64,000 bases of DNA, from NCBI RefSeq assembly GCF_009792295.1, contig NZ_CP039934.1, forward strand, positions 392,501-456,500, given 5' to 3'. This document shows, one piece after another, positions 1 to 64,000 of this stretch; positions within the stretch are counted from its first letter, which is position 1; each line of letters opens with the position of its first letter. The notes below the pieces were generated by a model. That model was not told the origin of the DNA and made no database searches. It saw only the letters and a list, made by a program, of their open reading frames with translations. Position numbers and translations under genes: made by a program. This DNA is from Myroides fluvii (GTDB lineage: Bacteria; Bacteroidota; Bacteroidia; Flavobacteriales; Flavobacteriaceae).

Positions 1-1770
<1,770 letters not shown>

Positions 1771-1844
1771 TTTCGAATCGTACTTTCTATAAAATTTTTA
1801 TTAAACAATAATATTAAATTACTATCTAACTGTATTTGTCGTTA

Positions 1845-1864
1845 CAATATGTCAATGATCGTTT
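1845..1864 (-). promoter_or_regulatory. boxA-like antitermination motif, 16S-23S spacer copy
   Basis: The minus strand reads AAACGATCATTGACATATTG, about 75 nt upstream of 23S. A near-identical copy lies in the 16S leader at 3785-3804. A motif placed in both the leader and the 16S-23S spacer is the arrangement of NusB/NusE boxA sites in rRNA operons, and CATTGACATA resembles boxA (CTTTGACA-like). The repeat is seen directly; the boxA role is inferred. Confidence 0.5.
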
Positions 1865-1880
1865 TGGACCGTAGTCCTAG

Positions 1881-1954
1881 TGGAGAATATCGGAGTCGAA
1901 CCGATGACCTCCTGCGTGCAAGGCAGGCGCTCTAGCCAGCTGAGCTAATCCCCC
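1881..1954 (-). tRNA. tRNA-Ala (anticodon TGC)
   Basis: A 74-nt cloverleaf reads on the minus strand. The acceptor arm GGGGGAT pairs with ATTCTCC (two G-U pairs), the D-arm is GCTC/GAGC, the anticodon loop carries TGC within CCTTGCACG, and the T-arm contains GGTTCGACTCC. The discriminator base is A. It lies in the 16S-23S spacer beside tRNA-Ile, as is normal. Confidence 0.97.
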
Positions 1955-2041
1955 GTTTTTAGGTCAACAGCTAACAGTTTACGGTTAACAGTAACTTTCA
2001 ACGGTTTAACTAACCTCTAGAATTTCCTTTGTAATACTTAG

Positions 2042-2115
2042 TAGTCCCGGGCAGACTCGAACTGCCGACCCCTACATTATCAGTGTAGTACTCTAACCAG
2101 CTGAGCTACGAGACT
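2042..2115 (-). tRNA. tRNA-Ile (anticodon GAT)
   Basis: A 74-nt cloverleaf reads on the minus strand. The acceptor arm AGTCTCG pairs with CGGGACT (one U-G pair), the anticodon stem-loop is CTACACTGATAATGTAG with GAT in the loop, and the T-arm contains CAGTTCGAGTCTG. It is the first spacer tRNA downstream of 16S. The first base pair is A-T rather than the commoner G-C. Confidence 0.97.
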
Positions 2116-2183
2116 CTGTATATTACTTATTTTATATTTGAACAAACAGCGAGAGTAAATAAACCAACCTCTTTTTTTCTCTA

Positions 2184-3702
<1,519 letters not shown>

Positions 3703-3784
3703 ATATTTTTAATATTGTAAAAAGTTAGCTAGTTTATTCGTGATCCTAAAATCACCTTACTCTCTTTATTTTGTATGCTGTTGT

Positions 3785-3804
3785 CCAATATGTCTATGAT
3801 CGTG
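3785..3804 (-). promoter_or_regulatory. boxA-like antitermination motif, 16S leader copy
   Basis: The minus strand reads CACGATCATAGACATATTGG, between promoter P1 and the 16S gene. It matches the spacer copy at 1845-1864 in nearly every position of GATCATxGACATATTG. Position and duplication point to a transcribed rRNA antitermination site; the protein partners are inferred only. Confidence 0.5.
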
Positions 3805-3841
3805 TTTCAATCTCGCTACTACTTGATTTTCGAAGCGAGTG

Positions 3842-3871
3842 CAAAAGTAATCAACTTTTTCGATTTGACAA
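3842..3871 (-). promoter_or_regulatory. rRNA promoter P1 (gene-proximal)
   Basis: The -33 TTG (3869-3871) and -7 TACTTTTG (3842-3849) are separated by 19 nt, fitting the Bacteroidota housekeeping sigma consensus TTG-N(17-23)-TAnnTTTG. Downstream comes the GC-rich stretch CACTCGCTTC, almost identical at the other copies. It is the nearest of four tandem promoters to 16S. Confidence 0.85.
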
Positions 3872-3930
3872 AAAAAAATTTGATTTTTTTTCTGTATCCC
3901 TCGTCAACCAGTCGGTTACTAAAGCGAGTG

Positions 3931-3960
3931 CAAAAGTAAAAACTTTATTTGAACTGGCAA
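3931..3960 (-). promoter_or_regulatory. rRNA promoter P2
   Basis: The -33 TTG (3958-3960), a 19-nt spacer and -7 TACTTTTG (3931-3938) are followed by CACTCGCTTTAG. It lies 89 nt upstream of P1 and has the same discriminator. Confidence 0.85.
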
Positions 3961-4024
3961 AACTTTTTGAGAAAAAATTTTTCTTCCCTTTTTGCCAATC
4001 CTCAGTATTTACTGAAGCGGACTG

Positions 4025-4056
4025 CAAAGATAAGACTCTTTATTTCATTAATCCAA
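4025..4056 (-). promoter_or_regulatory. rRNA promoter P3
   Basis: The -33 TTG (4054-4056), a 21-nt spacer and -7 TATCTTTG (4025-4032) are followed by CAGTCCGCTTC. It lies 94 nt upstream of P2 and differs from the others slightly in the -7 box and the spacer length. Confidence 0.8.
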
Positions 4057-4140
4057 ATTTATTTTTGAAAAATATTTCTGAACCAATCTGTCGTCTTTTC
4101 CTCTGCTTTTCTATGAACGTCTGCTTGTTTAATGCGGATG

Positions 4141-4170
4141 CAAAAGTAGCACCTTTTTTGCCACTTCCAA
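4141..4170 (-). promoter_or_regulatory. rRNA promoter P4 (distal)
   Basis: The -33 TTG (4168-4170), a 19-nt spacer and -7 TACTTTTG (4141-4148) are followed by CATCCGCATT. It lies 116 nt upstream of P3. Confidence 0.8.
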
Positions 4171-4740
4171 ATTATTTGTTGCTTTTTTTGCAATGATTTT
4201 ACACCTTTATTCGCAACTCGCTATTATGCTACCTTTTACACCTTGAAGTTTTTTTGCTTTTTTGCTGAGTTTTTACGTCTACACAGTCTCATTTAGTTAT
4301 TTTGAACCAAAACGATGCTTTATCTCTTTTTTGAGCACTTTTCAAGGGATTTTGGTTTTGTATTCATTTTCAAACATTTAGCTTTTTTTACCTCCTACAC
4401 CTATATAAAGGAGAAAAGGAAAACAATGCTAAAATAGGGTTCGGATTCGCTGAATAGCTAAAAAAAAGGCGTTCGTGTTCTACTTTATATAGGGTTCAGT
4501 TGAAGTTTAGTTTAAGGGTACTTTGACTAAAATCGACTTTCAGTGGACTTTCCTTGGACATTCCCTCGACAAAAACACCCTTTTTCCTAGGATACTCCAA
4601 GGAAAGTCGAAGAACTCTCGAGCTAAATGAACAGGCACCTAAAAAGAACCTAAAGAGAAACCCTTTGTTTTTAATCAGAAAAAAGAAGGCTGCTGTAAAA
4701 ATAAAGGGAAAGGAGGGGTTTACCTCTCTTATATATAAAG
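4171..4740. other. gene-free stretch upstream of the rRNA promoters
   Basis: No convincing gene is seen. The stretch is AT-rich. It holds an inverted repeat GACTTTCCTTGGA (4546-4558) / TCCAAGGAAAGTC (4596-4608) and a direct repeat TATATAAAGGAGAAAA at 4402-4417 and 4732-4747. A 69-codon frame at 4554-4763 is lysine-rich, runs through this repeat and into a terminator, and is not accepted as a gene. Confidence 0.5.
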
Positions 4741-4743
4741 GAG

Positions 4744-4776
4744 AAAAAAAAAGGAGAGCCTAAGCTCTCCTTTTTA
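4744..4776 (-). terminator. intrinsic terminator of the first subtilase gene
   Basis: The stem AAGGAGAGC (4751-4759) / GCTCTCCTT (4764-4772) has a 4-nt loop. The minus-strand transcript ends in a run of U (A-run at 4744-4752). It lies about 25 nt past the stop codon of the protease gene. Confidence 0.85.
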
Positions 4777-4799
4777 TACAAAAACAATATACTATTGTC

Positions 4800-6821
4800 T
4801 TATTTCTTTACAATGCGTTCTGTTTTATCAACGCCATTGCCTTTTATCTTTACAAAATAGGTCCCTGAAGACAACCCTTTCATATCTAACTCCACTTGGT
4901 TTGAAGTAAGTGTCGGTACATTTTTAACCAAACGTCCTGTCATATCAAAAACTTGAATAGACATCCCTTGCACCTGAATCTCTTCCGGAATTGTTACATT
5001 CAACTGATCCACTACAGGATTAGGCCAAATAGAGAAAGACAAATCGTTCAATTCAAACTCCTCCGTGGATAGATTATTGAAATCCGCACTACTTACAATA
5101 AGCGAATATTCCTGACCACCATCTTGCAATACTCCTTTATGAGATACTCTTATGGTATAAGTTCCCGCTTCAGCCCCTTCAATTTCTATTTTCTCAATAT
5201 TATCTACATCATTATCATCTTGCAACGCGAAAAGATTATTAAAGTCTTTGTTTAATCTCCATGGATAATATTCTACTCCGTCTTTAAAAACGCGCAAATC
5301 TAAATCGTTCACCAAAGAGGGATTAAATAACACATAATTTTCATTTGAATTATTTCTATGATACAGACCCTCTGGATCAGTCCAAGATAATGTAGCAATA
5401 ATTTTCCCTCCACTTTCTTTTACAATAAATTCTTTCTCATAAACACCCTCCTGCATTAACTCATTTTCTTCCACAATTGCAACTCCTGCATTTGCACCCA
5501 GCATAACCTGAACACCTGCTTTAGCATTAATCAATCCCCATCCAAATTTATGATCAGGACCTGGAGCATCACCAGCTTCATCCGCAGTATGCGCCATTAA
5601 TGCGCGGATCGTTGCCGATTTAAAAGGCATTGGTTTATTCCCTATTGCCCACTGTTGCCAAAGCGCAATGACCCCAGTAATTGCTGGCGCAGCCATTGAG
5701 GTTCCTCCAAATGTTGCATACGCATCAGCTCTCGGAACTCCTATTACAGGTGTTGGCAAAACGTAATTACTTGAATAGACATTTACACCTTTAGCTGAAA
5801 TATCGGGTTTAATACGAAAATCATTCGTCGGTCCATTACTACTAAAATAAGCAATACGTACACTTGCTGGTCCAGTATAATTAGCAACTTGAGACACAGC
5901 AGCCACAACAATTGCGTTTTTTGAAACGGTATGACCTAAAAGCAAATCTGCACCATTTTTAGTTGGATTCAATTTTCCTGCATAATCTTGATCATTACCT
6001 GCTGCTACGACAGGTTGATAGTATTTATAAGTATGTGTAATCCAATCAAAAGCCTGAGCACTCCTGTCATAAGTACCAAAATCATTTGCACGCACATACA
6101 CCACACTTCCGTCATCACTAATTGCGGCAACACCATAAGAGTGATTAGAAACTAACAATCCATTTTCAGACGCTTCCAAATCCATTTTCTCTGTATCGTA
6201 CTCCCAATTATAGCTTACTACAGTTGCTTCTGGTGCGATACCTTTAGCGCTAGCATTCACTCCTTTATTTAAAATTGTACCGATAACATGTGTTGCATGC
6301 GAACGTCCTTTAACAAACCTATTTAAGGCTGCTTGACTGATTCTATTTAGATCAGGTAATGCATCCTTCATATTTACTCTTGAGAATCCCTCCACACCTT
6401 TAAACTCGACATGTAAATCCAATCCTGGAGCACCATCCCACACCCCTACTGTAACTCCTTTTCCATCTAAATTCAAACCTAAATCTCCACCAGTAGCTAT
6501 ATCATTCACTCTTGCTGTTACTCGACTTCCTGCATTACTAGTGATATAGTAAATATAGGTGCCATCTTCCTCAACTCGTTGTAACGAATAGGCTCTACCA
6601 TCTTCTGTAACGCCTTCTATTGGTCTATTATTTGCTTTGGCCAACTCATGAGCTTCTTGCTTTTCAACTCTAAATTTTGATAGCAAATTAGTGCGTTTTT
6701 CTTCAACAACACTCTCTTTATAGCTATTCACTATTTTTCGCTTTTGCTCTTGATTTTGAGCATGCATACTAAAACTACAAAATGCGGCAAAGCTCAATAC
6801 TAAAACAATATTTTTTTTCAT
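4800..6821 (-). CDS. S8 family serine protease with T9SS sorting domain
   Basis: This is a secreted subtilisin-like endopeptidase of 673 residues. It has a signal peptide (about 1-21, ending MHAQ), a short propeptide-like region, and an S8 catalytic domain with Asp129 (VGVWDGAP), His175 (SHATHVIGT), oxyanion Asn276 (AAGND) and Ser375 (GGTSMAAP). A beta-rich domain of pre-/proprotein-convertase type follows (about 450-580). The C-terminal ~75 residues (from WPNPVVDQL to FVKIKG) are a type A T9SS sorting domain, so the protein should cross the outer membrane by T9SS and be anchored or released. Its paralogue lies at 8341-10341 on the same strand with a porin gene between. A terminator follows. 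The substrate is unknown. Confidence 0.93.
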   Translation of the reverse strand: MKKNIVLVLSFAAFCSFSMHAQNQEQKRKIVNSYKESVVEEKRTNLLSKFRVEKQEAHELAKANNRPIEGVTEDGRAYSLQRVEEDGTYIYYITSNAGSRVTARVNDIATGGDLGLNLDGKGVTVGVWDGAPGLDLHVEFKGVEGFSRVNMKDALPDLNRISQAALNRFVKGRSHATHVIGTILNKGVNASAKGIAPEATVVSYNWEYDTEKMDLEASENGLLVSNHSYGVAAISDDGSVVYVRANDFGTYDRSAQAFDWITHTYKYYQPVVAAGNDQDYAGKLNPTKNGADLLLGHTVSKNAIVVAAVSQVANYTGPASVRIAYFSSNGPTNDFRIKPDISAKGVNVYSSNYVLPTPVIGVPRADAYATFGGTSMAAPAITGVIALWQQWAIGNKPMPFKSATIRALMAHTADEAGDAPGPDHKFGWGLINAKAGVQVMLGANAGVAIVEENELMQEGVYEKEFIVKESGGKIIATLSWTDPEGLYHRNNSNENYVLFNPSLVNDLDLRVFKDGVEYYPWRLNKDFNNLFALQDDNDVDNIEKIEIEGAEAGTYTIRVSHKGVLQDGGQEYSLIVSSADFNNLSTEEFELNDLSFSIWPNPVVDQLNVTIPEEIQVQGMSIQVFDMTGRLVKNVPTLTSNQVELDMKGLSSGTYFVKIKGNGVDKTERIVKK

Positions 6822-6947
6822 GATATTTTGTTTAACTTCTATAGGGTATTTTTATTCACGGGTGGAAAGGTAAAATATATATCTCAAAAAAAGATACCCT
6901 TTGGTTAATTTTAACAGAAAAAACAAGTGGACCCGTTATTTTATATT

Positions 6948-8117
6948 CTACAAGAGCTGTAAAGGAGAAATAAAACCAATACTAATACGACCAGTATTGC
7001 CGTCTACTTGCCCTAACTCAGTTTTTGCATAGGAAGAGTTCGCATACCAACGCCCTACATAAGCCGCATAAAATCGCAAGTCTAACTTTTTAAATGGGCT
7101 ATATTGAATCATCGGACTCGCACCATAGCTTACGCGTATATGACTATTGCCAGCGTTTTCTACAGTAGTATGCTGTGCATAAGCATTACTTGTCATCAAG
7201 GTTAAGGAAAAAATCAACTTCGGATATACTTGATAGTCTAGTCTTGTCCAATGTTCAAGATATGCAACATCCTTAGCCATGATTGGTTTTTCTTCCTGAG
7301 ACATGGAGCTAATAATTCCATGTCTATCAATGGCATCATGTGTATATTGAAAATCGTACATCCAGGTTAACTGTTTATTTTGATATTTATTTCCTAACGC
7401 GATGTAATACATTCCTTTATTTTTAGCTTGCGTAAAATAGCTATAGCTATAAGAAGTTTGAAATTGATTATCCCAAAAACTCCCCCTCCAATTACCAACG
7501 AAAGCCAACGGAACTTTTGTTTCTTCAATTCCTTTAGGTAGGATAATTGTTCCCTTTTTATCTAATCGATTAGCACTGGCATTAAGTACCTGTACATTGA
7601 AACGATGTTTTTCATTCACCTGGTAACCAACTCCAACTCCAACAAGATAGTTTTCGGAATGATTTAATATATCGTTATACTCTAAAACCTCTATGGGATT
7701 TAGATCAAATTCATATCCTCCCCAATCTGCAGAAAGTTTTCCTAAGGTCACATTTAATTTATCCGTTGCCTTCACATCAATAAAAGCAATATCTACTGTT
7801 GAATTAACATTATCTAGAGTACCCGGAATAGGAGCTGATGTAAAGCGATTTCTAAATCGAAAACCAACTTTTTCGTGCACTTTCGCACTTAAATCAATAC
7901 GCAATTCATTACCACTAAAACGACTAGTTGCTAATTTGTCTTGCTTAAAATCAGAGTCAAGACCGTATCGCATATAAAAAACCAAATCAAAATCTTTCAG
8001 TAGATTTTGTTTATTTACGGGAATCAGAGGGTTGGTTAGAGAATCATTGGCACTACTCTGTTGGCCAAAAGCAAATGTTGATATTCCTATCAAGATTAAA
8101 CACACAAGTCGTTTCAT
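6948..8117 (-). CDS. outer-membrane porin, OprO/OprP-like
   Basis: The 389-residue protein has a clear signal peptide (cleavage near FAFGQ, residue 19). The rest is alternating hydrophobic/polar beta-strands, with many aromatic residues at strand ends and a C-terminal strand, as in a 16-strand-type porin. Segments such as VGFRFRNRFTSAP, VTLGKLSADWGGYE and VGVGVGYQV resemble phosphate-selective porin O/P family proteins of Bacteroidota. The specificity cannot be read from sequence, and phosphate uptake should not be assumed. It lies between two paralogous T9SS proteases, with gaps of about 130 and 220 bp, so co-transcription is not certain. Confidence 0.7.
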   Translation of the reverse strand: MKRLVCLILIGISTFAFGQQSSANDSLTNPLIPVNKQNLLKDFDLVFYMRYGLDSDFKQDKLATSRFSGNELRIDLSAKVHEKVGFRFRNRFTSAPIPGTLDNVNSTVDIAFIDVKATDKLNVTLGKLSADWGGYEFDLNPIEVLEYNDILNHSENYLVGVGVGYQVNEKHRFNVQVLNASANRLDKKGTIILPKGIEETKVPLAFVGNWRGSFWDNQFQTSYSYSYFTQAKNKGMYYIALGNKYQNKQLTWMYDFQYTHDAIDRHGIISSMSQEEKPIMAKDVAYLEHWTRLDYQVYPKLIFSLTLMTSNAYAQHTTVENAGNSHIRVSYGASPMIQYSPFKKLDLRFYAAYVGRWYANSSYAKTELGQVDGNTGRISIGFISPLQLL

Positions 8118-8340
8118 ATCTTCATTGTTATTTTAATTTTTAATCCTTTTCCTTGTGTTTCTCTTACATAATCTTCGTTTCTAAAATCGAATTTTATCCT
8201 AAAAAATCACAATTGACTAAAAATCAAATAACATGCCGTTTTTAACTTTTAATTGAAATATAAAAGAATCCCAATTATTTAAAACGAAAAACGAATCATT
8301 TACAACACAAATATTAGCTTACCTTCAATTCAATTTCATT

Positions 8341-10341
8341 TTATCTTTTAATAAATTTCACTTGGTACTTTTTAAATGCCCCCGTGATGGTGAGAAAATA
8401 CATTCCTCTTGATAAAAAGGAAACATTCAAGCTTTGTCTATTCGCTGCTTGTATAGGCAAGCTAGTGATGTATTTTCCAGATTGATCGTAAATTACAACT
8501 TCAAGTGCTGTAAAAACAAAGGGCTGCGGAATCTCTATATTGAGGATTTCCTCTACTGGGTTAGGCCAAGCAACAACTTGTTCGACGTCTTTTTCCTCTT
8601 GTTCTGCAAGTAAAACGACCCCATTATACGTATTTCCATTGACAATTAGACTGTAGTCTTGTACTTGATTTTTCAATTGCCCTTTATGAGAAACGACAAC
8701 CTCATAAACGCCCAATGCTGGATTCTCAATGTCGATTCTCTCCACATTGTCAACTTGATTATCTCCTTGAACAGCCTTGCTTTCGACAAAACGCTCAGTT
8801 AACTTCCAAGGAAAATAAACTATTCCGTCTTTATACACGCGTAAATCTAAATCGTTTACTAATGTTTTGCTTGCGTTTGTTTCAGAAAAATTTTCTTCCT
8901 TAAAGGTACCCGCAACATCCGTCCAACAAATAGTAAATGACAGTTGGTCCATTGGCTCCTCTACGCTTATACGAATAACTTTTGATTCTTTGTTTAGCAA
9001 GGTCTCCTCTCTTATAACCGCTTGTTTATTGTTGGCAGCATCTAGTAATTGAATTCCATTCCAAGCATGCACAACGCCCCAACCTGTTCGTGCATTCGGT
9101 CCTTTTTCTTGTGAAAAAGGCTTAGCACTATTTATCATGATTCCCTTTATTGTAGCTGCTTTGTATGGAAAATGACTGTGATTGAGTCTCCATTGTTGCC
9201 ACAATAATAAAATTCCAGCAACAGATGGAGCCGCCATAGAAGTTCCACTCAAAGTTGTGTACAGATTATCTTTTTCAATATCTCCATTAGTAAAACGATA
9301 CTGATACGCCGTTGATAACACATCCTTTCCTATAGCCACAATATCGGGTTTAATGCGAAAATCATTAGTAGGTCCATTACTACTAAATTCCGTTTCTTCG
9401 AAAATACCTGAGGCCTGTAAACTTATTGCACCAACAACAATTGCATTTTTGGCATTCGCATGTCCCAATAGCAAATCCATTCCTTGTTTCTCTGGATTAA
9501 CAATATTCGCATATAATTTATCATTCCCTGCAGCAATGACGGGTTGTAAGTAAGGATATAGATACGTCAATTGATCTAGGTGCACCGCATCGATACTATA
9601 AGTTCCGAAATACTCTTTAGGTAAAAGGGGTTGTTTGTTATCATCAACTGCGGCAATGCCATAGGAATGATTGGACACTAAGATGCCTTGTCTGCCTAAG
9701 TTTCCTAACTTAACCATATCATTATTCCATTGGTAACTCAGTGCTTCTGCTTTAGGAGCCATCCCCTTCGCTTCGCGATTTTTCCCTTCAGCAAGTATAG
9801 TCCCTGTAACATGTGTAGCGTGATTTCGCCTTCTTTCTAGGTCTACAAAAGTACGAGTCCCTTCTTCCGTATTCACTTCCCATTTATCAAGTATTTTTAC
9901 GCGTCCTTGTGGTTGTCCGCTAAACTCTTTGTGTTTGGGAAAAACTAAATCCCCATCAATAACACCAACTACCATTTGCTGTCCTAATAACGCATTAAAG
10001 GTAGGGTTCGTTGATTCACTCAGTTGATTCACTCCACTACTTGCTCTAGAAATCACATTATGCGTCTTAAAGTAAATAACTGTATTTCGCTCCATACGCT
10101 GAGCTTGATAATAATTTACTTCATCCGTAAATTGAGCTTTAAAATAACGATTGTGCTTTTGGTATTCTCGTAACTTTTCGCTTGCTGAAGCTGCTTCTTT
10201 TTCTATTTGCAGCTGTATATGCTCCGCGTCTTCTGTTGTGTACTTCTGCTGCAATTGTTGTCGAATGGCAGGTGATTGAGCAGATAAACTTACCCCTCCA
10301 AGAACAAAAAGAATACTCCATAACGCGGACATTTTCGGCAT
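8341..10341 (-). CDS. S8 family serine protease with T9SS sorting domain (paralogue)
   Basis: This 666-residue secreted subtilase is similar along its length to the 4800-6821 product. It has a signal peptide (ending SLSAQ, about residue 22) and catalytic Asp129 (VGVIDGD), His174 (NHATHVTGT), Asn273 (AAGND) and Ser368 (SGTSMAAP). A C-terminal T9SS type A domain runs from WPNPVEEIL to the YQVKFIKR end. Shared blocks such as SSNGPTNDFRIKPD and LLVSNHSYG (here ILVSNHSYG) show a duplication. It is divergent from the dcp-like gene, with a 14-bp perfect palindrome in the gap. No obvious terminator follows. Confidence 0.93.
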   Translation of the reverse strand: MPKMSALWSILFVLGGVSLSAQSPAIRQQLQQKYTTEDAEHIQLQIEKEAASASEKLREYQKHNRYFKAQFTDEVNYYQAQRMERNTVIYFKTHNVISRASSGVNQLSESTNPTFNALLGQQMVVGVIDGDLVFPKHKEFSGQPQGRVKILDKWEVNTEEGTRTFVDLERRRNHATHVTGTILAEGKNREAKGMAPKAEALSYQWNNDMVKLGNLGRQGILVSNHSYGIAAVDDNKQPLLPKEYFGTYSIDAVHLDQLTYLYPYLQPVIAAGNDKLYANIVNPEKQGMDLLLGHANAKNAIVVGAISLQASGIFEETEFSSNGPTNDFRIKPDIVAIGKDVLSTAYQYRFTNGDIEKDNLYTTLSGTSMAAPSVAGILLLWQQWRLNHSHFPYKAATIKGIMINSAKPFSQEKGPNARTGWGVVHAWNGIQLLDAANNKQAVIREETLLNKESKVIRISVEEPMDQLSFTICWTDVAGTFKEENFSETNASKTLVNDLDLRVYKDGIVYFPWKLTERFVESKAVQGDNQVDNVERIDIENPALGVYEVVVSHKGQLKNQVQDYSLIVNGNTYNGVVLLAEQEEKDVEQVVAWPNPVEEILNIEIPQPFVFTALEVVIYDQSGKYITSLPIQAANRQSLNVSFLSRGMYFLTITGAFKKYQVKFIKR

Positions 10342-10368
10342 AACTTTGATTTAGAAAAATTACTAATT

Positions 10369-10382
10369 AACACGATCGTGTT
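10369..10382. promoter_or_regulatory. perfect 14-bp palindrome between divergent peptidase genes
   Basis: AACACGATCGTGTT is its own reverse complement. It sits 28 bp upstream of the subtilase start and about 99 bp upstream of the peptidyl-dipeptidase start. GC-rich symmetry in an AT-rich gap suggests an operator, but no regulator is encoded nearby. Confidence 0.35.
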
Positions 10383-10441
10383 TTTCAACTTAAAAGTGAG
10401 GTTTAAATTTATAATAAATTAAGTCAATTGCAATATATTTT

Positions 10442-10449
10442 TATCTTTG
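10442..10449 (+). promoter_or_regulatory. -7 element of the dcp-like gene
   Basis: TATCTTTG matches TAnnTTTG and lies 31 nt before the ATG. No TTG is seen at the proper -33 distance, so only the -7 half is supported. Confidence 0.5.
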
Positions 10450-10480
10450 ACATTCATTAAATCAAAAACTATTCTACCTT

Positions 10481-12577
10481 ATGTATATAAAAAAAGTGAT
10501 TATGGGCGCTGCATTAGGCGCTGCTGTATTTTCTATCTCTTGTCAAAACAAGGCTAAATGGGATGAAACCAATGCTTTTTTTCAAGAAAGTGAATTGCCT
10601 TACCATACGGCTGATTTTTCAAAAATACAGAACAAAGATTTTAAACCTGCCCTATTAGAAGGTATGCGTCAGCAAGCAGAAGCCATTGAGAAGATTGCAT
10701 CAAATAGCGAAGCGCCTACATTTTCTAATACCATTGAGGCACTAGAACTTTCAGGTACCCTTCTTACGCGTGTTAGCCATGTTTTTCATCTATTAACAGG
10801 AGCGCATACGAATGATGAATTAATTGAGATTAACAGTGAACTAGCACCAAAATTTGCGACCCATACAGATGGCATTTACTTAAACGACGCTTTATTTGAG
10901 CGTGTTAAGCAATTGCACAAGGATCGCACTATTTTAGGTCTTGATGAGGAACAAGTAAGGCTTATTGACGTATACTATGAGCGCTTTGTGCAAGCAGGTG
11001 CAAATTTAAGTGCAGAAGCTAAAAAACAATTAAAACAGCTCAATCAGGAGATTGCGACCTTGACAAACGAATTTAGCGATAAACTCTTAGCTGCAACAAA
11101 GGCTGGTTCTGTTTCATTTACCAAAGAGCAATTACAAGGTTTACCTGAGGAGGATTTCACCTCTTTACAACAAAAAGACGGAAAGTATTTACTTGCTTTG
11201 AACAATACTACCCAGCAACCAGCATTGAGTCAGTTACAGCAAAAAGAAACCCGTGAGCATTTATTTCAACAAGCGTGGATCCGAGCGGAAAAAAAGGACA
11301 AAAATGACACGCGTTCAACTATTGTTGCATTAGCTAAAAAACGAGCGGAAAAAGCAAAATTATTGGGATTCGACACCTATGCTGCTTGGAGTCTACAAGG
11401 AACAATGGCCCAAAACCCAGCGCGTGTTTTTTCGATGTTATCAAATTTGAGTTCACATGCAATGCAAGCGGTAAAAGAAGAGACCGAATTATTGCAAGGG
11501 GCTAATAAATCTGCAACCCCATTAACTGCTGCGGATTGGACCTATTATGCAGAACAAGTAAGACAGGAGAAATTCGCCTTGAATCAAGAAGAGCTAAAAC
11601 CTTATTTTGAACTAGATAAAGTGCTTAAAGATGGTGTTTTCTTTATGGCTAAATACTTGTATGGAATTTCTTTTATTGAGCGAAACGACATCCCTGTTTG
11701 GCATGAAGACGTTAAAGTATATGAATTCTTCAACAAAGATGGCAGCAAGTTAGGGTTATTTTATACTGATTATTTTCAACGTGATTCAAAACAAGGAGGA
11801 GCTTGGATGAGTAATATTGTAGATCAATCGTACTTGATGAATCAATTGCCTGTCATTTATAATGTTGCTAATTTTCCAAAACCCGCAGAAGGTCAGGCTT
11901 CTTTGTTAACGCTTGATCAAGTTGTTACCTTGTTCCACGAATTTGGTCATGCTTTACATGGTCTATTTGCTGATCAAAAGTATCCTACTTTATCTGGGAC
12001 AAATGTTTCCCGTGATTTTGTAGAATTTCCTTCTCAATTTCACGAGCACTTTGCTTTTGACCCTCTTATTTTGGACAATTACGCGAAACATTATCAAACG
12101 GGGTATATTATGCCTCAAGCCTTTGCAGACAACATTAAAGCTGCTGCGGGCTTCAATAAAGGCTATAGTTTAACGGAATTGTTAGGTGCTACATTTTTGG
12201 ATTTAGCTTGGCATAGTATCGATGCAAATACAGAAATTACAGATGTGGATCAATTTGAAATTGATGCTTTAAATAAATACGGGATTTATACTTCCTTAGT
12301 TCCTCCAAGATATCGATCTTCTTACTTTAGTCATATTTTTGGTGGCGGATATGCCGCGGGATACTACTCTTATAAATGGTCAGAAATGATTGACTTCGAC
12401 GCTTACGCCTGGTTAATGGAAAACGGGGGTATAACCCCTCGAAATGGAGAGATTTTGCGCAAGAAGCTATTTTCTAGAGGAAACACAGTACCCTTAGATA
12501 AATTATATCGTGATTTTAGAGGTAAAGATCCGAATATTGATGCATACTTACATTATTCTGGTTTTTCAAAACAATAA
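10481..12577 (+). CDS. dcp: M3 family peptidyl-dipeptidase lipoprotein (Dcp-like)
   Basis: This is a zinc metallopeptidase that removes C-terminal dipeptides from oligopeptides. The 698 residues begin with a lipoprotein signal (lipobox FSIS-C21), so it is probably anchored in an envelope membrane rather than cytoplasmic like E. coli Dcp. The zinc site is HEFGH (486-490) in LFHEFGHALHGLF, and the third ligand is Glu515 in FVEFPSQFHEHF. C-terminal family blocks such as FSHIFGGGYAAGYYSYKWSE are intact. The length is normal. It is monocistronic: its own -7 box lies upstream and an 18-bp-stem terminator follows directly. A periplasmic role in finishing peptide breakdown after the neighbouring secreted proteases is an inference. 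Confidence 0.93.
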   Translation: MYIKKVIMGAALGAAVFSISCQNKAKWDETNAFFQESELPYHTADFSKIQNKDFKPALLEGMRQQAEAIEKIASNSEAPTFSNTIEALELSGTLLTRVSHVFHLLTGAHTNDELIEINSELAPKFATHTDGIYLNDALFERVKQLHKDRTILGLDEEQVRLIDVYYERFVQAGANLSAEAKKQLKQLNQEIATLTNEFSDKLLAATKAGSVSFTKEQLQGLPEEDFTSLQQKDGKYLLALNNTTQQPALSQLQQKETREHLFQQAWIRAEKKDKNDTRSTIVALAKKRAEKAKLLGFDTYAAWSLQGTMAQNPARVFSMLSNLSSHAMQAVKEETELLQGANKSATPLTAADWTYYAEQVRQEKFALNQEELKPYFELDKVLKDGVFFMAKYLYGISFIERNDIPVWHEDVKVYEFFNKDGSKLGLFYTDYFQRDSKQGGAWMSNIVDQSYLMNQLPVIYNVANFPKPAEGQASLLTLDQVVTLFHEFGHALHGLFADQKYPTLSGTNVSRDFVEFPSQFHEHFAFDPLILDNYAKHYQTGYIMPQAFADNIKAAAGFNKGYSLTELLGATFLDLAWHSIDANTEITDVDQFEIDALNKYGIYTSLVPPRYRSSYFSHIFGGGYAAGYYSYKWSEMIDFDAYAWLMENGGITPRNGEILRKKLFSRGNTVPLDKLYRDFRGKDPNIDAYLHYSGFSKQ

Positions 12578-12622
12578 AAAACAAACAAAGCTATCCTCAC
12601 CGATAGCTTTGTTTGTTTTAGG
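12578..12622 (+). terminator. strong intrinsic terminator after dcp
   Basis: A perfect 18-bp stem (12578-12595 with 12602-12619) closes a 6-nt loop CTCACC. The 3' arm ends GTTTGTTTT. It starts at the base after the stop codon. Confidence 0.85.
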
Positions 12623-12651
12623 TTACTCTTTTTCGCATCACAAGAAAATAG

Positions 12652-12659
12652 TACCTTTG
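12652..12659 (+). promoter_or_regulatory. -7 element of rlmH
   Basis: TACCTTTG lies 20 nt before the rlmH ATG and just downstream of the dcp terminator. No TTG is found at the -33 distance. Confidence 0.5.
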
Positions 12660-12679
12660 TTGCAAATCAATTTTTTCAG

Positions 12680-13153
12680 ATGAATATCAAACTACTGGCT
12701 ATCGGCAAAACAGATAATAAGGAATTACAAACCCTAATGAATGACTACATGAAGCGTTTGTCTTTTTACGTCAAATTTGACATGGAGATTATCGCTGATA
12801 TCAAAAATGCTAAAAATCTATCCGAAGCCCAGCAAAAACAAAAAGAAGGTGAATTGATTTTAAGTAAAATTGGCCCTACTGATTTTTTGGTTCTCCTCGA
12901 TGAAAAGGGAAAAGAATTCACAAGCGTAGATTTTGCGGATGAACTACAGAAGAGAATGAATGCGGGAATCAAGACCTTGGTATTTGTTATTGGTGGACCG
13001 TATGGTTTTTCAGAAGAAGTCTATAAAAATGCGAAAGGGAAAATATCACTTTCAAAAATGACATTTTCCCATCAAATGATTCGCTTATTTATTATTGAAC
13101 AACTCTATCGCGGATTTACCATTTTGCGCAATGAGCCTTATCATCATCAGTAA
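12680..13153 (+). CDS. rlmH: 23S rRNA (pseudouridine-1915-N3)-methyltransferase RlmH
   Basis: This SPOUT-class methyltransferase modifies pseudouridine 1915 in helix 69 of 23S rRNA, using SAM on assembled 70S ribosomes. The 157 residues are the full family length. Hallmarks are LLAIGKT at the start, FLVLLDEKGKEFTS, the SAM knot FVIGGPYGFSEEV, and the C-terminal YRGFTILRNEPYHH. It has its own -7 box. It converges on the lipoprotein gene at 13155, with stop codons separated by 1 nt and no terminator between. Confidence 0.97.
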   Translation: MNIKLLAIGKTDNKELQTLMNDYMKRLSFYVKFDMEIIADIKNAKNLSEAQQKQKEGELILSKIGPTDFLVLLDEKGKEFTSVDFADELQKRMNAGIKTLVFVIGGPYGFSEEVYKNAKGKISLSKMTFSHQMIRLFIIEQLYRGFTILRNEPYHHQ

Positions 13154-13154
13154 C

Positions 13155-13763
13155 CTAGTATATACGATCTTCGTTTACAAACTGCTTGCTTATTTTTAAC
13201 TCTTCCAACAAGATTCTCAGTTGTAGATACTGTTCGAAATCTAACTCCTTACTGAATCCCAATTGGAGGCTATCTTTGCCTTGCGTTACTTCTACTAGTT
13301 GCTTGCGATCCGTTGCCTTTCCTTCAAAGAAAACATCATTAGATGCGTTGACATAAAGCAAGTTATCTGTAGAGGCGGGACGCTCAAAGCTATAATCTAA
13401 TGATTTAAACGGAAAAAAGGATAAATGTTTGTTTAGCGTATCTGCATAGCTGTAAAAAACGCCTTTTTCATCCATATGTAAATTCGCTTTGTCGTATTTT
13501 TTATTCTTGATTCCCGACACGATTTCCAATACCTCTTTTGCATTGAGTTCTCGCTCAATGTGAAAGATAAAATTAGTTCCTCCTATTTTGTTGTTATCGT
13601 TTAAAAGAGGGTGAATCCCATCCTCAGCATATTCGATATAAATTGGCGAGTGATCGTCAATTCCTTCTTCAACAATATAGGCTGCACGAGCTAATTTCAT
13701 TTCTTTTTTATCACAGCTCATAAACAAGCAAAGAAAAGGTAATACAAACAGTAATTTTCTCAT
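13155..13763 (-). CDS. hypothetical lipoprotein
   Basis: Not recognised as a named family. The 202 residues start with a lipoprotein signal (MRKLLFVLPFLCLFMSC, Cys17). The rest is soluble, mixed alpha/beta and acidic, with no cysteine after the lipid anchor and no catalytic motif I can name. The start overlaps the folP stop by 4 nt (ATGA-type junction), so the two genes are translationally coupled in one operon. This pairing gives no clear functional hint. It is convergent with rlmH. Confidence 0.85.
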   Translation of the reverse strand: MRKLLFVLPFLCLFMSCDKKEMKLARAAYIVEEGIDDHSPIYIEYAEDGIHPLLNDNNKIGGTNFIFHIERELNAKEVLEIVSGIKNKKYDKANLHMDEKGVFYSYADTLNKHLSFFPFKSLDYSFERPASTDNLLYVNASNDVFFEGKATDRKQLVEVTQGKDSLQLGFSKELDFEQYLQLRILLEELKISKQFVNEDRIY

Positions 13764-14584
13764 ATCATCAATTGGTTTAAAATTTTTCTAACTTCATTTG
13801 CTTCTTTAACATCGTGTACACGTAAAATTTTCGCACCTTTTTGTAGGGCGATTGTATTCAACACAGTTGTTCCATTCAACGCTTCTTGTGGTGTACAATC
13901 CAAGAGTTTATACAGCATGGATTTACGGGATATTCCCACGAGTAATGGCGATTCAAAACAGTGCAAATGCTCTAGTTTAGCCATCAACTCATAATTTTGC
14001 TCCATCGTTTTGGCAAAGCCAAACCCTGGATCTAAGATAACATCATTAATTTTAGCTGCTCTAGCTTGCGCTAATCGCTCTGAAAAATAATAGCGCATAT
14101 CCACAATTAGATCATCGTATGTTGTCATGCTTTGCATGGTTTGAGGATTTCCTCTCATGTGCATCATAATATACGGAACTTGTAATTGTCCTACTACGTC
14201 AATCATCTGCTCATCTAACAAGCCTGCAGCAATATCATTTACAATAGCTCCCCCTGCTTCAATAGCCTCTTTAGCTACTTTAGCTCGAAAGGTATCGATG
14301 GATATTTTTATCGTTGGAAATTGCTTAACGAGCAAAGACACTACACTTACTAACCTTTTAATTTCCTCTTCTTCACTGACGAATTCGGCACTGGGCTTAG
14401 AAGAATAAGCTCCTAAATCTATAAAATCGGCCCCTTCTGACAGCATTTTTTCTGTTTGTTTTACAAAGTCAACATCCGTTTTGTACTGTCCTCCGTCATA
14501 GAAAGAGTTGGGCGTAATATTTAAAATTCCCATGATTTTTGGGGTAGATAAATCAATCAATTCTCCTTTGCAATTTATTGTCAT
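13760..14584 (-). CDS. folP: dihydropteroate synthase
   Basis: This enzyme condenses 6-hydroxymethyl-7,8-dihydropterin pyrophosphate with p-aminobenzoate, the folate step blocked by sulfonamides. Seen: the N-terminal signature MGILNITPNSFYDGG, then ISIDTFRAKVAKEA, IVNDIAAG, MMHMRGNP, DVILDPGFGFAKT and a C-terminal LRVHDVKEA. The TIM-barrel is complete at about 274 residues. I take the ATG at 14584; the frame also opens at a TTG 9 nt upstream. A -7-like TATATTTG lies on this strand at 14697-14704. It is the first gene of a two-gene operon with the lipoprotein at 13155. Confidence 0.97.
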   Translation of the reverse strand: MTINCKGELIDLSTPKIMGILNITPNSFYDGGQYKTDVDFVKQTEKMLSEGADFIDLGAYSSKPSAEFVSEEEEIKRLVSVVSLLVKQFPTIKISIDTFRAKVAKEAIEAGGAIVNDIAAGLLDEQMIDVVGQLQVPYIMMHMRGNPQTMQSMTTYDDLIVDMRYYFSERLAQARAAKINDVILDPGFGFAKTMEQNYELMAKLEHLHCFESPLLVGISRKSMLYKLLDCTPQEALNGTTVLNTIALQKGAKILRVHDVKEANEVRKILNQLMI

Positions 14585-14673
14585 ACAGCACAATTCAATA
14601 TTTTATCTTATTTTTATCTATATTTAATTTTCCAAAAGGTGTAACATTATTTTCAACACCATAGTATTATTAC

Positions 14674-14681
14674 TATTTTTG
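14674..14681 (+). promoter_or_regulatory. -7 element of the DUF1599 gene
   Basis: TATTTTTG lies 29 nt before the ATG at 14711. An overlapping minus-strand -7 for folP (14697-14704) suggests interleaved divergent promoters. Neither has a clear -33 TTG. Confidence 0.4.
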
Positions 14682-14710
14682 AAAAATAATCCAATACAAA
14701 TATAGTTTAA

Positions 14711-15256
14711 ATGAGTACTACTTCTATACAATATGATCAGGTAATTGCTATTTGCAAATCGTTATTCCAGAAAAAGATGCACGATTACGGATGTGCTTGG
14801 CGTATCATGCGCTTGAGTTCATTGACAGATCAAATTTACATCAAAGCTCAGCGCTTGAGAAGTATTCAAGAAAATACTGTACGCAAAGTGGACGAAGGGG
14901 AAATCCCAGAATTTATAGGCATTGTAAATTACTGCATTATGGCGTTAATTAACGCTGAAATTGGCGTGGGAAAATACCCGGATTTAACGGCAGAAGAAGT
15001 AGAGTCACAATATGACAAACACGTATTGGAGACTAAAGCCTTAATGGAAAACAAAAATCACGATTACGGAGAGGCTTGGCGTGATTTACGCGTTAGTTCG
15101 CTAACAGATTTAATTTTACAAAAGTTACTCCGCGTAAAGCAAATTGAAGACAATAAAGGAAAAACACTAGCGTCCGAAGGCATTGAAGCTAACTATCAAG
15201 ATATGTTAAACTATGCTGTATTCGCTTTGATTCACCTTGAAATAATAAACGAATAA
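14711..15256 (+). CDS. DUF1599 domain protein (internal duplication)
   Basis: The 181 residues form two repeats of about 70 (roughly 15-85 and 108-178), each built as HDYGxAWRxxRxSSLTD, then a helix, then a C-terminal (V/L)NYxxxALIxxEI segment. This is the DUF1599 (Nmad1, nucleotide-modification-associated) fold; no enzymatic activity is established to my knowledge. It is cytoplasmic, with no signal. It heads the forward cluster DUF1599, DoxX-like, permease, TlpA-like and tpiA with short gaps (21, 7, 13 and 2 nt), which looks like a single operon. It is divergent from folP. Confidence 0.85.
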   Translation: MSTTSIQYDQVIAICKSLFQKKMHDYGCAWRIMRLSSLTDQIYIKAQRLRSIQENTVRKVDEGEIPEFIGIVNYCIMALINAEIGVGKYPDLTAEEVESQYDKHVLETKALMENKNHDYGEAWRDLRVSSLTDLILQKLLRVKQIEDNKGKTLASEGIEANYQDMLNYAVFALIHLEIINE

Positions 15257-15277
15257 ATAACCATCAACCCACTAATT

Positions 15278-16378
15278 ATGAAATTCATCACGCAACTGTC
15301 GCGCATTTTTGTAGGCGTATTATTTATTTTATCTGGTTTAGTAAAATTGAATGACCCTACGGGTTTTTCCTTTAAACTAGAAGAATACTTTTCAGAAGCA
15401 GTTTTAAACTTGCCTTTTTTAACGCCTTATGCCCTTTCTCTAGCAGTTGTACTGGTCATTGCTGAAGTCATTTTAGGTGTAGCTTTATTATTGGGTTTCA
15501 TGCGTAAATTAACGTTGACGTTATTATTTTTAATGATTGTATTCTTTACATTCTTAACCTTCTATTCTGCTTATTTCAATAAAGTAACAGACTGTGGTTG
15601 TTTTGGGGATGCTGTCCCTTTAACTCCTTGGGGATCGTTTACCAAAGATATTGTCTTATTGATTCTCATTCTTATTCTCATCAAATTTAAATCGTTTATT
15701 CAACCTATATTCCAAGCCAAAACCAACAATTTAATCCTGATGATGACTGTGATTTTAAGTTGTTTTATGGGGTATTGGGTATTGAATCACTTGCCTTTAA
15801 AAGATTTCAGAGCATACAAAGTGGGAACGGATATTCAGAAGGGAATGGAAATTCCTGCAGATGCTCCGAAAGCAGAATACCAAATGACGTTTTACTACAA
15901 TGTAAATGGCAAAGAAGAAAAATTCACGGATAAAGAGCTAGGTAATATTCCAGAAGGTGCTGAATTTGTTCGTCGCGAAGACATTCAATTAAGCGAAGGA
16001 TACCAACCGGCTATTCACGATTTAACGATGGATTTAGATGGAGAAGAGCACTTGACAGCAATGTTAGAAGAACCCAAGTTAATTTGGATTATTTCGTACG
16101 ATTTAGAGCGTGCAGATGCGGAAGGATTACAAGCAATGAAAGACTTTGCAAACAAAGCGATTGTCAAAGGTTACGTTGTTGCAGGACTAACAGCTTCTAG
16201 TAATGCCATTATCGACGGCGTAATTAAAAAATACGAATTGCCTTTCCTTTATTATACTGCTGATGCAACGACGCTTAAAACCATTGAAAGAGCAAATCCG
16301 AGTATTGTCGTAGTAGAAAAAGGAGTCATTGTTGAAAAGAAACACTGGAAAGACCGCAATCAGGTTACCCTAAAATAG
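15278..16378 (+). CDS. BT_3928-type DoxX-like membrane protein
   Basis: The 366-residue protein has an N-terminal DoxX-like four-helix membrane domain (about 5-145; FVGVLFILSGLVKLNDPTGF is typical), with the cysteine motif CGCFGD (Cys106, Cys108) in an inter-helix loop. A fifth helix (about 150-172) is followed by a 190-residue soluble C-terminal domain without recognised catalytic residues. The CGCFGD motif is found in MauE/DoxX-type proteins linked to thiol redox chemistry. A TlpA-like thioredoxin two genes downstream fits that, but the pairing is inference. It sits inside the tpiA operon. Confidence 0.8.
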   Translation: MKFITQLSRIFVGVLFILSGLVKLNDPTGFSFKLEEYFSEAVLNLPFLTPYALSLAVVLVIAEVILGVALLLGFMRKLTLTLLFLMIVFFTFLTFYSAYFNKVTDCGCFGDAVPLTPWGSFTKDIVLLILILILIKFKSFIQPIFQAKTNNLILMMTVILSCFMGYWVLNHLPLKDFRAYKVGTDIQKGMEIPADAPKAEYQMTFYYNVNGKEEKFTDKELGNIPEGAEFVRREDIQLSEGYQPAIHDLTMDLDGEEHLTAMLEEPKLIWIISYDLERADAEGLQAMKDFANKAIVKGYVVAGLTASSNAIIDGVIKKYELPFLYYTADATTLKTIERANPSIVVVEKGVIVEKKHWKDRNQVTLK

Positions 16379-16385
16379 AACCATC

Positions 16386-17465
16386 TTGCTGACTTATTTC
16401 ACAAAAAAATTAGGTTACGCCCTACTCACTCTTTGGGGGGTGGTTAGTGTAGTTTTCTTTTTGTTTACCATTTTACCTGGTGATCCAGCGCGCATGATGT
16501 TGGATCAAAATGAAAGTGCTGAACAACTATTGGCTATAAAAAAGAAGTATGGATTTGATCAACCCATTAGCAAACAATACGCGCTATATTTGAATGATTT
16601 ATCTCCCCTTTCACTGCATAGTACATTAGCTGAAGATTACAGTTTTAGACATGAAAACAAGTATCATGGTTTGGTTTTATTCACGACAGGACAAACTGAA
16701 TTGATGCTCAAAGCTCCCTATTTAAGAGAGAGTTTTCAAAAGAACGGAAAAACGGTTAGTAGTATTTTGGCAGAAACACTGCCTAATACTGTACTATTGG
16801 CCACAGTGGCTATTGGGATTGCCCTTTGTATTGGTGTACTATTAGGGGTATTTTCCGCTTTACATGTCAATACGTGGTTGGATCGTCTAATTTCCGTTGT
16901 GAGTACCTTTGGAATGAGCATTCCCTCTTTCTTTAGTGCGATTTTATTCGCCTGGATTTTCGGTTATCTCCTGCACACCTATACCCAATTGCCCATGACA
17001 GGTAGTTTGTATGAAGTGGATGATTACGGCGATGGACGTTATTTAGCGTTGAAAAACATCATTTTACCCGCACTTGTTTTGGGAATTCGTCCTTTATCTG
17101 TCGTTATTCAACTGATGCGAAACTCCCTATTAGAAGTTTTGAGTTTGGATTATATTCGAACAGCCAAAGCGAAAGGGATGAGTACCACACAAGTAATCTA
17201 TAAACACGCGTTGAAAAACGCACTTAATCCCGTTGTAACAGCACTTTCTGGTTGGTTTGCCTCCATGTTAGCTGGCGCGGTTTTTGTAGAGTATATTTTT
17301 GGATGGAATGGATTGGGTAAAGAAATTGTAGAAGCCTTAAACACCTTAGATCTTCCCATTATCATGGGAGCTGTACTTACTATTGCAACAGCTTTCGTAA
17401 TCCTAACAATTTTAGTAGATTTGATCTATGCTTATTTAGATCCTAGAATAAAGCTAAACGAATAA
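16386..17465 (+). CDS. ABC transporter permease, DppB/OppB type, orphan
   Basis: The 359-residue inner-membrane protein opens with the typical family N-terminus (ALLTLWGVVSVVFFLFTILPGDPA). It has five further helices and the EAA-type loop DYIRTAKAKGMSTTQVIYKH that docks an ATPase. An insertion of about 60 residues (70-125) lies in the periplasmic region. No partner permease, ATPase or binding protein gene is adjacent, so the substrate is unknown; peptide or nickel transport is family-typical only. The start must be the TTG at 16386: no ATG occurs before residue 39, which would remove the first helix. It lies 7 nt after the previous gene. Confidence 0.85.
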   Translation: MLTYFTKKLGYALLTLWGVVSVVFFLFTILPGDPARMMLDQNESAEQLLAIKKKYGFDQPISKQYALYLNDLSPLSLHSTLAEDYSFRHENKYHGLVLFTTGQTELMLKAPYLRESFQKNGKTVSSILAETLPNTVLLATVAIGIALCIGVLLGVFSALHVNTWLDRLISVVSTFGMSIPSFFSAILFAWIFGYLLHTYTQLPMTGSLYEVDDYGDGRYLALKNIILPALVLGIRPLSVVIQLMRNSLLEVLSLDYIRTAKAKGMSTTQVIYKHALKNALNPVVTALSGWFASMLAGAVFVEYIFGWNGLGKEIVEALNTLDLPIIMGAVLTIATAFVILTILVDLIYAYLDPRIKLNE

Positions 17466-17478
17466 ATATTAACCCATT

Positions 17479-18057
17479 ATGAAGAAAATTTTTATTGCCC
17501 TTTCTATACTTGCTTTAACAGCTACTGCTTGTAAGCAACAAACAGAGAAGTTGGAAGTTATTTCAACTGAAGAACCAACTCCAACAGCTACAACAACTGA
17601 AGATGCAAATGTTGATACCACAAAATTTGCCCCAGCAGCTTTGAATCAAGTATTTCACAAATTAGATGGAAATACAATTAGCTTTCAAGAAATACTCACA
17701 CAATACGCAGGTAAAAACATCCTCATTGACGTGTGGGCTGCTTGGTGTCCGGATTGTATCAAAGCACTTCCTGAAATAAAAAAAATTAAAGCTGCATTTC
17801 CAGAAGTTGTTTTCGTCAATTTATCTTTAGATAAAACACCTGAAGCTTGGAAAGAAGCGATTGAAAAATACGGTATTGAAGGGGAACAATTCCACCTCAA
17901 CGACGAGAAGCGAATGAAAGGAACCTTTGGACAAGCGATTCAGTTAAACTGGATTCCTCGCTATATGGTAGTAAATAAAGAAGGTAAAATTGAGCTTTTC
18001 AATGCTACAGAGAAAAACTTTGAAGACATAAAAGCCTTATTAAATACAATACAATAA
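17479..18057 (+). CDS. TlpA-like thioredoxin-fold lipoprotein
   Basis: The 192-residue thiol-disulfide protein is anchored by lipidation (lipobox LTATAC, Cys18) and has a Thr/Glu-rich linker (about 20-45) before a thioredoxin fold. The active site is WCPDC (Cys90, Cys93) in IDVWAAWCPDCIKALPE, and the cis-Pro region is WIPRYMVV. It probably reduces or isomerises disulfides in the periplasm. It lies in the tpiA operon, 13 nt after the permease and 2 nt before tpiA. Confidence 0.88.
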   Translation: MKKIFIALSILALTATACKQQTEKLEVISTEEPTPTATTTEDANVDTTKFAPAALNQVFHKLDGNTISFQEILTQYAGKNILIDVWAAWCPDCIKALPEIKKIKAAFPEVVFVNLSLDKTPEAWKEAIEKYGIEGEQFHLNDEKRMKGTFGQAIQLNWIPRYMVVNKEGKIELFNATEKNFEDIKALLNTIQ

Positions 18058-18059
18058 TT

Positions 18060-18812
18060 ATGAGACACCCAATTGTTGCTGGAAACTGGAAAATGCACAA
18101 AACTCTTTCAGAGACTCATGTGCTATTAGATGAGTTAATTGAACTATTGCCTACAGGTAAAGAAGTAGAAGTGATTGTAGCTCCTACTTTTACAAACTTA
18201 GCGAGTGCAGTAGATCACTTAGAAGGAACAAACATTCAAGTGGCAGCTCAAAATATGCACCAAGCAGAAGGTGGTGCTTTTACAGGAGAGATTTCTGCTC
18301 AAATGTTGTTAAGCGTTGGTGTTGAAACTGTCATAATCGGACACTCGGAACGAAGACATTACTTTAAAGAAACGGACGCTATTTTAGCAGATAAGGTAAA
18401 TACGGCATTCAAACATAATATGCGTGTCATCTACTGTATTGGTGAAGAGTTAAAAGACCGTGAAAGCAAACAATACCTCAATGTTATTTTCAATCAGTTG
18501 AGAGATGGATTATTCCATTTAAGCAAGGCGCAATGGGAGAATATTGTAATCGCTTATGAACCTGTATGGGCTATTGGAACTGGAGAAACAGCAACACCAG
18601 AACAAGCACAAGAAATTCACGCTTTTATTCGCCAAGAAATTGAACGTCAATACGATAAAACAGTTGCAGAAAATACATCTATCCTCTATGGAGGTAGTGT
18701 TAAACCTACTAATGCAAAAGAAATTTTCTCTAAACCCGATGTTGACGGTGGTCTAATTGGTGGAGCGGCTTTAGTAGCTAGCGATTTCGCAGCAATCGTT
18801 GCAGCAATTTAA
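18060..18812 (+). CDS. tpiA: triosephosphate isomerase
   Basis: It interconverts dihydroxyacetone phosphate and glyceraldehyde 3-phosphate in glycolysis. The 250-residue TIM barrel has Asn11/Lys13 (AGNWKMHK), catalytic His95 (IIGHSERR) and Glu167 (AYEPVWAIGTG), and the phosphate-binding LYGGSV and GLIGGAAL loops. It is complete and is the last gene of its operon, followed by an intrinsic terminator. Confidence 0.98.
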   Translation: MRHPIVAGNWKMHKTLSETHVLLDELIELLPTGKEVEVIVAPTFTNLASAVDHLEGTNIQVAAQNMHQAEGGAFTGEISAQMLLSVGVETVIIGHSERRHYFKETDAILADKVNTAFKHNMRVIYCIGEELKDRESKQYLNVIFNQLRDGLFHLSKAQWENIVIAYEPVWAIGTGETATPEQAQEIHAFIRQEIERQYDKTVAENTSILYGGSVKPTNAKEIFSKPDVDGGLIGGAALVASDFAAIVAAI

Positions 18813-18835
18813 AAAAAATCAATCTTTTATATCTC

Positions 18836-18868
18836 AGCCTATCTATTGCAGATAGGCTTTTTTATTTT
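18836..18868 (+). terminator. terminator of the tpiA operon
   Basis: The stem AGCCTATCT (18836-18844) / AGATAGGCT (18850-18858) has a 5-nt loop and is followed by a T-rich tract. Confidence 0.85.
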
Positions 18869-18905
18869 TCATCTTTGTTATTTATAAAGATTCTAAATAA
18901 TTTAG

Positions 18906-18913
18906 TATCTTTG
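18906..18913 (+). promoter_or_regulatory. -7 element of the AraC-type regulator
   Basis: TATCTTTG lies 25 nt before the ATG at 18938. It falls inside the longer open frame starting at 18875, which argues that the shorter start is the real one. Confidence 0.6.
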
Positions 18914-18937
18914 TGCTACACAAATAAAAACTACACG

Positions 18938-19804
18938 ATGTCCTATAATCAAGAAATTGTAACATATAGCCAAGATAAATCAGTTAAAAATGGTGTTTTT
19001 CTAAAAGAACTAGCTCCGCAAACGCTAGCAGATGACATTATAGGTTTAACCCATCGCGACGATTATTATGTGTTTATCCTGGTTCTAAACGGAACCTTCC
19101 GCATCAATTGTGAGTTACAATCACACAAACTTCAAACGAGAGATTTATTTCTAATCAAACCCTATCAGATTCACACGATTGAAGAATACAGTGAAGATTT
19201 TTTTGCACATTTTTTAAGCATTCAAGACTTTCGAATTCCGGATGAGTTAACCTATCTTCTTTTCAATTTACCCAATACGCAACAGCGCATTTCCTTGAAA
19301 ACAGCAGCTTGTCAAACCTTACTCGAAACAATTCATCTATTGACAAAATATGAAACGCAGAAAGAAGAGTATACTACAGAAATGACCAATGGTTTATTTC
19401 AGGCAATTATCTATAAAATTGGCTCTCTTTATAAAGAAACTACTCGAGTGCCTGAAGTTTCTGCTATTAACCAATCCAACGTAATTACATCCAAATTTAA
19501 ACGTTTAATTACAACGCAAACCCATTTGAAGCAACCTTCTTATTTTGCTGATTTATTGTTTATCACTCCTGCGCATTTAAATGACTGTGTCAAAAAAACA
19601 ACCGGAAAAACCGTGAGTTATTGGTTAAAGAAATCCATTATTGATGAAGCCAAACGCTTATTGTATTACACGACCAAATCGGTTAAGGAGATTGCTTTTG
19701 CTTTAGGATATGAGGATCACACTTACTTTTCGCGTTTATTTAAAAAGCACGTGAAGCAAACCCCATTACAATTTAGAGGAGATATTATCCCTTTGGTTCA
19801 CTAA
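18938..19804 (+). CDS. AraC family transcriptional regulator
   Basis: The 288-residue protein has an N-terminal cupin-like sensor (about 20-120; LNGTFRINCELQSHKLQTRDLFLIKPYQIH) and a C-terminal AraC DNA-binding domain (about 185-285). Its second helix-turn-helix is VKEIAFALGYEDHTYFSRLF and the tail is KQTPLQFR. I choose the ATG at 18938 because a good -7 box lies 25 nt upstream of it. The ligand is unknown. It is convergent with the SMR pump gene, so it is not obviously that gene's regulator. Confidence 0.92.
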   Translation: MSYNQEIVTYSQDKSVKNGVFLKELAPQTLADDIIGLTHRDDYYVFILVLNGTFRINCELQSHKLQTRDLFLIKPYQIHTIEEYSEDFFAHFLSIQDFRIPDELTYLLFNLPNTQQRISLKTAACQTLLETIHLLTKYETQKEEYTTEMTNGLFQAIIYKIGSLYKETTRVPEVSAINQSNVITSKFKRLITTQTHLKQPSYFADLLFITPAHLNDCVKKTTGKTVSYWLKKSIIDEAKRLLYYTTKSVKEIAFALGYEDHTYFSRLFKKHVKQTPLQFRGDIIPLVH

Positions 19805-19916
19805 TTTTTAAGGGACACAAAAGTAAGCTTTCATAGGGATCACCTGTTAATCCTAAGAGTTTTGCAAAGGCGGGTTCCGTTTTTAAATAGGTGATGGTAC
19901 TAAAATCAATTTTCTT

Positions 19917-20249
19917 TTAATGTGCATTCATTTTAGAAAATAAATTAATGATAATCACCCCTAAAATAATAAAAGCCATACCGATAATTGCGGGTACATC
20001 TGGTTTTTGACCGTAGACAAGAATTGCGACAACGGTGACTAATACGATTCCTATTCCAGACCAAATAGCATACGCGATTCCAACAGGAATGGTACGAAGC
20101 GTTAAGCTCAAAAAATAAAAAGCTACCGCATACATTGTTACTGTAATAATACTTGGAATAATTTTGGTAAACTCATGGGATGCTTTTAGGGCACTAGTTG
20201 CGATTACCTCACTAACGATAGCAATAAGTAAGAAAAGAAAGTTTTTCAC
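19917..20249 (-). CDS. small multidrug resistance (SMR) efflux transporter
   Basis: The 110-residue, four-helix inner-membrane protein is a proton-coupled antiporter family member that works as a dimer. The essential Glu14 lies in IVSEVIATSALKAS, and WSGIGIV with GMAFIILGVIIIN complete the family pattern (closer to EmrE/QacE than to SugE). The start is GTG at 20249; the only nearby ATG upstream is followed at once by a stop. A -7 box TACCTTTG lies at 20269-20276. A 43-codon open stretch continues in frame after the stop (see findings). Confidence 0.93.
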   Translation of the reverse strand: MKNFLFLLIAIVSEVIATSALKASHEFTKIIPSIITVTMYAVAFYFLSLTLRTIPVGIAYAIWSGIGIVLVTVVAILVYGQKPDVPAIIGMAFIILGVIIINLFSKMNAH

Positions 20250-20342
20250 CGTTTACATGATTAAAAAACAAAGGTAAGCTAGATTCATTCATGAAGAAGA
20301 ATCACCGCCGTATTTTAACGTGCTTAATTTCTTTGTTTCTAT

Positions 20343-20858
20343 TTATTCTCTCATGTACCAATAGTGATCAACGCCATCCAGATCAAAAGTATAAGCAGCG
20401 TGAAAGCCAATTTTACCCAACACGCGTATAGAGCTTTCATTCTCCACTTCAGAAACGGCAAAGATGGGGTGTTGTTTGAAGTGCTTAGCAGCATAATCTA
20501 AGCATGCCTTTGTCGCTTCAGTTGCATAGCCTTTTCCCCAGGCATCAAATCGAAAACGATACGCTAAATCTAAATATTCACGCAGGCCGTTTAAACCATT
20601 TTCAACTAATTTAAACCCACACCAACCGATAAACTCCCCCGTGTTCTTTTCAATAATTGCCCAACGTCCAACGCCAAAATCAGCGTATTGTTTTTGAATA
20701 AATTCAATGATTTCATTTGCTTCCTCCATCGAAGTAATAACCATACTTCCCACATATTTTACTACGCGCTCGTCACTGTCTAAATTGTAAATTCCCGGTG
20801 CATCTTCTTTTGTTATCTCTCGAATGATCAAACGATCTGTTTCAATAATTGTCGCCAT
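20343..20858 (-). CDS. GNAT family N-acetyltransferase (RimJ/RimL type)
   Basis: The 171 residues open with TDRLIIREITKEDAPGIY, typical of RimJ/RimL-like GNAT proteins. WAIIEKNTGEFIGWCGFKL forms the central strands, the acetyl-CoA loop is RFDAWGKGYATEATKACLDYA, and the end is ENESSIRVLGKIGF. The substrate cannot be read; many relatives acetylate amino termini or small amines. It is monocistronic in the 18.9-21 kb accessory patch. The 240-bp gap to its right (20859-21098) holds nothing I recognise. Confidence 0.9.
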   Translation of the reverse strand: MATIIETDRLIIREITKEDAPGIYNLDSDERVVKYVGSMVITSMEEANEIIEFIQKQYADFGVGRWAIIEKNTGEFIGWCGFKLVENGLNGLREYLDLAYRFRFDAWGKGYATEATKACLDYAAKHFKQHPIFAVSEVENESSIRVLGKIGFHAAYTFDLDGVDHYWYMRE

Positions 20859-21098
20859 AATTATGTTGTATTTCTTACTAATTTAATAAAATTATCCTTA
20901 TAAATTGGAAGATATACTAAAAACTACTTATTCCTCTTTTTTATAGAAAGAAGGGAGCCGTGGTGAGGTAATCAGTTCTGCTTTTTTGTGTTTTTGCTTT
21001 TTTGTACAAACTCTCAATATTTAGAAGATTTCCGCGACAACTTGATAACACATCGCAATCTCCCCTTCGTTTCGATTTCCTCTCACTGTTCTACAAAA

Positions 21099-22355
21099 TC
21101 ACCTTGCATCCACTTCTAATTTCTTAAAAATAACACTTGAGGTATGTCCCCCAAAACCAAAAGTATTATTCATAGCAACCTTAACCACTTTATGCTGAGC
21201 AACATTAGGCGTTAAATTTAAGGCCTCACTAATTGCGGGATCCAAAGTATCTAAATTAATCGTAGGTGGAATCATTCCCTCCGTTATACTCTTAATACAC
21301 AAAATTGATTCTATAGCACCCGCTGCTCCAAGGAGATGCCCTGTCATGGATTTGGTGGCACTCACATGCAGTTGGCTAAGATGGTCTTTAAAAAGATGTT
21401 CTATCGCTTTGCATTCACTAATATCTCCAACTGGAGTAGAAGTTGCATGAGCGTTAATATAATCGACCGCTTGTGCCTGGAGGCCTGCGTCAGTTAAAGC
21501 TTGTTGCATCGCTGCAATTGCTCCTTCTCCTTCGGGATGTGTTGCCGCCACGTGATAGGCATCAGAGGCAGAGCCATAACCAACTAACTCACAGTAAATC
21601 TTAGCTCCTCTTTTTTGCGCGTGCTCTAGTTCCTCCAGCAATAAAATACCAGCTCCTTCACCCGCCACAAATCCTGTTCGGTGGGCATCAAAAGGACGAG
21701 ATGCTTGGCTTGGATATTCATTGGCCGTAGATAAAGCTTTCATCGCATTAAACCCTGCAATAGCCGATTGGCAAATCGTAGCTTCCGTTCCTCCTGCTAA
21801 GATTAAATCTGCTCTGCCTAAGCGAATAGCATCAAAAGCACTGCCAATTGCGTTATTTGACGCAGCACAAGCTGAAGCTACGGCATAGCTAATTCCCTTT
21901 AAACCATAGCGGATAGAAATTTGCCCTGCTGCCATATTCGAAATCATCTTGGTAATAAAGAAAGGATTAAATCGAGGTTGAGTTGTATCTTTTCCAAAAT
22001 TCAATATTTCCTCTTCTAACGTTTCTAAACCGCCAATTCCCGTAGCGATAATTGCTCCAAATCGATGGCGATTGATCTGCTCCCAATTTAATTGAGCATC
22101 CGAGATACATTCTTCACTAGCCGCAATAGCATATTGCGTAAATAAATCCATTTTTCTCGATTCAGGCTTAGTAAAATAGAGCAAAGGATCAAATCCTTTT
22201 ACTTCACAAGCAAATTTGGTTTTAAAATGAGTAGCATCAAAATGCGTGATCGATGCAGCTCCACTTTTTCCTTGAATGGCCTTGTTCCAGAACGCATCTA
22301 CATTATTTCCTAAAGGCGTAATAGCACCTAAGCCCGTAATAACAACTCTTTTCAT
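21099..22355 (-). CDS. beta-ketoacyl-ACP synthase, FabF-like
   Basis: It condenses malonyl-ACP with an acyl-ACP. Numbered from the longer frame (start at 22364), the triad is Cys166 (ASACAAS), His306 (NAHATSTPVGD) and His343 (KSMTGHLLGAAGA). KMISNMAAGQIS and the FGFGGHTSS end are family-typical. I place the start at MKRVVITG (22355); an ATG 9 nt upstream is possible. No acyl-carrier protein or other fab gene is beside it, and it is paired with a TetR repressor through a shared palindrome. It is therefore likely a regulated accessory condensing enzyme rather than the housekeeping FabF. Confidence 0.92.
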   Translation of the reverse strand: MKRVVITGLGAITPLGNNVDAFWNKAIQGKSGAASITHFDATHFKTKFACEVKGFDPLLYFTKPESRKMDLFTQYAIAASEECISDAQLNWEQINRHRFGAIIATGIGGLETLEEEILNFGKDTTQPRFNPFFITKMISNMAAGQISIRYGLKGISYAVASACAASNNAIGSAFDAIRLGRADLILAGGTEATICQSAIAGFNAMKALSTANEYPSQASRPFDAHRTGFVAGEGAGILLLEELEHAQKRGAKIYCELVGYGSASDAYHVAATHPEGEGAIAAMQQALTDAGLQAQAVDYINAHATSTPVGDISECKAIEHLFKDHLSQLHVSATKSMTGHLLGAAGAIESILCIKSITEGMIPPTINLDTLDPAISEALNLTPNVAQHKVVKVAMNNTFGFGGHTSSVIFKKLEVDAR

Positions 22356-22373
22356 AATTTTCATTTTTTTTAT

Positions 22374-22391
22374 ACTTACTAATAAGTAAGT
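22374..22391. promoter_or_regulatory. palindromic operator upstream of the fabF-like gene
   Basis: The arms ACTTACT (22374-22380) and AGTAAGT (22385-22391) surround the 4-nt spacer AATA. The site ends 19 nt before the chosen fabF-like start. The same arms and spacing recur upstream of the TetR gene at 23024-23045. Confidence 0.75.
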
Positions 22392-22438
22392 GATGGGGTT
22401 AAAAAAATTTAGTGTATTCTCTTACAAACTACAATTCG

Positions 22439-22996
22439 TTATTTCAATTGTTCCAAGAGAGAATAACAATATCCTTTGTAATCAACATATTTATTTACTC
22501 TTGACAATTGTAAACTAGCCACCAAACTTGACAAGATTAAAAAAGCACGTTGTTTTTCTTCTTCTTCAAAATGAAAAACCTTTAACTTCTTTCCTTCCAT
22601 CAAAACTCCAGCTAACCAATGCACGATTAAATCAACAATTTTCGTCACTTCTACTTGCGTAGTTGGAAATAACGTTTCAATATCCGTTGACAAAGCACCA
22701 ACGATACAGAGTTTTCGTTCTCTTTGACTTTTAATATAGATTTTAATAAACGTTTCTATCTTTTTACTGGGATCAAATTGCAAGGCATCCATGTTGGCAA
22801 TCATCTCTTCAAAACGCTGAATATTCGTTTTGACAATACTCGTTCCCAAGTTTTCCTTACTCGCAAAATAGTAATGTATAGCCGCATTTTTAATCCCTAA
22901 AGCCGTAGAAATATCTTGATAGCTAAAACCATTATATCCCTTGGTCAAGATTAATTCTTCTCCTAACTCTAAAATGCGTTCTCTAGTTCCCGACAT
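22439..22996 (-). CDS. TetR/AcrR family transcriptional regulator
   Basis: The 185-residue repressor-type protein has an N-terminal helix-turn-helix (about 23-50: FSYQDISTALGIKNAAIHYYFASKENLG, given here in two parts as FSYQDISTALGIK and NAAIHYYFASKENLG) and a helical ligand domain. It is immediately upstream of the fabF-like gene on the same strand, and each gene is preceded by the same palindrome. Autoregulation plus control of the condensing enzyme is therefore the simplest reading. The inducer (perhaps an acyl thioester or fatty acid) is inference. Confidence 0.92.
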   Translation of the reverse strand: MSGTRERILELGEELILTKGYNGFSYQDISTALGIKNAAIHYYFASKENLGTSIVKTNIQRFEEMIANMDALQFDPSKKIETFIKIYIKSQRERKLCIVGALSTDIETLFPTTQVEVTKIVDLIVHWLAGVLMEGKKLKVFHFEEEEKQRAFLILSSLVASLQLSRVNKYVDYKGYCYSLLEQLK

Positions 22997-23023
22997 AATT
23001 CTTGATTTAATAACAAAACAATA

Positions 23024-23045
23024 TTACTTACTAATTAGTAAGTAA
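23024..23045. promoter_or_regulatory. palindromic operator upstream of the TetR gene
   Basis: This is a perfect 22-bp palindrome with arms TTACTTACT and AGTAAGTAA around AATT. It lies 28 bp upstream of the tetR ATG and shares its 7-bp core arms and 4-nt spacing with the site at 22374-22391. Confidence 0.8.
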
Positions 23046-23144
23046 ACAATTTATTTAACTATTTTTTTTTGCGTTAGTTAGCTGCCAACTTTGAACTGCC
23101 TAATTTTTTCTCCTAAGTAAAAACAAACCTTCCTCCTACAACAC

Positions 23145-23176
23145 CAAAAAAAAACCACTCCAACAAAGGAATGGTT
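23145..23176 (-). terminator. terminator of the MscS-type gene
   Basis: The minus-strand hairpin AACCATTCC / GGAGTGGTT (23168-23176 with 23153-23161, one U-G pair) is followed by a run of at least eight U. It lies 43 nt past the stop codon. Confidence 0.8.
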
Positions 23177-23218
23177 CTTCTTTTACTTGCATATTTTCTA
23201 TAAACCGATAACCGTAAA

Positions 23219-24853
23219 CTATTTCACATACTTCGGTGGAACTGTTGTGTGATTTCCATCTACATTTCGACTAATAATAAAGTGAGGAGAGGCCATTTCG
23301 ATATTGTTTTCTGCAAAAACATCTTGGGCATGTTGACGTAAATCTGAATAAATCTTAGCTGTCATTTTTGCTTCCTTAATATACACGTTCAATTGGTAAT
23401 CCACATAAAAATCTCTGAATTGATCTTGTAAGATAAATGGTTTTTGGCGTTTCAATACGTGTTCCGTACGATTAGCTACTTCGTACAACATTTCGTGTAC
23501 TTTTTGCCAAGGCACATCATAACCAACAGCAATGCTTGTATGTAAAATTAGCCCATGTTCTTTGGCTGATTGAGAGTAATTCACCGTATGAGCCGACATA
23601 ATATTAGAATTCGGTATGGTAATAATCTCATTTTTAGGGGTTTTAATACGGGTAACCAAGGCCGTTTTTTCTAAAACATCACCAGTATACTCTCCTAATT
23701 TAATGCGATCGCCAATTTTAAACGGGCGCATATAGGTAATCACCAATCCAGCGACTAAGTTTCCAATCACTGAAGTTGATCCTAAAGATAAAACAATCCC
23801 CGCAAATACGGATACTCCTTGAAATATAGAAGAGTCAGAGTTGGGCAAATATGGAAATATCAAAATGAACATGAATATAAACATCAAGGCACTAATGATA
23901 TTGTAAGTAGGAAATGCCCAATCGGGATAAAATCCTTTAATGGTAATCTTATTCGTAGCTATTTTTTCAGCTAAGGAGCGTACAAATTTTTGTATATACT
24001 TAAATATAAACACAATCACTAAGATGGTAAACAACTTAGGCATATAAGCTTTGACGCTTCTTCCTACTGCTTTTAGTGGAGACATGACATAGTCTAACAA
24101 CTGATCGGAAATGTGTTTGGTAAAGGGGAAAAGTTTAAATACGGCTAGTAATCCAAAGTAGAGAAAAATCAATACAATAAGGAAACGAACTACTTTTGCC
24201 ATTGAAATTGTGGTCAACATGGCTCGATGATCGTCAATGATACCGAACATTCCCTTAATTTTCTTACCGCGTTGTTTCCAGATCATCACTTTAACTCTTC
24301 TATACCAGTAGTAGATGTATTTGATGATAAATATTTCCGCAATGATGATTCCGATTGTACCCGCAATTTGCAAGAGCACTTGTTGCCAACTCATGCTGTG
24401 TTGTTGTTCTTCAACAGTAGCGATAATCTTGTTCTTATAAAACTGTGCGGCTAGAATTTTGGTTTTATTTTCTTGTGTGGCTTGAATGGTATCTACACTC
24501 ATTAAAATCTCGTTCTCATACATCAAGTTCAAATAATTACCCGTATCCACTAATTTGATAGAATCACCTTCAAACAGATAGTTATCCACCAAGGAAGCAA
24601 TCTTTTTTTCGATTGATTTTGCGCGTTGTTTAGAAGTAAAGGACCCAATATTTCCATAGACATTGAACAGCGTATCATGCATCACTACGACAGGTGTTTT
24701 TTCTAACACAATAAACGCAGGTTGCACAGCCTCAACTTTTTCTGCTGCTGTAGTTGCTGTTTTTTTGTTTTTACCCGTAGCAAAAGCAAAAGTTTCTAAA
24801 AGCAAAAAAAGCAGTAGAATAAAAAAACGAAAATTTAAGGGATTCTGTTTCAT
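23219..24853 (-). CDS. mechanosensitive ion channel, MscS family
   Basis: The 544-residue inner-membrane protein should gate on membrane tension. It has an N-terminal signal/first helix (ending FAFATG), a periplasmic region of about 130 residues, helices near 160-180, 222-245, 270-290 and 320-340, then the MscS core. The pore helix is about 355-385 (VFAGIVLSLGSTSVIGNLVA), followed by the beta domain (MRPFKIGDRIKLGEYTGDV) and TIPNSNIMSAHTVNYS. It is longer than E. coli MscS (286) and resembles the mid-sized forms common in Bacteroidota. A -7 TAAATTTG (24877-24884) lies just upstream. Confidence 0.93.
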   Translation of the reverse strand: MKQNPLNFRFFILLLFLLLETFAFATGKNKKTATTAAEKVEAVQPAFIVLEKTPVVVMHDTLFNVYGNIGSFTSKQRAKSIEKKIASLVDNYLFEGDSIKLVDTGNYLNLMYENEILMSVDTIQATQENKTKILAAQFYKNKIIATVEEQQHSMSWQQVLLQIAGTIGIIIAEIFIIKYIYYWYRRVKVMIWKQRGKKIKGMFGIIDDHRAMLTTISMAKVVRFLIVLIFLYFGLLAVFKLFPFTKHISDQLLDYVMSPLKAVGRSVKAYMPKLFTILVIVFIFKYIQKFVRSLAEKIATNKITIKGFYPDWAFPTYNIISALMFIFMFILIFPYLPNSDSSIFQGVSVFAGIVLSLGSTSVIGNLVAGLVITYMRPFKIGDRIKLGEYTGDVLEKTALVTRIKTPKNEIITIPNSNIMSAHTVNYSQSAKEHGLILHTSIAVGYDVPWQKVHEMLYEVANRTEHVLKRQKPFILQDQFRDFYVDYQLNVYIKEAKMTAKIYSDLRQHAQDVFAENNIEMASPHFIISRNVDGNHTTVPPKYVK

Positions 24854-25072
24854 AGGTATATTTCAATATATCCTAACAAATTTAACAGAAAAATCTGAAT
24901 ATAAAATCTTATTTTCCTTCTAATACTTCCTACATTCTTTTTCATTGCCCCAATAAATTCATTCATTCCTGATTCAATATAACCAAATCAAGTAGATGTT
25001 CTTCTATTGCTATCTTACTATTTGATAAGGGAAAAGAATGTAGTATCTTGGAATGCTATAGCAATATAAGCA

Positions 25073-25873
25073 ATGAAAAAGACTATTCTACTGCTCCTTT
25101 TAAGCTTGGGGACTTGGGGATGTACGGATTATATTCGAAATGAAGATCAACCAGCTTCTCCTAATCGATGGAAGGCAAATTTTAAGATTCAAGATCGAGT
25201 GGTTCCCATTATCTTTGAGTTGGATACGGTTCCTTTAAATATTTATGGGTATCGCGTTCGTTTTATCGACGGCCCTGGAAAAAACCAGAAGGAAATCGTC
25301 AAGATTATAGGCGATAGCATCAGTGTAAAATTGGACTACTTTGGCGAAGTTCACTTAAAGGGAATCCTCAAAGATCAGCAAATTACTGGGGTGTTTCAAC
25401 ATCAAAAAAGCAAGCCACCTCTTGAAATTGCCTTTACTGCCCACCCAACGAGTGAACGCCGTTTTACACCCGTAACAAAACCAAGTAGTAACAATCCAAC
25501 AGGGGATTGGGAATTTGTATTTAAAGCAGATCTGACGAGTCCCAATCTCGGTTTATATCAAAAGCTCAGTCAACTTCAACTCTATAAAACAGATTCTACA
25601 CTCGTTGCCAATGGCTATTACTCCCAAGGATTCGAAGGGATTTTGACAGAAAACGGTTTTGTTTTATCTTCTTTTTCTCGAGATCAACCCGTTTTATATG
25701 AGGCTACTTTTATAAATCCGAACGAAGTAAAAGGCACACTTTACACGCCCTTGGAAGTAATCTCCTTCCGAGGGAGAAAGAAAAGCAACCTCGAATCAAC
25801 TGCTGAAAGCAGTAGTAATATTGTTGTTACCCTGTGGAATTTATTAAAAGCGTATATCGAATATCCCAAATAA
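25073..25873 (+). CDS. hypothetical lipoprotein
   Basis: The 266 residues begin with a lipoprotein signal (LLLSLGTWGC, Cys17). The mature part is beta-rich. The first half (WKANFKIQDRVVPIIFELDT and later EVHLKGILKDQQITGVF) vaguely resembles the N-terminal domain that precedes thioredoxin folds in some Bacteroidota TlpA-like proteins. No thioredoxin domain or CxxC follows, so this is only a resemblance. A second similar beta unit (WEFVFKADLTS and GILTENGFVLSSF) suggests an internal repeat. It is divergent from mscS and has its own terminator. Confidence 0.8.
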   Translation: MKKTILLLLLSLGTWGCTDYIRNEDQPASPNRWKANFKIQDRVVPIIFELDTVPLNIYGYRVRFIDGPGKNQKEIVKIIGDSISVKLDYFGEVHLKGILKDQQITGVFQHQKSKPPLEIAFTAHPTSERRFTPVTKPSSNNPTGDWEFVFKADLTSPNLGLYQKLSQLQLYKTDSTLVANGYYSQGFEGILTENGFVLSSFSRDQPVLYEATFINPNEVKGTLYTPLEVISFRGRKKSNLESTAESSSNIVVTLWNLLKAYIEYPK

Positions 25874-25874
25874 A

Positions 25875-25908
25875 AAAAGAGCTTAACAAATACTTGTTAA
25901 GCTCTTTT
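25875..25908. terminator. bidirectional terminator
   Basis: A perfect 15-bp stem AAAAGAGCTTAACAA / TTGTTAAGCTCTTTT has an ATAC loop. It serves the lipoprotein gene (25873 end) and the convergent DUF4374 gene (25944). Confidence 0.9.
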
Positions 25909-25943
25909 GGCTAACTAATTACAAATGAATAACAATAAATAAA

Positions 25944-27275
25944 TTATTTATACGCGTTTATTTTCACAACGTTTCCAACTGTACCATCACCTAAATCTTT
26001 AATTTCGAGTCCTTTTGTAAAGGTTGCTGTGGTTCTATTTAACAGATACACATAGGATTTAGCAGAAGCTGTAATTGGTACAAACACTTCATTACCTTCT
26101 ACATAAGGAGCTCCAATTTCTGCAATTGATTCAGGAGTATCTAAGCCTTCAATCCATTTAAAATCTCCTGTTTTTGCATTGAATAAGGCTAATTTATTGG
26201 CAGGAGCCATATTCCAAGCTTGATCTGCATGGGCAAACATATTCAAGATAAACTGATCTTTACCAATGGCATATACTTTATACACTTTGTGTCCTCCTGA
26301 TTTTGCTTCTAAATTGAAATAGTATGCGGGATCGAATTTCAATGTATTTTTGTCGAATTTCAATACAGCTGAAGGTTTAGTAGAGAATGCACCTTTGTCT
26401 TTGCTAATCATAGCAGAAGGTGAGTATACGTAAATATCGCCATTTTCTCCTTTTCCGATGGTAGATACACGACTTGATCTATAACGAGCTACCGCAAAAC
26501 TCATACGGTCATCTTTCACTACATTTTCCAACACCACTCTGTTTTCTGGTGCTTGTGACATATCTAATTTAAAAATAGCCAACCACACGCGATCTCTGAA
26601 TGCTGAAGTATTATCATCATCGCTATTAGCAGTAATTTTAAATGGTTCAATTGCCATGACGAAACGATCATTTCCAATATCTTCTAAACCAGCAAAGTTG
26701 GCATATTCACCAGTTTCGGCAATGTTTTCTACATTGACAAATGAAGTAAATTCAATTCCCCCAGTAACTCCATTAATAAAGTTAAAAGCTTGTGCTTTTT
26801 TACCATTGTCTAGGGTGATTCCGCCTGTTGTAGAAATCATAAATCTTCCAAATTGCGTAATAAACTCTTCTCTATTCGGTAAATCAACCAAAGTATTCTG
26901 TTGCAAACGCAAATCTTTGTTTAACATCCAACTTTGCATTCCCGAAGGATCTCCTTTTCTATATTCGAAAACATAAGCGCGTAAGTCCTTAAACATATAG
27001 ATATTTTTACCTAAAGCTACTTGCCCATTCCCCCTTACACTGATTGACCCTTGTTTTAAATCATCTACTTCTAACAATAAGTTAGTTTTAGAGGCACTTG
27101 CACCCACTATATATTTTGTACCTATTAAATCTTCCTGATTTCTTTCGCCATCATCGATTACCTCCTCTTCCTCACTTCCTCCTGGTTTTGAATTATCGTC
27201 ACTTGAACAGCTTGTCAAGGTAAATGCACTAACTAAAAAAGCTAATACTACGGTAGATAGAACTCTTCTTTTCAT
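25944..27275 (-). CDS. DUF4374 domain lipoprotein, TonB-receptor partner
   Basis: The 443-residue lipoprotein (lipobox LTSC, Cys23) has an acidic Ser/Glu linker (about 25-45), then a beta-propeller-like domain as in DUF4374 proteins. Repeated motifs such as KFDKNTLKF, LFNAKTGDF and YLLNRTTATF look like propeller blades. It starts 33 nt after the TonB-dependent receptor gene stop, so the two form an operon. In Bacteroidota this family typically accompanies siderophore- or heme-type receptors, so a surface role in iron-complex capture is inferred. There are no catalytic residues. Confidence 0.82.
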   Translation of the reverse strand: MKRRVLSTVVLAFLVSAFTLTSCSSDDNSKPGGSEEEEVIDDGERNQEDLIGTKYIVGASASKTNLLLEVDDLKQGSISVRGNGQVALGKNIYMFKDLRAYVFEYRKGDPSGMQSWMLNKDLRLQQNTLVDLPNREEFITQFGRFMISTTGGITLDNGKKAQAFNFINGVTGGIEFTSFVNVENIAETGEYANFAGLEDIGNDRFVMAIEPFKITANSDDDNTSAFRDRVWLAIFKLDMSQAPENRVVLENVVKDDRMSFAVARYRSSRVSTIGKGENGDIYVYSPSAMISKDKGAFSTKPSAVLKFDKNTLKFDPAYYFNLEAKSGGHKVYKVYAIGKDQFILNMFAHADQAWNMAPANKLALFNAKTGDFKWIEGLDTPESIAEIGAPYVEGNEVFVPITASAKSYVYLLNRTTATFTKGLEIKDLGDGTVGNVVKINAYK

Positions 27276-27308
27276 TTTATTTAATATTATAGATTATTAT
27301 TAATTTTA

Positions 27309-29645
27309 TTAATAGCTGTAGCGTATTTTAAACATAAAACTTCTGCCTGGTTTTTGGAAGCTGTAATTGTCATACGCGAGTTTATCAAATAGATTATTTG
27401 CTTCTACGGTAAGGTGTAATGTATTGTTGAACATACTGTACGAAGCACTTAGATCGTGAACAACTTGAGAGGGAATCCAAATGGGCTCTACACCAATACT
27501 GCTGAAGTCATAGCTATAGTGATCGATGTATCTTACGTTATATCCTACATTTAAATTGTTGCCTTTTTTGCCTAAATCTTTAAAAAGAAGACCTGCATCT
27601 AAGGCCCCAAAGAAATAAGGCTCATTCGGAATACGTTCGTTATAATAAGAATTGGCAACAGAAGTACCGATCGCATATTTTTGTTTACTTCTAATATTCT
27701 GCGTAGTTAAACTTCCTCCTAGTTGTAAAAAATCATTGTAAACATAACGTGCTTCTATATTTAATCCGATACTCTCAACACCTCCAATATTGACACTAGA
27801 AGCTCTAGAACCTGATCCATAAGGGTTGCTGCGGATATAATCTTCTGTTTTTCGGTATACAAATCCAGCATCTGCAAAAACGGCGTGAACCTTATCCAAT
27901 ACTGTTGAGTAGCTTAAATTGAAATTGTAATTATTTCCTGCTTCTGGTTTTAAATCAGTGTTTCCCCATACCATATCGCCATCTCCAAATAATTCACTAT
28001 CTGTGGGTAAACGGTAGGTTTTTTCGAAAGAGGATTTTACTTGAAAATCATTCCATAAATAAGTGGCAGCAATCCCATAACCACTTTTGTCTACACTTGT
28101 GCTTTCACTCAAATAGGTATGTTTGATGGAATAATGCTTGCCAAATACGGATACATTGAAATTATCCAGTATGTTGTATCGGTAGGATAAAGCTGTAATA
28201 TTTTTTAAGCTTCTGCGTGTCGTTTCACTTTTCTTCTCACTTTCTGTTTCTTTTACAGCTAGCGGATCTTCCGTTTTTCTATTGAAGTAATAAATAACAT
28301 TATTTAAACTAAAAGCATGTTTATCATTTACTTTATAGCTCACATTAGCTGTAGTAGATCCATTGTGATCAAAAAACTTCACTAAAGAAGGGCCTCCTCC
28401 AGACTCTCCTTTTTTCATCGTTTTGATGCGCTCACCCGCCCAGTTGTATTTATACCTTGAGGTATCTATATTTTGATTGTACCCTGCATTGTAGGTTGAT
28501 GTTATTGCGACATCTAATCCTTCTGTAAATAAATTGCGCTTACTATATTCCAAAGAAGGCATGATGGTTACAGACCGGCGTTTTTTCTGTCCAAATACCT
28601 TTTCCATAATCGTTCCGGTTTGCACCCCCTTTTTTCCTTCTCCATAGGTAAATCCAAATAACAAACGATCGGCATACGACTTATCTATCACTCCTACTTT
28701 GGTGACAACTGTCGCAGTTTGAAAGCGATCATTGAATCGTTTAACCCATTGTTTTTCTTTTGAATATACCCCTGTTTTTAAATTAGCTACAGGGACGTAA
28801 ACATTGTAATTGTTATCGGAATAATTTTGAAAAGCATTCACTTGAAAGGTCATCCCGTTATCAAATACTTTACTCACATTCAGATGACTTTTATAGGTAT
28901 TGAATGATCCCGTAGCAAAAGAGGCATCTATTTTCGTTTCTTTGGCTTTATTGGTGATGATATTAACCGCTCCCCCTAAAGCATCCGATCCAAATTCTAC
29001 TGGCACAACGCCCTTGTAAACTTCAATTCGATCCACCATGGTAATCGGGAGATTGTTGATTTTAAACTCACTTCCAAAACCCTCCATCGGAACTCCATCC
29101 ATAAAAAACCGAATATGACGACCGCTGAAACCGTTCATCGAAAACGTAAAATCAGAACCTTCAGCTCCATCTCTTCTCACTTTGACACCCGAAACGCGGT
29201 CTAGCGCTCCTGAAACATCCAAAGAAGAATTATACAGTGGTTTCGCATCAATAGCAATTACATTATAGGCTGATTCTCTTACTTTTTCGACTGGACTCTT
29301 TACGCGTAAAACAACGTCATCCAAAATAGCCTCCTTAGCTTTTAGGACGATTCGCTTATTTACTTGGCCCCCTGCTTCTACTTGTACGTTTAACTCTGTA
29401 GACTCATAACTAACGTGTTGAATCTTGAGTTTGTAGGTTCCGCCATGGCCCATTTTTATTTTGAACGCTCCTTGTTCATTGGTCAAATCGCTTTTCTTGG
29501 TATCGACTAATATGACGGTTGCGAAATCAATAGGACTTCCTTTCTCATCTTGTACGACTCCAGCTATAATAGTAGGTTTTTGTTGAGCATGAGCAACAAA
29601 TAGCTGACCGAGAATACATGCTGTTAGTAGTAGGAATTTTCTCAT
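27309..29645 (-). CDS. TonB-dependent outer-membrane receptor (siderophore type)
   Basis: The 778-residue protein has a signal peptide (ending VAHAQ, residue 21) and a carboxypeptidase-D regulatory-like domain (about 25-110; IAGVVQDEKGSPIDFATVIL). A plug follows (about 125-235; SMNGFSGRHIRFFMDGVPM and VYKGVVPVEFGSDALGGAVN), then a 22-strand barrel ending SFQKPGRSFMFKIRYSY. It imports a substrate into the periplasm using TonB energy. Iron-complex uptake is inferred from the DUF4374 partner and from two Fur-box-like repeats upstream. Confidence 0.9.
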   Translation of the reverse strand: MRKFLLLTACILGQLFVAHAQQKPTIIAGVVQDEKGSPIDFATVILVDTKKSDLTNEQGAFKIKMGHGGTYKLKIQHVSYESTELNVQVEAGGQVNKRIVLKAKEAILDDVVLRVKSPVEKVRESAYNVIAIDAKPLYNSSLDVSGALDRVSGVKVRRDGAEGSDFTFSMNGFSGRHIRFFMDGVPMEGFGSEFKINNLPITMVDRIEVYKGVVPVEFGSDALGGAVNIITNKAKETKIDASFATGSFNTYKSHLNVSKVFDNGMTFQVNAFQNYSDNNYNVYVPVANLKTGVYSKEKQWVKRFNDRFQTATVVTKVGVIDKSYADRLLFGFTYGEGKKGVQTGTIMEKVFGQKKRRSVTIMPSLEYSKRNLFTEGLDVAITSTYNAGYNQNIDTSRYKYNWAGERIKTMKKGESGGGPSLVKFFDHNGSTTANVSYKVNDKHAFSLNNVIYYFNRKTEDPLAVKETESEKKSETTRRSLKNITALSYRYNILDNFNVSVFGKHYSIKHTYLSESTSVDKSGYGIAATYLWNDFQVKSSFEKTYRLPTDSELFGDGDMVWGNTDLKPEAGNNYNFNLSYSTVLDKVHAVFADAGFVYRKTEDYIRSNPYGSGSRASSVNIGGVESIGLNIEARYVYNDFLQLGGSLTTQNIRSKQKYAIGTSVANSYYNERIPNEPYFFGALDAGLLFKDLGKKGNNLNVGYNVRYIDHYSYDFSSIGVEPIWIPSQVVHDLSASYSMFNNTLHLTVEANNLFDKLAYDNYSFQKPGRSFMFKIRYSY

Positions 29646-29681
29646 TACTAAGAAATTGAGGTAGATTAGTAAATGTCTTTA

Positions 29682-29698
29682 TTTAGACTTATTATAAA
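29682..29698 (-). promoter_or_regulatory. Fur-box-like site 1 upstream of the TonB receptor
   Basis: The minus strand reads TTTATAATAAGTCTAAA, an imperfect inverted repeat (TTTATA and TCTAAA around five bases). It matches site 2 at 14 of 17 positions in the same orientation. It lies 37 nt before the ATG. Assignment to Fur is inference. Confidence 0.45.
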
Positions 29699-29739
29699 CA
29701 ATAGCAAATATATAGATTTTTTTAACTTATTTAAAATAA

Positions 29740-29756
29740 ATTAGACTAAATATAAA
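29740..29756 (-). promoter_or_regulatory. Fur-box-like site 2 upstream of the TonB receptor
   Basis: The minus strand reads TTTATATTTAGTCTAAT, a second copy of the motif TTTATAnTnAGTCTAA, 58 nt upstream of site 1. Confidence 0.4.
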
Positions 29757-29849
29757 TAAGCCATTTTTAGCGTACGTGATATTCGGACTGTATCGTCCAG
29801 GGAAGTTCTAAAAAGAAGGAAAAGGAAGGGATATTTTAGGGATGTAGTA

Positions 29850-29889
29850 TAAAAAAACAAAAAGAGAGAATTATAAATTAATTCTCTCT
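29850..29889 (-). terminator. terminator overlapping the end of rluF
   Basis: The stem AGAGAGAATT (29880-29889 on the minus strand) / AATTCTCTCT (29863-29872) is followed by TTTTTGTTTTTTT. The 5' arm contains the last codons of rluF. Confidence 0.8.
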
Positions 29890-30771
29890 TCTTCTTGAAA
29901 TTCTTTCATTTCGCAAGGTTGGACCTGCTTTTTTTGAATTGTTTCGCTCTCTTTCGAACTTTTTCTTGGGTTTTCTTTCGCCTTGTTGGGCTGTATGTTC
30001 GGTTGAATGCTGACTATGTTGGTTGGTTTGCTCTTGAGCCAAGCTCGCTTCTTCAGTTTTACTTGAAGGTTCGATTAAACGATTTAATTCGGCTAATTCT
30101 GCAGCGGTAATTTCGCGATATTGTCCAACAGGAACGTCAAGGCTAATATTGATAATTCGAATGCGTTTTAAAGCAACCACATCATAATCAAAATACTCAC
30201 ACATGCGTCGAATTTGTCGGTTTAATCCTTGGGTTAAAAAGATTCGAAACACAAAGCGGCTGATTCGTTCCACTCTACATTCTTTAGTGATAGTATCCAG
30301 GATAGGTACACCTTGTCCCATGCGCTGAATAAAGCGATCCGTGAGGGGTTTATTCACCGTTACGATGTATTCTTTTTCGTGGTTGTTTTTTTGACGTAGG
30401 ATTTTATTGACAATATCACCGTCATTGGTCATGAGGATTAAGCCTTCACTGTCTTTATCCAAGCGTCCCACAGGGAAAATACGCTTTGGATAATGGATAT
30501 AGTCTACGATATTTTCTCTTACTTTCTTATTGGTTGTACATTCAATCCCTACGGGTTTATTGAAAGCTAAATAAACAAAGTCCTCATCGGTCTGGCGAAT
30601 CAGTTTGCCATTCACGCGGATTTCATCTGCATCGGTAACCTTCAATCCCAATTCGGGTACTTTTCCGTTGACTGTAATGCGTCCTTCTTCGATTAATCGA
30701 TCCGCTTCTCTTCTTGAACAAAAGCCAACTTCTGATAAATATTTATTTAAACGCGTTTCTTGATTTTCCAT
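29878..30771 (-). CDS. rluF: 23S rRNA pseudouridine synthase, RluF family
   Basis: It isomerises a uridine of 23S rRNA to pseudouridine. The 297 residues comprise an N-terminal S4 RNA-binding domain (about 5-60; FCSRREADRLIEEGRITVNG), then the RsuA/RluB-E-F catalytic domain with Asp105 in VGRLDKDSEGLILMTNDG and GLNRQIRRMCEYFDYDV. Then comes a 60-residue Gln/His/Lys/Arg-rich tail with no fold (HSQHSTEHTAQQGERKPKKK). FNKPVGIECTT and the RluF-type spacing favour RluF over RluB. A -7 TACTTTTG ends 4 nt before the ATG, so the mRNA may be leaderless. Confidence 0.92.
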   Translation of the reverse strand: MENQETRLNKYLSEVGFCSRREADRLIEEGRITVNGKVPELGLKVTDADEIRVNGKLIRQTDEDFVYLAFNKPVGIECTTNKKVRENIVDYIHYPKRIFPVGRLDKDSEGLILMTNDGDIVNKILRQKNNHEKEYIVTVNKPLTDRFIQRMGQGVPILDTITKECRVERISRFVFRIFLTQGLNRQIRRMCEYFDYDVVALKRIRIINISLDVPVGQYREITAAELAELNRLIEPSSKTEEASLAQEQTNQHSQHSTEHTAQQGERKPKKKFERERNNSKKAGPTLRNERISRRREN

Positions 30772-30775
30772 AGCG

Positions 30776-30783
30776 CAAAAGTA
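30776..30783 (-). promoter_or_regulatory. -7 element of rluF
   Basis: TACTTTTG on the minus strand, followed by CGCT and then the ATG. With a start site about 7 nt downstream, transcription would begin at or inside the start codon. Confidence 0.5.
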
Positions 30784-30820
30784 AATAATAAATTTCGTTC
30801 CTTATAAAAAGAAATACGTT

Positions 30821-31648
30821 CTAGCTAAAAAACGCTTGAATTGTTTTAAAAACAGCCTCATCTTGCAGGCTATGTCCCAAATTAGTTGTAGAAACTACTA
30901 GGTTATTTTTTTGCAGTAAAGCACGATGAAAACTTGCTGCTTCTTCGTAAGACACTTGAGGGTCTTGAAGATCGTGTATACACAATACAGGGCTATCTAC
31001 AAAAGGAACAGCATCCGCACTGCAATACGTGGATAAAGGTTTATTAATTAAGTGTTCAATATAGTGGTGATAAGCCCCTCTTAGGCGTTTGGAGTACCCT
31101 AATAAATTGTAATAATGGGACAAGATCACCTCAAAGCGATCAAAGGCTCCCATGAGAACTACCTTTTTAATCCAAGGATAGTTGCCTTCACCTAATTGCT
31201 GAAAAAGGGCAAATGCTCCTAGAGAATGCCCAACTACAAACTGAGGCTTGAAGGTATTCAATGCAAGAGCGATGACTTCTTGATAGTTTTTGACACTGAG
31301 ATTTTTCCCCTTGCTCATCCCTAAACTAGGGGCATCCAAAGCTACAAATTGAAATGTACTCCCTAGGTATGTGTATAAGGCTTCCCATCGTGCGCTATTG
31401 CTCTCCCATCCGTGAATAAGCAATAGCAAGGGTTTATCCTTAGCCTCGACATTCCATTGATAGGTATAGACCTTTTCATTCTTATACCAAAAAAAGTCTA
31501 CATGCGCTTGTTGTAAAAATACTGGAAGCTGTTGGGGTTTCAATTTTCCTTTTCGCGGAGTAGCAAAGAGTCTATGCACCCAGTACACGGCTGACTGCAT
31601 CGAGTATAAACTAAGAAGATTCACTAAAGCTCCTACTACTTTTTCCAT
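30821..31648 (-). CDS. alpha/beta hydrolase
   Basis: The 275-residue alpha/beta-hydrolase fold protein has an oxyanion motif LLLIHGWESNSARW, nucleophile elbow VGHSLGAF (Ser in GHSLG, about 142), a likely acid in CIHDLQDPQVSY, and His in NLGHSLQDE near the end. The N-terminal ~25 residues are amphipathic rather than a signal peptide. An esterase or thioesterase is likely; the substrate is unknown. It follows the terminator of the nif3/coiled-coil operon and has no obvious operon partner. Confidence 0.87.
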   Translation of the reverse strand: MEKVVGALVNLLSLYSMQSAVYWVHRLFATPRKGKLKPQQLPVFLQQAHVDFFWYKNEKVYTYQWNVEAKDKPLLLLIHGWESNSARWEALYTYLGSTFQFVALDAPSLGMSKGKNLSVKNYQEVIALALNTFKPQFVVGHSLGAFALFQQLGEGNYPWIKKVVLMGAFDRFEVILSHYYNLLGYSKRLRGAYHHYIEHLINKPLSTYCSADAVPFVDSPVLCIHDLQDPQVSYEEAASFHRALLQKNNLVVSTTNLGHSLQDEAVFKTIQAFFS

Positions 31649-31649
31649 A

Positions 31650-31680
31650 TAAAAAGAAAAGCCTCTAAAAAGAGGCTTCT
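31650..31680 (-). terminator. terminator of the nif3-coiled-coil operon
   Basis: The stem AAGCCTCT (31659-31666) / AGAGGCTT (31671-31678) has a 4-nt loop; the minus-strand transcript ends in UUUCUUUUU. It lies 4 nt past the stop of the coiled-coil gene. Confidence 0.85.
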
Positions 31681-31684
31681 ACTA

Positions 31685-32467
31685 TTATTTTAAACTTGCG
31701 ATGATCGCATCGATTTTATCTCTTTCTTCTTCAGCTAAAGCGCTATCAACAAGAATACGTCCACTGTGCTCATCGGTGATGATTTTCTTACGAGCTGCAA
31801 TTTCAACTTGTGTTTGCGGAGGAATTGTAAAATATGATCCTACAGAAGCTCCTCTTTCAATCGAAACAACGGCTAATCCATTTTTTACTCCAGCTCTGAT
31901 TCTCATATAAGCATTCAATAAACGCTCTTCGATATCTTGTTTGAATTCGTCCGATTTAGTTAACAATGTTTGCTCTTCACGTTCTGTTTCTGACATAATG
32001 TTTTTCAACTCTGCCTCAATGTGAGTCAAGTGTTCATTACGTGCAGTTAAACGCTCTTCTGTTTGTGCAATATTGCTCTTTTTATTCTCAATACTCACTT
32101 TCATTTCACGGATGTGTTTTTCGGCAAGTTCGATTTCTAACTTCTGAAATTCAATTTCTTTTTCTAAAGAGTTGAATTCTCTGTTGTTTTTCACTTCGTT
32201 TTGTTGCTCCGTGTACTTTTTAATAGCTTCTTTAAATTCTTCAATGGCATTCTTTTTGTCTTTAATGCCACTTTCGATGCTATTTAAATCTACATGAAGT
32301 TTCTCTAAGCGTTTGTTAAGTCCAGCAACTTCGTCTTTTAGATCTTCAACTTCAAGAGGTAGCTCTCCTCTCATATTTCTGATTTCATCGATTCTTGAGT
32401 CAATCAATTGTAAGTCGTAAAGCGCTCTTAATTTCTCTTCAACCGTTAATTCTTTTTTCTTTGTCAT
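31685..32467 (-). CDS. COG1579-like coiled-coil protein with degenerate zinc ribbon
   Basis: The 260-residue protein is mostly one long coiled coil (about 10-195, with heptads such as KDEVAGLNKRLEKLHVDLNS). It ends in the region that carries a C4 zinc ribbon in this family (about 202-245). All four cysteines are absent: the first knuckle reads RGASVGSYF and the second ITDEHSGRILV, where the family has C-x-x-C before GRILV. The rest of the ribbon (IPPQTQVEIA, GRILVD) is kept, so the fold may persist without zinc. It starts 2 nt after the nif3 stop and shares its operon and terminator. The function is unknown. Confidence 0.85.
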   Translation of the reverse strand: MTKKKELTVEEKLRALYDLQLIDSRIDEIRNMRGELPLEVEDLKDEVAGLNKRLEKLHVDLNSIESGIKDKKNAIEEFKEAIKKYTEQQNEVKNNREFNSLEKEIEFQKLEIELAEKHIREMKVSIENKKSNIAQTEERLTARNEHLTHIEAELKNIMSETEREEQTLLTKSDEFKQDIEERLLNAYMRIRAGVKNGLAVVSIERGASVGSYFTIPPQTQVEIAARKKIITDEHSGRILVDSALAEEERDKIDAIIASLK

Positions 32468-32469
32468 CG

Positions 32470-33564
32470 TTATAAGTAGTTAACTGGATTCGTATTTACT
32501 GTTGATAAAATAACTGCAAAATTAGTCATTTTTTTTGAAAGAAACTCAACTATATAATTTTTTGTATATCTTTCACTCTCAAAATGGCCAATATCAGCCA
32601 AAACAAGCTGATTTTCAGCTTCATAAAATTGGTGGTATTTTAAATCTGCGGTGATAAATGCATCTGCTTTTTGTTGGATAGCCGCTTTTATTGCGAAACT
32701 TCCTGAACCACCTAATACGGCTACTTTTTGAATTGGTTTGTTTAACAAAGCGCTGTGGCGAATTCCTCCTGTACCCGTTTGTTGTTTTAGCAGTTGTAAA
32801 AACGCCAATTCATCCATAGGCTCTTTGAGTTCCCCAATCATTCCCATTCCTACATTTTGCAATTTATTTTCGAGGTTGTAGATTTCATAAGCCACTTCCT
32901 CATACGGATGCGATTGAAATAAAGCCTCTAAAATTTTTCCTTGTAAGTGTTTCTCATAGGTTACTTCTACTTTGTGTTCTGCCACAACCTCTTCTATCCC
33001 AACTTGACCAATAACAGGACTGCTCTTTTCATTGCCTTTAAAACTTCCCTTTCCTTCCGATACAAAGCTACAATGGTTGTAATTACCTATTGCTCCTGCT
33101 CCTACAGCAAATAACGCTTGACGTACTTTTTCTGTATCTTGTATCGGTACATAGGTTACTAATTTCTGAATATAATTAGCTTTAGGAATAAGAATACGGG
33201 GATTTTCCAATCCCAACGTGTTGCAAAAGATCTTGTTTACTCCTTCTTGGTGATTATCTAAGGCCGTGTGAATCGCATAAATAGCAATGTCATTTTTGAT
33301 GGCTTTGATCACCGCGCGTTCAACGTAGTTCTTTCCTGTGATCTTTTTCAATCCTGAAAACAGAATGGGATGAAAACAAACAATGAAGTTACAATTTTGT
33401 TCTATTGCTTCTTCCACTACTGCTTCCAATGCATCGTGACAAACTAAAATCCCACTTACTTCTTGTTCCATATTTCCCACCAACAAACCAACGTTGTCAA
33501 AATCTTCTGCATAGCCCAAAGGTGCTAACTCTTCTAAAATGGGAATAATATTTTTTACTTTCAT
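32470..33564 (-). CDS. Nif3-like dinuclear metal center protein
   Basis: This is a GTP cyclohydrolase I type 2/NIF3 family protein of the long (YqfO-like) kind, about 364 residues. NIF3 half 1 (about 1-125; FDNVGLLVGN, CFHPILFSGLKKITGK and IHTALDNHQEGVN) is followed by an inserted PII/CutA-like domain (about 130-230; KLVTYVPIQDTEKVRQALFAVGAG) and half 2 (about 235-364; VAVLGGSGSFAIKAA, ADAFITADLKYHQF and DIGHFESE). His residues in FHP, HTALDN, KYHQF and DIGHFESE form the metal site; the first position of the usual HHP reads FHP. The start is the ATG at 33564 (TTG lies 6 nt upstream). A -7 TATCTTTG (33599-33606) has a TTG 24 nt away. Confidence 0.92.
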   Translation of the reverse strand: MKVKNIIPILEELAPLGYAEDFDNVGLLVGNMEQEVSGILVCHDALEAVVEEAIEQNCNFIVCFHPILFSGLKKITGKNYVERAVIKAIKNDIAIYAIHTALDNHQEGVNKIFCNTLGLENPRILIPKANYIQKLVTYVPIQDTEKVRQALFAVGAGAIGNYNHCSFVSEGKGSFKGNEKSSPVIGQVGIEEVVAEHKVEVTYEKHLQGKILEALFQSHPYEEVAYEIYNLENKLQNVGMGMIGELKEPMDELAFLQLLKQQTGTGGIRHSALLNKPIQKVAVLGGSGSFAIKAAIQQKADAFITADLKYHQFYEAENQLVLADIGHFESERYTKNYIVEFLSKKMTNFAVILSTVNTNPVNYL

Positions 33565-33743
33565 ATTCAATTACAATCTGTTCTCCTTATTTATTTTTCA
33601 AAGATACAAAAAGCCTTCTACTCCCTTTTACAAGATAATAGCAACTGTACTTTTCTACCTCATCTCTCCATTATATCTTGAATGTAATAAATAAAAATGA
33701 CGAAACAAAGTCCTTCAATTTATGTTAATTATATTTAAATTAA

Positions 33744-33751
33744 TAGTTTTG
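33744..33751 (+). promoter_or_regulatory. -7 element of the TPR membrane protein gene
   Basis: TAGTTTTG lies 35 nt before the TTG start at 33787. No -33 TTG is seen at the usual distance. Confidence 0.45.
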
Positions 33752-33786
33752 TTTCCCCTAATCACCCCTAACCTAATCCACTTATT

Positions 33787-36099
33787 TTGAAAAAATACGA
33801 AAAAATCTTGTTACTTCTTATCGGAGTATTCACCTTAAGCACCATTTTTTTTACTCATTCTGTCCTTAGTTTCATGCTTTTTTTCTGTAGTATTTGGATT
33901 TTGGGACTTTCCTATTTTTTTGGAGGACACAGCATGTTTCATTCCACACCAAAGGAAGAAGCCTATCTACCTTTAGTTGCTGGATTAATCTTAGCTCCTG
34001 CTGTTATTACTTTGCCTTTTTCAACAAAGCTACAACAACCAGACTATTTTGTATACCTACCTATTCCTGCTATTGTCTTCACACTTGGATTAGGCATTTA
34101 TATATTTTTAGCTAGAAAAAAAGGAGCAATTGCCCCAGATATTCGATCCATTTTTTATCGAGGATTAGTAATTTCGATCATCAGTTCCTTTTTTTTATAC
34201 ACTCCAGAATCATTCAAGCCCTATCGAAAAGTGTTACTTGCTCTAAATAATGGAAATACTTTTATAAGCAATAATATTTTGATGATGGACAATACCTATG
34301 AATCAGAAGCTGCTATTGACGAAAACAATTGTGATATTGCAATTAGCTTTGCTTTAAAAGCGAATCAATATGCCAGGCTACTCGTCGAAAAAACAGAAAT
34401 GGAAGAACAAAATTTCCAAACAAGAGAATTTATTTTTCACGAGCTGCTGAAAGACAACATCGAAGACATTAGTATCGAAACAATTCAAATGCTTTACCAA
34501 TACGAAGGTGAAGAGCATCTATATCCCATCAGTAGAACGTATTCGACACTCTTTAAAGCCTATTTTTGCAAGGCTGAAACACTTTATAGTGCTAAGCAAT
34601 ATAAAGAAGCCCTCTCTCACTATGTACAAGCTTATAAATACTTGACAATTCCAACGATTAAATCTATTTACTGGCAAGAGCAAAAATCAGATGCTTTAAA
34701 CATGATTGGACATTGTTACAGACAATTGAATAAAATTGATCTTGCGGGTTATTTCTATGTTAGTGCCTTTGATAATTATAGCAAAGCAACAAATAAAACA
34801 GAAATTGATTTAACCTCTGCCTCTTATATTGGCAATATGGCTTTTATGGTGAGTGCTCAAAATGGCTTTACCGAATCAAATCAAATCCTTGAGATGATTA
34901 ATACCGCTTTGCTCAAAGAAAAGCAAACACCCGAACACAGCAAAATTATTTTAAACAACTATCAAGGTCAAATTTACAACTACCTAGCTATCGATAGTTT
35001 ACAGCAAGTGTTTACCTATATTACTAAGGCACAAGAGCTAGTTGAAAAAAATAGTACGCTATCTTGTAGCATACAGCTCAGTCTCGCTTATTATCAGTTT
35101 AAATCCAACCTATTTAAACAAGCAGAAACAACCATTAAAGATTGTATTCGCTGTTTTGAAGAAGCCCCCTCCTCCAATAAACTAAAAGGATTTGAGGCAC
35201 AATCAGTGCTAGGGCAGATTCAATTTGCTTTGGGACAGTTTGAAGAGGCGAAAGAGCAATTAACGTTAGTCTTGGATGTGATCGAAAAATCTAGGGGCAA
35301 AACGAACGAACTTTATGCATATGATTCAAACATTCTCGGAGATTTAAATAAAGTACTTGGCCACTACTCCCTTGCGGCTCAAAACTATCAAACCGCTTTA
35401 GATTTATACAACAGTGGACAAATTATGCAAACACATAATATTCCGTTGGTATTAGCGGGGTTATCAGATCTAGCTTTACTTCAGGGTAACCTTGTAAAAG
35501 CACAACTATTAATTGATGAATCTCTTGACATTGCTTCAACGTCCATCATTCCCAATTCGGTAAATATGGCAACTTTGTACAGCCATGCTGCCCACGTTGC
35601 ATACCATCGAGGTAACCTAACAACAGCGGATACCTTATATCAAAAAGTTGTCCTCATTGCAGACAGCTATAATCTTTCTACTTCCTTGCTCAAAGCAAAC
35701 TCACTCAATGGTTTAGGACTTGTTGAGATGAATCGAAAAAACTATTCAACTGCGGATCAACATTTCCGAAAATCATTACTGATTCATCAAAACATCGTAT
35801 CAGATCAAAGTCCGTACACCGCTCAAGTGTATTTAAACTACGGTATTTTAAATCTAAGAGAGGGAAAATTAACTGAGGCTCAAACAAAATTACATCAAGC
35901 CTTAAAAATCAACCAGCAATTTTTCAAAGCCGATCACCCTATCTTTGGCGATTTACACGTTGCCTTTGGTGATTTAGCTCATAAACAGGGACAAGCCCAA
36001 ACAGCTCAAGTGAACTACACCAAAGCCTTGGGAATTTATACCAAATACTTTAACGATACACATTGGAAAATAAAAGAGGTTCAACAAAAACTAAAATAA
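33787..36099 (+). CDS. membrane-anchored TPR repeat protein
   Basis: The 770-residue protein opens with about five hydrophobic helices (roughly 5-22, 25-46, 55-75, 80-102 and 118-138). A cytoplasmic or periplasmic superhelix of about twelve TPR-like repeats (about 190-765) follows; clear units include ALSHYVQAYKYLTIP, YSLAAQNYQTALDLYNS and YSTADQHFRKSLLIHQ. TPRs bind proteins; there is no kinase, HTH or protease domain. The frame opens at TTG; the first in-frame ATG is inside the second helix, so TTG is preferred. It is monocistronic. The role is unknown. Confidence 0.82.
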   Translation: MKKYEKILLLLIGVFTLSTIFFTHSVLSFMLFFCSIWILGLSYFFGGHSMFHSTPKEEAYLPLVAGLILAPAVITLPFSTKLQQPDYFVYLPIPAIVFTLGLGIYIFLARKKGAIAPDIRSIFYRGLVISIISSFFLYTPESFKPYRKVLLALNNGNTFISNNILMMDNTYESEAAIDENNCDIAISFALKANQYARLLVEKTEMEEQNFQTREFIFHELLKDNIEDISIETIQMLYQYEGEEHLYPISRTYSTLFKAYFCKAETLYSAKQYKEALSHYVQAYKYLTIPTIKSIYWQEQKSDALNMIGHCYRQLNKIDLAGYFYVSAFDNYSKATNKTEIDLTSASYIGNMAFMVSAQNGFTESNQILEMINTALLKEKQTPEHSKIILNNYQGQIYNYLAIDSLQQVFTYITKAQELVEKNSTLSCSIQLSLAYYQFKSNLFKQAETTIKDCIRCFEEAPSSNKLKGFEAQSVLGQIQFALGQFEEAKEQLTLVLDVIEKSRGKTNELYAYDSNILGDLNKVLGHYSLAAQNYQTALDLYNSGQIMQTHNIPLVLAGLSDLALLQGNLVKAQLLIDESLDIASTSIIPNSVNMATLYSHAAHVAYHRGNLTTADTLYQKVVLIADSYNLSTSLLKANSLNGLGLVEMNRKNYSTADQHFRKSLLIHQNIVSDQSPYTAQVYLNYGILNLREGKLTEAQTKLHQALKINQQFFKADHPIFGDLHVAFGDLAHKQGQAQTAQVNYTKALGIYTKYFNDTHWKIKEVQQKLK

Positions 36100-36197
36100 A
36101 CCCTTACTCCCTACGTCTTATTACTTCATCAAACAAAAAACACAGCCAGGGAATCATCTCTTTTTTCTAAACGGTAAAAAATTGATACTTTCGTAGG

Positions 36198-37235
36198 ATG
36201 AAATTACTGCGTATCCTTCTTTTTCCCTTTGCCATCTTGTATGGTTTGATTACCAATATACGAAATTGGTTTTATACAATAGGTATCTTCAAACGTACCT
36301 CCTTTGCTATTCCATCTATTGTGGTTGGAAACCTCAGCGTGGGGGGAACGGGAAAAACGCCCATGGTGGAATACATCATTCGCTTGTTGAAAGATCAATA
36401 CCAAACCACTACCTTGAGTCGAGGGTATAAAAGAAAGAGTGAAGGATTCTTCTTGGCCGATGCCCAAACAACCATGGAGCAGATTGGCGACGAACCTTTT
36501 CAGTACCACTGTAAGTTTGACAACATCAACGTTGCAGTGGATGCTAAGCGCGTGAACGGGGTTGAGAATATCTTGCAACGCAAACCCAATACAGAAGTAA
36601 TTGTGTTGGATGATGCCTTTCAACACCTCGCTTTTCAAGGGGGATTATACATCCTGCTCACCACCTATGACGATCCGTATTTTGAGGATTTTATACTGCC
36701 TACTGGAAATTTACGCGAATCAAGACAAGGAGCCAAACGCGCTGATATCATCGTGATGACCAAATGCCCCAAAGACCTCAGCGAAGCAAAACAAAAAAGC
36801 ATAACACAAGAATTACATCTAAAGCAAGGACAATTGTCTTTTTTTACGTATATTGATTTTAGTAAAATTGCATATTCAAAGTCTGATTCAGTGGAGGTTA
36901 CTCGATTAATTCAGGACGACTTTATCTTAGTGGCAGGCATTGCAAAACCACAATCCTTTTTTGATCACCTCAAAAAAGAAGATACATTGTGTTTAACCTT
37001 TCCTGACCATCATCATTTTTCGCCTGCAGATCTTGAACTAATTTTGAATAAAGCACAAGGAAAGAAAATCATCACCACGGAAAAGGATTACGTTCGACTC
37101 CAAGGTCTTCTTCCTGAAAGCCAATTATTTTATTTACCTATTCAAACTGCTTTCTTAAACAATAGCGAAGCGTTTGATACTAAAATTTTAAACTATGTGG
37201 GAGAAAGTACAAGAAACCGTTCAGTTCATCATTGA
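36198..37235 (+). CDS. lpxK: tetraacyldisaccharide 4'-kinase
   Basis: It phosphorylates the 4' position of the lipid A disaccharide precursor at the inner membrane. The 345 residues have an N-terminal membrane helix (LLRILLFPFAILYGLITNIR), Walker A VGNLSVGGTGKTP (about 43-55), and the family blocks TTLSRGYKRKSEGF, DEPFQYHCKF, VLDDAFQHLAF and LPTGNLRESRQGAKRAD. The C-terminus has FPDHHHFSP and ITTEKDYVRL. A -7-like TACTTTCG lies only 4 nt before the ATG. The last 41 nt overlap the start of the nucleoside phosphorylase gene in another frame. Confidence 0.95.
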   Translation: MKLLRILLFPFAILYGLITNIRNWFYTIGIFKRTSFAIPSIVVGNLSVGGTGKTPMVEYIIRLLKDQYQTTTLSRGYKRKSEGFFLADAQTTMEQIGDEPFQYHCKFDNINVAVDAKRVNGVENILQRKPNTEVIVLDDAFQHLAFQGGLYILLTTYDDPYFEDFILPTGNLRESRQGAKRADIIVMTKCPKDLSEAKQKSITQELHLKQGQLSFFTYIDFSKIAYSKSDSVEVTRLIQDDFILVAGIAKPQSFFDHLKKEDTLCLTFPDHHHFSPADLELILNKAQGKKIITTEKDYVRLQGLLPESQLFYLPIQTAFLNNSEAFDTKILNYVGESTRNRSVHH

Positions 37236-38007
37236 AAAAACGAATTTTAAACCTGAAATTGGTATTGTTTTAGGTTCTGGATTGGGTAATCTAACCGCGG
37301 ATATCGCCATCGAACATGAGATTTCGTATGCTGATATTCCCAATTTTCCAGTATCGACAGTTCAAGGACACAAAGGGGCTTTGATTTTTGGAACGTTAGG
37401 TGGTAAAAAGATTGTTGCTATGCAAGGTCGTTTTCACTACTACGAAGGATACGATATCAAAACTACGGTATTTCCCATTCGCGTAATGAAATACTTAGGT
37501 GTAGAAACGCTAATTGTTTCCAATGCTTCTGGAGGAGTTAACCCTTCGTTTAAAGTAGGAGATATCATGATTATCAAAGATCACATCAACGCTTTTCCCG
37601 ATCATCCTTTACGCGGTCACAATGACGAGCGTTTTGGTCCGCGTTTTGTCAATATGAACGAAGTGTACACCAAGAGCATTATTGAACAAGCCAAAACAAT
37701 TGCACAAGCCAAAAATTACGATATTAAAGAAGGGGTTTACTATGGTTTACAAGGCCCTACATTCGAAACTTTAGCAGAATACAAAATGGTAAAAGCAGTA
37801 GGTGGAGATTGTGTGGGAATGTCAACCGTGCCGGAAGTAATTGTTGCCCGTCACATGGACATGAAAATATTTGGTATTTCTGTAATTTCCGATATGGGAA
37901 ATGAAGAGGGAATTGCTGACGTCAACCACGACGAGGTTTTAAAAGCAGTACAAGCGGCTGAACCTATTGCTCGTGACTTAATCAATACGTTGGTTTCTAA
38001 ATTATAA
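37195..38007 (+). CDS. purine nucleoside phosphorylase
   Basis: It splits purine (deoxy)nucleosides with phosphate into base and (deoxy)ribose 1-phosphate. The 270-residue, trimeric PNP-type protein has the phosphate loop IVLGSGLGNL, then FPVSTVQGHKGALIFG, QGRFHYYEGYD, SNASGGVN, and the purine site YYGLQGPTFETLAEYKM with GMSTVPEVIVARHM and DVNHDEVL. It starts inside lpxK (41-nt overlap), so it is co-transcribed and probably translationally coupled, then ends at a terminator. Confidence 0.95.
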   Translation: MWEKVQETVQFIIEKTNFKPEIGIVLGSGLGNLTADIAIEHEISYADIPNFPVSTVQGHKGALIFGTLGGKKIVAMQGRFHYYEGYDIKTTVFPIRVMKYLGVETLIVSNASGGVNPSFKVGDIMIIKDHINAFPDHPLRGHNDERFGPRFVNMNEVYTKSIIEQAKTIAQAKNYDIKEGVYYGLQGPTFETLAEYKMVKAVGGDCVGMSTVPEVIVARHMDMKIFGISVISDMGNEEGIADVNHDEVLKAVQAAEPIARDLINTLVSKL

Positions 38008-38024
38008 CAAATTAATTAGGATAT

Positions 38025-38062
38025 AAAAAAAGGCTCTTCATTGTATTGGAGAGCCTTTTTTG
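38025..38062 (+). terminator. terminator of lpxK-pnp
   Basis: The stem AAAAAAGGCTCT / AGAGCCTTTTTT (about 38026-38037 with 38050-38061) has a 12-nt loop and is followed by more T. Confidence 0.85.
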
Positions 38063-38173
38063 TTTTTTTGCAAAGTTTATGTTTGGTGTTTGTCGTTTGC
38101 CGATTATCGTTTAAAGAAAACATCACCTATTTCAGAAAAACCTACTGATAATCAGATTTCTGATAACCGATAA

Positions 38174-39955
38174 CTAACTATCAATAATCTGCATTTTCTT
38201 CATAATGAAGGTTGCATTTTTATTTTGGCAAATCCCATCTCTTATTTTGTAATCGAAATGCAAATCATCATTCTTGATTTCTACCTCAAAGCACTTATTC
38301 ATCAAGATAGCGGGATGATCATGGGTAGTATTACACACTTCTAAGTCGTGCGTAGCAATCATGCCATAGGTTTGCTCGCGAATTAGCTTGAGAATTACTC
38401 CAATGGTTCCACTTTGTTTATCGTCTGAATTGGTTCCTCTCAAAATTTCATCCAACAAAACAAAACACGATTCGCTTTGCACTTGTTCGATAATCATTTT
38501 TAGGCGTTTTACCTCCGCATAGAAGTAAGACTCACTGTCTTCTAAAGAGTCGGTCAATCGCATAGAAACCAGCAAAGGCAGCGGAAAGAAGGTTGCTTTT
38601 GTAGCGCAAATAGGAGCTCCGATTCCCGCTAAAACGAGGTTCACTCCTATCGTTCTCAAAAACGTACTCTTTCCGGACATATTCGATCCCGTTAGAATTA
38701 CAAAGCGCTGATTGGAAAAATCTATGTCATTCGTCACGCGTTTCTTGGCATTTAGCAAGGGATGTCCCAAGTTTTGAAACGACATTTGTTTGGTATCATT
38801 CAACACAGGAAAGGTATAACTTCTGTTGTTATAAGAATAGTTTCCAAGAGAGTTAAAAGCCTCTACCTCTCCCACAATATCAATAACAGTTAATACTAAT
38901 CCTCCTTTTTCTTTTTTCCATTTCAAGAACTTATGCAGCACGTGTACGTGAAACTGAAACAAGCCATTAAACAAAATCGAAACAAATAAATTAGCTACGG
39001 TTTCCAATTGCTCAAACAAGCGCGATAATTTCTTTAATTCTGTACTCGCCTTAAAAGAATCGCTTTTAATTTCTTTCAAATAGGCTTTCATGCGTTCCGT
39101 AGCGAATTCTTCTTTTTCGATTCGCTTGATGATGGAGCTATAACTCTCAATGGTTTCGTGTATTTTTTCAACTCCTCCTAGTTCAATTTGAATCGTTCGT
39201 ACTTTAGAAAGTGCACTGATTAAGTTAAAGGAGAAAACAGTTGAAGCGATGTACCCCCAAACGATATTGGTCGAATCAATAAAAAATCCGATAGAAGCGA
39301 TAACAAAAATCAAAGGCAATACATAGGCTAAAACTAAAGAAACTTTACTTAGTTCCTTAACCTTGGATTCACTCCAGGTTTTCAATCGCTCATACGCTTC
39401 TTTGTTTAGATTGGATAATTTACTATAGGCGTAAATCTCTTGTCGCCATTCTACTTTCTGAGATAATTCTTTAATCACTTCCTGATTCTTAAGGATATCT
39501 TGCTTATTACCTCTGCTTTTTAAAAGCGTAGCTAAATATTCCTTTCCTTTATAGGAGGCGGTTCTATTGAGGTATTGGTAGATGGATTTAGGTCCAAAAA
39601 TATCCAAGTCAAAGGTATAGGGATGATCAGGCGTATGAAATTCGGCTCCATCTTCAAAAACCCATTGATCTTTTTTCAGAAAAACATCTTCTTCTTGGTT
39701 AATCTGCATTAAAGCTTCGGCATAACGCATTTTCCACGAGTAAGAAGCGTGGATACGCAAGAAAACAAGGAATACAACAACCAAACCGCCTGTTACATAC
39801 AAATACTGGTAATCCGCACGAGAAACGGACAAATAAAAACAATAAACAATTCCCAAAAAGGCAAGTAAACGCAAGGCACCTACTAATTTGTATTTTTTTC
39901 TAATTTCATTGTATTTATCTTGAAAAAGAGCGTGTCTCTTAGCGTAAATTTCCAT
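38174..39955 (-). CDS. membrane-anchored MutS-family ATPase
   Basis: The 593-residue protein has the MutS C-terminal ATPase: Walker A VILTGSNMSGKSTFLRT (about 420-436), Walker B CFVLLDEILRGTNSDD and the later MIATHDLEVC. The mismatch-recognition and connector domains of MutS are absent, as is the Smr nuclease of MutS2. Instead there are two hydrophobic helices near 24-43 and 50-67, and another pair near 205-250, so the protein should sit in the inner membrane with a helical clamp-like segment (about 255-330). A role in mismatch repair is unlikely. A -7 TATATTTG lies at 39996-40003. It is monocistronic and the function is unknown. Confidence 0.87.
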   Translation of the reverse strand: MEIYAKRHALFQDKYNEIRKKYKLVGALRLLAFLGIVYCFYLSVSRADYQYLYVTGGLVVVFLVFLRIHASYSWKMRYAEALMQINQEEDVFLKKDQWVFEDGAEFHTPDHPYTFDLDIFGPKSIYQYLNRTASYKGKEYLATLLKSRGNKQDILKNQEVIKELSQKVEWRQEIYAYSKLSNLNKEAYERLKTWSESKVKELSKVSLVLAYVLPLIFVIASIGFFIDSTNIVWGYIASTVFSFNLISALSKVRTIQIELGGVEKIHETIESYSSIIKRIEKEEFATERMKAYLKEIKSDSFKASTELKKLSRLFEQLETVANLFVSILFNGLFQFHVHVLHKFLKWKKEKGGLVLTVIDIVGEVEAFNSLGNYSYNNRSYTFPVLNDTKQMSFQNLGHPLLNAKKRVTNDIDFSNQRFVILTGSNMSGKSTFLRTIGVNLVLAGIGAPICATKATFFPLPLLVSMRLTDSLEDSESYFYAEVKRLKMIIEQVQSESCFVLLDEILRGTNSDDKQSGTIGVILKLIREQTYGMIATHDLEVCNTTHDHPAILMNKCFEVEIKNDDLHFDYKIRDGICQNKNATFIMKKMQIIDS

Positions 39956-40085
39956 CTGTTATCGTTTTGCAATTGGTTTGATTCGTACCGGTTAACAAAT
40001 ATACACAATAATGCTAGTGGACTTTGCTTGGAGAATAAAAGAAATGGCTTGCTGTTCCTTTTTATTTCCTCTACTTGTAGTTCAC

Positions 40086-40115
40086 AACAAAAGCTTCTTT
40101 CCAGAAGCTTTTGTT
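40086..40115 (-). terminator. hairpin overlapping the end of the DoxX gene
   Basis: A perfect 13-bp stem AACAAAAGCTTCT / AGAAGCTTTTGTT has a TTCC loop and overlaps the DoxX stop codon. The U-tract (TTTTGTT) is formed by the stem end, so its strength is moderate. Confidence 0.65.
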
Positions 40116-40515
40116 AATCCCATTGATGGGTTGTCGATAATGCGTATTTCCCTCCACCAGTAAAAAACAAACTAAGGGCAACTAAAGCATAAAGCATTAA
40201 GAGCTCGATTTGCCAACCGCCATTTTCATTTAGGCTAAAGATGGCTGCGCTTTGCACTAATAAAATGGCCGTCACACAATTTATCGCAAAAACAGCACCC
40301 GCCAAACGCGTTCTCCATCCTAAAAGCAATAAAATGGGAGCTATCACTTCCCCTACGTACACTCCATAACCCAAAAAAGCGGGTAATCCTTTATCAACCA
40401 AAGTTTGTTGGATAAAACCAATGCCGTGGATCATTTTGCCAATTCCGTAAAACAACATGGGAAATCCAATGGCAATTCTACTAATCAAAAGACCTGTGTC
40501 TACTTTTCTATTCAT
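40114..40515 (-). CDS. DoxX family membrane protein
   Basis: The 133-residue, four-helix inner-membrane protein has DoxX signatures: ISRIAIGFPMLFYGIGKMIHG at the start and the mid-block GYGVYVGEVIAPILLLLGWRTRLAGAVFA (quoted as GYGVYVGEVIAPILLL and GWRTRLAGAVFA). It has no redox cysteines. It follows the small outer-membrane protein gene by 11 nt and a Crp-type regulator, forming a three-gene minus-strand set. The molecular function of DoxX proteins of this kind is not settled. Confidence 0.9.
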   Translation of the reverse strand: MNRKVDTGLLISRIAIGFPMLFYGIGKMIHGIGFIQQTLVDKGLPAFLGYGVYVGEVIAPILLLLGWRTRLAGAVFAINCVTAILLVQSAAIFSLNENGGWQIELLMLYALVALSLFFTGGGKYALSTTHQWD

Positions 40516-40526
40516 CTTATTTCTAT

Positions 40527-41147
40527 TTATAAATTAACTTTTACAAAAACGCCGTAATTTTCGAAGTGATTCCAGCTCATATTAAACTGTTCCAAATTGA
40601 CAGCCAATCCCAGTGAAAGATTATCTTTTTTCACTCCCATTCGAAGGTGTTGAAATCCACGAGTGTATTCCTGTCGATTAACATTTCCTACCGCAGATAA
40701 ACGAAGTAATCCCTGCCATTTTTCGGTTAATTTTGGTGTGTATTCTACTAACAAAGACTGTTCTAAGGTGAATCCTTTTTGATAGGTTGTCCCTATGCCG
40801 TACACCAACTGAAAGTCGTTTTCCTTCCATTGGTATTGGAGGTAAACACTGGCAAATTTCCCGGGATTCTTTACGCCAAAACCTGCATTTAAAATGAAGT
40901 TTTTAGGTAATTTATAGGCGATGGTATTGCGGATAAAAAAGATATTGTGCTTGTCGTCTTGGTATTCTGAATCGAATAAAACGAGGTTTTGCAAGGTAAT
41001 TTTATCTGATAGTTGATGGTTCAGGGTATGCGTGTATCCATAAGCTCTATTTCCGACCATCATATCGGGAGTAAAGGTTGTTTTTTGTCCAAAAACAACA
41101 AGAGGTAAGAGTCCGATTAGGACCATAAAAAAACGAGCGAATTTCAT
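40527..41147 (-). CDS. small outer-membrane beta-barrel protein, hypothetical
   Basis: About 206 residues. A signal peptide (MKFARFFMVLIGLLPLVVFGQ) is followed by alternating amphipathic strands (LSDKITLQNLVLFD, FILNAGFGVKNPG, FQLVYGIGTTYQKG and HLRMGVKKDNLSLGLAV), ending VFVKVNL as outer-membrane proteins do. About eight to ten strands are expected. An ATG 24 nt upstream would only lengthen the signal region. It lies between the Crp-type regulator (69 nt upstream) and DoxX (11 nt downstream). The family is not recognised. Confidence 0.75.
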   Translation of the reverse strand: MKFARFFMVLIGLLPLVVFGQKTTFTPDMMVGNRAYGYTHTLNHQLSDKITLQNLVLFDSEYQDDKHNIFFIRNTIAYKLPKNFILNAGFGVKNPGKFASVYLQYQWKENDFQLVYGIGTTYQKGFTLEQSLLVEYTPKLTEKWQGLLRLSAVGNVNRQEYTRGFQHLRMGVKKDNLSLGLAVNLEQFNMSWNHFENYGVFVKVNL

Positions 41148-41215
41148 TTGTCTATGCTTATTTACTTTCATAGGACAAATGTATTCGCTCGCTCAAAGGT
41201 GGTTCTTAAGATATC

Positions 41216-41812
41216 TTAAGAAAGACTGTCTAGGTGTTTTTTCTTGAGGTAACTCAAAAATTCGGGGGTTACGCCCAAGTATGAAGCAATCATATATTGG
41301 GGCACCCGTTGTTCGATGTTGCGGTATTCTTTGATAAATCGCTGATAACGCGTATAAACATCGGTGCTCATGTTTTCAATCGTTCGCTCTTGTAGGGCGA
41401 CATAAGCACTTTGTATTTTTAATCGAAAGAAGGTAGAAATAGCGGGAATTTCAGTGTACAATTGCTCGAGATTTTCTCTACTAATTTGAACAATCACAGC
41501 GGGTTCGATGGCTTGAATAAACAGTTTGGATTCTCTTTGAGTCAAAAAGCTGTATAAGTCATTGATCCACCACTCTTCGATTCCGATTTGCAGGGTGTGT
41601 TCTTGTGAATTTTCATCGAGATAATAACAACGCGCACTTCCTTGCGCAATAAATCGCATATGTTGTGATAATTGTCCTGGCTGTAATAGCAGTTCTTTTC
41701 GCTTGAGCGATACAAGCTCTACTACCTCGCTAATTCGCTGTATTTCTTGTTCATTTAAAACAATAGTCTGCTTTAAGTGAGTTAACAGCACTTCTACATG
41801 ATTCTCTTGCAT
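41216..41812 (-). CDS. Crp/Fnr family transcriptional regulator
   Basis: The 198-residue protein has an N-terminal cyclic-nucleotide-binding fold (about 15-125; LLLQPGQLSQHMRFIAQGSARCYY, quoted as LLLQPGQLSQHMRF and IAQGSARCYY). A dimer helix and a C-terminal winged helix (about 150-195; QYMIASYLGVTPEFLSYLKK) follow. It has no Fe-S cysteine cluster and no clear cAMP-binding RxS pair, as in many small Bacteroidota members. It probably controls the adjacent outer-membrane/DoxX genes. The -35-like half-sites are not evident by eye. Confidence 0.88.
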   Translation of the reverse strand: MQENHVEVLLTHLKQTIVLNEQEIQRISEVVELVSLKRKELLLQPGQLSQHMRFIAQGSARCYYLDENSQEHTLQIGIEEWWINDLYSFLTQRESKLFIQAIEPAVIVQISRENLEQLYTEIPAISTFFRLKIQSAYVALQERTIENMSTDVYTRYQRFIKEYRNIEQRVPQYMIASYLGVTPEFLSYLKKKHLDSLS

Positions 41813-41831
41813 CTTTATCTTTCTTCTTTTT

Positions 41832-43109
41832 TTACCAACGCCACACTTGTGGTTCGTCTTTCCATATAAGCAAACGGAATTGCTCGTACAACGGACGAGT
41901 TCCGATGGTATGTGTATCGCGTATGGCTTTGTCTAGTTCTAATTTATGTAAAGCACCTGAATAGGTTCCTACCCACAGTACTGTCTCATCTTCTGAAACT
42001 GCAATTCCACTAATGGTTCCACCAACAAAAAATTGTCCGATATCTTCTCCTGCTTGATTGATAAAGCGAATATAACCATAGGCATCACCCAAAACGTAAT
42101 AATCGTTTACGGCAACCCCTTGATACACGCGCATCCCTTCATCCATGCAGATAAAATCATCGCTTTCTTCATAGGCTTCTACTTGCATGCCTTCTAGTTT
42201 CGAAGCATCTACTCCAATGGTTACCCCATTGTAGAAGTGACAAGAATTGGTAATTAACTGTTGATCGTCTTTCGAAAACAAACAAAAATGAGGATAAGAC
42301 GATTGCGGTCCTACGCTTCCTATTTCCTTTCCATCTACGTGTAAAATGCGGTGATCGCGATCTTGATCTCCAACAACAATATAAGTATTATCGTGAGACA
42401 GGGTTGCATTTTCCATATCAATATAGAAATCGTACCCTTCTTCTTCCGCTTCCTTTTGTTCCTCTTCGGATAAAACAGGATGAATCAATTGTTGTTGTTG
42501 CTCTTCCAACAGGTACACTCCTTCTGATGTTACAAACAAAACGCGTTTTCCATCGTTAAAGGGAATTAATTTAGAAATCCCCAAATTCGCTAATTCTCCC
42601 AACTGAAAGGTGGCAATTTCAGGACCATTCCATCCTTGGTATGTAACAAGGGTATCCGCATAAGCGATTGCAAATACGCCATTGCGCATCGACTTTCCTA
42701 ATCCTTTAATGGACTCATCCAATACGTGAACCGTTGTACCGGAAAGCAAATAAGCGGTACGCGTTTCATACGAAGTACCTGCTAAAAAGGCAACGCTGTT
42801 TGCCTCAATGGCTACTAAATCTCCTATGTATTGTGATTTTTCCTCTAAGAATGGAATGAACGGCGGATAAGCGGGTGGAAATGCCGCTCTAAATTCTTCT
42901 ACATTTCCTTCTGCATTGGCTTGTTTTAGTAAATCGAGAATCGCTTGACCTAAATGATCTCTTTTATCTTCGGGTTCTTCGCCTTTCCAATTTTCCCATC
43001 CATGTTCCTTTCCAAAAGCAACCATCTCATTGATTCCCTTGGCATATTGCTCTCCTTTTGCTAGCCATTCTTGTTGAAGGGCTGTTGTATTGCTATCTCC
43101 TAGTTTCAT
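41832..43109 (-). CDS. hypothetical protein, beta-propeller-like
   Basis: The 425-residue cytoplasmic protein (no signal) is strongly acidic. After an N-terminal helical part (about 1-75; QQEWLAKGEQYAKGINEMV and EEFRAAFPPAYPPF), the rest has repeated short blade-like strands such as VFAIAYADTLVTYQGWNG, VLFVTSEGVYLLEE, TLSHDNTYIVVGDQDRDHRI and TVLWVGTYSGALHKLEL. This suggests a WD40-type propeller. It starts between hipA and a Crp-type gene. I do not recognise the family. A scaffold or sensor is possible but unsupported. Confidence 0.75.
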   Translation of the reverse strand: MKLGDSNTTALQQEWLAKGEQYAKGINEMVAFGKEHGWENWKGEEPEDKRDHLGQAILDLLKQANAEGNVEEFRAAFPPAYPPFIPFLEEKSQYIGDLVAIEANSVAFLAGTSYETRTAYLLSGTTVHVLDESIKGLGKSMRNGVFAIAYADTLVTYQGWNGPEIATFQLGELANLGISKLIPFNDGKRVLFVTSEGVYLLEEQQQQLIHPVLSEEEQKEAEEEGYDFYIDMENATLSHDNTYIVVGDQDRDHRILHVDGKEIGSVGPQSSYPHFCLFSKDDQQLITNSCHFYNGVTIGVDASKLEGMQVEAYEESDDFICMDEGMRVYQGVAVNDYYVLGDAYGYIRFINQAGEDIGQFFVGGTISGIAVSEDETVLWVGTYSGALHKLELDKAIRDTHTIGTRPLYEQFRLLIWKDEPQVWRW

Positions 43110-43232
43110 ACTGACTTTTTTTATAGTGGAAAGGTACTATTATTTGTATCCATGCCTATCACTACAATTATGGATATTTCCTATAAAAACAAGCGGCTTC
43201 TTGCTGTAAAAATCTCATTTACCTGGTCACCA

Positions 43233-44519
43233 CTAATCTAACATTTGAATCAGTATTTGTTCAATCGCGGTCATTTTTTCTTGCTCTACTTGATAAGCAG
43301 AAGCATAGGTTCTCCATTGGCTTGTTACCGCTAAACAGGAATTAATCACTTCATTTGGGTTGCGAATTGAATTTTGTTCTGCAACGCGCAAAAAATCTTC
43401 TCGCGTGATATTTTTTCTCTTTCCGTTGATACTTAGATTATGTTGACTGACCCAAGTACTATCAGGGCGATAAGCGAAGCAAATATCATAAGCAGGTGCT
43501 AACTTCCATTTGCCTTCTTTTGTCATCAAAAAAGAAAAATTTTTGGTGTGATCATCGCAGTTTCGCGCCAACACATTAAATACCATTCGCTTAAACATTT
43601 GTTCTGCTTCCACATAAGACAATCTCAATTGTCGCATGGTTTGAAAAACCTGTTCATAGCTATACGAGGTAATATTGGCAAAATCGTAATGTTGCAACGC
43701 ACAAAGCGTTTGACTGTGAATCTTTTGATTTCCCTCGAGACGATCGAAGCGTTTGGTCATAAAATGTACGCGCTTATTTTCTTCAATCAATCTCGATTCC
43801 ATCATTTCAATCCCAAAATCAGTTGCCATTTTGTAATAGGCCATTTCTATGCGTCCATAACCTGTTGATGTACCGAATTGTACATCACTAACCTCATCAA
43901 ATTTAATCAACCAATGTTCAAAACCTTCATCAACCAAAGTCTGCCCTGATTTAATTTGCCCTGTTTTTTCATTATAGGCAATAATAGCCTTAGGGCGGGC
44001 TCCTCCAGCAGATGTACCCATTTTCAATATATCCATCATCACATCTTCCATCTTCTGTTTGGTAGTGAGAACGATATTTTCCTTCTTCGCTAACAGTGCT
44101 TTAGTGGTTTCAATTAATTCTGTTAATTCCACCTCATAAGAAGGAACTTCTTTTGTTAAGACGGGTTCAAACTCCAAAGCTCCCATCCCACGTTTTCCAA
44201 TAAAACACAATAATTCTACCGGATTTAAACTATTATCTGGACGCCCTTGTCTAGCTAACCAAGCGTTGATTAACTCTTTCCCGTAACGATCGGGTAAGGC
44301 ATCTGCTAATAAACCAGGCATACCTTTGAAGGTTTCATTGTCTCTAAATTCAGGAAAGCTGTAAATCTTATTTTTAACAGGCATTTTGATCGGAGCTATG
44401 GGAAGTTGTTCCAAATTGAATTTGGGATCATATTCAAAAAGAGCCATCGCTCTTTCTGGATCCCAGGCTACAGCCCCTACACGCTGTCCATACACGGAAA
44501 CAAAAGCGGTAGTTACCAT
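43233..44519 (-). CDS. hipA: HipA family toxin kinase
   Basis: The toxin of a type II toxin-antitoxin pair is a Ser/Thr kinase; in E. coli it phosphorylates glutamyl-tRNA synthetase and promotes persistence. The 428 residues have an N-terminal subdomain (about 1-110; PEFRDNETFKGMPGLLADALPDRYG, quoted as FKGMPGLLADALPDRYG), a P-loop with likely autophosphorylation Ser170 and Lys177 (GTSAGGARPK), catalytic Asp322/Asp323 (RNCDDHTKNFSF) and metal Asp345 (APAYDICFAY). It is complete, so presumed active. It overlaps hipB by 7 nt. The C-terminus ends EQILIQMLD. The target here is unknown. Confidence 0.93.
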   Translation of the reverse strand: MVTTAFVSVYGQRVGAVAWDPERAMALFEYDPKFNLEQLPIAPIKMPVKNKIYSFPEFRDNETFKGMPGLLADALPDRYGKELINAWLARQGRPDNSLNPVELLCFIGKRGMGALEFEPVLTKEVPSYEVELTELIETTKALLAKKENIVLTTKQKMEDVMMDILKMGTSAGGARPKAIIAYNEKTGQIKSGQTLVDEGFEHWLIKFDEVSDVQFGTSTGYGRIEMAYYKMATDFGIEMMESRLIEENKRVHFMTKRFDRLEGNQKIHSQTLCALQHYDFANITSYSYEQVFQTMRQLRLSYVEAEQMFKRMVFNVLARNCDDHTKNFSFLMTKEGKWKLAPAYDICFAYRPDSTWVSQHNLSINGKRKNITREDFLRVAEQNSIRNPNEVINSCLAVTSQWRTYASAYQVEQEKMTAIEQILIQMLD

Positions 44520-44869
44520 CCTAAATCAGTATTATTCGGGTTTTCTTCTTGTATTTTCGATGCGCGTTTTCGCCTTTTTATTTCCCCTTTTGCTAACTTC
44601 AACGGACTTAGTTCTTCAATCACTTCAAATGATTTCAACACATACAAGGCGTTTAACGTACGGAGGATTTTAATTAAGTTTGTTAGCGATATATTATCTC
44701 CACGTTCTATTAAACTCAGTGTAGAACGACTAATAGCCGCTTGAGTAGCTACTTCAGCTTGCGTTTGGTTTTGATCAATTCGCGTTTGTTGAATGAATAA
44801 ACCTATTCTTTTCATAATCGCTTTATCAGAAAGCAAATCAATGTTTACTATATCATTCATAATACTCAT
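44513..44869 (-). CDS. hipB: HipB-like antitoxin, XRE-family regulator
   Basis: The 118-residue XRE helix-turn-helix protein (about 22-75; QTQAEVATQAAISRSTLSLIERG, quoted as QTQAEVATQAAISR and STLSLIERG) has a positively charged C-terminal tail (KLAKGEIKRRKRASKI). It is upstream of hipA and overlaps it by 7 nt, as in other hipBA operons. It should bind and repress its own promoter, where a 20-bp direct repeat and nested inverted repeats occur, and neutralise HipA. Confidence 0.92.
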   Translation of the reverse strand: MSIMNDIVNIDLLSDKAIMKRIGLFIQQTRIDQNQTQAEVATQAAISRSTLSLIERGDNISLTNLIKILRTLNALYVLKSFEVIEELSPLKLAKGEIKRRKRASKIQEENPNNTDLGW

Positions 44870-44883
44870 TTTTATCCTATAAC

Positions 44884-44903
44884 GAATGAAATATCATACA
44901 TTA
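44884..44903 (-). promoter_or_regulatory. hipBA operator-like repeat, proximal copy
   Basis: Plus strand: a 20-bp unit of consensus GAATSAWATATCATACAWTA, 15 nt upstream of the hipB ATG. It matches the distal copy at 17 of 20 positions. Nested inverted repeats (CATTATATT 44899-44907 with AATATAATG 44928-44936) sit beside it. HipB binding is inferred. Confidence 0.5.
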
Positions 44904-44962
44904 TATTATTACATAACTAATGTACGAAATATAATGCACAAAACCTAAAACATATATATTAT

Positions 44963-44982
44963 GAATCATATATCATACAATA
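44963..44982 (-). promoter_or_regulatory. hipBA operator-like repeat, distal copy
   Basis: The second copy of the 20-bp unit lies 79 bp from the first in the same orientation, in the 186-bp gap upstream of hipB. Confidence 0.45.
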
Positions 44983-45055
44983 AAAATCAGTTCGGGTAAA
45001 GAAATTATAAAGCCATATTCTGAATCAAAGAAGTAATTAAGCTATACAAGAACAT

Positions 45056-45496
45056 TTAGTTTTTCACTTGGCGTTCTCCTAAGTCTTCGATTAAACGCAC
45101 CAAATACCCATCGGGGTCTTGCACTAGAAATTGTTTCTGTCCGAATTCAATATCATCGGCTCTGTACCACCGTTCTTCTACTGGAATGAACAACGGATAA
45201 TTGACTTGTTGCAGTCGATTTAGAATAAGTTCAACTGCTTCTACTTCAATTTGAAAATTGATACCTCTTCCATAGGGTTTTTCCATAAAACCTGTTTCCC
45301 AACTGCGGTCGGTTGGATCGTATTGTTCGAGCATCACTTGGGCTTCTCCTAAAGTCAAATAGGCAAAGGATTCTTCGGGGCGATCGTATAAAATGGTAAA
45401 CCCAAGATAGTCACACCAGAATTGCAAACTAGCGGTTAGATCTGATACAACTAATTCGGGAACTAAAGCTGCCCATTTTACCTTTTCGCTTTTCAT
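45056..45496 (-). CDS. VOC family protein (bleomycin-resistance/glyoxalase type)
   Basis: The 146-residue single-domain VOC protein has two beta-alpha-beta-beta-beta modules. The first is VPELVVSDLTASLQFWCDYLGF, quoted as VPELVVSDLTASLQFWC; the second includes INFQIEVEAVELILNRLQ and the end FLVQDPDGYLVRLIEDLG. The spacing and short length fit dimeric bleomycin-binding-like proteins rather than glyoxalase I. It may sequester a small molecule or act as a dioxygenase; the sequence does not say. It is monocistronic. Confidence 0.9.
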   Translation of the reverse strand: MKSEKVKWAALVPELVVSDLTASLQFWCDYLGFTILYDRPEESFAYLTLGEAQVMLEQYDPTDRSWETGFMEKPYGRGINFQIEVEAVELILNRLQQVNYPLFIPVEERWYRADDIEFGQKQFLVQDPDGYLVRLIEDLGERQVKN

Positions 45497-45776
45497 GGTT
45501 TTTGGTATAAAAGATAAAGATACAACTCGAATAGGTAATATTCTACACTAAAAGAGCAGGTTCTATTATCATTATTAGAGTTATTATCCTATTTGGTTTA
45601 AACCGGATATCTTTCTATAAAACTGAATAATAAAACTAATGTCTTTTGTTTATTAACAATAACCTATATTTTTTATGTCAGACTATTGGGTTAAAATTAA
45701 ATTAAATCAATTTTAAATAGTATTTCATATACACTAAATGAATTATTTTTAATAAAAATATTTAAACAGCGAGATA

Positions 45777-46325
45777 ATGAATGAAAGAGATATTTTAAAA
45801 AAACCTGTGCTAGCTATTGATATGGATGAAGTTCTTGCAGATTCAATGTCCTTGGTATTAGAGCACTATAATAAAGCACATCACACTACTTGGAATAAAT
45901 CGGGTCTTTTTGGAAAAACCATTTACGAGTGCTTACCTCCTTCTCACATCCCTTTTATCAAGCAACTACAAAATAGCGAAACGTTTTATCAAGAAGTCTC
46001 TGTTATACAAGGGGCACAAGAAGGTATCGCTATCCTTTCAGAAAAATATGACATCTATATTGTTTCAGCTGCGCTCGAATTCCCAAATTCTCTTCCTTCA
46101 AGATGTACCTTTATAGAGAAAAACTTTCCTGAAATCACACTAAACAAACTGATTTTTTGTGCCAATAAATCGTTGATTAAGGCCGATTACTTGCTAGATG
46201 ATATGACAGAAAATCTGCTTGCATTTGGTTCTAGCGGTTTTTTATTTACGGCTTATCACAATGCTAAAATTAACTATCCGAATCGACTAAATTCGTGGGA
46301 GGAAGTTGTTGCGAAATTCGGTTAA
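45777..46325 (+). CDS. 5'(3')-deoxyribonucleotidase, NT5C type
   Basis: The 182-residue HAD-superfamily protein has motif I DMDEVLAD (nucleophile Asp15, acid Asp17), motif II Ser97 (IYIVSAAL), a motif III Lys near NKSLIK, and motif IV Asp141/Asp142 (YLLDDMTEN). It would dephosphorylate deoxyribonucleoside monophosphates in the cytoplasm. The cap is short. The gap of 280 bp upstream (45497-45776) holds no clear promoter or gene. A terminator shared with folD follows. Confidence 0.92.
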   Translation: MNERDILKKPVLAIDMDEVLADSMSLVLEHYNKAHHTTWNKSGLFGKTIYECLPPSHIPFIKQLQNSETFYQEVSVIQGAQEGIAILSEKYDIYIVSAALEFPNSLPSRCTFIEKNFPEITLNKLIFCANKSLIKADYLLDDMTENLLAFGSSGFLFTAYHNAKINYPNRLNSWEEVVAKFG

Positions 46326-46340
46326 AAAATAAACTGTACA

Positions 46341-46369
46341 AAAAAGGCGCATCCACGATGCGCCTTTTT
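46341..46369. terminator. bidirectional terminator between nucleotidase and folD
   Basis: The stem AAAAAGGCGCAT (46341-46352) / ATGCGCCTTTTT (46358-46369) has a 5-nt loop. It serves both convergent genes. Confidence 0.9.
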
Positions 46370-46381
46370 CAGTATTATTTA

Positions 46382-47269
46382 TTATTCTCCTTTTTTCGCT
46401 CTTCTTGAACGAGCTAAAAGTGTATTTTTCAATAACATGGCAATGGTCATTGGACCAACTCCGCCTGGTACTGGAGTGATGAACGCTGCTTTTTTGCTTA
46501 CCTCATCAAAATCCACATCTCCAGCGATTACATATCCTCTTGGAGCGTTTGCATCTGGTACGCGTGTGATTCCCACGTCAACTACCGTTACTCCGTCTTT
46601 TACCATATCTGCTTTTAAGAAATAAGGTACACCTAAAGCCGAGATAATGATATCTGCTTCTCTTGTAATAGCGGCGATATCTTTGGTACGACTGTGTGTT
46701 AAAGTTACTGTTGCATCTCCAGGGTATCCTTTTCTGCTCAATAGGATACTCATTGGACGTCCTACAATATGTGAACGACCGATTACCACTACGTTTTTAC
46801 CTGCGGTTTCCACTTTGTAACGCTCAAGTAATTCCATAATTCCGTAAGGTGTAGCGGGTAAAAATGTTTCCATTTCTAAGGCCATTTTACCAAAGTTGGT
46901 GGGGTGAAATCCATCGACATCTTTATCTGCATCTACAGCCATTAAGATTTTTTGTTCGTCAATGTGTTTCGGTAATGGCAATTGAACGATATACCCATCA
47001 ATCGCAGGATCAGCGTTCAATTCTTTGATTTTTGCCAATAATTCAGCTTCTGTTGTTTCTTCAGGTAAAGCAACCAAAGTAGATTCAAATCCAATTTGCT
47101 CACATGATTTTACCTTACTTCCTACGTAAGTTAAACTTGCTCCGTTGCTTCCCACAAGCACTGCTGCTAAATGAGGTACTTTTTCACCGCGAGCTTTCAT
47201 TTGTTGAACCTCCACAGCGATTTCATTCTTGATATCTTCCGATACCTTTTTTCCGTCTAGTAGTTGCAT
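46382..47269 (-). CDS. folD: bifunctional methylenetetrahydrofolate dehydrogenase/cyclohydrolase
   Basis: It interconverts 5,10-methylene-, methenyl- and 10-formyl-tetrahydrofolate, supplying formyl groups. The 295 residues include Tyr48/Lys52 ([11 protein letters not shown]), PLPKHI, the [12 protein letters not shown] signature, NADP loop [11 protein letters not shown] and the end [18 protein letters not shown]. It is complete. It is separated from ffh upstream by a terminator. Confidence 0.97.
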
Positions 47270-47306
47270 TAAATCGTACTAATTAGTGTGTTGTTGTATG
47301 TAAAAT

Positions 47307-47347
47307 AAAGAAGGTTTAAACTTCGCGTTGAACCTTAAACCTTCTTT
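47307..47347 (-). terminator. terminator of ffh
   Basis: The 13-bp stem AAAGAAGGTTTAA (47307-47319) / TTAAACCTTCTTT (47335-47347) has a 15-nt loop. It lies 8 nt past the ffh stop; the U-tract is modest. Confidence 0.75.
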
Positions 47348-47354
47348 TGTATTT

Positions 47355-48692
47355 TTATTGCATTCCTTTCATTTGTCCCATCATGCGCATCAAATTCTTT
47401 CCTTTCGCTCCTTGCATCATCTTCATCATTTTACTCATTTGATCGAACTGTTTCAACAATTGATTTACCTGTTGAATATCCGTTCCAGATCCTTTGGCAA
47501 TTCGCTGTTTTCGTTTTGCGTCTAAGACTGAAGGTGTAGCTCTTTCTTTGGGTGTCATCGAGTGGATAATCGCTTCGATGTGCTTGAAGGCGTCATCTTC
47601 GATTTCTACGTCTTTCAACGCTTTTCCAACTCCTGGTAACATGCCTACTAAGTCTTTCATGCTACCCATTTTTTTCACTTGTTGAATTTGCGACAAGAAA
47701 TCGTCAAATCCGAACTCGTTTTTCGCAATTTTCTTTTGGATTTTACGCGCTTCTTCTTCGTCGTATTGTGCTTGTGCACGCTCAACTAAGGAAATAACGT
47801 CTCCCATCCCTAAGATACGATCCGCCATACGATCCGGGTAGAAAATGTCTATTGCATCCATTTTCTCTCCTGTACCAATAAATTTAATTGGTTTGTTTAC
47901 GACTGATTTAATTGAAATGGCAGCTCCACCTCGTGTATCCCCGTCTAATTTCGTTAGGATTACCCCGTCAAAATTCAAACGATCGTTAAATGCTTTTGCT
48001 GTATTTACGGCATCTTGTCCCGTCATGGAATCCACAACGAATAAGGTTTCGTGTGGTGTAATTGCTTTGTGAATATTGGCAATTTCAGTCATCATCTCCT
48101 CGTCCACAGCCAAACGACCTGCCGTATCGACGATAACTACGTTGAATCCATTTGCTTTTGCATGCTTGATTGCATTTTCAGCAATTTGAACCGGATTATT
48201 ATTTCCTTCTTCAGAATATACCTCAACACCCAATTGTTCTCCAACAACGTGTAACTGATTAATAGCCGCAGGACGGTATACGTCACACGCTACTAATAAA
48301 GGTTTTTTATTCTTTTTTGTTTGTAAGAAGTTGGCCAATTTACCAGAAAAGGTGGTTTTACCCGATCCTTGTAAACCAGACATTAAAATTACAGAAGGAG
48401 TTCCAGATAAGTTGATTCCAGCAGCTTCTCCTCCCATTAATTCTGTAAGTTCGTCTTTTACGATCTTAATCATTAATTGGCCGGGTTGAAGCGTAGTCAA
48501 TACATCTTGTCCTAGGGCTTTATCTTTTACTTTACTCGTAAAATCCTTGGCAATCTTAAAGTTAACGTCGGCATCCAAAAGGGCTCTACGCACCTCTTTT
48601 AAGGTATCTGCAACGTTTACCTCAGTAATTTTACCATGTCCCTTAAGAATATGAAAGGCTTTATCTAATTTATCGCTTAAATTATCAAACAT
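47355..48692 (-). CDS. ffh: signal recognition particle protein Ffh
   Basis: This GTPase binds signal peptides and 4.5S RNA and delivers nascent chains to FtsY. The 445 residues comprise the N domain (about 1-85), the G domain with G1 GLQGSGKTTFSGKL, G3 DTAGRLAVDEEMM, G4 TKLDGDTRGGAA and G5 GTGEKMDAI, and a methionine-rich M domain (about 300-445; SKMMKMMQGAKGKNLMRMM, RQR-like RIAKGSG). It has its own TTG-N20-TATCTTTG promoter. Confidence 0.97.
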   Translation of the reverse strand: MFDNLSDKLDKAFHILKGHGKITEVNVADTLKEVRRALLDADVNFKIAKDFTSKVKDKALGQDVLTTLQPGQLMIKIVKDELTELMGGEAAGINLSGTPSVILMSGLQGSGKTTFSGKLANFLQTKKNKKPLLVACDVYRPAAINQLHVVGEQLGVEVYSEEGNNNPVQIAENAIKHAKANGFNVVIVDTAGRLAVDEEMMTEIANIHKAITPHETLFVVDSMTGQDAVNTAKAFNDRLNFDGVILTKLDGDTRGGAAISIKSVVNKPIKFIGTGEKMDAIDIFYPDRMADRILGMGDVISLVERAQAQYDEEEARKIQKKIAKNEFGFDDFLSQIQQVKKMGSMKDLVGMLPGVGKALKDVEIEDDAFKHIEAIIHSMTPKERATPSVLDAKRKQRIAKGSGTDIQQVNQLLKQFDQMSKMMKMMQGAKGKNLMRMMGQMKGMQ

Positions 48693-48720
48693 ATCGGTAT
48701 TATTTAATACTTTGAAGCGC

Positions 48721-48751
48721 CAAAGATACTACTTAACTCCTTAAGTCACAA
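48721..48751 (-). promoter_or_regulatory. ffh promoter
   Basis: The -33 TTG (48749-48751), a 20-nt spacer and -7 TATCTTTG (48721-48728) on the minus strand lie 28 nt before the ATG. Confidence 0.75.
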
Positions 48752-48860
48752 AAAGCAAAAGCAGGAAAAATAGTCTTTTTTAAAAATAATCTTGTAAGTG
48801 TGAATTTTACTGTGTTTTTTTTAAAGCTTCCCTTTCTTTTCTCTTCGTATTATCGGTTAG

Positions 48861-49433
48861 TTAGGCCAATTCAAACTCTACAAGGGTTTGTCGATTTCCG
48901 TTTGAATCGATAACATCCATCCCAAAAAAATCAAATCCATTGCGCTTTAACTCATTCTCCGTAATAATTTCGCCAGATAGCAATTCGATTTCATTTTCTT
49001 CATTTAAGAATTCTTCCATTTCATCGTCATAATCGATATTGTGATACGCATAAACGAGGACTTCAAATACATTTTCTCCATTTAAAATTAATTCTTGTAC
49101 TTTCCCTTCTCTTGCTTGAAGTACTTCTTCCTCGTATTCATCGCAAAACATTGCATTATAGCCGTGTTTGGCATAATCAAAGAGCAAGATGCGCTCTTGC
49201 GTTTCTACATCTTCTGCATAGACAACAACGGGAAAATCATCCTGGTCAACCAAGAGATTAATATCCGCGGCATATTCGCCACAGTAATAAATTTTAAACC
49301 GTCTTCCTTGAGTAGAAGATTGAATTTGTCCGCGCCATTCAATAGCGATCATCTCTTGAAAATACCTTGATGTATCATAAGTTATAAAAGAAGACAAATA
49401 CGTTGGTGCTTGATAGGTGGATGGATTTTTCAT
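48861..49433 (-). CDS. hypothetical acidic protein
   Basis: Not recognised. The 190-residue, cytoplasmic, very acidic protein has runs of Glu/Asp (YHNIDYDDEMEEFLNEENEI), two cysteines (YYCGEY, MFCDEY) and a predicted alpha/beta structure. The C-terminus VEFELA is strand-like. It has no signal peptide or catalytic motif. It is divergent from the sigma factor gene (164 bp gap) and has no operon partner; ffh lies 168 bp downstream in the same direction. Confidence 0.75.
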   Translation of the reverse strand: MKNPSTYQAPTYLSSFITYDTSRYFQEMIAIEWRGQIQSSTQGRRFKIYYCGEYAADINLLVDQDDFPVVVYAEDVETQERILLFDYAKHGYNAMFCDEYEEEVLQAREGKVQELILNGENVFEVLVYAYHNIDYDDEMEEFLNEENEIELLSGEIITENELKRNGFDFFGMDVIDSNGNRQTLVEFELA

Positions 49434-49597
49434 GTACTTGTATTTAAAGCGACAAGGTAACTCGTTTTTTTTTGCTGTTTTACTTACTTCTCTATTTTTT
49501 CGTCCTTATTTCCTTCATTTATATAACGGTGCTTTAATATTGGCTTAATATTAGAATAGGCTACAAACCTTACTTTAGCCTAAAATAATTGATTCGT

Positions 49598-50173
49598 ATG
49601 AATACAGCAAAAGACAAATGGATTAACACCCATTACAATTTACATTGGGACGTTTTATACCAATATTCGTATAATATACTAAGAGATCAGACCTTGGCTT
49701 CGGATGTGGTTCAAGATGTTTTTATTTCCATTTGGGACAACTTTGATAGCTTAACTATTGACAATAGCAAGGCGTACTTAATCACAGCGGTAAAAAACAA
49801 AAGCCTCTATTACCTCAAGAAAGTTCCATTCAATACTATACAACTCGAATCGGTTTATCACGTATTGACAGAACACGAATTACTAACGAATGAGGAAGAA
49901 AGTTTATTCAAAGAGCAATTGTTGCAATTGATTTACAATAAAGCTCAAGAAGTATTGCCTACACGATGTTTAGAGATTTTCAACCTTCGCTTCTACAGTC
50001 ATCAGAATTACAAGGAAATCGCCTCTAAACTATCCATTTCAGAAAGCACGGTTGAGAATCAAATATCCAAGGCATTGAAAACCTTAAAATCAACCTTGCC
50101 TTATACCTTAGATTTTTATTTCTTACTACTCTACCTCTTCCCTACTTCTGATTATTACCAAATTGTAATGTAA
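49598..50173 (+). CDS. ECF RNA polymerase sigma factor (FecI-like)
   Basis: The 191-residue sigma-70 family protein has region 2 (about 20-85; LYQYSYNILRDQTLASDVVQ, VFISIWDNFDSL) and region 4 (about 120-175; EIFNLRFYSHQNYKEIASK and SISESTVENQISKALKTLK). It lacks regions 1 and 3, hence ECF. I use the ATG at 49598; a TTG lies 9 nt upstream. It heads the FecR-SusC-SusD locus and should direct its transcription when released by the anti-sigma. A partial promoter (TACTTTAG) precedes it. The C-terminal tail is hydrophobic (FYFLLLYLFPTS), unusual for a cytoplasmic sigma. Confidence 0.93.
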   Translation: MNTAKDKWINTHYNLHWDVLYQYSYNILRDQTLASDVVQDVFISIWDNFDSLTIDNSKAYLITAVKNKSLYYLKKVPFNTIQLESVYHVLTEHELLTNEEESLFKEQLLQLIYNKAQEVLPTRCLEIFNLRFYSHQNYKEIASKLSISESTVENQISKALKTLKSTLPYTLDFYFLLLYLFPTSDYYQIVM

Positions 50174-50252
50174 ATTAAGAAATCGTTACCCTTGTTTTTT
50201 AACATAGGGGCATGCTCCTGTTTTGTGCTCTTTCCTATATAAGACCAAAACA

Positions 50253-51176
50253 ATGGAGAAAAAGTTCAAAACTATTTTAGAACAATACCTACAGGATTCA
50301 GCCTCTACTCAGGAAAAAGAGGCCGTCGAATCTTTTGCACAAAAAATGAATGAGGAAGGTATTCCACTAGTGGAAGTCCAGCAAAACACCTCTCTAAAAA
50401 ACAACGTTTATCGCTCTATTCTCGCCCATACTTCAGCAAAGAAAAGACGAAAAAAAAAGAAACAAAACACCTTGATCCTAGGTAGTTTATTCTTTTTCAT
50501 TGCACTCGGCACCTTAGGGTACTATACGTTAACTGACTCTTCTCAAACCTATACCTCAACAGGTGATCGCCAAATCATCACCCTAGCAGATCAATCTCAA
50601 GTTACGTTATTTCCCGGTAGTGAATTAATCGTTTCTAAGGCGTATAACCAAACGGATCGTCAAGTTCAGCTGAAGGGAAAGGCTTTTTTTGCTATCAGCA
50701 AAAACAAACAACTTGCTTTTACGGTTCTCACTGCTGATTTGGAAACGTCTGTTTTGGGTACTTCTTTTCTTGTTGAGGAAGATTTAACTAGGACCTCCAT
50801 TGCCGTGCACACTGGAAAAGTAAAAGTGCAAACGAAAGCGCATACAGACTATGTTATTCTTCAACCCCAAGAATCGGCGCGTTTTGAAAATCACAAGCTT
50901 CAAAAATACAATGCGCAGCAGGATCGAATGTCTTCTTGGAATTCCTCGCTAAACATGTTGAATGCTTCTTTTGCGCATTGGAAAGCCAGTATTGAAGGCG
51001 AATTTGACATCCTTATCCAATCTGAAAGCAAAGCGATACAACGCATCAAAATAACAGGAGATTACCGCAATAGTAATTTACAAGATATCCTCGATAGCTT
51101 TTGCTTTATCAACAATTTACGCTATAGCCAACAAAACAATTTAATAACTATAAACGAAGCAAACACACATGATTAA
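50253..51176 (+). CDS. FecR-family anti-sigma factor
   Basis: The 307-residue single-pass inner-membrane protein has a cytoplasmic N-terminal sigma-binding part (about 1-72), a membrane helix about 75-95 (LILGSLFFFIALGTLGYYTL), and a periplasmic FecR domain (about 105-200; TGDRQIITLADQSQVTLFPG and VLGTSFLVEED). A C-terminal domain like DUF4974 (about 225-305; ITGDYRNSNLQDILDSFCFI) follows. It senses the SusC-type receptor through its STN domain. I take the ATG at 50253; the frame opens at TTG 30 nt earlier. It overlaps the receptor start by 8 nt. Confidence 0.93.
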   Translation: MEKKFKTILEQYLQDSASTQEKEAVESFAQKMNEEGIPLVEVQQNTSLKNNVYRSILAHTSAKKRRKKKKQNTLILGSLFFFIALGTLGYYTLTDSSQTYTSTGDRQIITLADQSQVTLFPGSELIVSKAYNQTDRQVQLKGKAFFAISKNKQLAFTVLTADLETSVLGTSFLVEEDLTRTSIAVHTGKVKVQTKAHTDYVILQPQESARFENHKLQKYNAQQDRMSSWNSSLNMLNASFAHWKASIEGEFDILIQSESKAIQRIKITGDYRNSNLQDILDSFCFINNLRYSQQNNLITINEANTHD

Positions 51177-54100
51177 CAACACTAAACTGCGTATGCGAAT
51201 ACGCCTGTACATCGCTTGTTGTATTCTTCTAGGTTCTCAATACAACTATGCCTTCAGTCAAGATCACCTGCATAGTGCAACAACGATGAATATTGTATTG
51301 GCCGCTAAGAAAACGAATGTAGGCCATGTTTTTAAAGCCATTGAAGAGCAAACTTCCTATAAAGTTGTTTTTTCTTCTGAGATGGTCGATACCAATACTG
51401 TTATCTCCTTTTCAAACACCACGGCTGAACTCAAAAATGTATTGGATGTCATTGCTAAGGAAACCACAACGGCTTATCGCATCAACAACAATTTAATTTC
51501 CTTCAAACGCGAAGCTCAACGCTCGCAAATCACAGCACAAGCGGCACAAACGATTACGGGAAAAGTAGTGGATTCAAATGGAGAAGCGTTACCTGGCGCT
51601 ATTATTCAAGTGCAAGGTGGAACAGCGAGTACATTAAGTGATGTTGATGGAAACTTTAGCATCAAAGCGATAATTGGAAAAGATAATTTACACGTCTCTT
51701 TTGTTGGTTATACACCACAAGTCCTAGTGGCTAAAAACAAGATGACAATCCAGTTAGGTGAAAGTACCAATGATTTGGATGAAATCATTATTGTGGGATA
51801 TGGTACCCAACAAAAACGATTGGTCACGACCGCCATTGACAAAATGAGTGTCACCAATGAGAATATGCGCACGGTGGCGTCTCCCGTTGAATTACTACAA
51901 GGAAAAATGGCGGGAGTTAGTGTCAATACGAGTTCAGGGAACTTAGGAACGGGAGAACGCGTTTCCATTCGTGGAATTTCATCTATTAGTGCAAGCAACG
52001 AGCCTTTGTATGTTGTTGACGGTATTCCGTTGTACAATCCATCAGCTGAATTGTTTAATATGGGGGAAGGAATGAGTTCGTTGAATACCATCAACATGAA
52101 AGACATCGAATCAATTGAAGTGTTGAAAGACGCTGCTGCTGCCGCTATCTATGGTTCACGTGCCAACAATGGAGTGATTATCATTACCACAAAATCAGGT
52201 AAGAAGAACAGCAGTAACGTTCGTTTTAATATTAATACGGGAATTTCTGAATTTGCCAATAAAAACAAACTCAAAATTACTAATTCAGACAAATACATCG
52301 CGCAATACAACGAAGGGGTATCCAACTACAACAAGCAATATAACTTACAAGTTGGCGACAAAGATTACAAAAGTCCGATTAGCAATCCTTTTGGCAATTT
52401 ACCCGACACCAATTGGTTGGATTTAATCACCCAAAGAGGAACATTTACAGATGTTGACCTCTCTTTTTCAGGAGGTTCTGAAAAGACAACCTATTACCTT
52501 GGTGCTTCTTACTTACAACAAGATGGGGTAATCAAAACCAACAGCATGAAGCGGTATAACTTAAATACAAAGTTGCAAACGGAAGTTACGCCTTGGTTAA
52601 CCATTGGTACGAATAACAACTTATCTTATGTTCGCAACAATCAAGTACCGGGTCCGAATTTGGGAACTACAATTATTGCGAGAGCCATTGAACAACGTCC
52701 TTTTGATCGTCCTTACAAACCCAATGGCGATTACTACATAGGTGGTACAGAAGAATTACTTCGACACAATCCTATTCAAATCCTCAACGAGCAAAAAACC
52801 TATTTGGATCTGTTTCGCTACATTGGAAATATCTATGCGGATATTCAAATTCTTCCCAACCTTACGTTTCGCAATAGTATCAATACCGATTTCAACTATA
52901 CGTATGATTATTTGTACTACAACGAGAAGCATCCTTATGGTACTGGGGTGGGGCGTTTAGTAGATTCTAAACGAACCATTTTAAATCTAGAAACGGAAAA
53001 TGTTTTAACCTACAACCAGCATTTTAATGATTTTGGTTTAACGGCTATGGCTGGGCATACCTTCCAAAAAGTAACCAACAATACAACAGGAATTGACGGA
53101 CGTGGTTTCCCTTCTCCTTCTTTTGATGTGATCAATGTGGCCTCTGAAATTACAGGCGCAACGGGTTATGTCACGGAATATGCGATGGAGTCGTATTTTT
53201 CTAGGGTTACCTTAGACTATAAAAGCAAATATATTTTGAATGCCTCTATTCGAACGGATGGTTCTTCCAAATTTGCTCCTGATACCCGTTGGGGCTGGTT
53301 TCCTTCTGTATCCTTAGGATGGAACATCGACCAGGAGGATTTTATGCAAGAAATGGGAATTGATGCAAAATTAAGATTGAGTTATGGTAGTACTGGAAAT
53401 CAAGAGGGAATCAACAACTACGGTTATTTATCATTGCTTTCTGGAGGAAATGATTATGGTTTAGAAAGTGGAATTTCAGTTTCTAGTTTTGGAAATAACA
53501 CCTTGACTTGGGAAAAGGCCAACCAGACAAACTTTGGTATGGATCTAGCCTTTTTCAATAGACAATTGACCTTTAGCATGGATATGTATAAGAAGAAAAC
53601 CAACAACTTACTGTATTCTATGCCTATACACGCAACTTCAGGGATGTCGAGTATCTTGACCAATATTGGTTCTATGGAAAACAAAGGAATTGAAATAGCG
53701 GTAGGAACCGATTTAACGTTCAACGATTTTCAATGGCAATCCAATTTCAATATTGCTACGAATAAAAACAAAATCACACAACTAATTGACAACAAAGGAG
53801 AGCCTTTATCCATAGGTGGCAATCGCGCCTTACAAGTAGGAAAGGATATTGGTGCTTTCTATCTATTTGTTCAAGAGGGCATTTACCAATACGATGGCGA
53901 AGTACCACAAGAACAATATGAACGCGGTGTTCGTGCTGGGGATGTAAAATGGAGAGATAGAGATGGAAATAACATCATCAACGACAACGACAGAGAGGTT
54001 ATCGGCAGTTCTAATCCAGATTTTTTTGGAGGATGGAACAACAGCTTTAGATACAAGAATTTCCAATTCGATATCCTGACGACTTTTTCTTATGGCAATG

Positions 54101-54516
54101 ATGTTTATGCTGGATGGAAGCCGGGAGTTTTAGGAAAACTAGGAGATCGCTTCCCTATTTTAGATGAATACTATGACAATCGTTGGACAGGTCCTGGTTC
54201 TACCGATCGCTATCCGAGAGCTTTGATGGGCGATACCAATAACAACAGAAATTCCGATCGTTGGCTAGAAGATGGTTCCTACTTCAAAATTCAATCTGCC
54301 ACGTTGAGCTACCACTTTGACCAAAAGGTATTGGATCGCCTAAAAATCAAAGGACTTCGCGTTTACGTTCAAGGAACAAACTTGCTACTACTAACAAAAT
54401 ATTCGGGCTGGGATCCTAGCGTAAGTCCGAGTTTAGACGCTCGTTTCTATGGAAATGATGCCTTAGGAGTTCCTCCTACACGCAACTTTTCTATTGGTTT
54501 AAATGTCAACTTTTAA
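51169..54516 (+). CDS. SusC/RagA-type TonB-linked receptor with STN domain
   Basis: The 1115-residue outer-membrane transporter has a signal peptide (about 1-31, ending YAFSQ) and an STN domain (about 45-105; VGHVFKAIEEQTSYKVVFSS) that contacts FecR. A carboxypeptidase-regulatory-like domain (about 122-200; ITGKVVDSNGEALPGAIIQV) follows, then a plug with the SusC block VSIRGISSISASNEPLYVVDG and DIESIEVLKDAAAAAIYGSRANNG (quoted as DIESIEVLKDAAAAAIYGSR), and a barrel ending NFSIGLNVNF. It pairs with SusD to import glycan fragments. The STN domain shows that it also signals to the sigma/anti-sigma pair upstream. Confidence 0.95.
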   Translation: MINNTKLRMRIRLYIACCILLGSQYNYAFSQDHLHSATTMNIVLAAKKTNVGHVFKAIEEQTSYKVVFSSEMVDTNTVISFSNTTAELKNVLDVIAKETTTAYRINNNLISFKREAQRSQITAQAAQTITGKVVDSNGEALPGAIIQVQGGTASTLSDVDGNFSIKAIIGKDNLHVSFVGYTPQVLVAKNKMTIQLGESTNDLDEIIIVGYGTQQKRLVTTAIDKMSVTNENMRTVASPVELLQGKMAGVSVNTSSGNLGTGERVSIRGISSISASNEPLYVVDGIPLYNPSAELFNMGEGMSSLNTINMKDIESIEVLKDAAAAAIYGSRANNGVIIITTKSGKKNSSNVRFNINTGISEFANKNKLKITNSDKYIAQYNEGVSNYNKQYNLQVGDKDYKSPISNPFGNLPDTNWLDLITQRGTFTDVDLSFSGGSEKTTYYLGASYLQQDGVIKTNSMKRYNLNTKLQTEVTPWLTIGTNNNLSYVRNNQVPGPNLGTTIIARAIEQRPFDRPYKPNGDYYIGGTEELLRHNPIQILNEQKTYLDLFRYIGNIYADIQILPNLTFRNSINTDFNYTYDYLYYNEKHPYGTGVGRLVDSKRTILNLETENVLTYNQHFNDFGLTAMAGHTFQKVTNNTTGIDGRGFPSPSFDVINVASEITGATGYVTEYAMESYFSRVTLDYKSKYILNASIRTDGSSKFAPDTRWGWFPSVSLGWNIDQEDFMQEMGIDAKLRLSYGSTGNQEGINNYGYLSLLSGGNDYGLESGISVSSFGNNTLTWEKANQTNFGMDLAFFNRQLTFSMDMYKKKTNNLLYSMPIHATSGMSSILTNIGSMENKGIEIAVGTDLTFNDFQWQSNFNIATNKNKITQLIDNKGEPLSIGGNRALQVGKDIGAFYLFVQEGIYQYDGEVPQEQYERGVRAGDVKWRDRDGNNIINDNDREVIGSSNPDFFGGWNNSFRYKNFQFDILTTFSYGNDVYAGWKPGVLGKLGDRFPILDEYYDNRWTGPGSTDRYPRALMGDTNNNRNSDRWLEDGSYFKIQSATLSYHFDQKVLDRLKIKGLRVYVQGTNLLLLTKYSGWDPSVSPSLDARFYGNDALGVPPTRNFSIGLNVNF

Positions 54517-54528
54517 TCGAACAACAAC

Positions 54529-55791
54529 ATGAAAAAAATACTTTTATTAGCCGTTAGTCTTTCGTTTTTCGCTTGTAGCAGTGAATTGGATTTACACCCA
54601 AGAACGGGCATTTCACCCGAGGCTATTACACCGAATGACCTCAAAGCACTAGAAAATGGGATGTACAATAACGTTCAAAATGATCCAAAAAGAGAAGCTT
54701 GGATTATGTATGACATTATTGGAGGAAACGTACAAGGATCGAGTACAACGAGTAAGGATGTGATCAACAATACCCTCAATCCACTCAACGGTATTATTGT
54801 AAGCAGTTGGAAGGGATATTACAGCGCTTTATATCAAGTGAACAATGTCATTGCTATTGCTGAGGCATTGCCTTTAGATGAAAACACCCGTCGAGTAAGA
54901 GGAACAGCTCATTACTTCAGAGCCTATATCTACTATAGTTTAGTCACGCGATGGGGTGATGTTCCCTTATTAACTCAAAACTCCTTAGAAAAACCTTCTC
55001 GTGCTCCTAAAGCACAGGTTTGGGAACAAATTGAGAAAGATTTAACTCAAGCCAAAGAACTTTTAGCTGCATCCAAAAGTTATTACTATGTGTCTCAAGA
55101 TGCTGTAACCGCACTACAAGCTCGAGTAATGCTTAGTCAAAACAAAATGCAAGAAGCTTCCACTTTAGCAGAAAGCTTAATCACCAATGGCAAATATGCT
55201 TTAGATGCCTTTGAAAAAATCTTCCGCAAAGAAGCCAATACGGAAATTATTTTTGCTTTTGAAAACTTGACGCCTGAATCATCCAATACTATTAGTACGC
55301 TTTTTTACAACTATGGTCATCCCAACAAAGGAAGTTATGTGTACGCTCCTTCCAAAGAGATTTTAGAACTCATTACGACCAATGATAAAAGAAGGGCTAT
55401 TTCTTTTGGTGTATTTGGAGGACAAGATTGCATCAATAAATACCCTAGTGGACAAACGGGTACAGATCCTGTGATTATCTCGAGAATTGCTGAAATGTAT
55501 TTAATTAGTGCAGAGGCATCTTCTTTAGATTTAGGTACACAACGACTAAACGCCGTTCGAACGGCACGAGGTTTACCCCAAGTACACCCAGCTACACAAA
55601 CTGAAATGGTGGCCTTAGTTCTTGAAGAAAGACGAAAAGAATTTCTAGCGGAAGGATTTGCTTACTATGACTATGTACGTACCAATACGGCGACCCAACA
55701 CTTAGGCCTTTTGAACTACCAACACGTACTGCCTATTCCTGGTGGTGAACTACAATTAAATGATAAACTAACTCCTAATCCTGGTTACTAA
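54529..55791 (+). CDS. SusD/RagB-family surface lipoprotein
   Basis: The 420-residue surface lipoprotein (lipobox SFFAC, Cys16) is the lid partner of the SusC transporter. It has TPR-like helices with family blocks NVIAIAEALPLDEN, RGTAHYFRAYIYYSLVTRWGDVPLL (quoted as RGTAHYFRAYIYYSLVTRWG), ISRIAEMYLISAEASS and the C-terminal LEERRKEFLAEGFAYYDYVR. It ends PIPGGELQLNDKLTPNPGY, the usual tail. It is shorter than many SusD proteins (about 500 or more), with a reduced central part. It binds glycan or other ligand at the cell surface. It follows SusC by 12 nt and overlaps the next gene by 1 nt. Confidence 0.94.
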   Translation: MKKILLLAVSLSFFACSSELDLHPRTGISPEAITPNDLKALENGMYNNVQNDPKREAWIMYDIIGGNVQGSSTTSKDVINNTLNPLNGIIVSSWKGYYSALYQVNNVIAIAEALPLDENTRRVRGTAHYFRAYIYYSLVTRWGDVPLLTQNSLEKPSRAPKAQVWEQIEKDLTQAKELLAASKSYYYVSQDAVTALQARVMLSQNKMQEASTLAESLITNGKYALDAFEKIFRKEANTEIIFAFENLTPESSNTISTLFYNYGHPNKGSYVYAPSKEILELITTNDKRRAISFGVFGGQDCINKYPSGQTGTDPVIISRIAEMYLISAEASSLDLGTQRLNAVRTARGLPQVHPATQTEMVALVLEERRKEFLAEGFAYYDYVRTNTATQHLGLLNYQHVLPIPGGELQLNDKLTPNPGY

Positions 55792-56711
55792 TGAGATCTT
55801 TAAAACTTTTATTATTCGGTCTATTCATCCATTTTCAAGTATCGTGTCAAACCAAATCGGACGACACTTTCACAACTTATGAGGCGATTCCAAAAACGGA
55901 AATGGGTACTCAATTGGTTCGAAATAGCAATTTAATCGCACAAATATTCAAGGATTCAACCTATACCCTAACAAGTGGCGTTCAGGTCAATGAATTATCG
56001 TACTTAGCTAAAAAAGGATATACCATGAAAACCTATGTGTATACCGTAGATTTAAACAATCCTCAACTAAGTGTGGTTGCCTCTATGCCGCACAACAAGC
56101 CTGAATTTGCCATGCAACCCATGACGGGACAAGCTACCGCTTTACTCAACCCCAATTTTGAGGTTGTCGGAGGTGTAAATGGTGATTTTTACGATATGAC
56201 AACGGGGGTTCCTAGAGGAATATTTGTTTTTAATGGGATAATTTTAAGAGCATCTTATATCGCTAGAAATGAAGGATATCTTGCAGTCGATAAACAAAAC
56301 AAAGTAAGTTTGGAAGAAATCGAAAACTTCGATGAACAGGCAAGTCAACTCCAACAAGCCGTATCAGGGGGTGTTTGGTTGGTTAAGAATGGACAAACGG
56401 TTGTTCAATCAGACAAGGAAATTCACCCGCGTACAGCGGTTGGAATCACGGCTAAGAATCAATTGTTATTGATGGTTGTAGATGGTAGAAACTACACTTG
56501 GTCTAATGGGATGAATTACGAAGATTTAGGTGATTTTATGCGTAGCATTGGTTCTGAACGAGCTTTAAATCTTGATGGCGGGGGAAGTTCAACCTTTTTT
56601 ATCAACCCCAACTTTGCTGTTAATAAATTTCTTATCCGCAACTTACCTTCAGACAATGGAGGAATTGAACGAGCTGTTGGAAATGGAATCATCATCACTA
56701 AAACCAAATAA
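55791..56711 (+). CDS. phosphodiester glycosidase (NAGPA-family) lipoprotein
   Basis: The 306-residue lipoprotein (FQVSC, Cys20) carries a NAGPA/phosphodiester glycosidase domain (about 80-300). It shows VNGDFYDMTTGVPRGIFVFNG (quoted as VNGDFYDMTTGVP and RGIFVFNG), HPRTAVGI, MVVDGRN, LGDFMRSIG and the hallmark ALNLDGGGSSTF. The human family member removes GlcNAc from GlcNAc-1-phospho-mannose; bacterial members act on sugar-1-phosphodiesters. It is the only enzyme-like protein of the Sus-type locus, and its start shares a base with the SusD stop. The substrate is not known. Confidence 0.9.
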   Translation: MRSLKLLLFGLFIHFQVSCQTKSDDTFTTYEAIPKTEMGTQLVRNSNLIAQIFKDSTYTLTSGVQVNELSYLAKKGYTMKTYVYTVDLNNPQLSVVASMPHNKPEFAMQPMTGQATALLNPNFEVVGGVNGDFYDMTTGVPRGIFVFNGIILRASYIARNEGYLAVDKQNKVSLEEIENFDEQASQLQQAVSGGVWLVKNGQTVVQSDKEIHPRTAVGITAKNQLLLMVVDGRNYTWSNGMNYEDLGDFMRSIGSERALNLDGGGSSTFFINPNFAVNKFLIRNLPSDNGGIERAVGNGIIITKTK

Positions 56712-56713
56712 AC

Positions 56714-58408
56714 ATGAAGACACAGTCAATCAAACCACTCTTTATTTTAGGGGTACTCTATTCTCTTTTGTTTTTCTTTGTTGGTTGTAGTGCAGACGAT
56801 AATCGCTATGGCTTTACCCCAACCAATCCAAATTTATCCCTTGCTCAAAAAGCATTTGAAGTAAGTAAGGAACAAGGAGAATTGGAAGTGAGTTTTGAAT
56901 CCAATTTACCTTGGCGTGTGGAATCCAACACCAATTGGATTACCTCTAATCTCCTCCGTGGGGATGCGGGTAAACATACGTTAAAAATAACCTACAACAA
57001 AAACCTCGCTTTAGAAGATCGCCTCGGCACACTGCTTATCAAAATTACGGATGACAGCAAGGAAAAGATCACCATCAAACAAGCCAAAGCGAGTATTGAC
57101 GATACCTATACACATTATTATGTCAAAGAGAATGGCACGGGTGATGGTAGTAGTTGGGAACAAGCCACTACCTTAGATCAAGCCTTACAACTCGCGGTAA
57201 ACAACAATGATGTCATTCACTTAACGGAAGGAATCTACTATCCTGGGGCTCATGAACTCATTCCCAATACAGCAGATAAAGACAAAACATTTTTGATTCA
57301 AGCAAATATCAAACTAATTGGCGGTTACCCTAAAACAGCTACAACGGGTAGTAAACCTGCCCCCAATGCGCAATCTATCCTTTCGGGTGCCAATCAAAGT
57401 GTACATGTTATGACTATTTTGGCTCAAAAAATAACTGGTTTAACAGTCATGCTAGAAAACTTAACAATAACGCAAGGAAATGGCGACGCAGGAGCGAGCA
57501 ATTTAACACTCAAAGGATTCAGTGTGCCTCGTGATCACGGAGCGGGAATCATCATCATGGAATCTGCAGTAACAATGAACAACTGTAAAATTATCAAGAA
57601 CCAATCTGGACGTCATGCAGCTGGAATTTTTGCTACACAAAAAAGTATCGTAAACATCACGCACAGCATCGTTAATGAGAATACAGGGGTAAACAGTAAC
57701 GCTAATGCTGGTGGAATTTTTGTTAATAATTCGACGATGAACCTTTCCTTTACGGATGTCTCTTTCAACAAAGCAGGTGGGGTTTCCGGTGGAATCCAAA
57801 CGTTGAACAATTCGGAAATCAACTTGACTAACGTAACGGTTACAAATAACCAAGCCAATAGTAATGCTGGTGGATTCTACCACAGAGGCAATTCAAAATC
57901 TGTAGTCATCAATTCGTATTTCTATAACAATACCGCAACAGAAGGGGGAGGAATCTCCACTCATGATGGCGCTGTATTACACCTGATTAACAGCACGTTG
58001 TACCGAAACGAATCTCAAAAACTATATGGTGCTATCAACAACCAAGCAAACAATACCATTTACCTCTACAACAGCTTGTTGTTTGACAACCCAAGTACGG
58101 TCAATAACAACGGAATTAATCCAGCAGGAACCTTAAGCGTTACAGCATCGGCAGTACACAACCAACTTTTTGGGGCAGAAAATATCCTAACGGGAACTTT
58201 TACAGCTCAGGATATTCAAACGGCAAATCCGGTACAAATTATGCCTAGTAATGCATCTAGTCCGATTGCTACTAAAGGAATGAGTGTAGAAGAACTAATG
58301 GAACTTCGCAATCGATTGGGAATCGCCATTCCTATTGAAGTTTTTACTTCTGATTTAAATGCGAAATCAAGAGAAGGAAGTAAAACCATGGGAGCTTATC
58401 GTTTATAA
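56714..58408 (+). CDS. BACON domain/right-handed beta-helix lipoprotein
   Basis: The 564-residue lipoprotein (lipobox FFVGC, Cys25) has an N-terminal BACON-like beta-sandwich (about 45-130; VSFESNLPWRVESNTNWITS), a putative glycan- or mucin-binding domain. A parallel beta-helix (about 135-515) follows, with pectate-lyase-like coils: VILSGANQSVHVMTI-type start, then repeats such as LTNVTVTNNQANSNAGGFYH, NINLTFTDV-like and HLINSTLYRNESQ. Asn/Thr ladders are evident. No lyase catalytic triad can be pointed to by eye, so it may bind rather than cut. It is the last gene of the sigma-Sus locus, with a terminator after it. Confidence 0.85.
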   Translation: MKTQSIKPLFILGVLYSLLFFFVGCSADDNRYGFTPTNPNLSLAQKAFEVSKEQGELEVSFESNLPWRVESNTNWITSNLLRGDAGKHTLKITYNKNLALEDRLGTLLIKITDDSKEKITIKQAKASIDDTYTHYYVKENGTGDGSSWEQATTLDQALQLAVNNNDVIHLTEGIYYPGAHELIPNTADKDKTFLIQANIKLIGGYPKTATTGSKPAPNAQSILSGANQSVHVMTILAQKITGLTVMLENLTITQGNGDAGASNLTLKGFSVPRDHGAGIIIMESAVTMNNCKIIKNQSGRHAAGIFATQKSIVNITHSIVNENTGVNSNANAGGIFVNNSTMNLSFTDVSFNKAGGVSGGIQTLNNSEINLTNVTVTNNQANSNAGGFYHRGNSKSVVINSYFYNNTATEGGGISTHDGAVLHLINSTLYRNESQKLYGAINNQANNTIYLYNSLLFDNPSTVNNNGINPAGTLSVTASAVHNQLFGAENILTGTFTAQDIQTANPVQIMPSNASSPIATKGMSVEELMELRNRLGIAIPIEVFTSDLNAKSREGSKTMGAYRL

Positions 58409-58435
58409 CCCCTTCCTTATTTTCTTATAAAGCAT

Positions 58436-58472
58436 CAAGCCATCCCGTAATAGGATGGCTTGATTTTTTTAT
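58436..58472 (+). terminator. terminator of the Sus-type locus
   Basis: A perfect 10-bp stem CAAGCCATCC / GGATGGCTTG (58436-58445 with 58453-58462) has a 7-nt loop and is followed by ATTTTTTTATTT. Confidence 0.9.
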
Positions 58473-58649
58473 TTGACTGAACTGCTGTTTTTCTGTGTTC
58501 ATCTTCCAATAAGAAATAAACCATTTTCTGACTAATCCATACTCTTCCAACATACACGTAAAGGATTCTCTCTTAATTGATCAACGTATTAGCTGTGTAA
58601 GCCAATCAAAGCGTAAACGCCCTTTCCCACTTGATCTTCAAAATTCCAA

Positions 58650-58679
58650 TTGTACACCCGTGAATAATATGTAATTTTG
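58650..58679 (+). promoter_or_regulatory. promoter of the RluA-family gene
   Basis: The -33 TTG (58650-58652), a 19-nt spacer and -7 TAATTTTG (58672-58679) lie 20 nt before the ATG. It has the same spacing as three of the four rRNA promoters. Confidence 0.8.
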
Positions 58680-58699
58680 CAGCAACCAAATTCAAAATC

Positions 58700-60382
58700 A
58701 TGTCCAACACCGATGCTGCTTTTAGACGATTTCAATCGGATATTTCGCTAATCAACAAACCTCAAAAATTCACGTTTCCTTTTTACTACGAACCTCATCC
58801 ATTGAGTATTGTGGCTTGTGAAGAACTACAACGTGAACTGGAAAGCAATGCAATATTTCTTCCTCTTTTTGACGCTTCTCACCCGCTAGGTTTACCTTCA
58901 GGCAAAATGTTTGGGGTATTACTTGTTGAAAATCGAAGCGGAGAATTGGGTTATTTACGTGGTTTTTCGGGTAAACTAGGCTCCTATACGCATTTGGAAG
59001 GATTTGTTCCTCCTGTATTTGATTTATGGAATAAGGACAGTTTTTTTGCTAAAGAAGAAGCGGTATTAAATGCTATTAATGCGCAACTGGAGCAAGTACA
59101 ACAAGATCAGACCTACAAAGAAGCGACGGACCTCCTCCAACGACAACTAGCTGAGGAAAAAGAGGCTTTGACTCAAAAAAAGGCAGCACTGAAACAGCTA
59201 AAACAGGAGCGAAAAACGGAACGAGACGCAAAAATAGCAATCCTTAGTTCGGCAGAATTTGAACTATTACATGACGATTTAATCAAACAAAGTTTACGCG
59301 ATAAACATGAACTGCGCATGCTCACCGCCTATTGGCAAGAACAAGTCCAAGCAACACAACAGCGCATTGCTGATTTTGAACTGCATATTGCGACCTTAAA
59401 AGAAGAGCGAAAGCAGAAATCCAATGCTTTGCAGCGCAAGCTTTTTCAGCAATATCGCTTTCTCAACTACAACAAAGAAGAGCAAGATTTACTGGATATT
59501 TTTGAGCAAACAGCACTTCAACAACCTCCTGCAGCAACGGGTGATTGTGCGGCACCTAAATTATTACAATACGCTTACCTCAACGGTTATAAACCCCTTG
59601 CTATGGCGGAATTTTGGTGGGGTGAATCACCTAAATCAGAGATTCGCAAACACCAGCACTACTACCCGGCTTGTCGTGGTAAATGTGAACCGATCTTAGG
59701 GCATATGTTACAGGGGTTAGATGTGGATGAAAATCCACTGCTAATCAATCCAGAGCTACAGCGCCCGATTGAAATTGTTTATGAGGATGAGGACTTTGCT
59801 ATTGTCAATAAACCCGAGGAGTTTTTAAGCGTTCCTGGAATTTACATTCAAGATTCCATTTATGAGCGCATGAAAATACGCTATCCCAAAGCGACGGGTC
59901 CCCTTATTGTACACCGCTTGGATATGGCGACATCTGGTATTTTAATCATAGCCAAAAACAAAGAAGCACATAAGGCCTTACAAAGTCAGTTTATCAAAAA
60001 AACAGTAACGAAGCGTTATGTGGCTCTTTTAGACGGAATCATCCAAGGAGAGGAAGGCGTTATCGATTTACCGCTGCGTGTCGATTTAGAAGACCGCCCG
60101 CGTCAGATGGTTTGCTACGAACACGGTAAACCTGCTAAAACAAAATGGGAGGTGATCGAACGAAAAGAGGGCAAAACCAAAGTGTATTTTTATCCCATTA
60201 CAGGGAGAACGCACCAATTGCGCATGCATGCTTCTCATCCCCTGGGACTGAATACGCCTATTGTAGGTGATGATCTCTATGGCACCAAGAGTAGTCGTTT
60301 GTTTTTACACGCGGAATCAATTACGTTTAAACATCCGAAAACCTATGAAACGGTTTCTTTTCAAGTGAAAGAGCAATTTTGA
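58700..60382 (+). CDS. RluA-family pseudouridine synthase with long N-terminal extension
   Basis: The C-terminal ~205 residues (about 354-560) form an RluA-type pseudouridine synthase with catalytic Asp408 (IVHRLDMATSGILIIAKN) and YPITGRTHQLRMHASHPLG. The first ~350 residues are an extra module: an alpha/beta part (about 20-110), a long charged coiled coil (about 125-250), and a segment with Cys283 (GDCAAPKLLQYA) and Cys325/Cys329 (ACRGKCEPILGHML) that looks like a possible metal or RNA contact. No S4 domain is present. The target RNA is unknown. It has its own good promoter. Confidence 0.9.
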   Translation: MSNTDAAFRRFQSDISLINKPQKFTFPFYYEPHPLSIVACEELQRELESNAIFLPLFDASHPLGLPSGKMFGVLLVENRSGELGYLRGFSGKLGSYTHLEGFVPPVFDLWNKDSFFAKEEAVLNAINAQLEQVQQDQTYKEATDLLQRQLAEEKEALTQKKAALKQLKQERKTERDAKIAILSSAEFELLHDDLIKQSLRDKHELRMLTAYWQEQVQATQQRIADFELHIATLKEERKQKSNALQRKLFQQYRFLNYNKEEQDLLDIFEQTALQQPPAATGDCAAPKLLQYAYLNGYKPLAMAEFWWGESPKSEIRKHQHYYPACRGKCEPILGHMLQGLDVDENPLLINPELQRPIEIVYEDEDFAIVNKPEEFLSVPGIYIQDSIYERMKIRYPKATGPLIVHRLDMATSGILIIAKNKEAHKALQSQFIKKTVTKRYVALLDGIIQGEEGVIDLPLRVDLEDRPRQMVCYEHGKPAKTKWEVIERKEGKTKVYFYPITGRTHQLRMHASHPLGLNTPIVGDDLYGTKSSRLFLHAESITFKHPKTYETVSFQVKEQF

Positions 60383-60527
60383 TAGCGGTTGTTTTTTGTT
60401 TTTTTGCTAGTTGCTTTTTTATTCGTTGTGATTTTATTCCATTTTCGGTTAAAAAATAGCTCTTCTTTAATCAGAAAAGTCACTCATTTCTCATAACTCC
60501 TTATCTTTAGCTAAAATAAACAAGGTT

Positions 60528-61760
60528 ATGCGAGATAAAAAAGCTCAACTTCGGCTACACAAGCGAATTGCCACGGGATTATTTCTAGTCATGGCTGTTG
60601 TATACCTCTTCATGGTATACCTTTTGAAATATAGTCCTGCGAGTTGGATGGGTTATGTTAAAGCGTTTGCTGAAGCAGCTATGGTGGGTGCCTTGGCCGA
60701 TTGGTTTGCTGTAACAGCTTTGTTTCGCCATCCTATGGGATTGAAAATACCCCACACCAATCTAATTGAAAACAAGAAAAATGATATTGGAGACAATTTA
60801 GGCAATTTCGTCACGGAGAATTTCCTAACGCCATCCACGATCCGCCCTTATATTAACAAACTTGAAGTAGCCCATTTTCTATCACAATGGCTGAATCAAC
60901 CCAAAAACCAACAGCTTTTAGAGCAGGAATTGCTCTTTTTACTTCAATCCATTATCCAAGATATAGATGAGAAAAAAATCATTGATTTTCTATCTCAGAA
61001 GGCAGAAGAGGGAATGAATGAAATCAACATACAACAATTTATTGCACAGGGATTACAGTATGCTTTGAAACAGAATGAGCACAATCGGTTGATTTCTTTA
61101 GTCTTACCAAAAATACAAGACTATGTTGAGCATCATCGCACAGAAATTTACGAGCAAATTATAGAAAAGAAACCGCTTTTAGGATTAGTCGGAGGTAAAA
61201 CGGTTACCAATCAATTAATCAAAGGATTACATGCTTTTTTAGCTGATATTCAAACCAACGAAAAACACAAAGTAAGAGAAGAAATTGGCCTTCAGTTGAT
61301 TCAATTAGCCAAGGATATTGAATCTTCCTTGGAATGGAAGACAAAATTACAAGCTATGTTGCATCAATTTGTAACGAAGGACGTTATTAGGCAGTACTTA
61401 ACTGATTTTTGGCTAACAACAAAAGAATCCCTTCTCATCCAATTAAAAACGGAAAATTCTACTTTTCGCTCTTATTTAAAAAACACGATTCAATCGCTTG
61501 CAGATACGATTAATCAGGATGTAGATTTACAGCACCGTTTGAATCATTGGACACAAGTTACCTTATATCGCATGGCTTTGCGCAACACCCAAGAAGTGAG
61601 TACCTTAATCCGCAATACAGTGGATCAATGGGATGGCCGTGAACTCAGCGATAAACTTGAACTCGAAGTGGGAAAAGATTTACAGTTTATTCGAATCAAT
61701 GGAACCTTAGTGGGCGGATTAGTGGGTTTATTGATATACTTATTCACCCAATTATTGTAA
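60528..61760 (+). CDS. DUF445 domain membrane protein
   Basis: The 410-residue DUF445 protein has helices at about 15-35 and 385-407 (VGGLVGLLIYLFTQLL). Between them lie the conserved WFAVTALFRHPMGLKIPHTNLI block (quoted as WFAVTALFRHPMG and KIPHTNLI), VTENFL and a long helical region. The topology suggests a membrane-tethered helical domain; the function is uncharacterised. A -7-like TATCTTTA precedes the ATG by about 20 nt. It ends overlapping the convergent hypothetical gene by 9 bp. Confidence 0.9.
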   Translation: MRDKKAQLRLHKRIATGLFLVMAVVYLFMVYLLKYSPASWMGYVKAFAEAAMVGALADWFAVTALFRHPMGLKIPHTNLIENKKNDIGDNLGNFVTENFLTPSTIRPYINKLEVAHFLSQWLNQPKNQQLLEQELLFLLQSIIQDIDEKKIIDFLSQKAEEGMNEINIQQFIAQGLQYALKQNEHNRLISLVLPKIQDYVEHHRTEIYEQIIEKKPLLGLVGGKTVTNQLIKGLHAFLADIQTNEKHKVREEIGLQLIQLAKDIESSLEWKTKLQAMLHQFVTKDVIRQYLTDFWLTTKESLLIQLKTENSTFRSYLKNTIQSLADTINQDVDLQHRLNHWTQVTLYRMALRNTQEVSTLIRNTVDQWDGRELSDKLELEVGKDLQFIRINGTLVGGLVGLLIYLFTQLL

Positions 61761-62234
61761 GATAAACCGACTTCGAATATGATCCGTTAGCATTTTTTGC
61801 ACTTGAGGATCGGATTCGGTTTGTTTCAAAAAATCAAAATGCGAGAGTATTTCATCCGTTCGCTTTGGTGAAAGTTGAATATTAGCTGTGCTTAAAAACG
61901 TATCAAACGAAATATGGGCTGCACAAACGTAATCAAAAAGGTAGTGTTTACCTCCTCTTTCGAGGAGTTCTTGAGCCAAGATGTGGTAATTTTGAAAGAC
62001 AGAAAAACTCACTTGAGCTACTTTGCCCAATTCAATAAATAAATCGCGAATTAGATCAATATTAACCGTGTGTATCTGATCGCAAACGATACTTGCGATC
62101 TGTTGTCTAAAGATGTAATTTTCATCTTTGAACTTCGCCCCAAATTTTCCGTTCCATTTTAATTCCAACCAATCGCGATCTGCCATATCATAATTTTCAA
62201 TAAAAGACTGGATTCCAACATGTTCTACCGTCAT
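61752..62234 (-). CDS. hypothetical protein
   Basis: Not recognised. The 160-residue soluble, mostly helical protein has no signal peptide or transmembrane helix. Motifs such as WLELKWNGKFGAKFKDENY and FRQQIASIVCDQIHTVNIDL are distinctive, and the C-terminus is basic (MLTDHIRSRFILQ). It is convergent with DUF445 with a 9-bp overlap. It is separated from hisS upstream by a strong terminator, so it has its own promoter. Confidence 0.75.
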   Translation of the reverse strand: MTVEHVGIQSFIENYDMADRDWLELKWNGKFGAKFKDENYIFRQQIASIVCDQIHTVNIDLIRDLFIELGKVAQVSFSVFQNYHILAQELLERGGKHYLFDYVCAAHISFDTFLSTANIQLSPKRTDEILSHFDFLKQTESDPQVQKMLTDHIRSRFILQ

Positions 62235-62419
62235 ACTCCCATATTTAAATTCATTTTTTCCTTTTGCTAAGGTACTACATAAATTTTGGTCTCCTTTTTT
62301 TGTATAGCATTTTTTGCATACTTTTTCATTCTAATAAATATACAGCAAACAACTACAATAAAGCACTTGAGCGCATTTGATACGTACAATTTAGTACCTC
62401 CTGTCTATCAACAAAATAC

Positions 62420-62468
62420 AAAAAAGATAAGGGTTGCATGCTTCAGCATGCAACCCTTATCTTTTTTT
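62420..62468 (-). terminator. strong intrinsic terminator of hisS
   Basis: A perfect stem of about 21 bp, with core ATAAGGGTTGCATGC / GCATGCAACCCTTAT (62427-62441 with 62446-62460), carries a TTCA loop and is flanked by A- and T-runs so that it can work in both directions. Confidence 0.9.
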
Positions 62469-62494
62469 ATGTTCGATTTCTTTGTCCTTGTATC

Positions 62495-63865
62495 TTATCT
62501 CACAAGGTCTTTTAATTCTTCTAAATTTACCGTCTGTTGTTCACCAGAAACTAAATTCTTCACCGTATACTTTTGTTGTTGAATTTCTTCACTTCCAGCT
62601 AATACGGCAAATGGAATATTTTTCTTATCTGCAAATTGGAATTGTTTTCCCATTTTTGCTTTATCGGGATAGATTTCAGTTTTAATTCCTGCATCTCTCA
62701 ATCGGGCTACCGCTTGCATCGCATAACTCATTTCTTCCTCTCCAAGATTTAAAAACATCACCTTAGAAGCCGCATTTACCGTTGCAGGGAATAAATTCAA
62801 CTCTTCCATCACCAAATAGATGCGATCCAAACCAAATGAAATTCCAACACCGCTCATGTCTTTTAATCCAAAGATACCCGTTAAATCGTCATAGCGTCCA
62901 CCACCACCGATTGAACCCATTTGAACTGTATCAGGTGCCCCTATTTCAAAGATAGCGCCTGTATAGTAATTTAACCCACGTGCTAAGGTAACATCTAAAT
63001 TCAATGTCGCAGTAGAGAGTCCAATTTGAGCAATCTCTTTTCCTACAAAAGTCAGCTCTTCAACTCCTTTTGTTCCTTGTTCCGATTCGGCTAATAATTG
63101 GCGTAATTTCTCTATTTTCTCTTCAAATGATCCCGTAAAATTGAATAAAGGCTGTACTTTTTCAATCGCCTTTTCGTCAATTCCCTTTTCAATCATTTCT
63201 TTCTTCACGCCTTCTTCACCAATTTTATCCAGCTTATCTAAAGCAACGGTAAAATCAATTAATTTATCACTTGCTCCAATCACCTCCGCAATTCCCGCTA
63301 AAATCTTTCTGTTGTTTAACTTAATGGTTACTCCGTTTATTCCTAAAGCAGTAAATACACGATCATACAACAAAACTAGTTCTACTTCTTGCCAAAGGGA
63401 TTTGGATCCAATCACGTCAGCATCACATTGGTAAAACTCTCTGAATCGTCCTTTTTGCGGGCGATCTGCGCGCCATACGGGTTGCATTTGGTAGCGTTTA
63501 AAAGGAAAGTCTAATTCATTTTGGTGCATCACTACATAACGCGCAAAAGGCACCGTCAAATCATAACGCAACGCTTTTTCAGAAATCTGACTGGTTACCT
63601 TCAAGCTATTCTTTTCGTCTAACAGCGTTTGATCTGCTTTACTCAAATAATCACCTGAATTTAAAATTTTAAAAATCAATCGATCTCCTTCTTCTCCATA
63701 TTTCCCTAAGAGCGTCTCCAAATTTTCAAAAGAGGGTGTCTCTATGGGATGGAAACCAAAATGCTCAAAATGATGACGGATTGTTTGCATTATGTATTGT
63801 CTTCTTGCTACTTCAATCGAAGAAAAATCACGTGTCCCTTTTGGAATTCCTGGTTTCTTTGCCAT
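62495..63865 (-). CDS. hisS: histidyl-tRNA synthetase
   Basis: This class II aminoacyl-tRNA synthetase charges tRNA-His. Its 456 residues include motif 1 ([16 protein letters not shown]), motif 2 ([14 protein letters not shown]), the histidine-A loop [14 protein letters not shown] and motif 3 ([10 protein letters not shown]), and a C-terminal anticodon-binding domain (about 365-456; [19 protein letters not shown]). I start at the ATG 63865; a TTG 6 nt upstream opens the frame. A -7 TATTTTTG lies at 63897-63904 on this strand. Confidence 0.97.
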
Positions 63866-63896
63866 TTTCAATTAATTTTCAAATTATTTAATCATA

Positions 63897-63904
63897 CAAA
63901 AATA
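63897..63904 (-). promoter_or_regulatory. -7 element of hisS
   Basis: TATTTTTG on the minus strand, 31 nt before the ATG. No -33 TTG is seen. The rest of the window to 64000 is AT- and AG-rich with no further gene. Confidence 0.45.
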
Positions 63905-64000
63905 GGTATTTTTAATTAGAAAGAGGAAAGAGGAAAGAAGAGAGCGGAGAATTTTTCTAAATAAAGAAAATATTCTCTTTTATTTGAAAAAAACAACTTT

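Follow-up and report, generated by a model that had tools for sequence, protein, structure and literature searches.

The window analyzed here, a 64,000-nucleotide stretch, corresponds to positions 392501 to 456500 of the 3.77 Mb single-contig genome of Myroides fluvii. Six tandem genes in it are followed by a terminator-like hairpin:

49598-50173, forward strand: ECF-type sigma factor, TIGR02985-like (ATG start; PF08281, 2.6e-11; TIGR02985, 121.9 bits, slightly below the cut-off of 126.4)
50253-51176, forward strand: FecR-type anti-sigma regulator (PF04773, 1.2e-14; PF16344, 2.7e-7; likely ATG start at 50253, alternative TTG start possible at 50223)
51169-54516, forward strand: SusC/RagA TonB-dependent transporter (TIGR04056, 867 bits); its N-terminal STN-like region is weak
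54529-55791, forward strand: SusD-like lipoprotein (PF14322, 3.2e-22; PF07980, 8.8e-16)
55791-56711, forward strand: NAGPA/DUF2233 phosphodiester glycosidase-family protein (PF09992, 140 bits, cut-off 25)
56714-58408, forward strand: lipoprotein with a BACON domain and a right-handed parallel beta-helix (PF19190, 28.2 bits, cut-off 25)
58434-58464, forward strand: intrinsic-terminator-like hairpin of 12 pairs, then a T run

The sigma and FecR genes are separated by 79 nt to the likely ATG (49 nt to the TTG), and the other junctions are an 8-nt overlap (FecR/SusC), a 12-nt gap (SusC-SusD), a 1-nt overlap (SusD/NAGPA), and a 2-nt gap (NAGPA-beta-helix). A loose terminator pattern matched 7 sites versus 7.4 expected by chance, with the stem at 58434-58464 the longest by far; a weaker 7-pair site lies between the sigma and FecR genes (50204-50221). 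A scan for sigma-70-type promoters, which is uninformative for Bacteroidota, returned 13 sites, fewer than the 29.3 in shuffled sequences. The tandem arrangement with small gaps or overlaps and a closing hairpin, as described in the initial annotation, was borne out by open reading frame coordinates and Pfam matches, and this spacing is compatible with a single transcription unit that would be co-transcribed.

Adjacent SusC and SusD homologs give this the core of a Sus-type locus. It shares that pair, surface lipoproteins, and dedicated regulators with Sus-type polysaccharide utilization loci under ECF sigma/FecR control. What sets it apart is that none of its six genes falls into a Pfam family of glycoside hydrolases or polysaccharide lyases, just as had been proposed, and that its enzyme belongs to PF09992. 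The locus had also been described as self-regulated, with an STN-containing SusC. The sigma factor, FecR, and SusC/RagA transporter do lie together in one unit, but the STN part is weaker than described: PF07660 matched the window SusC weakly (E = 0.062) and was not detected in the same-genus SusC proteins of loci L124 and L125. STN exceeded its cut-off in three of the seven SusC homologs tested (L031, 2e-16; L015, 4e-15; L014, 1.3e-9); the L166 protein scored 28.3 bits against a cut-off of 28.4, and the L163 match was weak (0.004).

The NAGPA protein is the only clear enzyme of the locus and, judging from its family and modeled structure, is predicted to cut a sugar off a phosphate bridge. 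Its predicted fold is the phosphodiester-glycosidase fold of 3ohg and vertebrate NAGPA, and the active-site motifs are kept. The PF09992 match and the fold support the earlier claim of a single enzyme-like gene from a phosphodiester-glycosidase family, with the activity itself a prediction. They likewise sustain the family half of the label “NAGPA-family lipoprotein”, whereas for the lipoprotein half the lipobox is imperfect, with Q at -3, and was unmatched by the lipobox scan. The protein is probably exported. Its nearest named proteins are from Myroides. The likeness to the human uncovering enzyme and to Bacteroides ovatus BACOVA_00430 (3ohg) lies in the fold and conserved motifs; identity to these characterized structures is 19 to 29%, and the window protein differs in its association with SusCD and with a beta-helix lipoprotein. 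BACOVA_00430 reportedly has about 1% of the human activity on GlcNAc-P-mannose in the DUF2233 study. That paper is cited for phosphodiester hydrolysis in a section of PMC12419801, and the portion of PMC11188070 considered here mentions NAGPA domains only within fusions.

The low identity and noncanonical lipobox count against the reading of the locus as an uptake system for phosphodiester-linked glycans. The former also lends something to the idea that the NAGPA-family protein cleaves another bond, for example in remodeling the cell's own envelope, while SusCD imports something unrelated, as does the wide occurrence of PF09992-like genes in Bacillota and Actinomycetota. The retained motifs and fold, together with the conserved linkage to SusCD described below, make this very improbable.

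For the last gene, the designation as a BACON/beta-helix lipoprotein was confirmed by PF19190 and the predicted fold; a PF13004 match (24.6) fell slightly below the cut-off of 25. The beta-helix model is closest to pectate lyase in a VIA-align 2 ranking, which counts against the phosphodiester-glycan reading. phmmer found no relative of the protein among solved families, and Foldseek returned no beta-helix family by title among the best 50 matches listed. An alternative is that this is a conventional polysaccharide locus: the beta-helix protein would do most of the depolymerization, as a lyase or hydrolase perhaps acting on a uronic acid polymer, and NAGPA would do no more than trim a substituent. 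PL9 lyases use a catalytic lysine and calcium-binding aspartates. In contrast to the beta-helix lyases Pel9A and 5olr of family PL9, helix residues 134-500 of A2 contain no Lys, Asp, or Glu column conserved in at least 90% of 26 relatives; at this level of alignment columns, that counts against the depolymerase reading.

We asked how widely the module is conserved, counting the query or center genome in each case. Of 101 genomes in the genus as defined by GTDB, 3 carry a close ortholog (E below 1e-100) and 8 have any match at E <= 0.001. A class-wide draw gave matches at 1e-20 in 2 of 395 genomes, one being the window's own. Because only part of the first-look candidates were scored, the family counts are lower bounds: at least 2 of 200 genomes at 1e-30 in the family of the Paludibacter genome, at least 3 of 349 at 1e-60 in that of Bacteroides pyogenes, and at least 38 of 351 at 1e-60 in that of Parapedobacter composti, where 47 matches were listed. 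In 40 regions from the last family, SusD (at least 47% identity) directly adjoins NAGPA in 26 and does not in 14. The linkage that the initial annotation had suggested looking for in other genomes is thus kept.

Combined with loci from elsewhere, these gave a core set of 35 loci from 33 genomes, picked for having SusD as the neighbor of NAGPA. By tblastn, the order SusC, SusD, NAGPA was identical in 35/35 of these loci, so chosen, and the beta-helix gene came next in 25/35; the L014 locus ends at a contig end. The beta-helix gene was missing in L118, L163, L165, L185, and L189 to L194. Its position is occupied in L163 by a BACON/LRR protein, which counts against the depolymerase reading, and in L165 by a protein of the same cluster. 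Sequence distances of SusC, SusD, NAGPA, and beta-helix proteins correlate (Spearman, 0.83 to 0.91; 23 or 25 sequences in the beta-helix comparisons, with L165 included and L169 and L177 missing). This would be expected under co-inheritance, to which shared species history also contributes. Individual loci vary further. In L172 (11688-15089) the SusC frame is split into two open reading frames (427 and 688 amino acids) and may be broken, and in one Paludibacter cluster (L016:9851-15491) a beta-helix-NAGPA fusion precedes two more beta-helix proteins. NHL-repeat proteins occur in or near some related loci (L185:7213-9144, L185:9231-10556, and L167:18461-19777), two with TIG and one NAGPA-fused. 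Genome G075 gave equal-scoring NAGPA matches on opposite strands (C1:70652-70936 and 4230907-4231191), equidistant from the ends of a 4301842-base contig; these ends look like a ~70 kb inverted duplicate, possibly an assembly artifact.

Genes adjoining some related loci, assigned by Pfam, were as follows (L118 and L016 are from the same genome):

L016: alkaline phosphatase, Exo_endo_phos
L031: GlcNAc-2-epimerase family, MFS, DUF4434, type I phosphodiesterase
L163: alkaline phosphatase, second NAGPA
L185: phosphodiesterase, NAGPA-NHL fusion
L167: GDPD, GH20, Exo_endo_phos
L168: GH20
L118: GH20-esterase fusion, Exo_endo_phos
L191: Exo_endo_phos

With four phosphoesterase query proteins (tblastn), 7/35 core loci had a match versus 1/40 control regions (one-sided Fisher P = 0.017, post hoc); the queries came from core loci L016, L031, and L167, and with these donors removed the counts were 4/32 versus 1/40. 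None of the four types was found by tblastn in 28/35 core loci. None of the four families was found within window positions 46001-64000 (tblastn) or in the six genes (Pfam). These absences count against the phosphodiester-glycan reading. Exo_endo_phos genes are common (34 genomes carry between 2 and 21 each), so that family by itself says little.

PMC8115612 describes Flavobacterium PusCD loci that are induced by Pi depletion, lack CAZymes, and encode phosphomono- and diesterases as well as lipoproteins, FI and FII, with weak homology to pectate lyases and polygalacturonases. The resemblance lies in phosphate-bond enzymes replacing CAZymes in some of our relatives and in pectate-lyase-like lipoproteins. 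The alkaline phosphatase or phosphodiesterase adjoining L016, L031, L163, and L185 would likewise fit Pus-like scavenging, in which SusCD imports phosphodiester sugars mainly for their phosphorus, as proposed for PusCD. However, the window locus contains no Pfam phosphatase and comes with a sigma/FecR pair of its own, suggesting induction by substrate rather than by Pi, and some relatives carry GH20 or an epimerase-family gene, which points to use of the sugar. We therefore do not classify it as a Pus system and regard phosphorus scavenging as its main role as unlikely. Its phosphodiester-glycosidase family enzyme is a further difference; the main text of PMC8115612 does not use the word “glycosidase” (0 occurrences). 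No described SusCD locus aimed at phosphate-bridged glycans was found among the papers listed in searches of a mostly open-access literature. The designation as an undescribed system therefore stands for NAGPA-SusCD within that literature, but the general idea of SusCD with phosphoesterases replacing glycosidases is published, as PMC8115612 attests.

Seven related loci (L173, L175, L176, L179, L181, L182, and L184) share one chromosomal site; the families of its neighboring genes were assigned from members in L175, L176, and L182. In five (L173, L175, L176, L181, and L184), genes for an SDR and mannonate dehydratase (UxuA) lie downstream on the same strand, directly after the operon in L173 and L176 and beyond a cupin gene on the opposite strand in L175, L181, and L184. 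Convergent Chondroitinas_B-family genes occur in 2/7 (L179 and L182), and a PfkB-family kinase lies upstream on the opposite strand in all six loci whose region extends that far. The UxuA/SDR genes could point to a uronate substrate, and with the Chondroitinas_B genes they count against the phosphate reading. Yet they occupy a single site in one lineage, with the cupin gene intervening in three loci, and were not seen beside the other related loci inspected. A uronate or alginate substrate was for that reason not adopted as the main reading and was kept as a rival; a beta-helix depolymerase as the principal enzyme seems to us decidedly unlikely.

Elsewhere in the M. fluvii genome, a second NAGPA gene (L127:9046-9996) lies directly behind a GxDLY/GDSL_3 esterase gene; the pair spans L127:7969-9996, near 3236000-3238000, and such esterase domains recur near L118, fused to GH20, and L172. 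Neither GH20 nor PF00245 was found in the genome at E <= 0.001, which counts against the phosphodiester-glycan reading; two PF01663 genes do exceed their cut-off, however, and four PF03372 matches were counted. A GH20/GlcNAc pathway was rejected, as GH20 is absent from this genome and among relatives occurs at L118, L167, and L168, plus 1/40 control regions.

On balance, we lean toward a SusCD-type nutrient uptake locus for phosphodiester-linked glycans. This reading, which the initial annotation had put forward, is plausible and strengthened by the comparative evidence: the self-contained sigma/FecR/SusCD set, the NAGPA fold, the conserved linkage, and phosphoesterases in some relatives favor it, while the weak STN does not. 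It builds on observed gene order, families, predicted NAGPA and beta-helix folds, module conservation, and phosphoesterase, GDPD, or GH20 neighbors in a minority of relatives; from these we infer enzyme activity, localization, substrate, induction, and co-transcription. The best guess for the substrate is a teichoic acid, capsule, or other N-acetylhexosamine-1-phosphodiester polymer. The phosphate-bridged glycan would be kept at the cell surface by SusD and the beta-helix lipoprotein. The NAGPA protein would hydrolyze the sugar-1-O-P bond to give a free sugar and a phosphomonoester, and SusC would import the product. Loaded SusC would signal through its N-terminal domain to FecR, freeing the sigma factor and raising operon transcription, a step against which the weak or undetected STN in the window's genus counts. 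Leftover phosphate would be removed by phosphatases, encoded beside the locus in some relatives; as the locus itself has none, dephosphorylation in M. fluvii would fall to genes elsewhere in the genome.

Phosphate-bridged glycans, including teichoic acids, many capsules, and phosphomannans, are abundant. The same gene order in distant relatives indicates that the six-gene set is probably a real, little-studied way to take up and feed on phosphate-linked sugars. More tentatively, and with slightly more doubt than confidence, it may represent a widespread class of self-regulated Bacteroidota outer-membrane uptake loci that are built around a phosphodiester glycosidase, in place of a glycosidase or lyase, and that target phosphate-bridged glycans, such as teichoic acids and phosphorylated capsules, of other microbes. 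The conserved module would offer a testable entry, with the enzyme, SusD, and beta-helix protein available for assay and sigma/FecR as a ready-made sensor. The DUF2233 family is known chiefly from the human lysosomal-targeting enzyme, and this module would give it a bacterial role.
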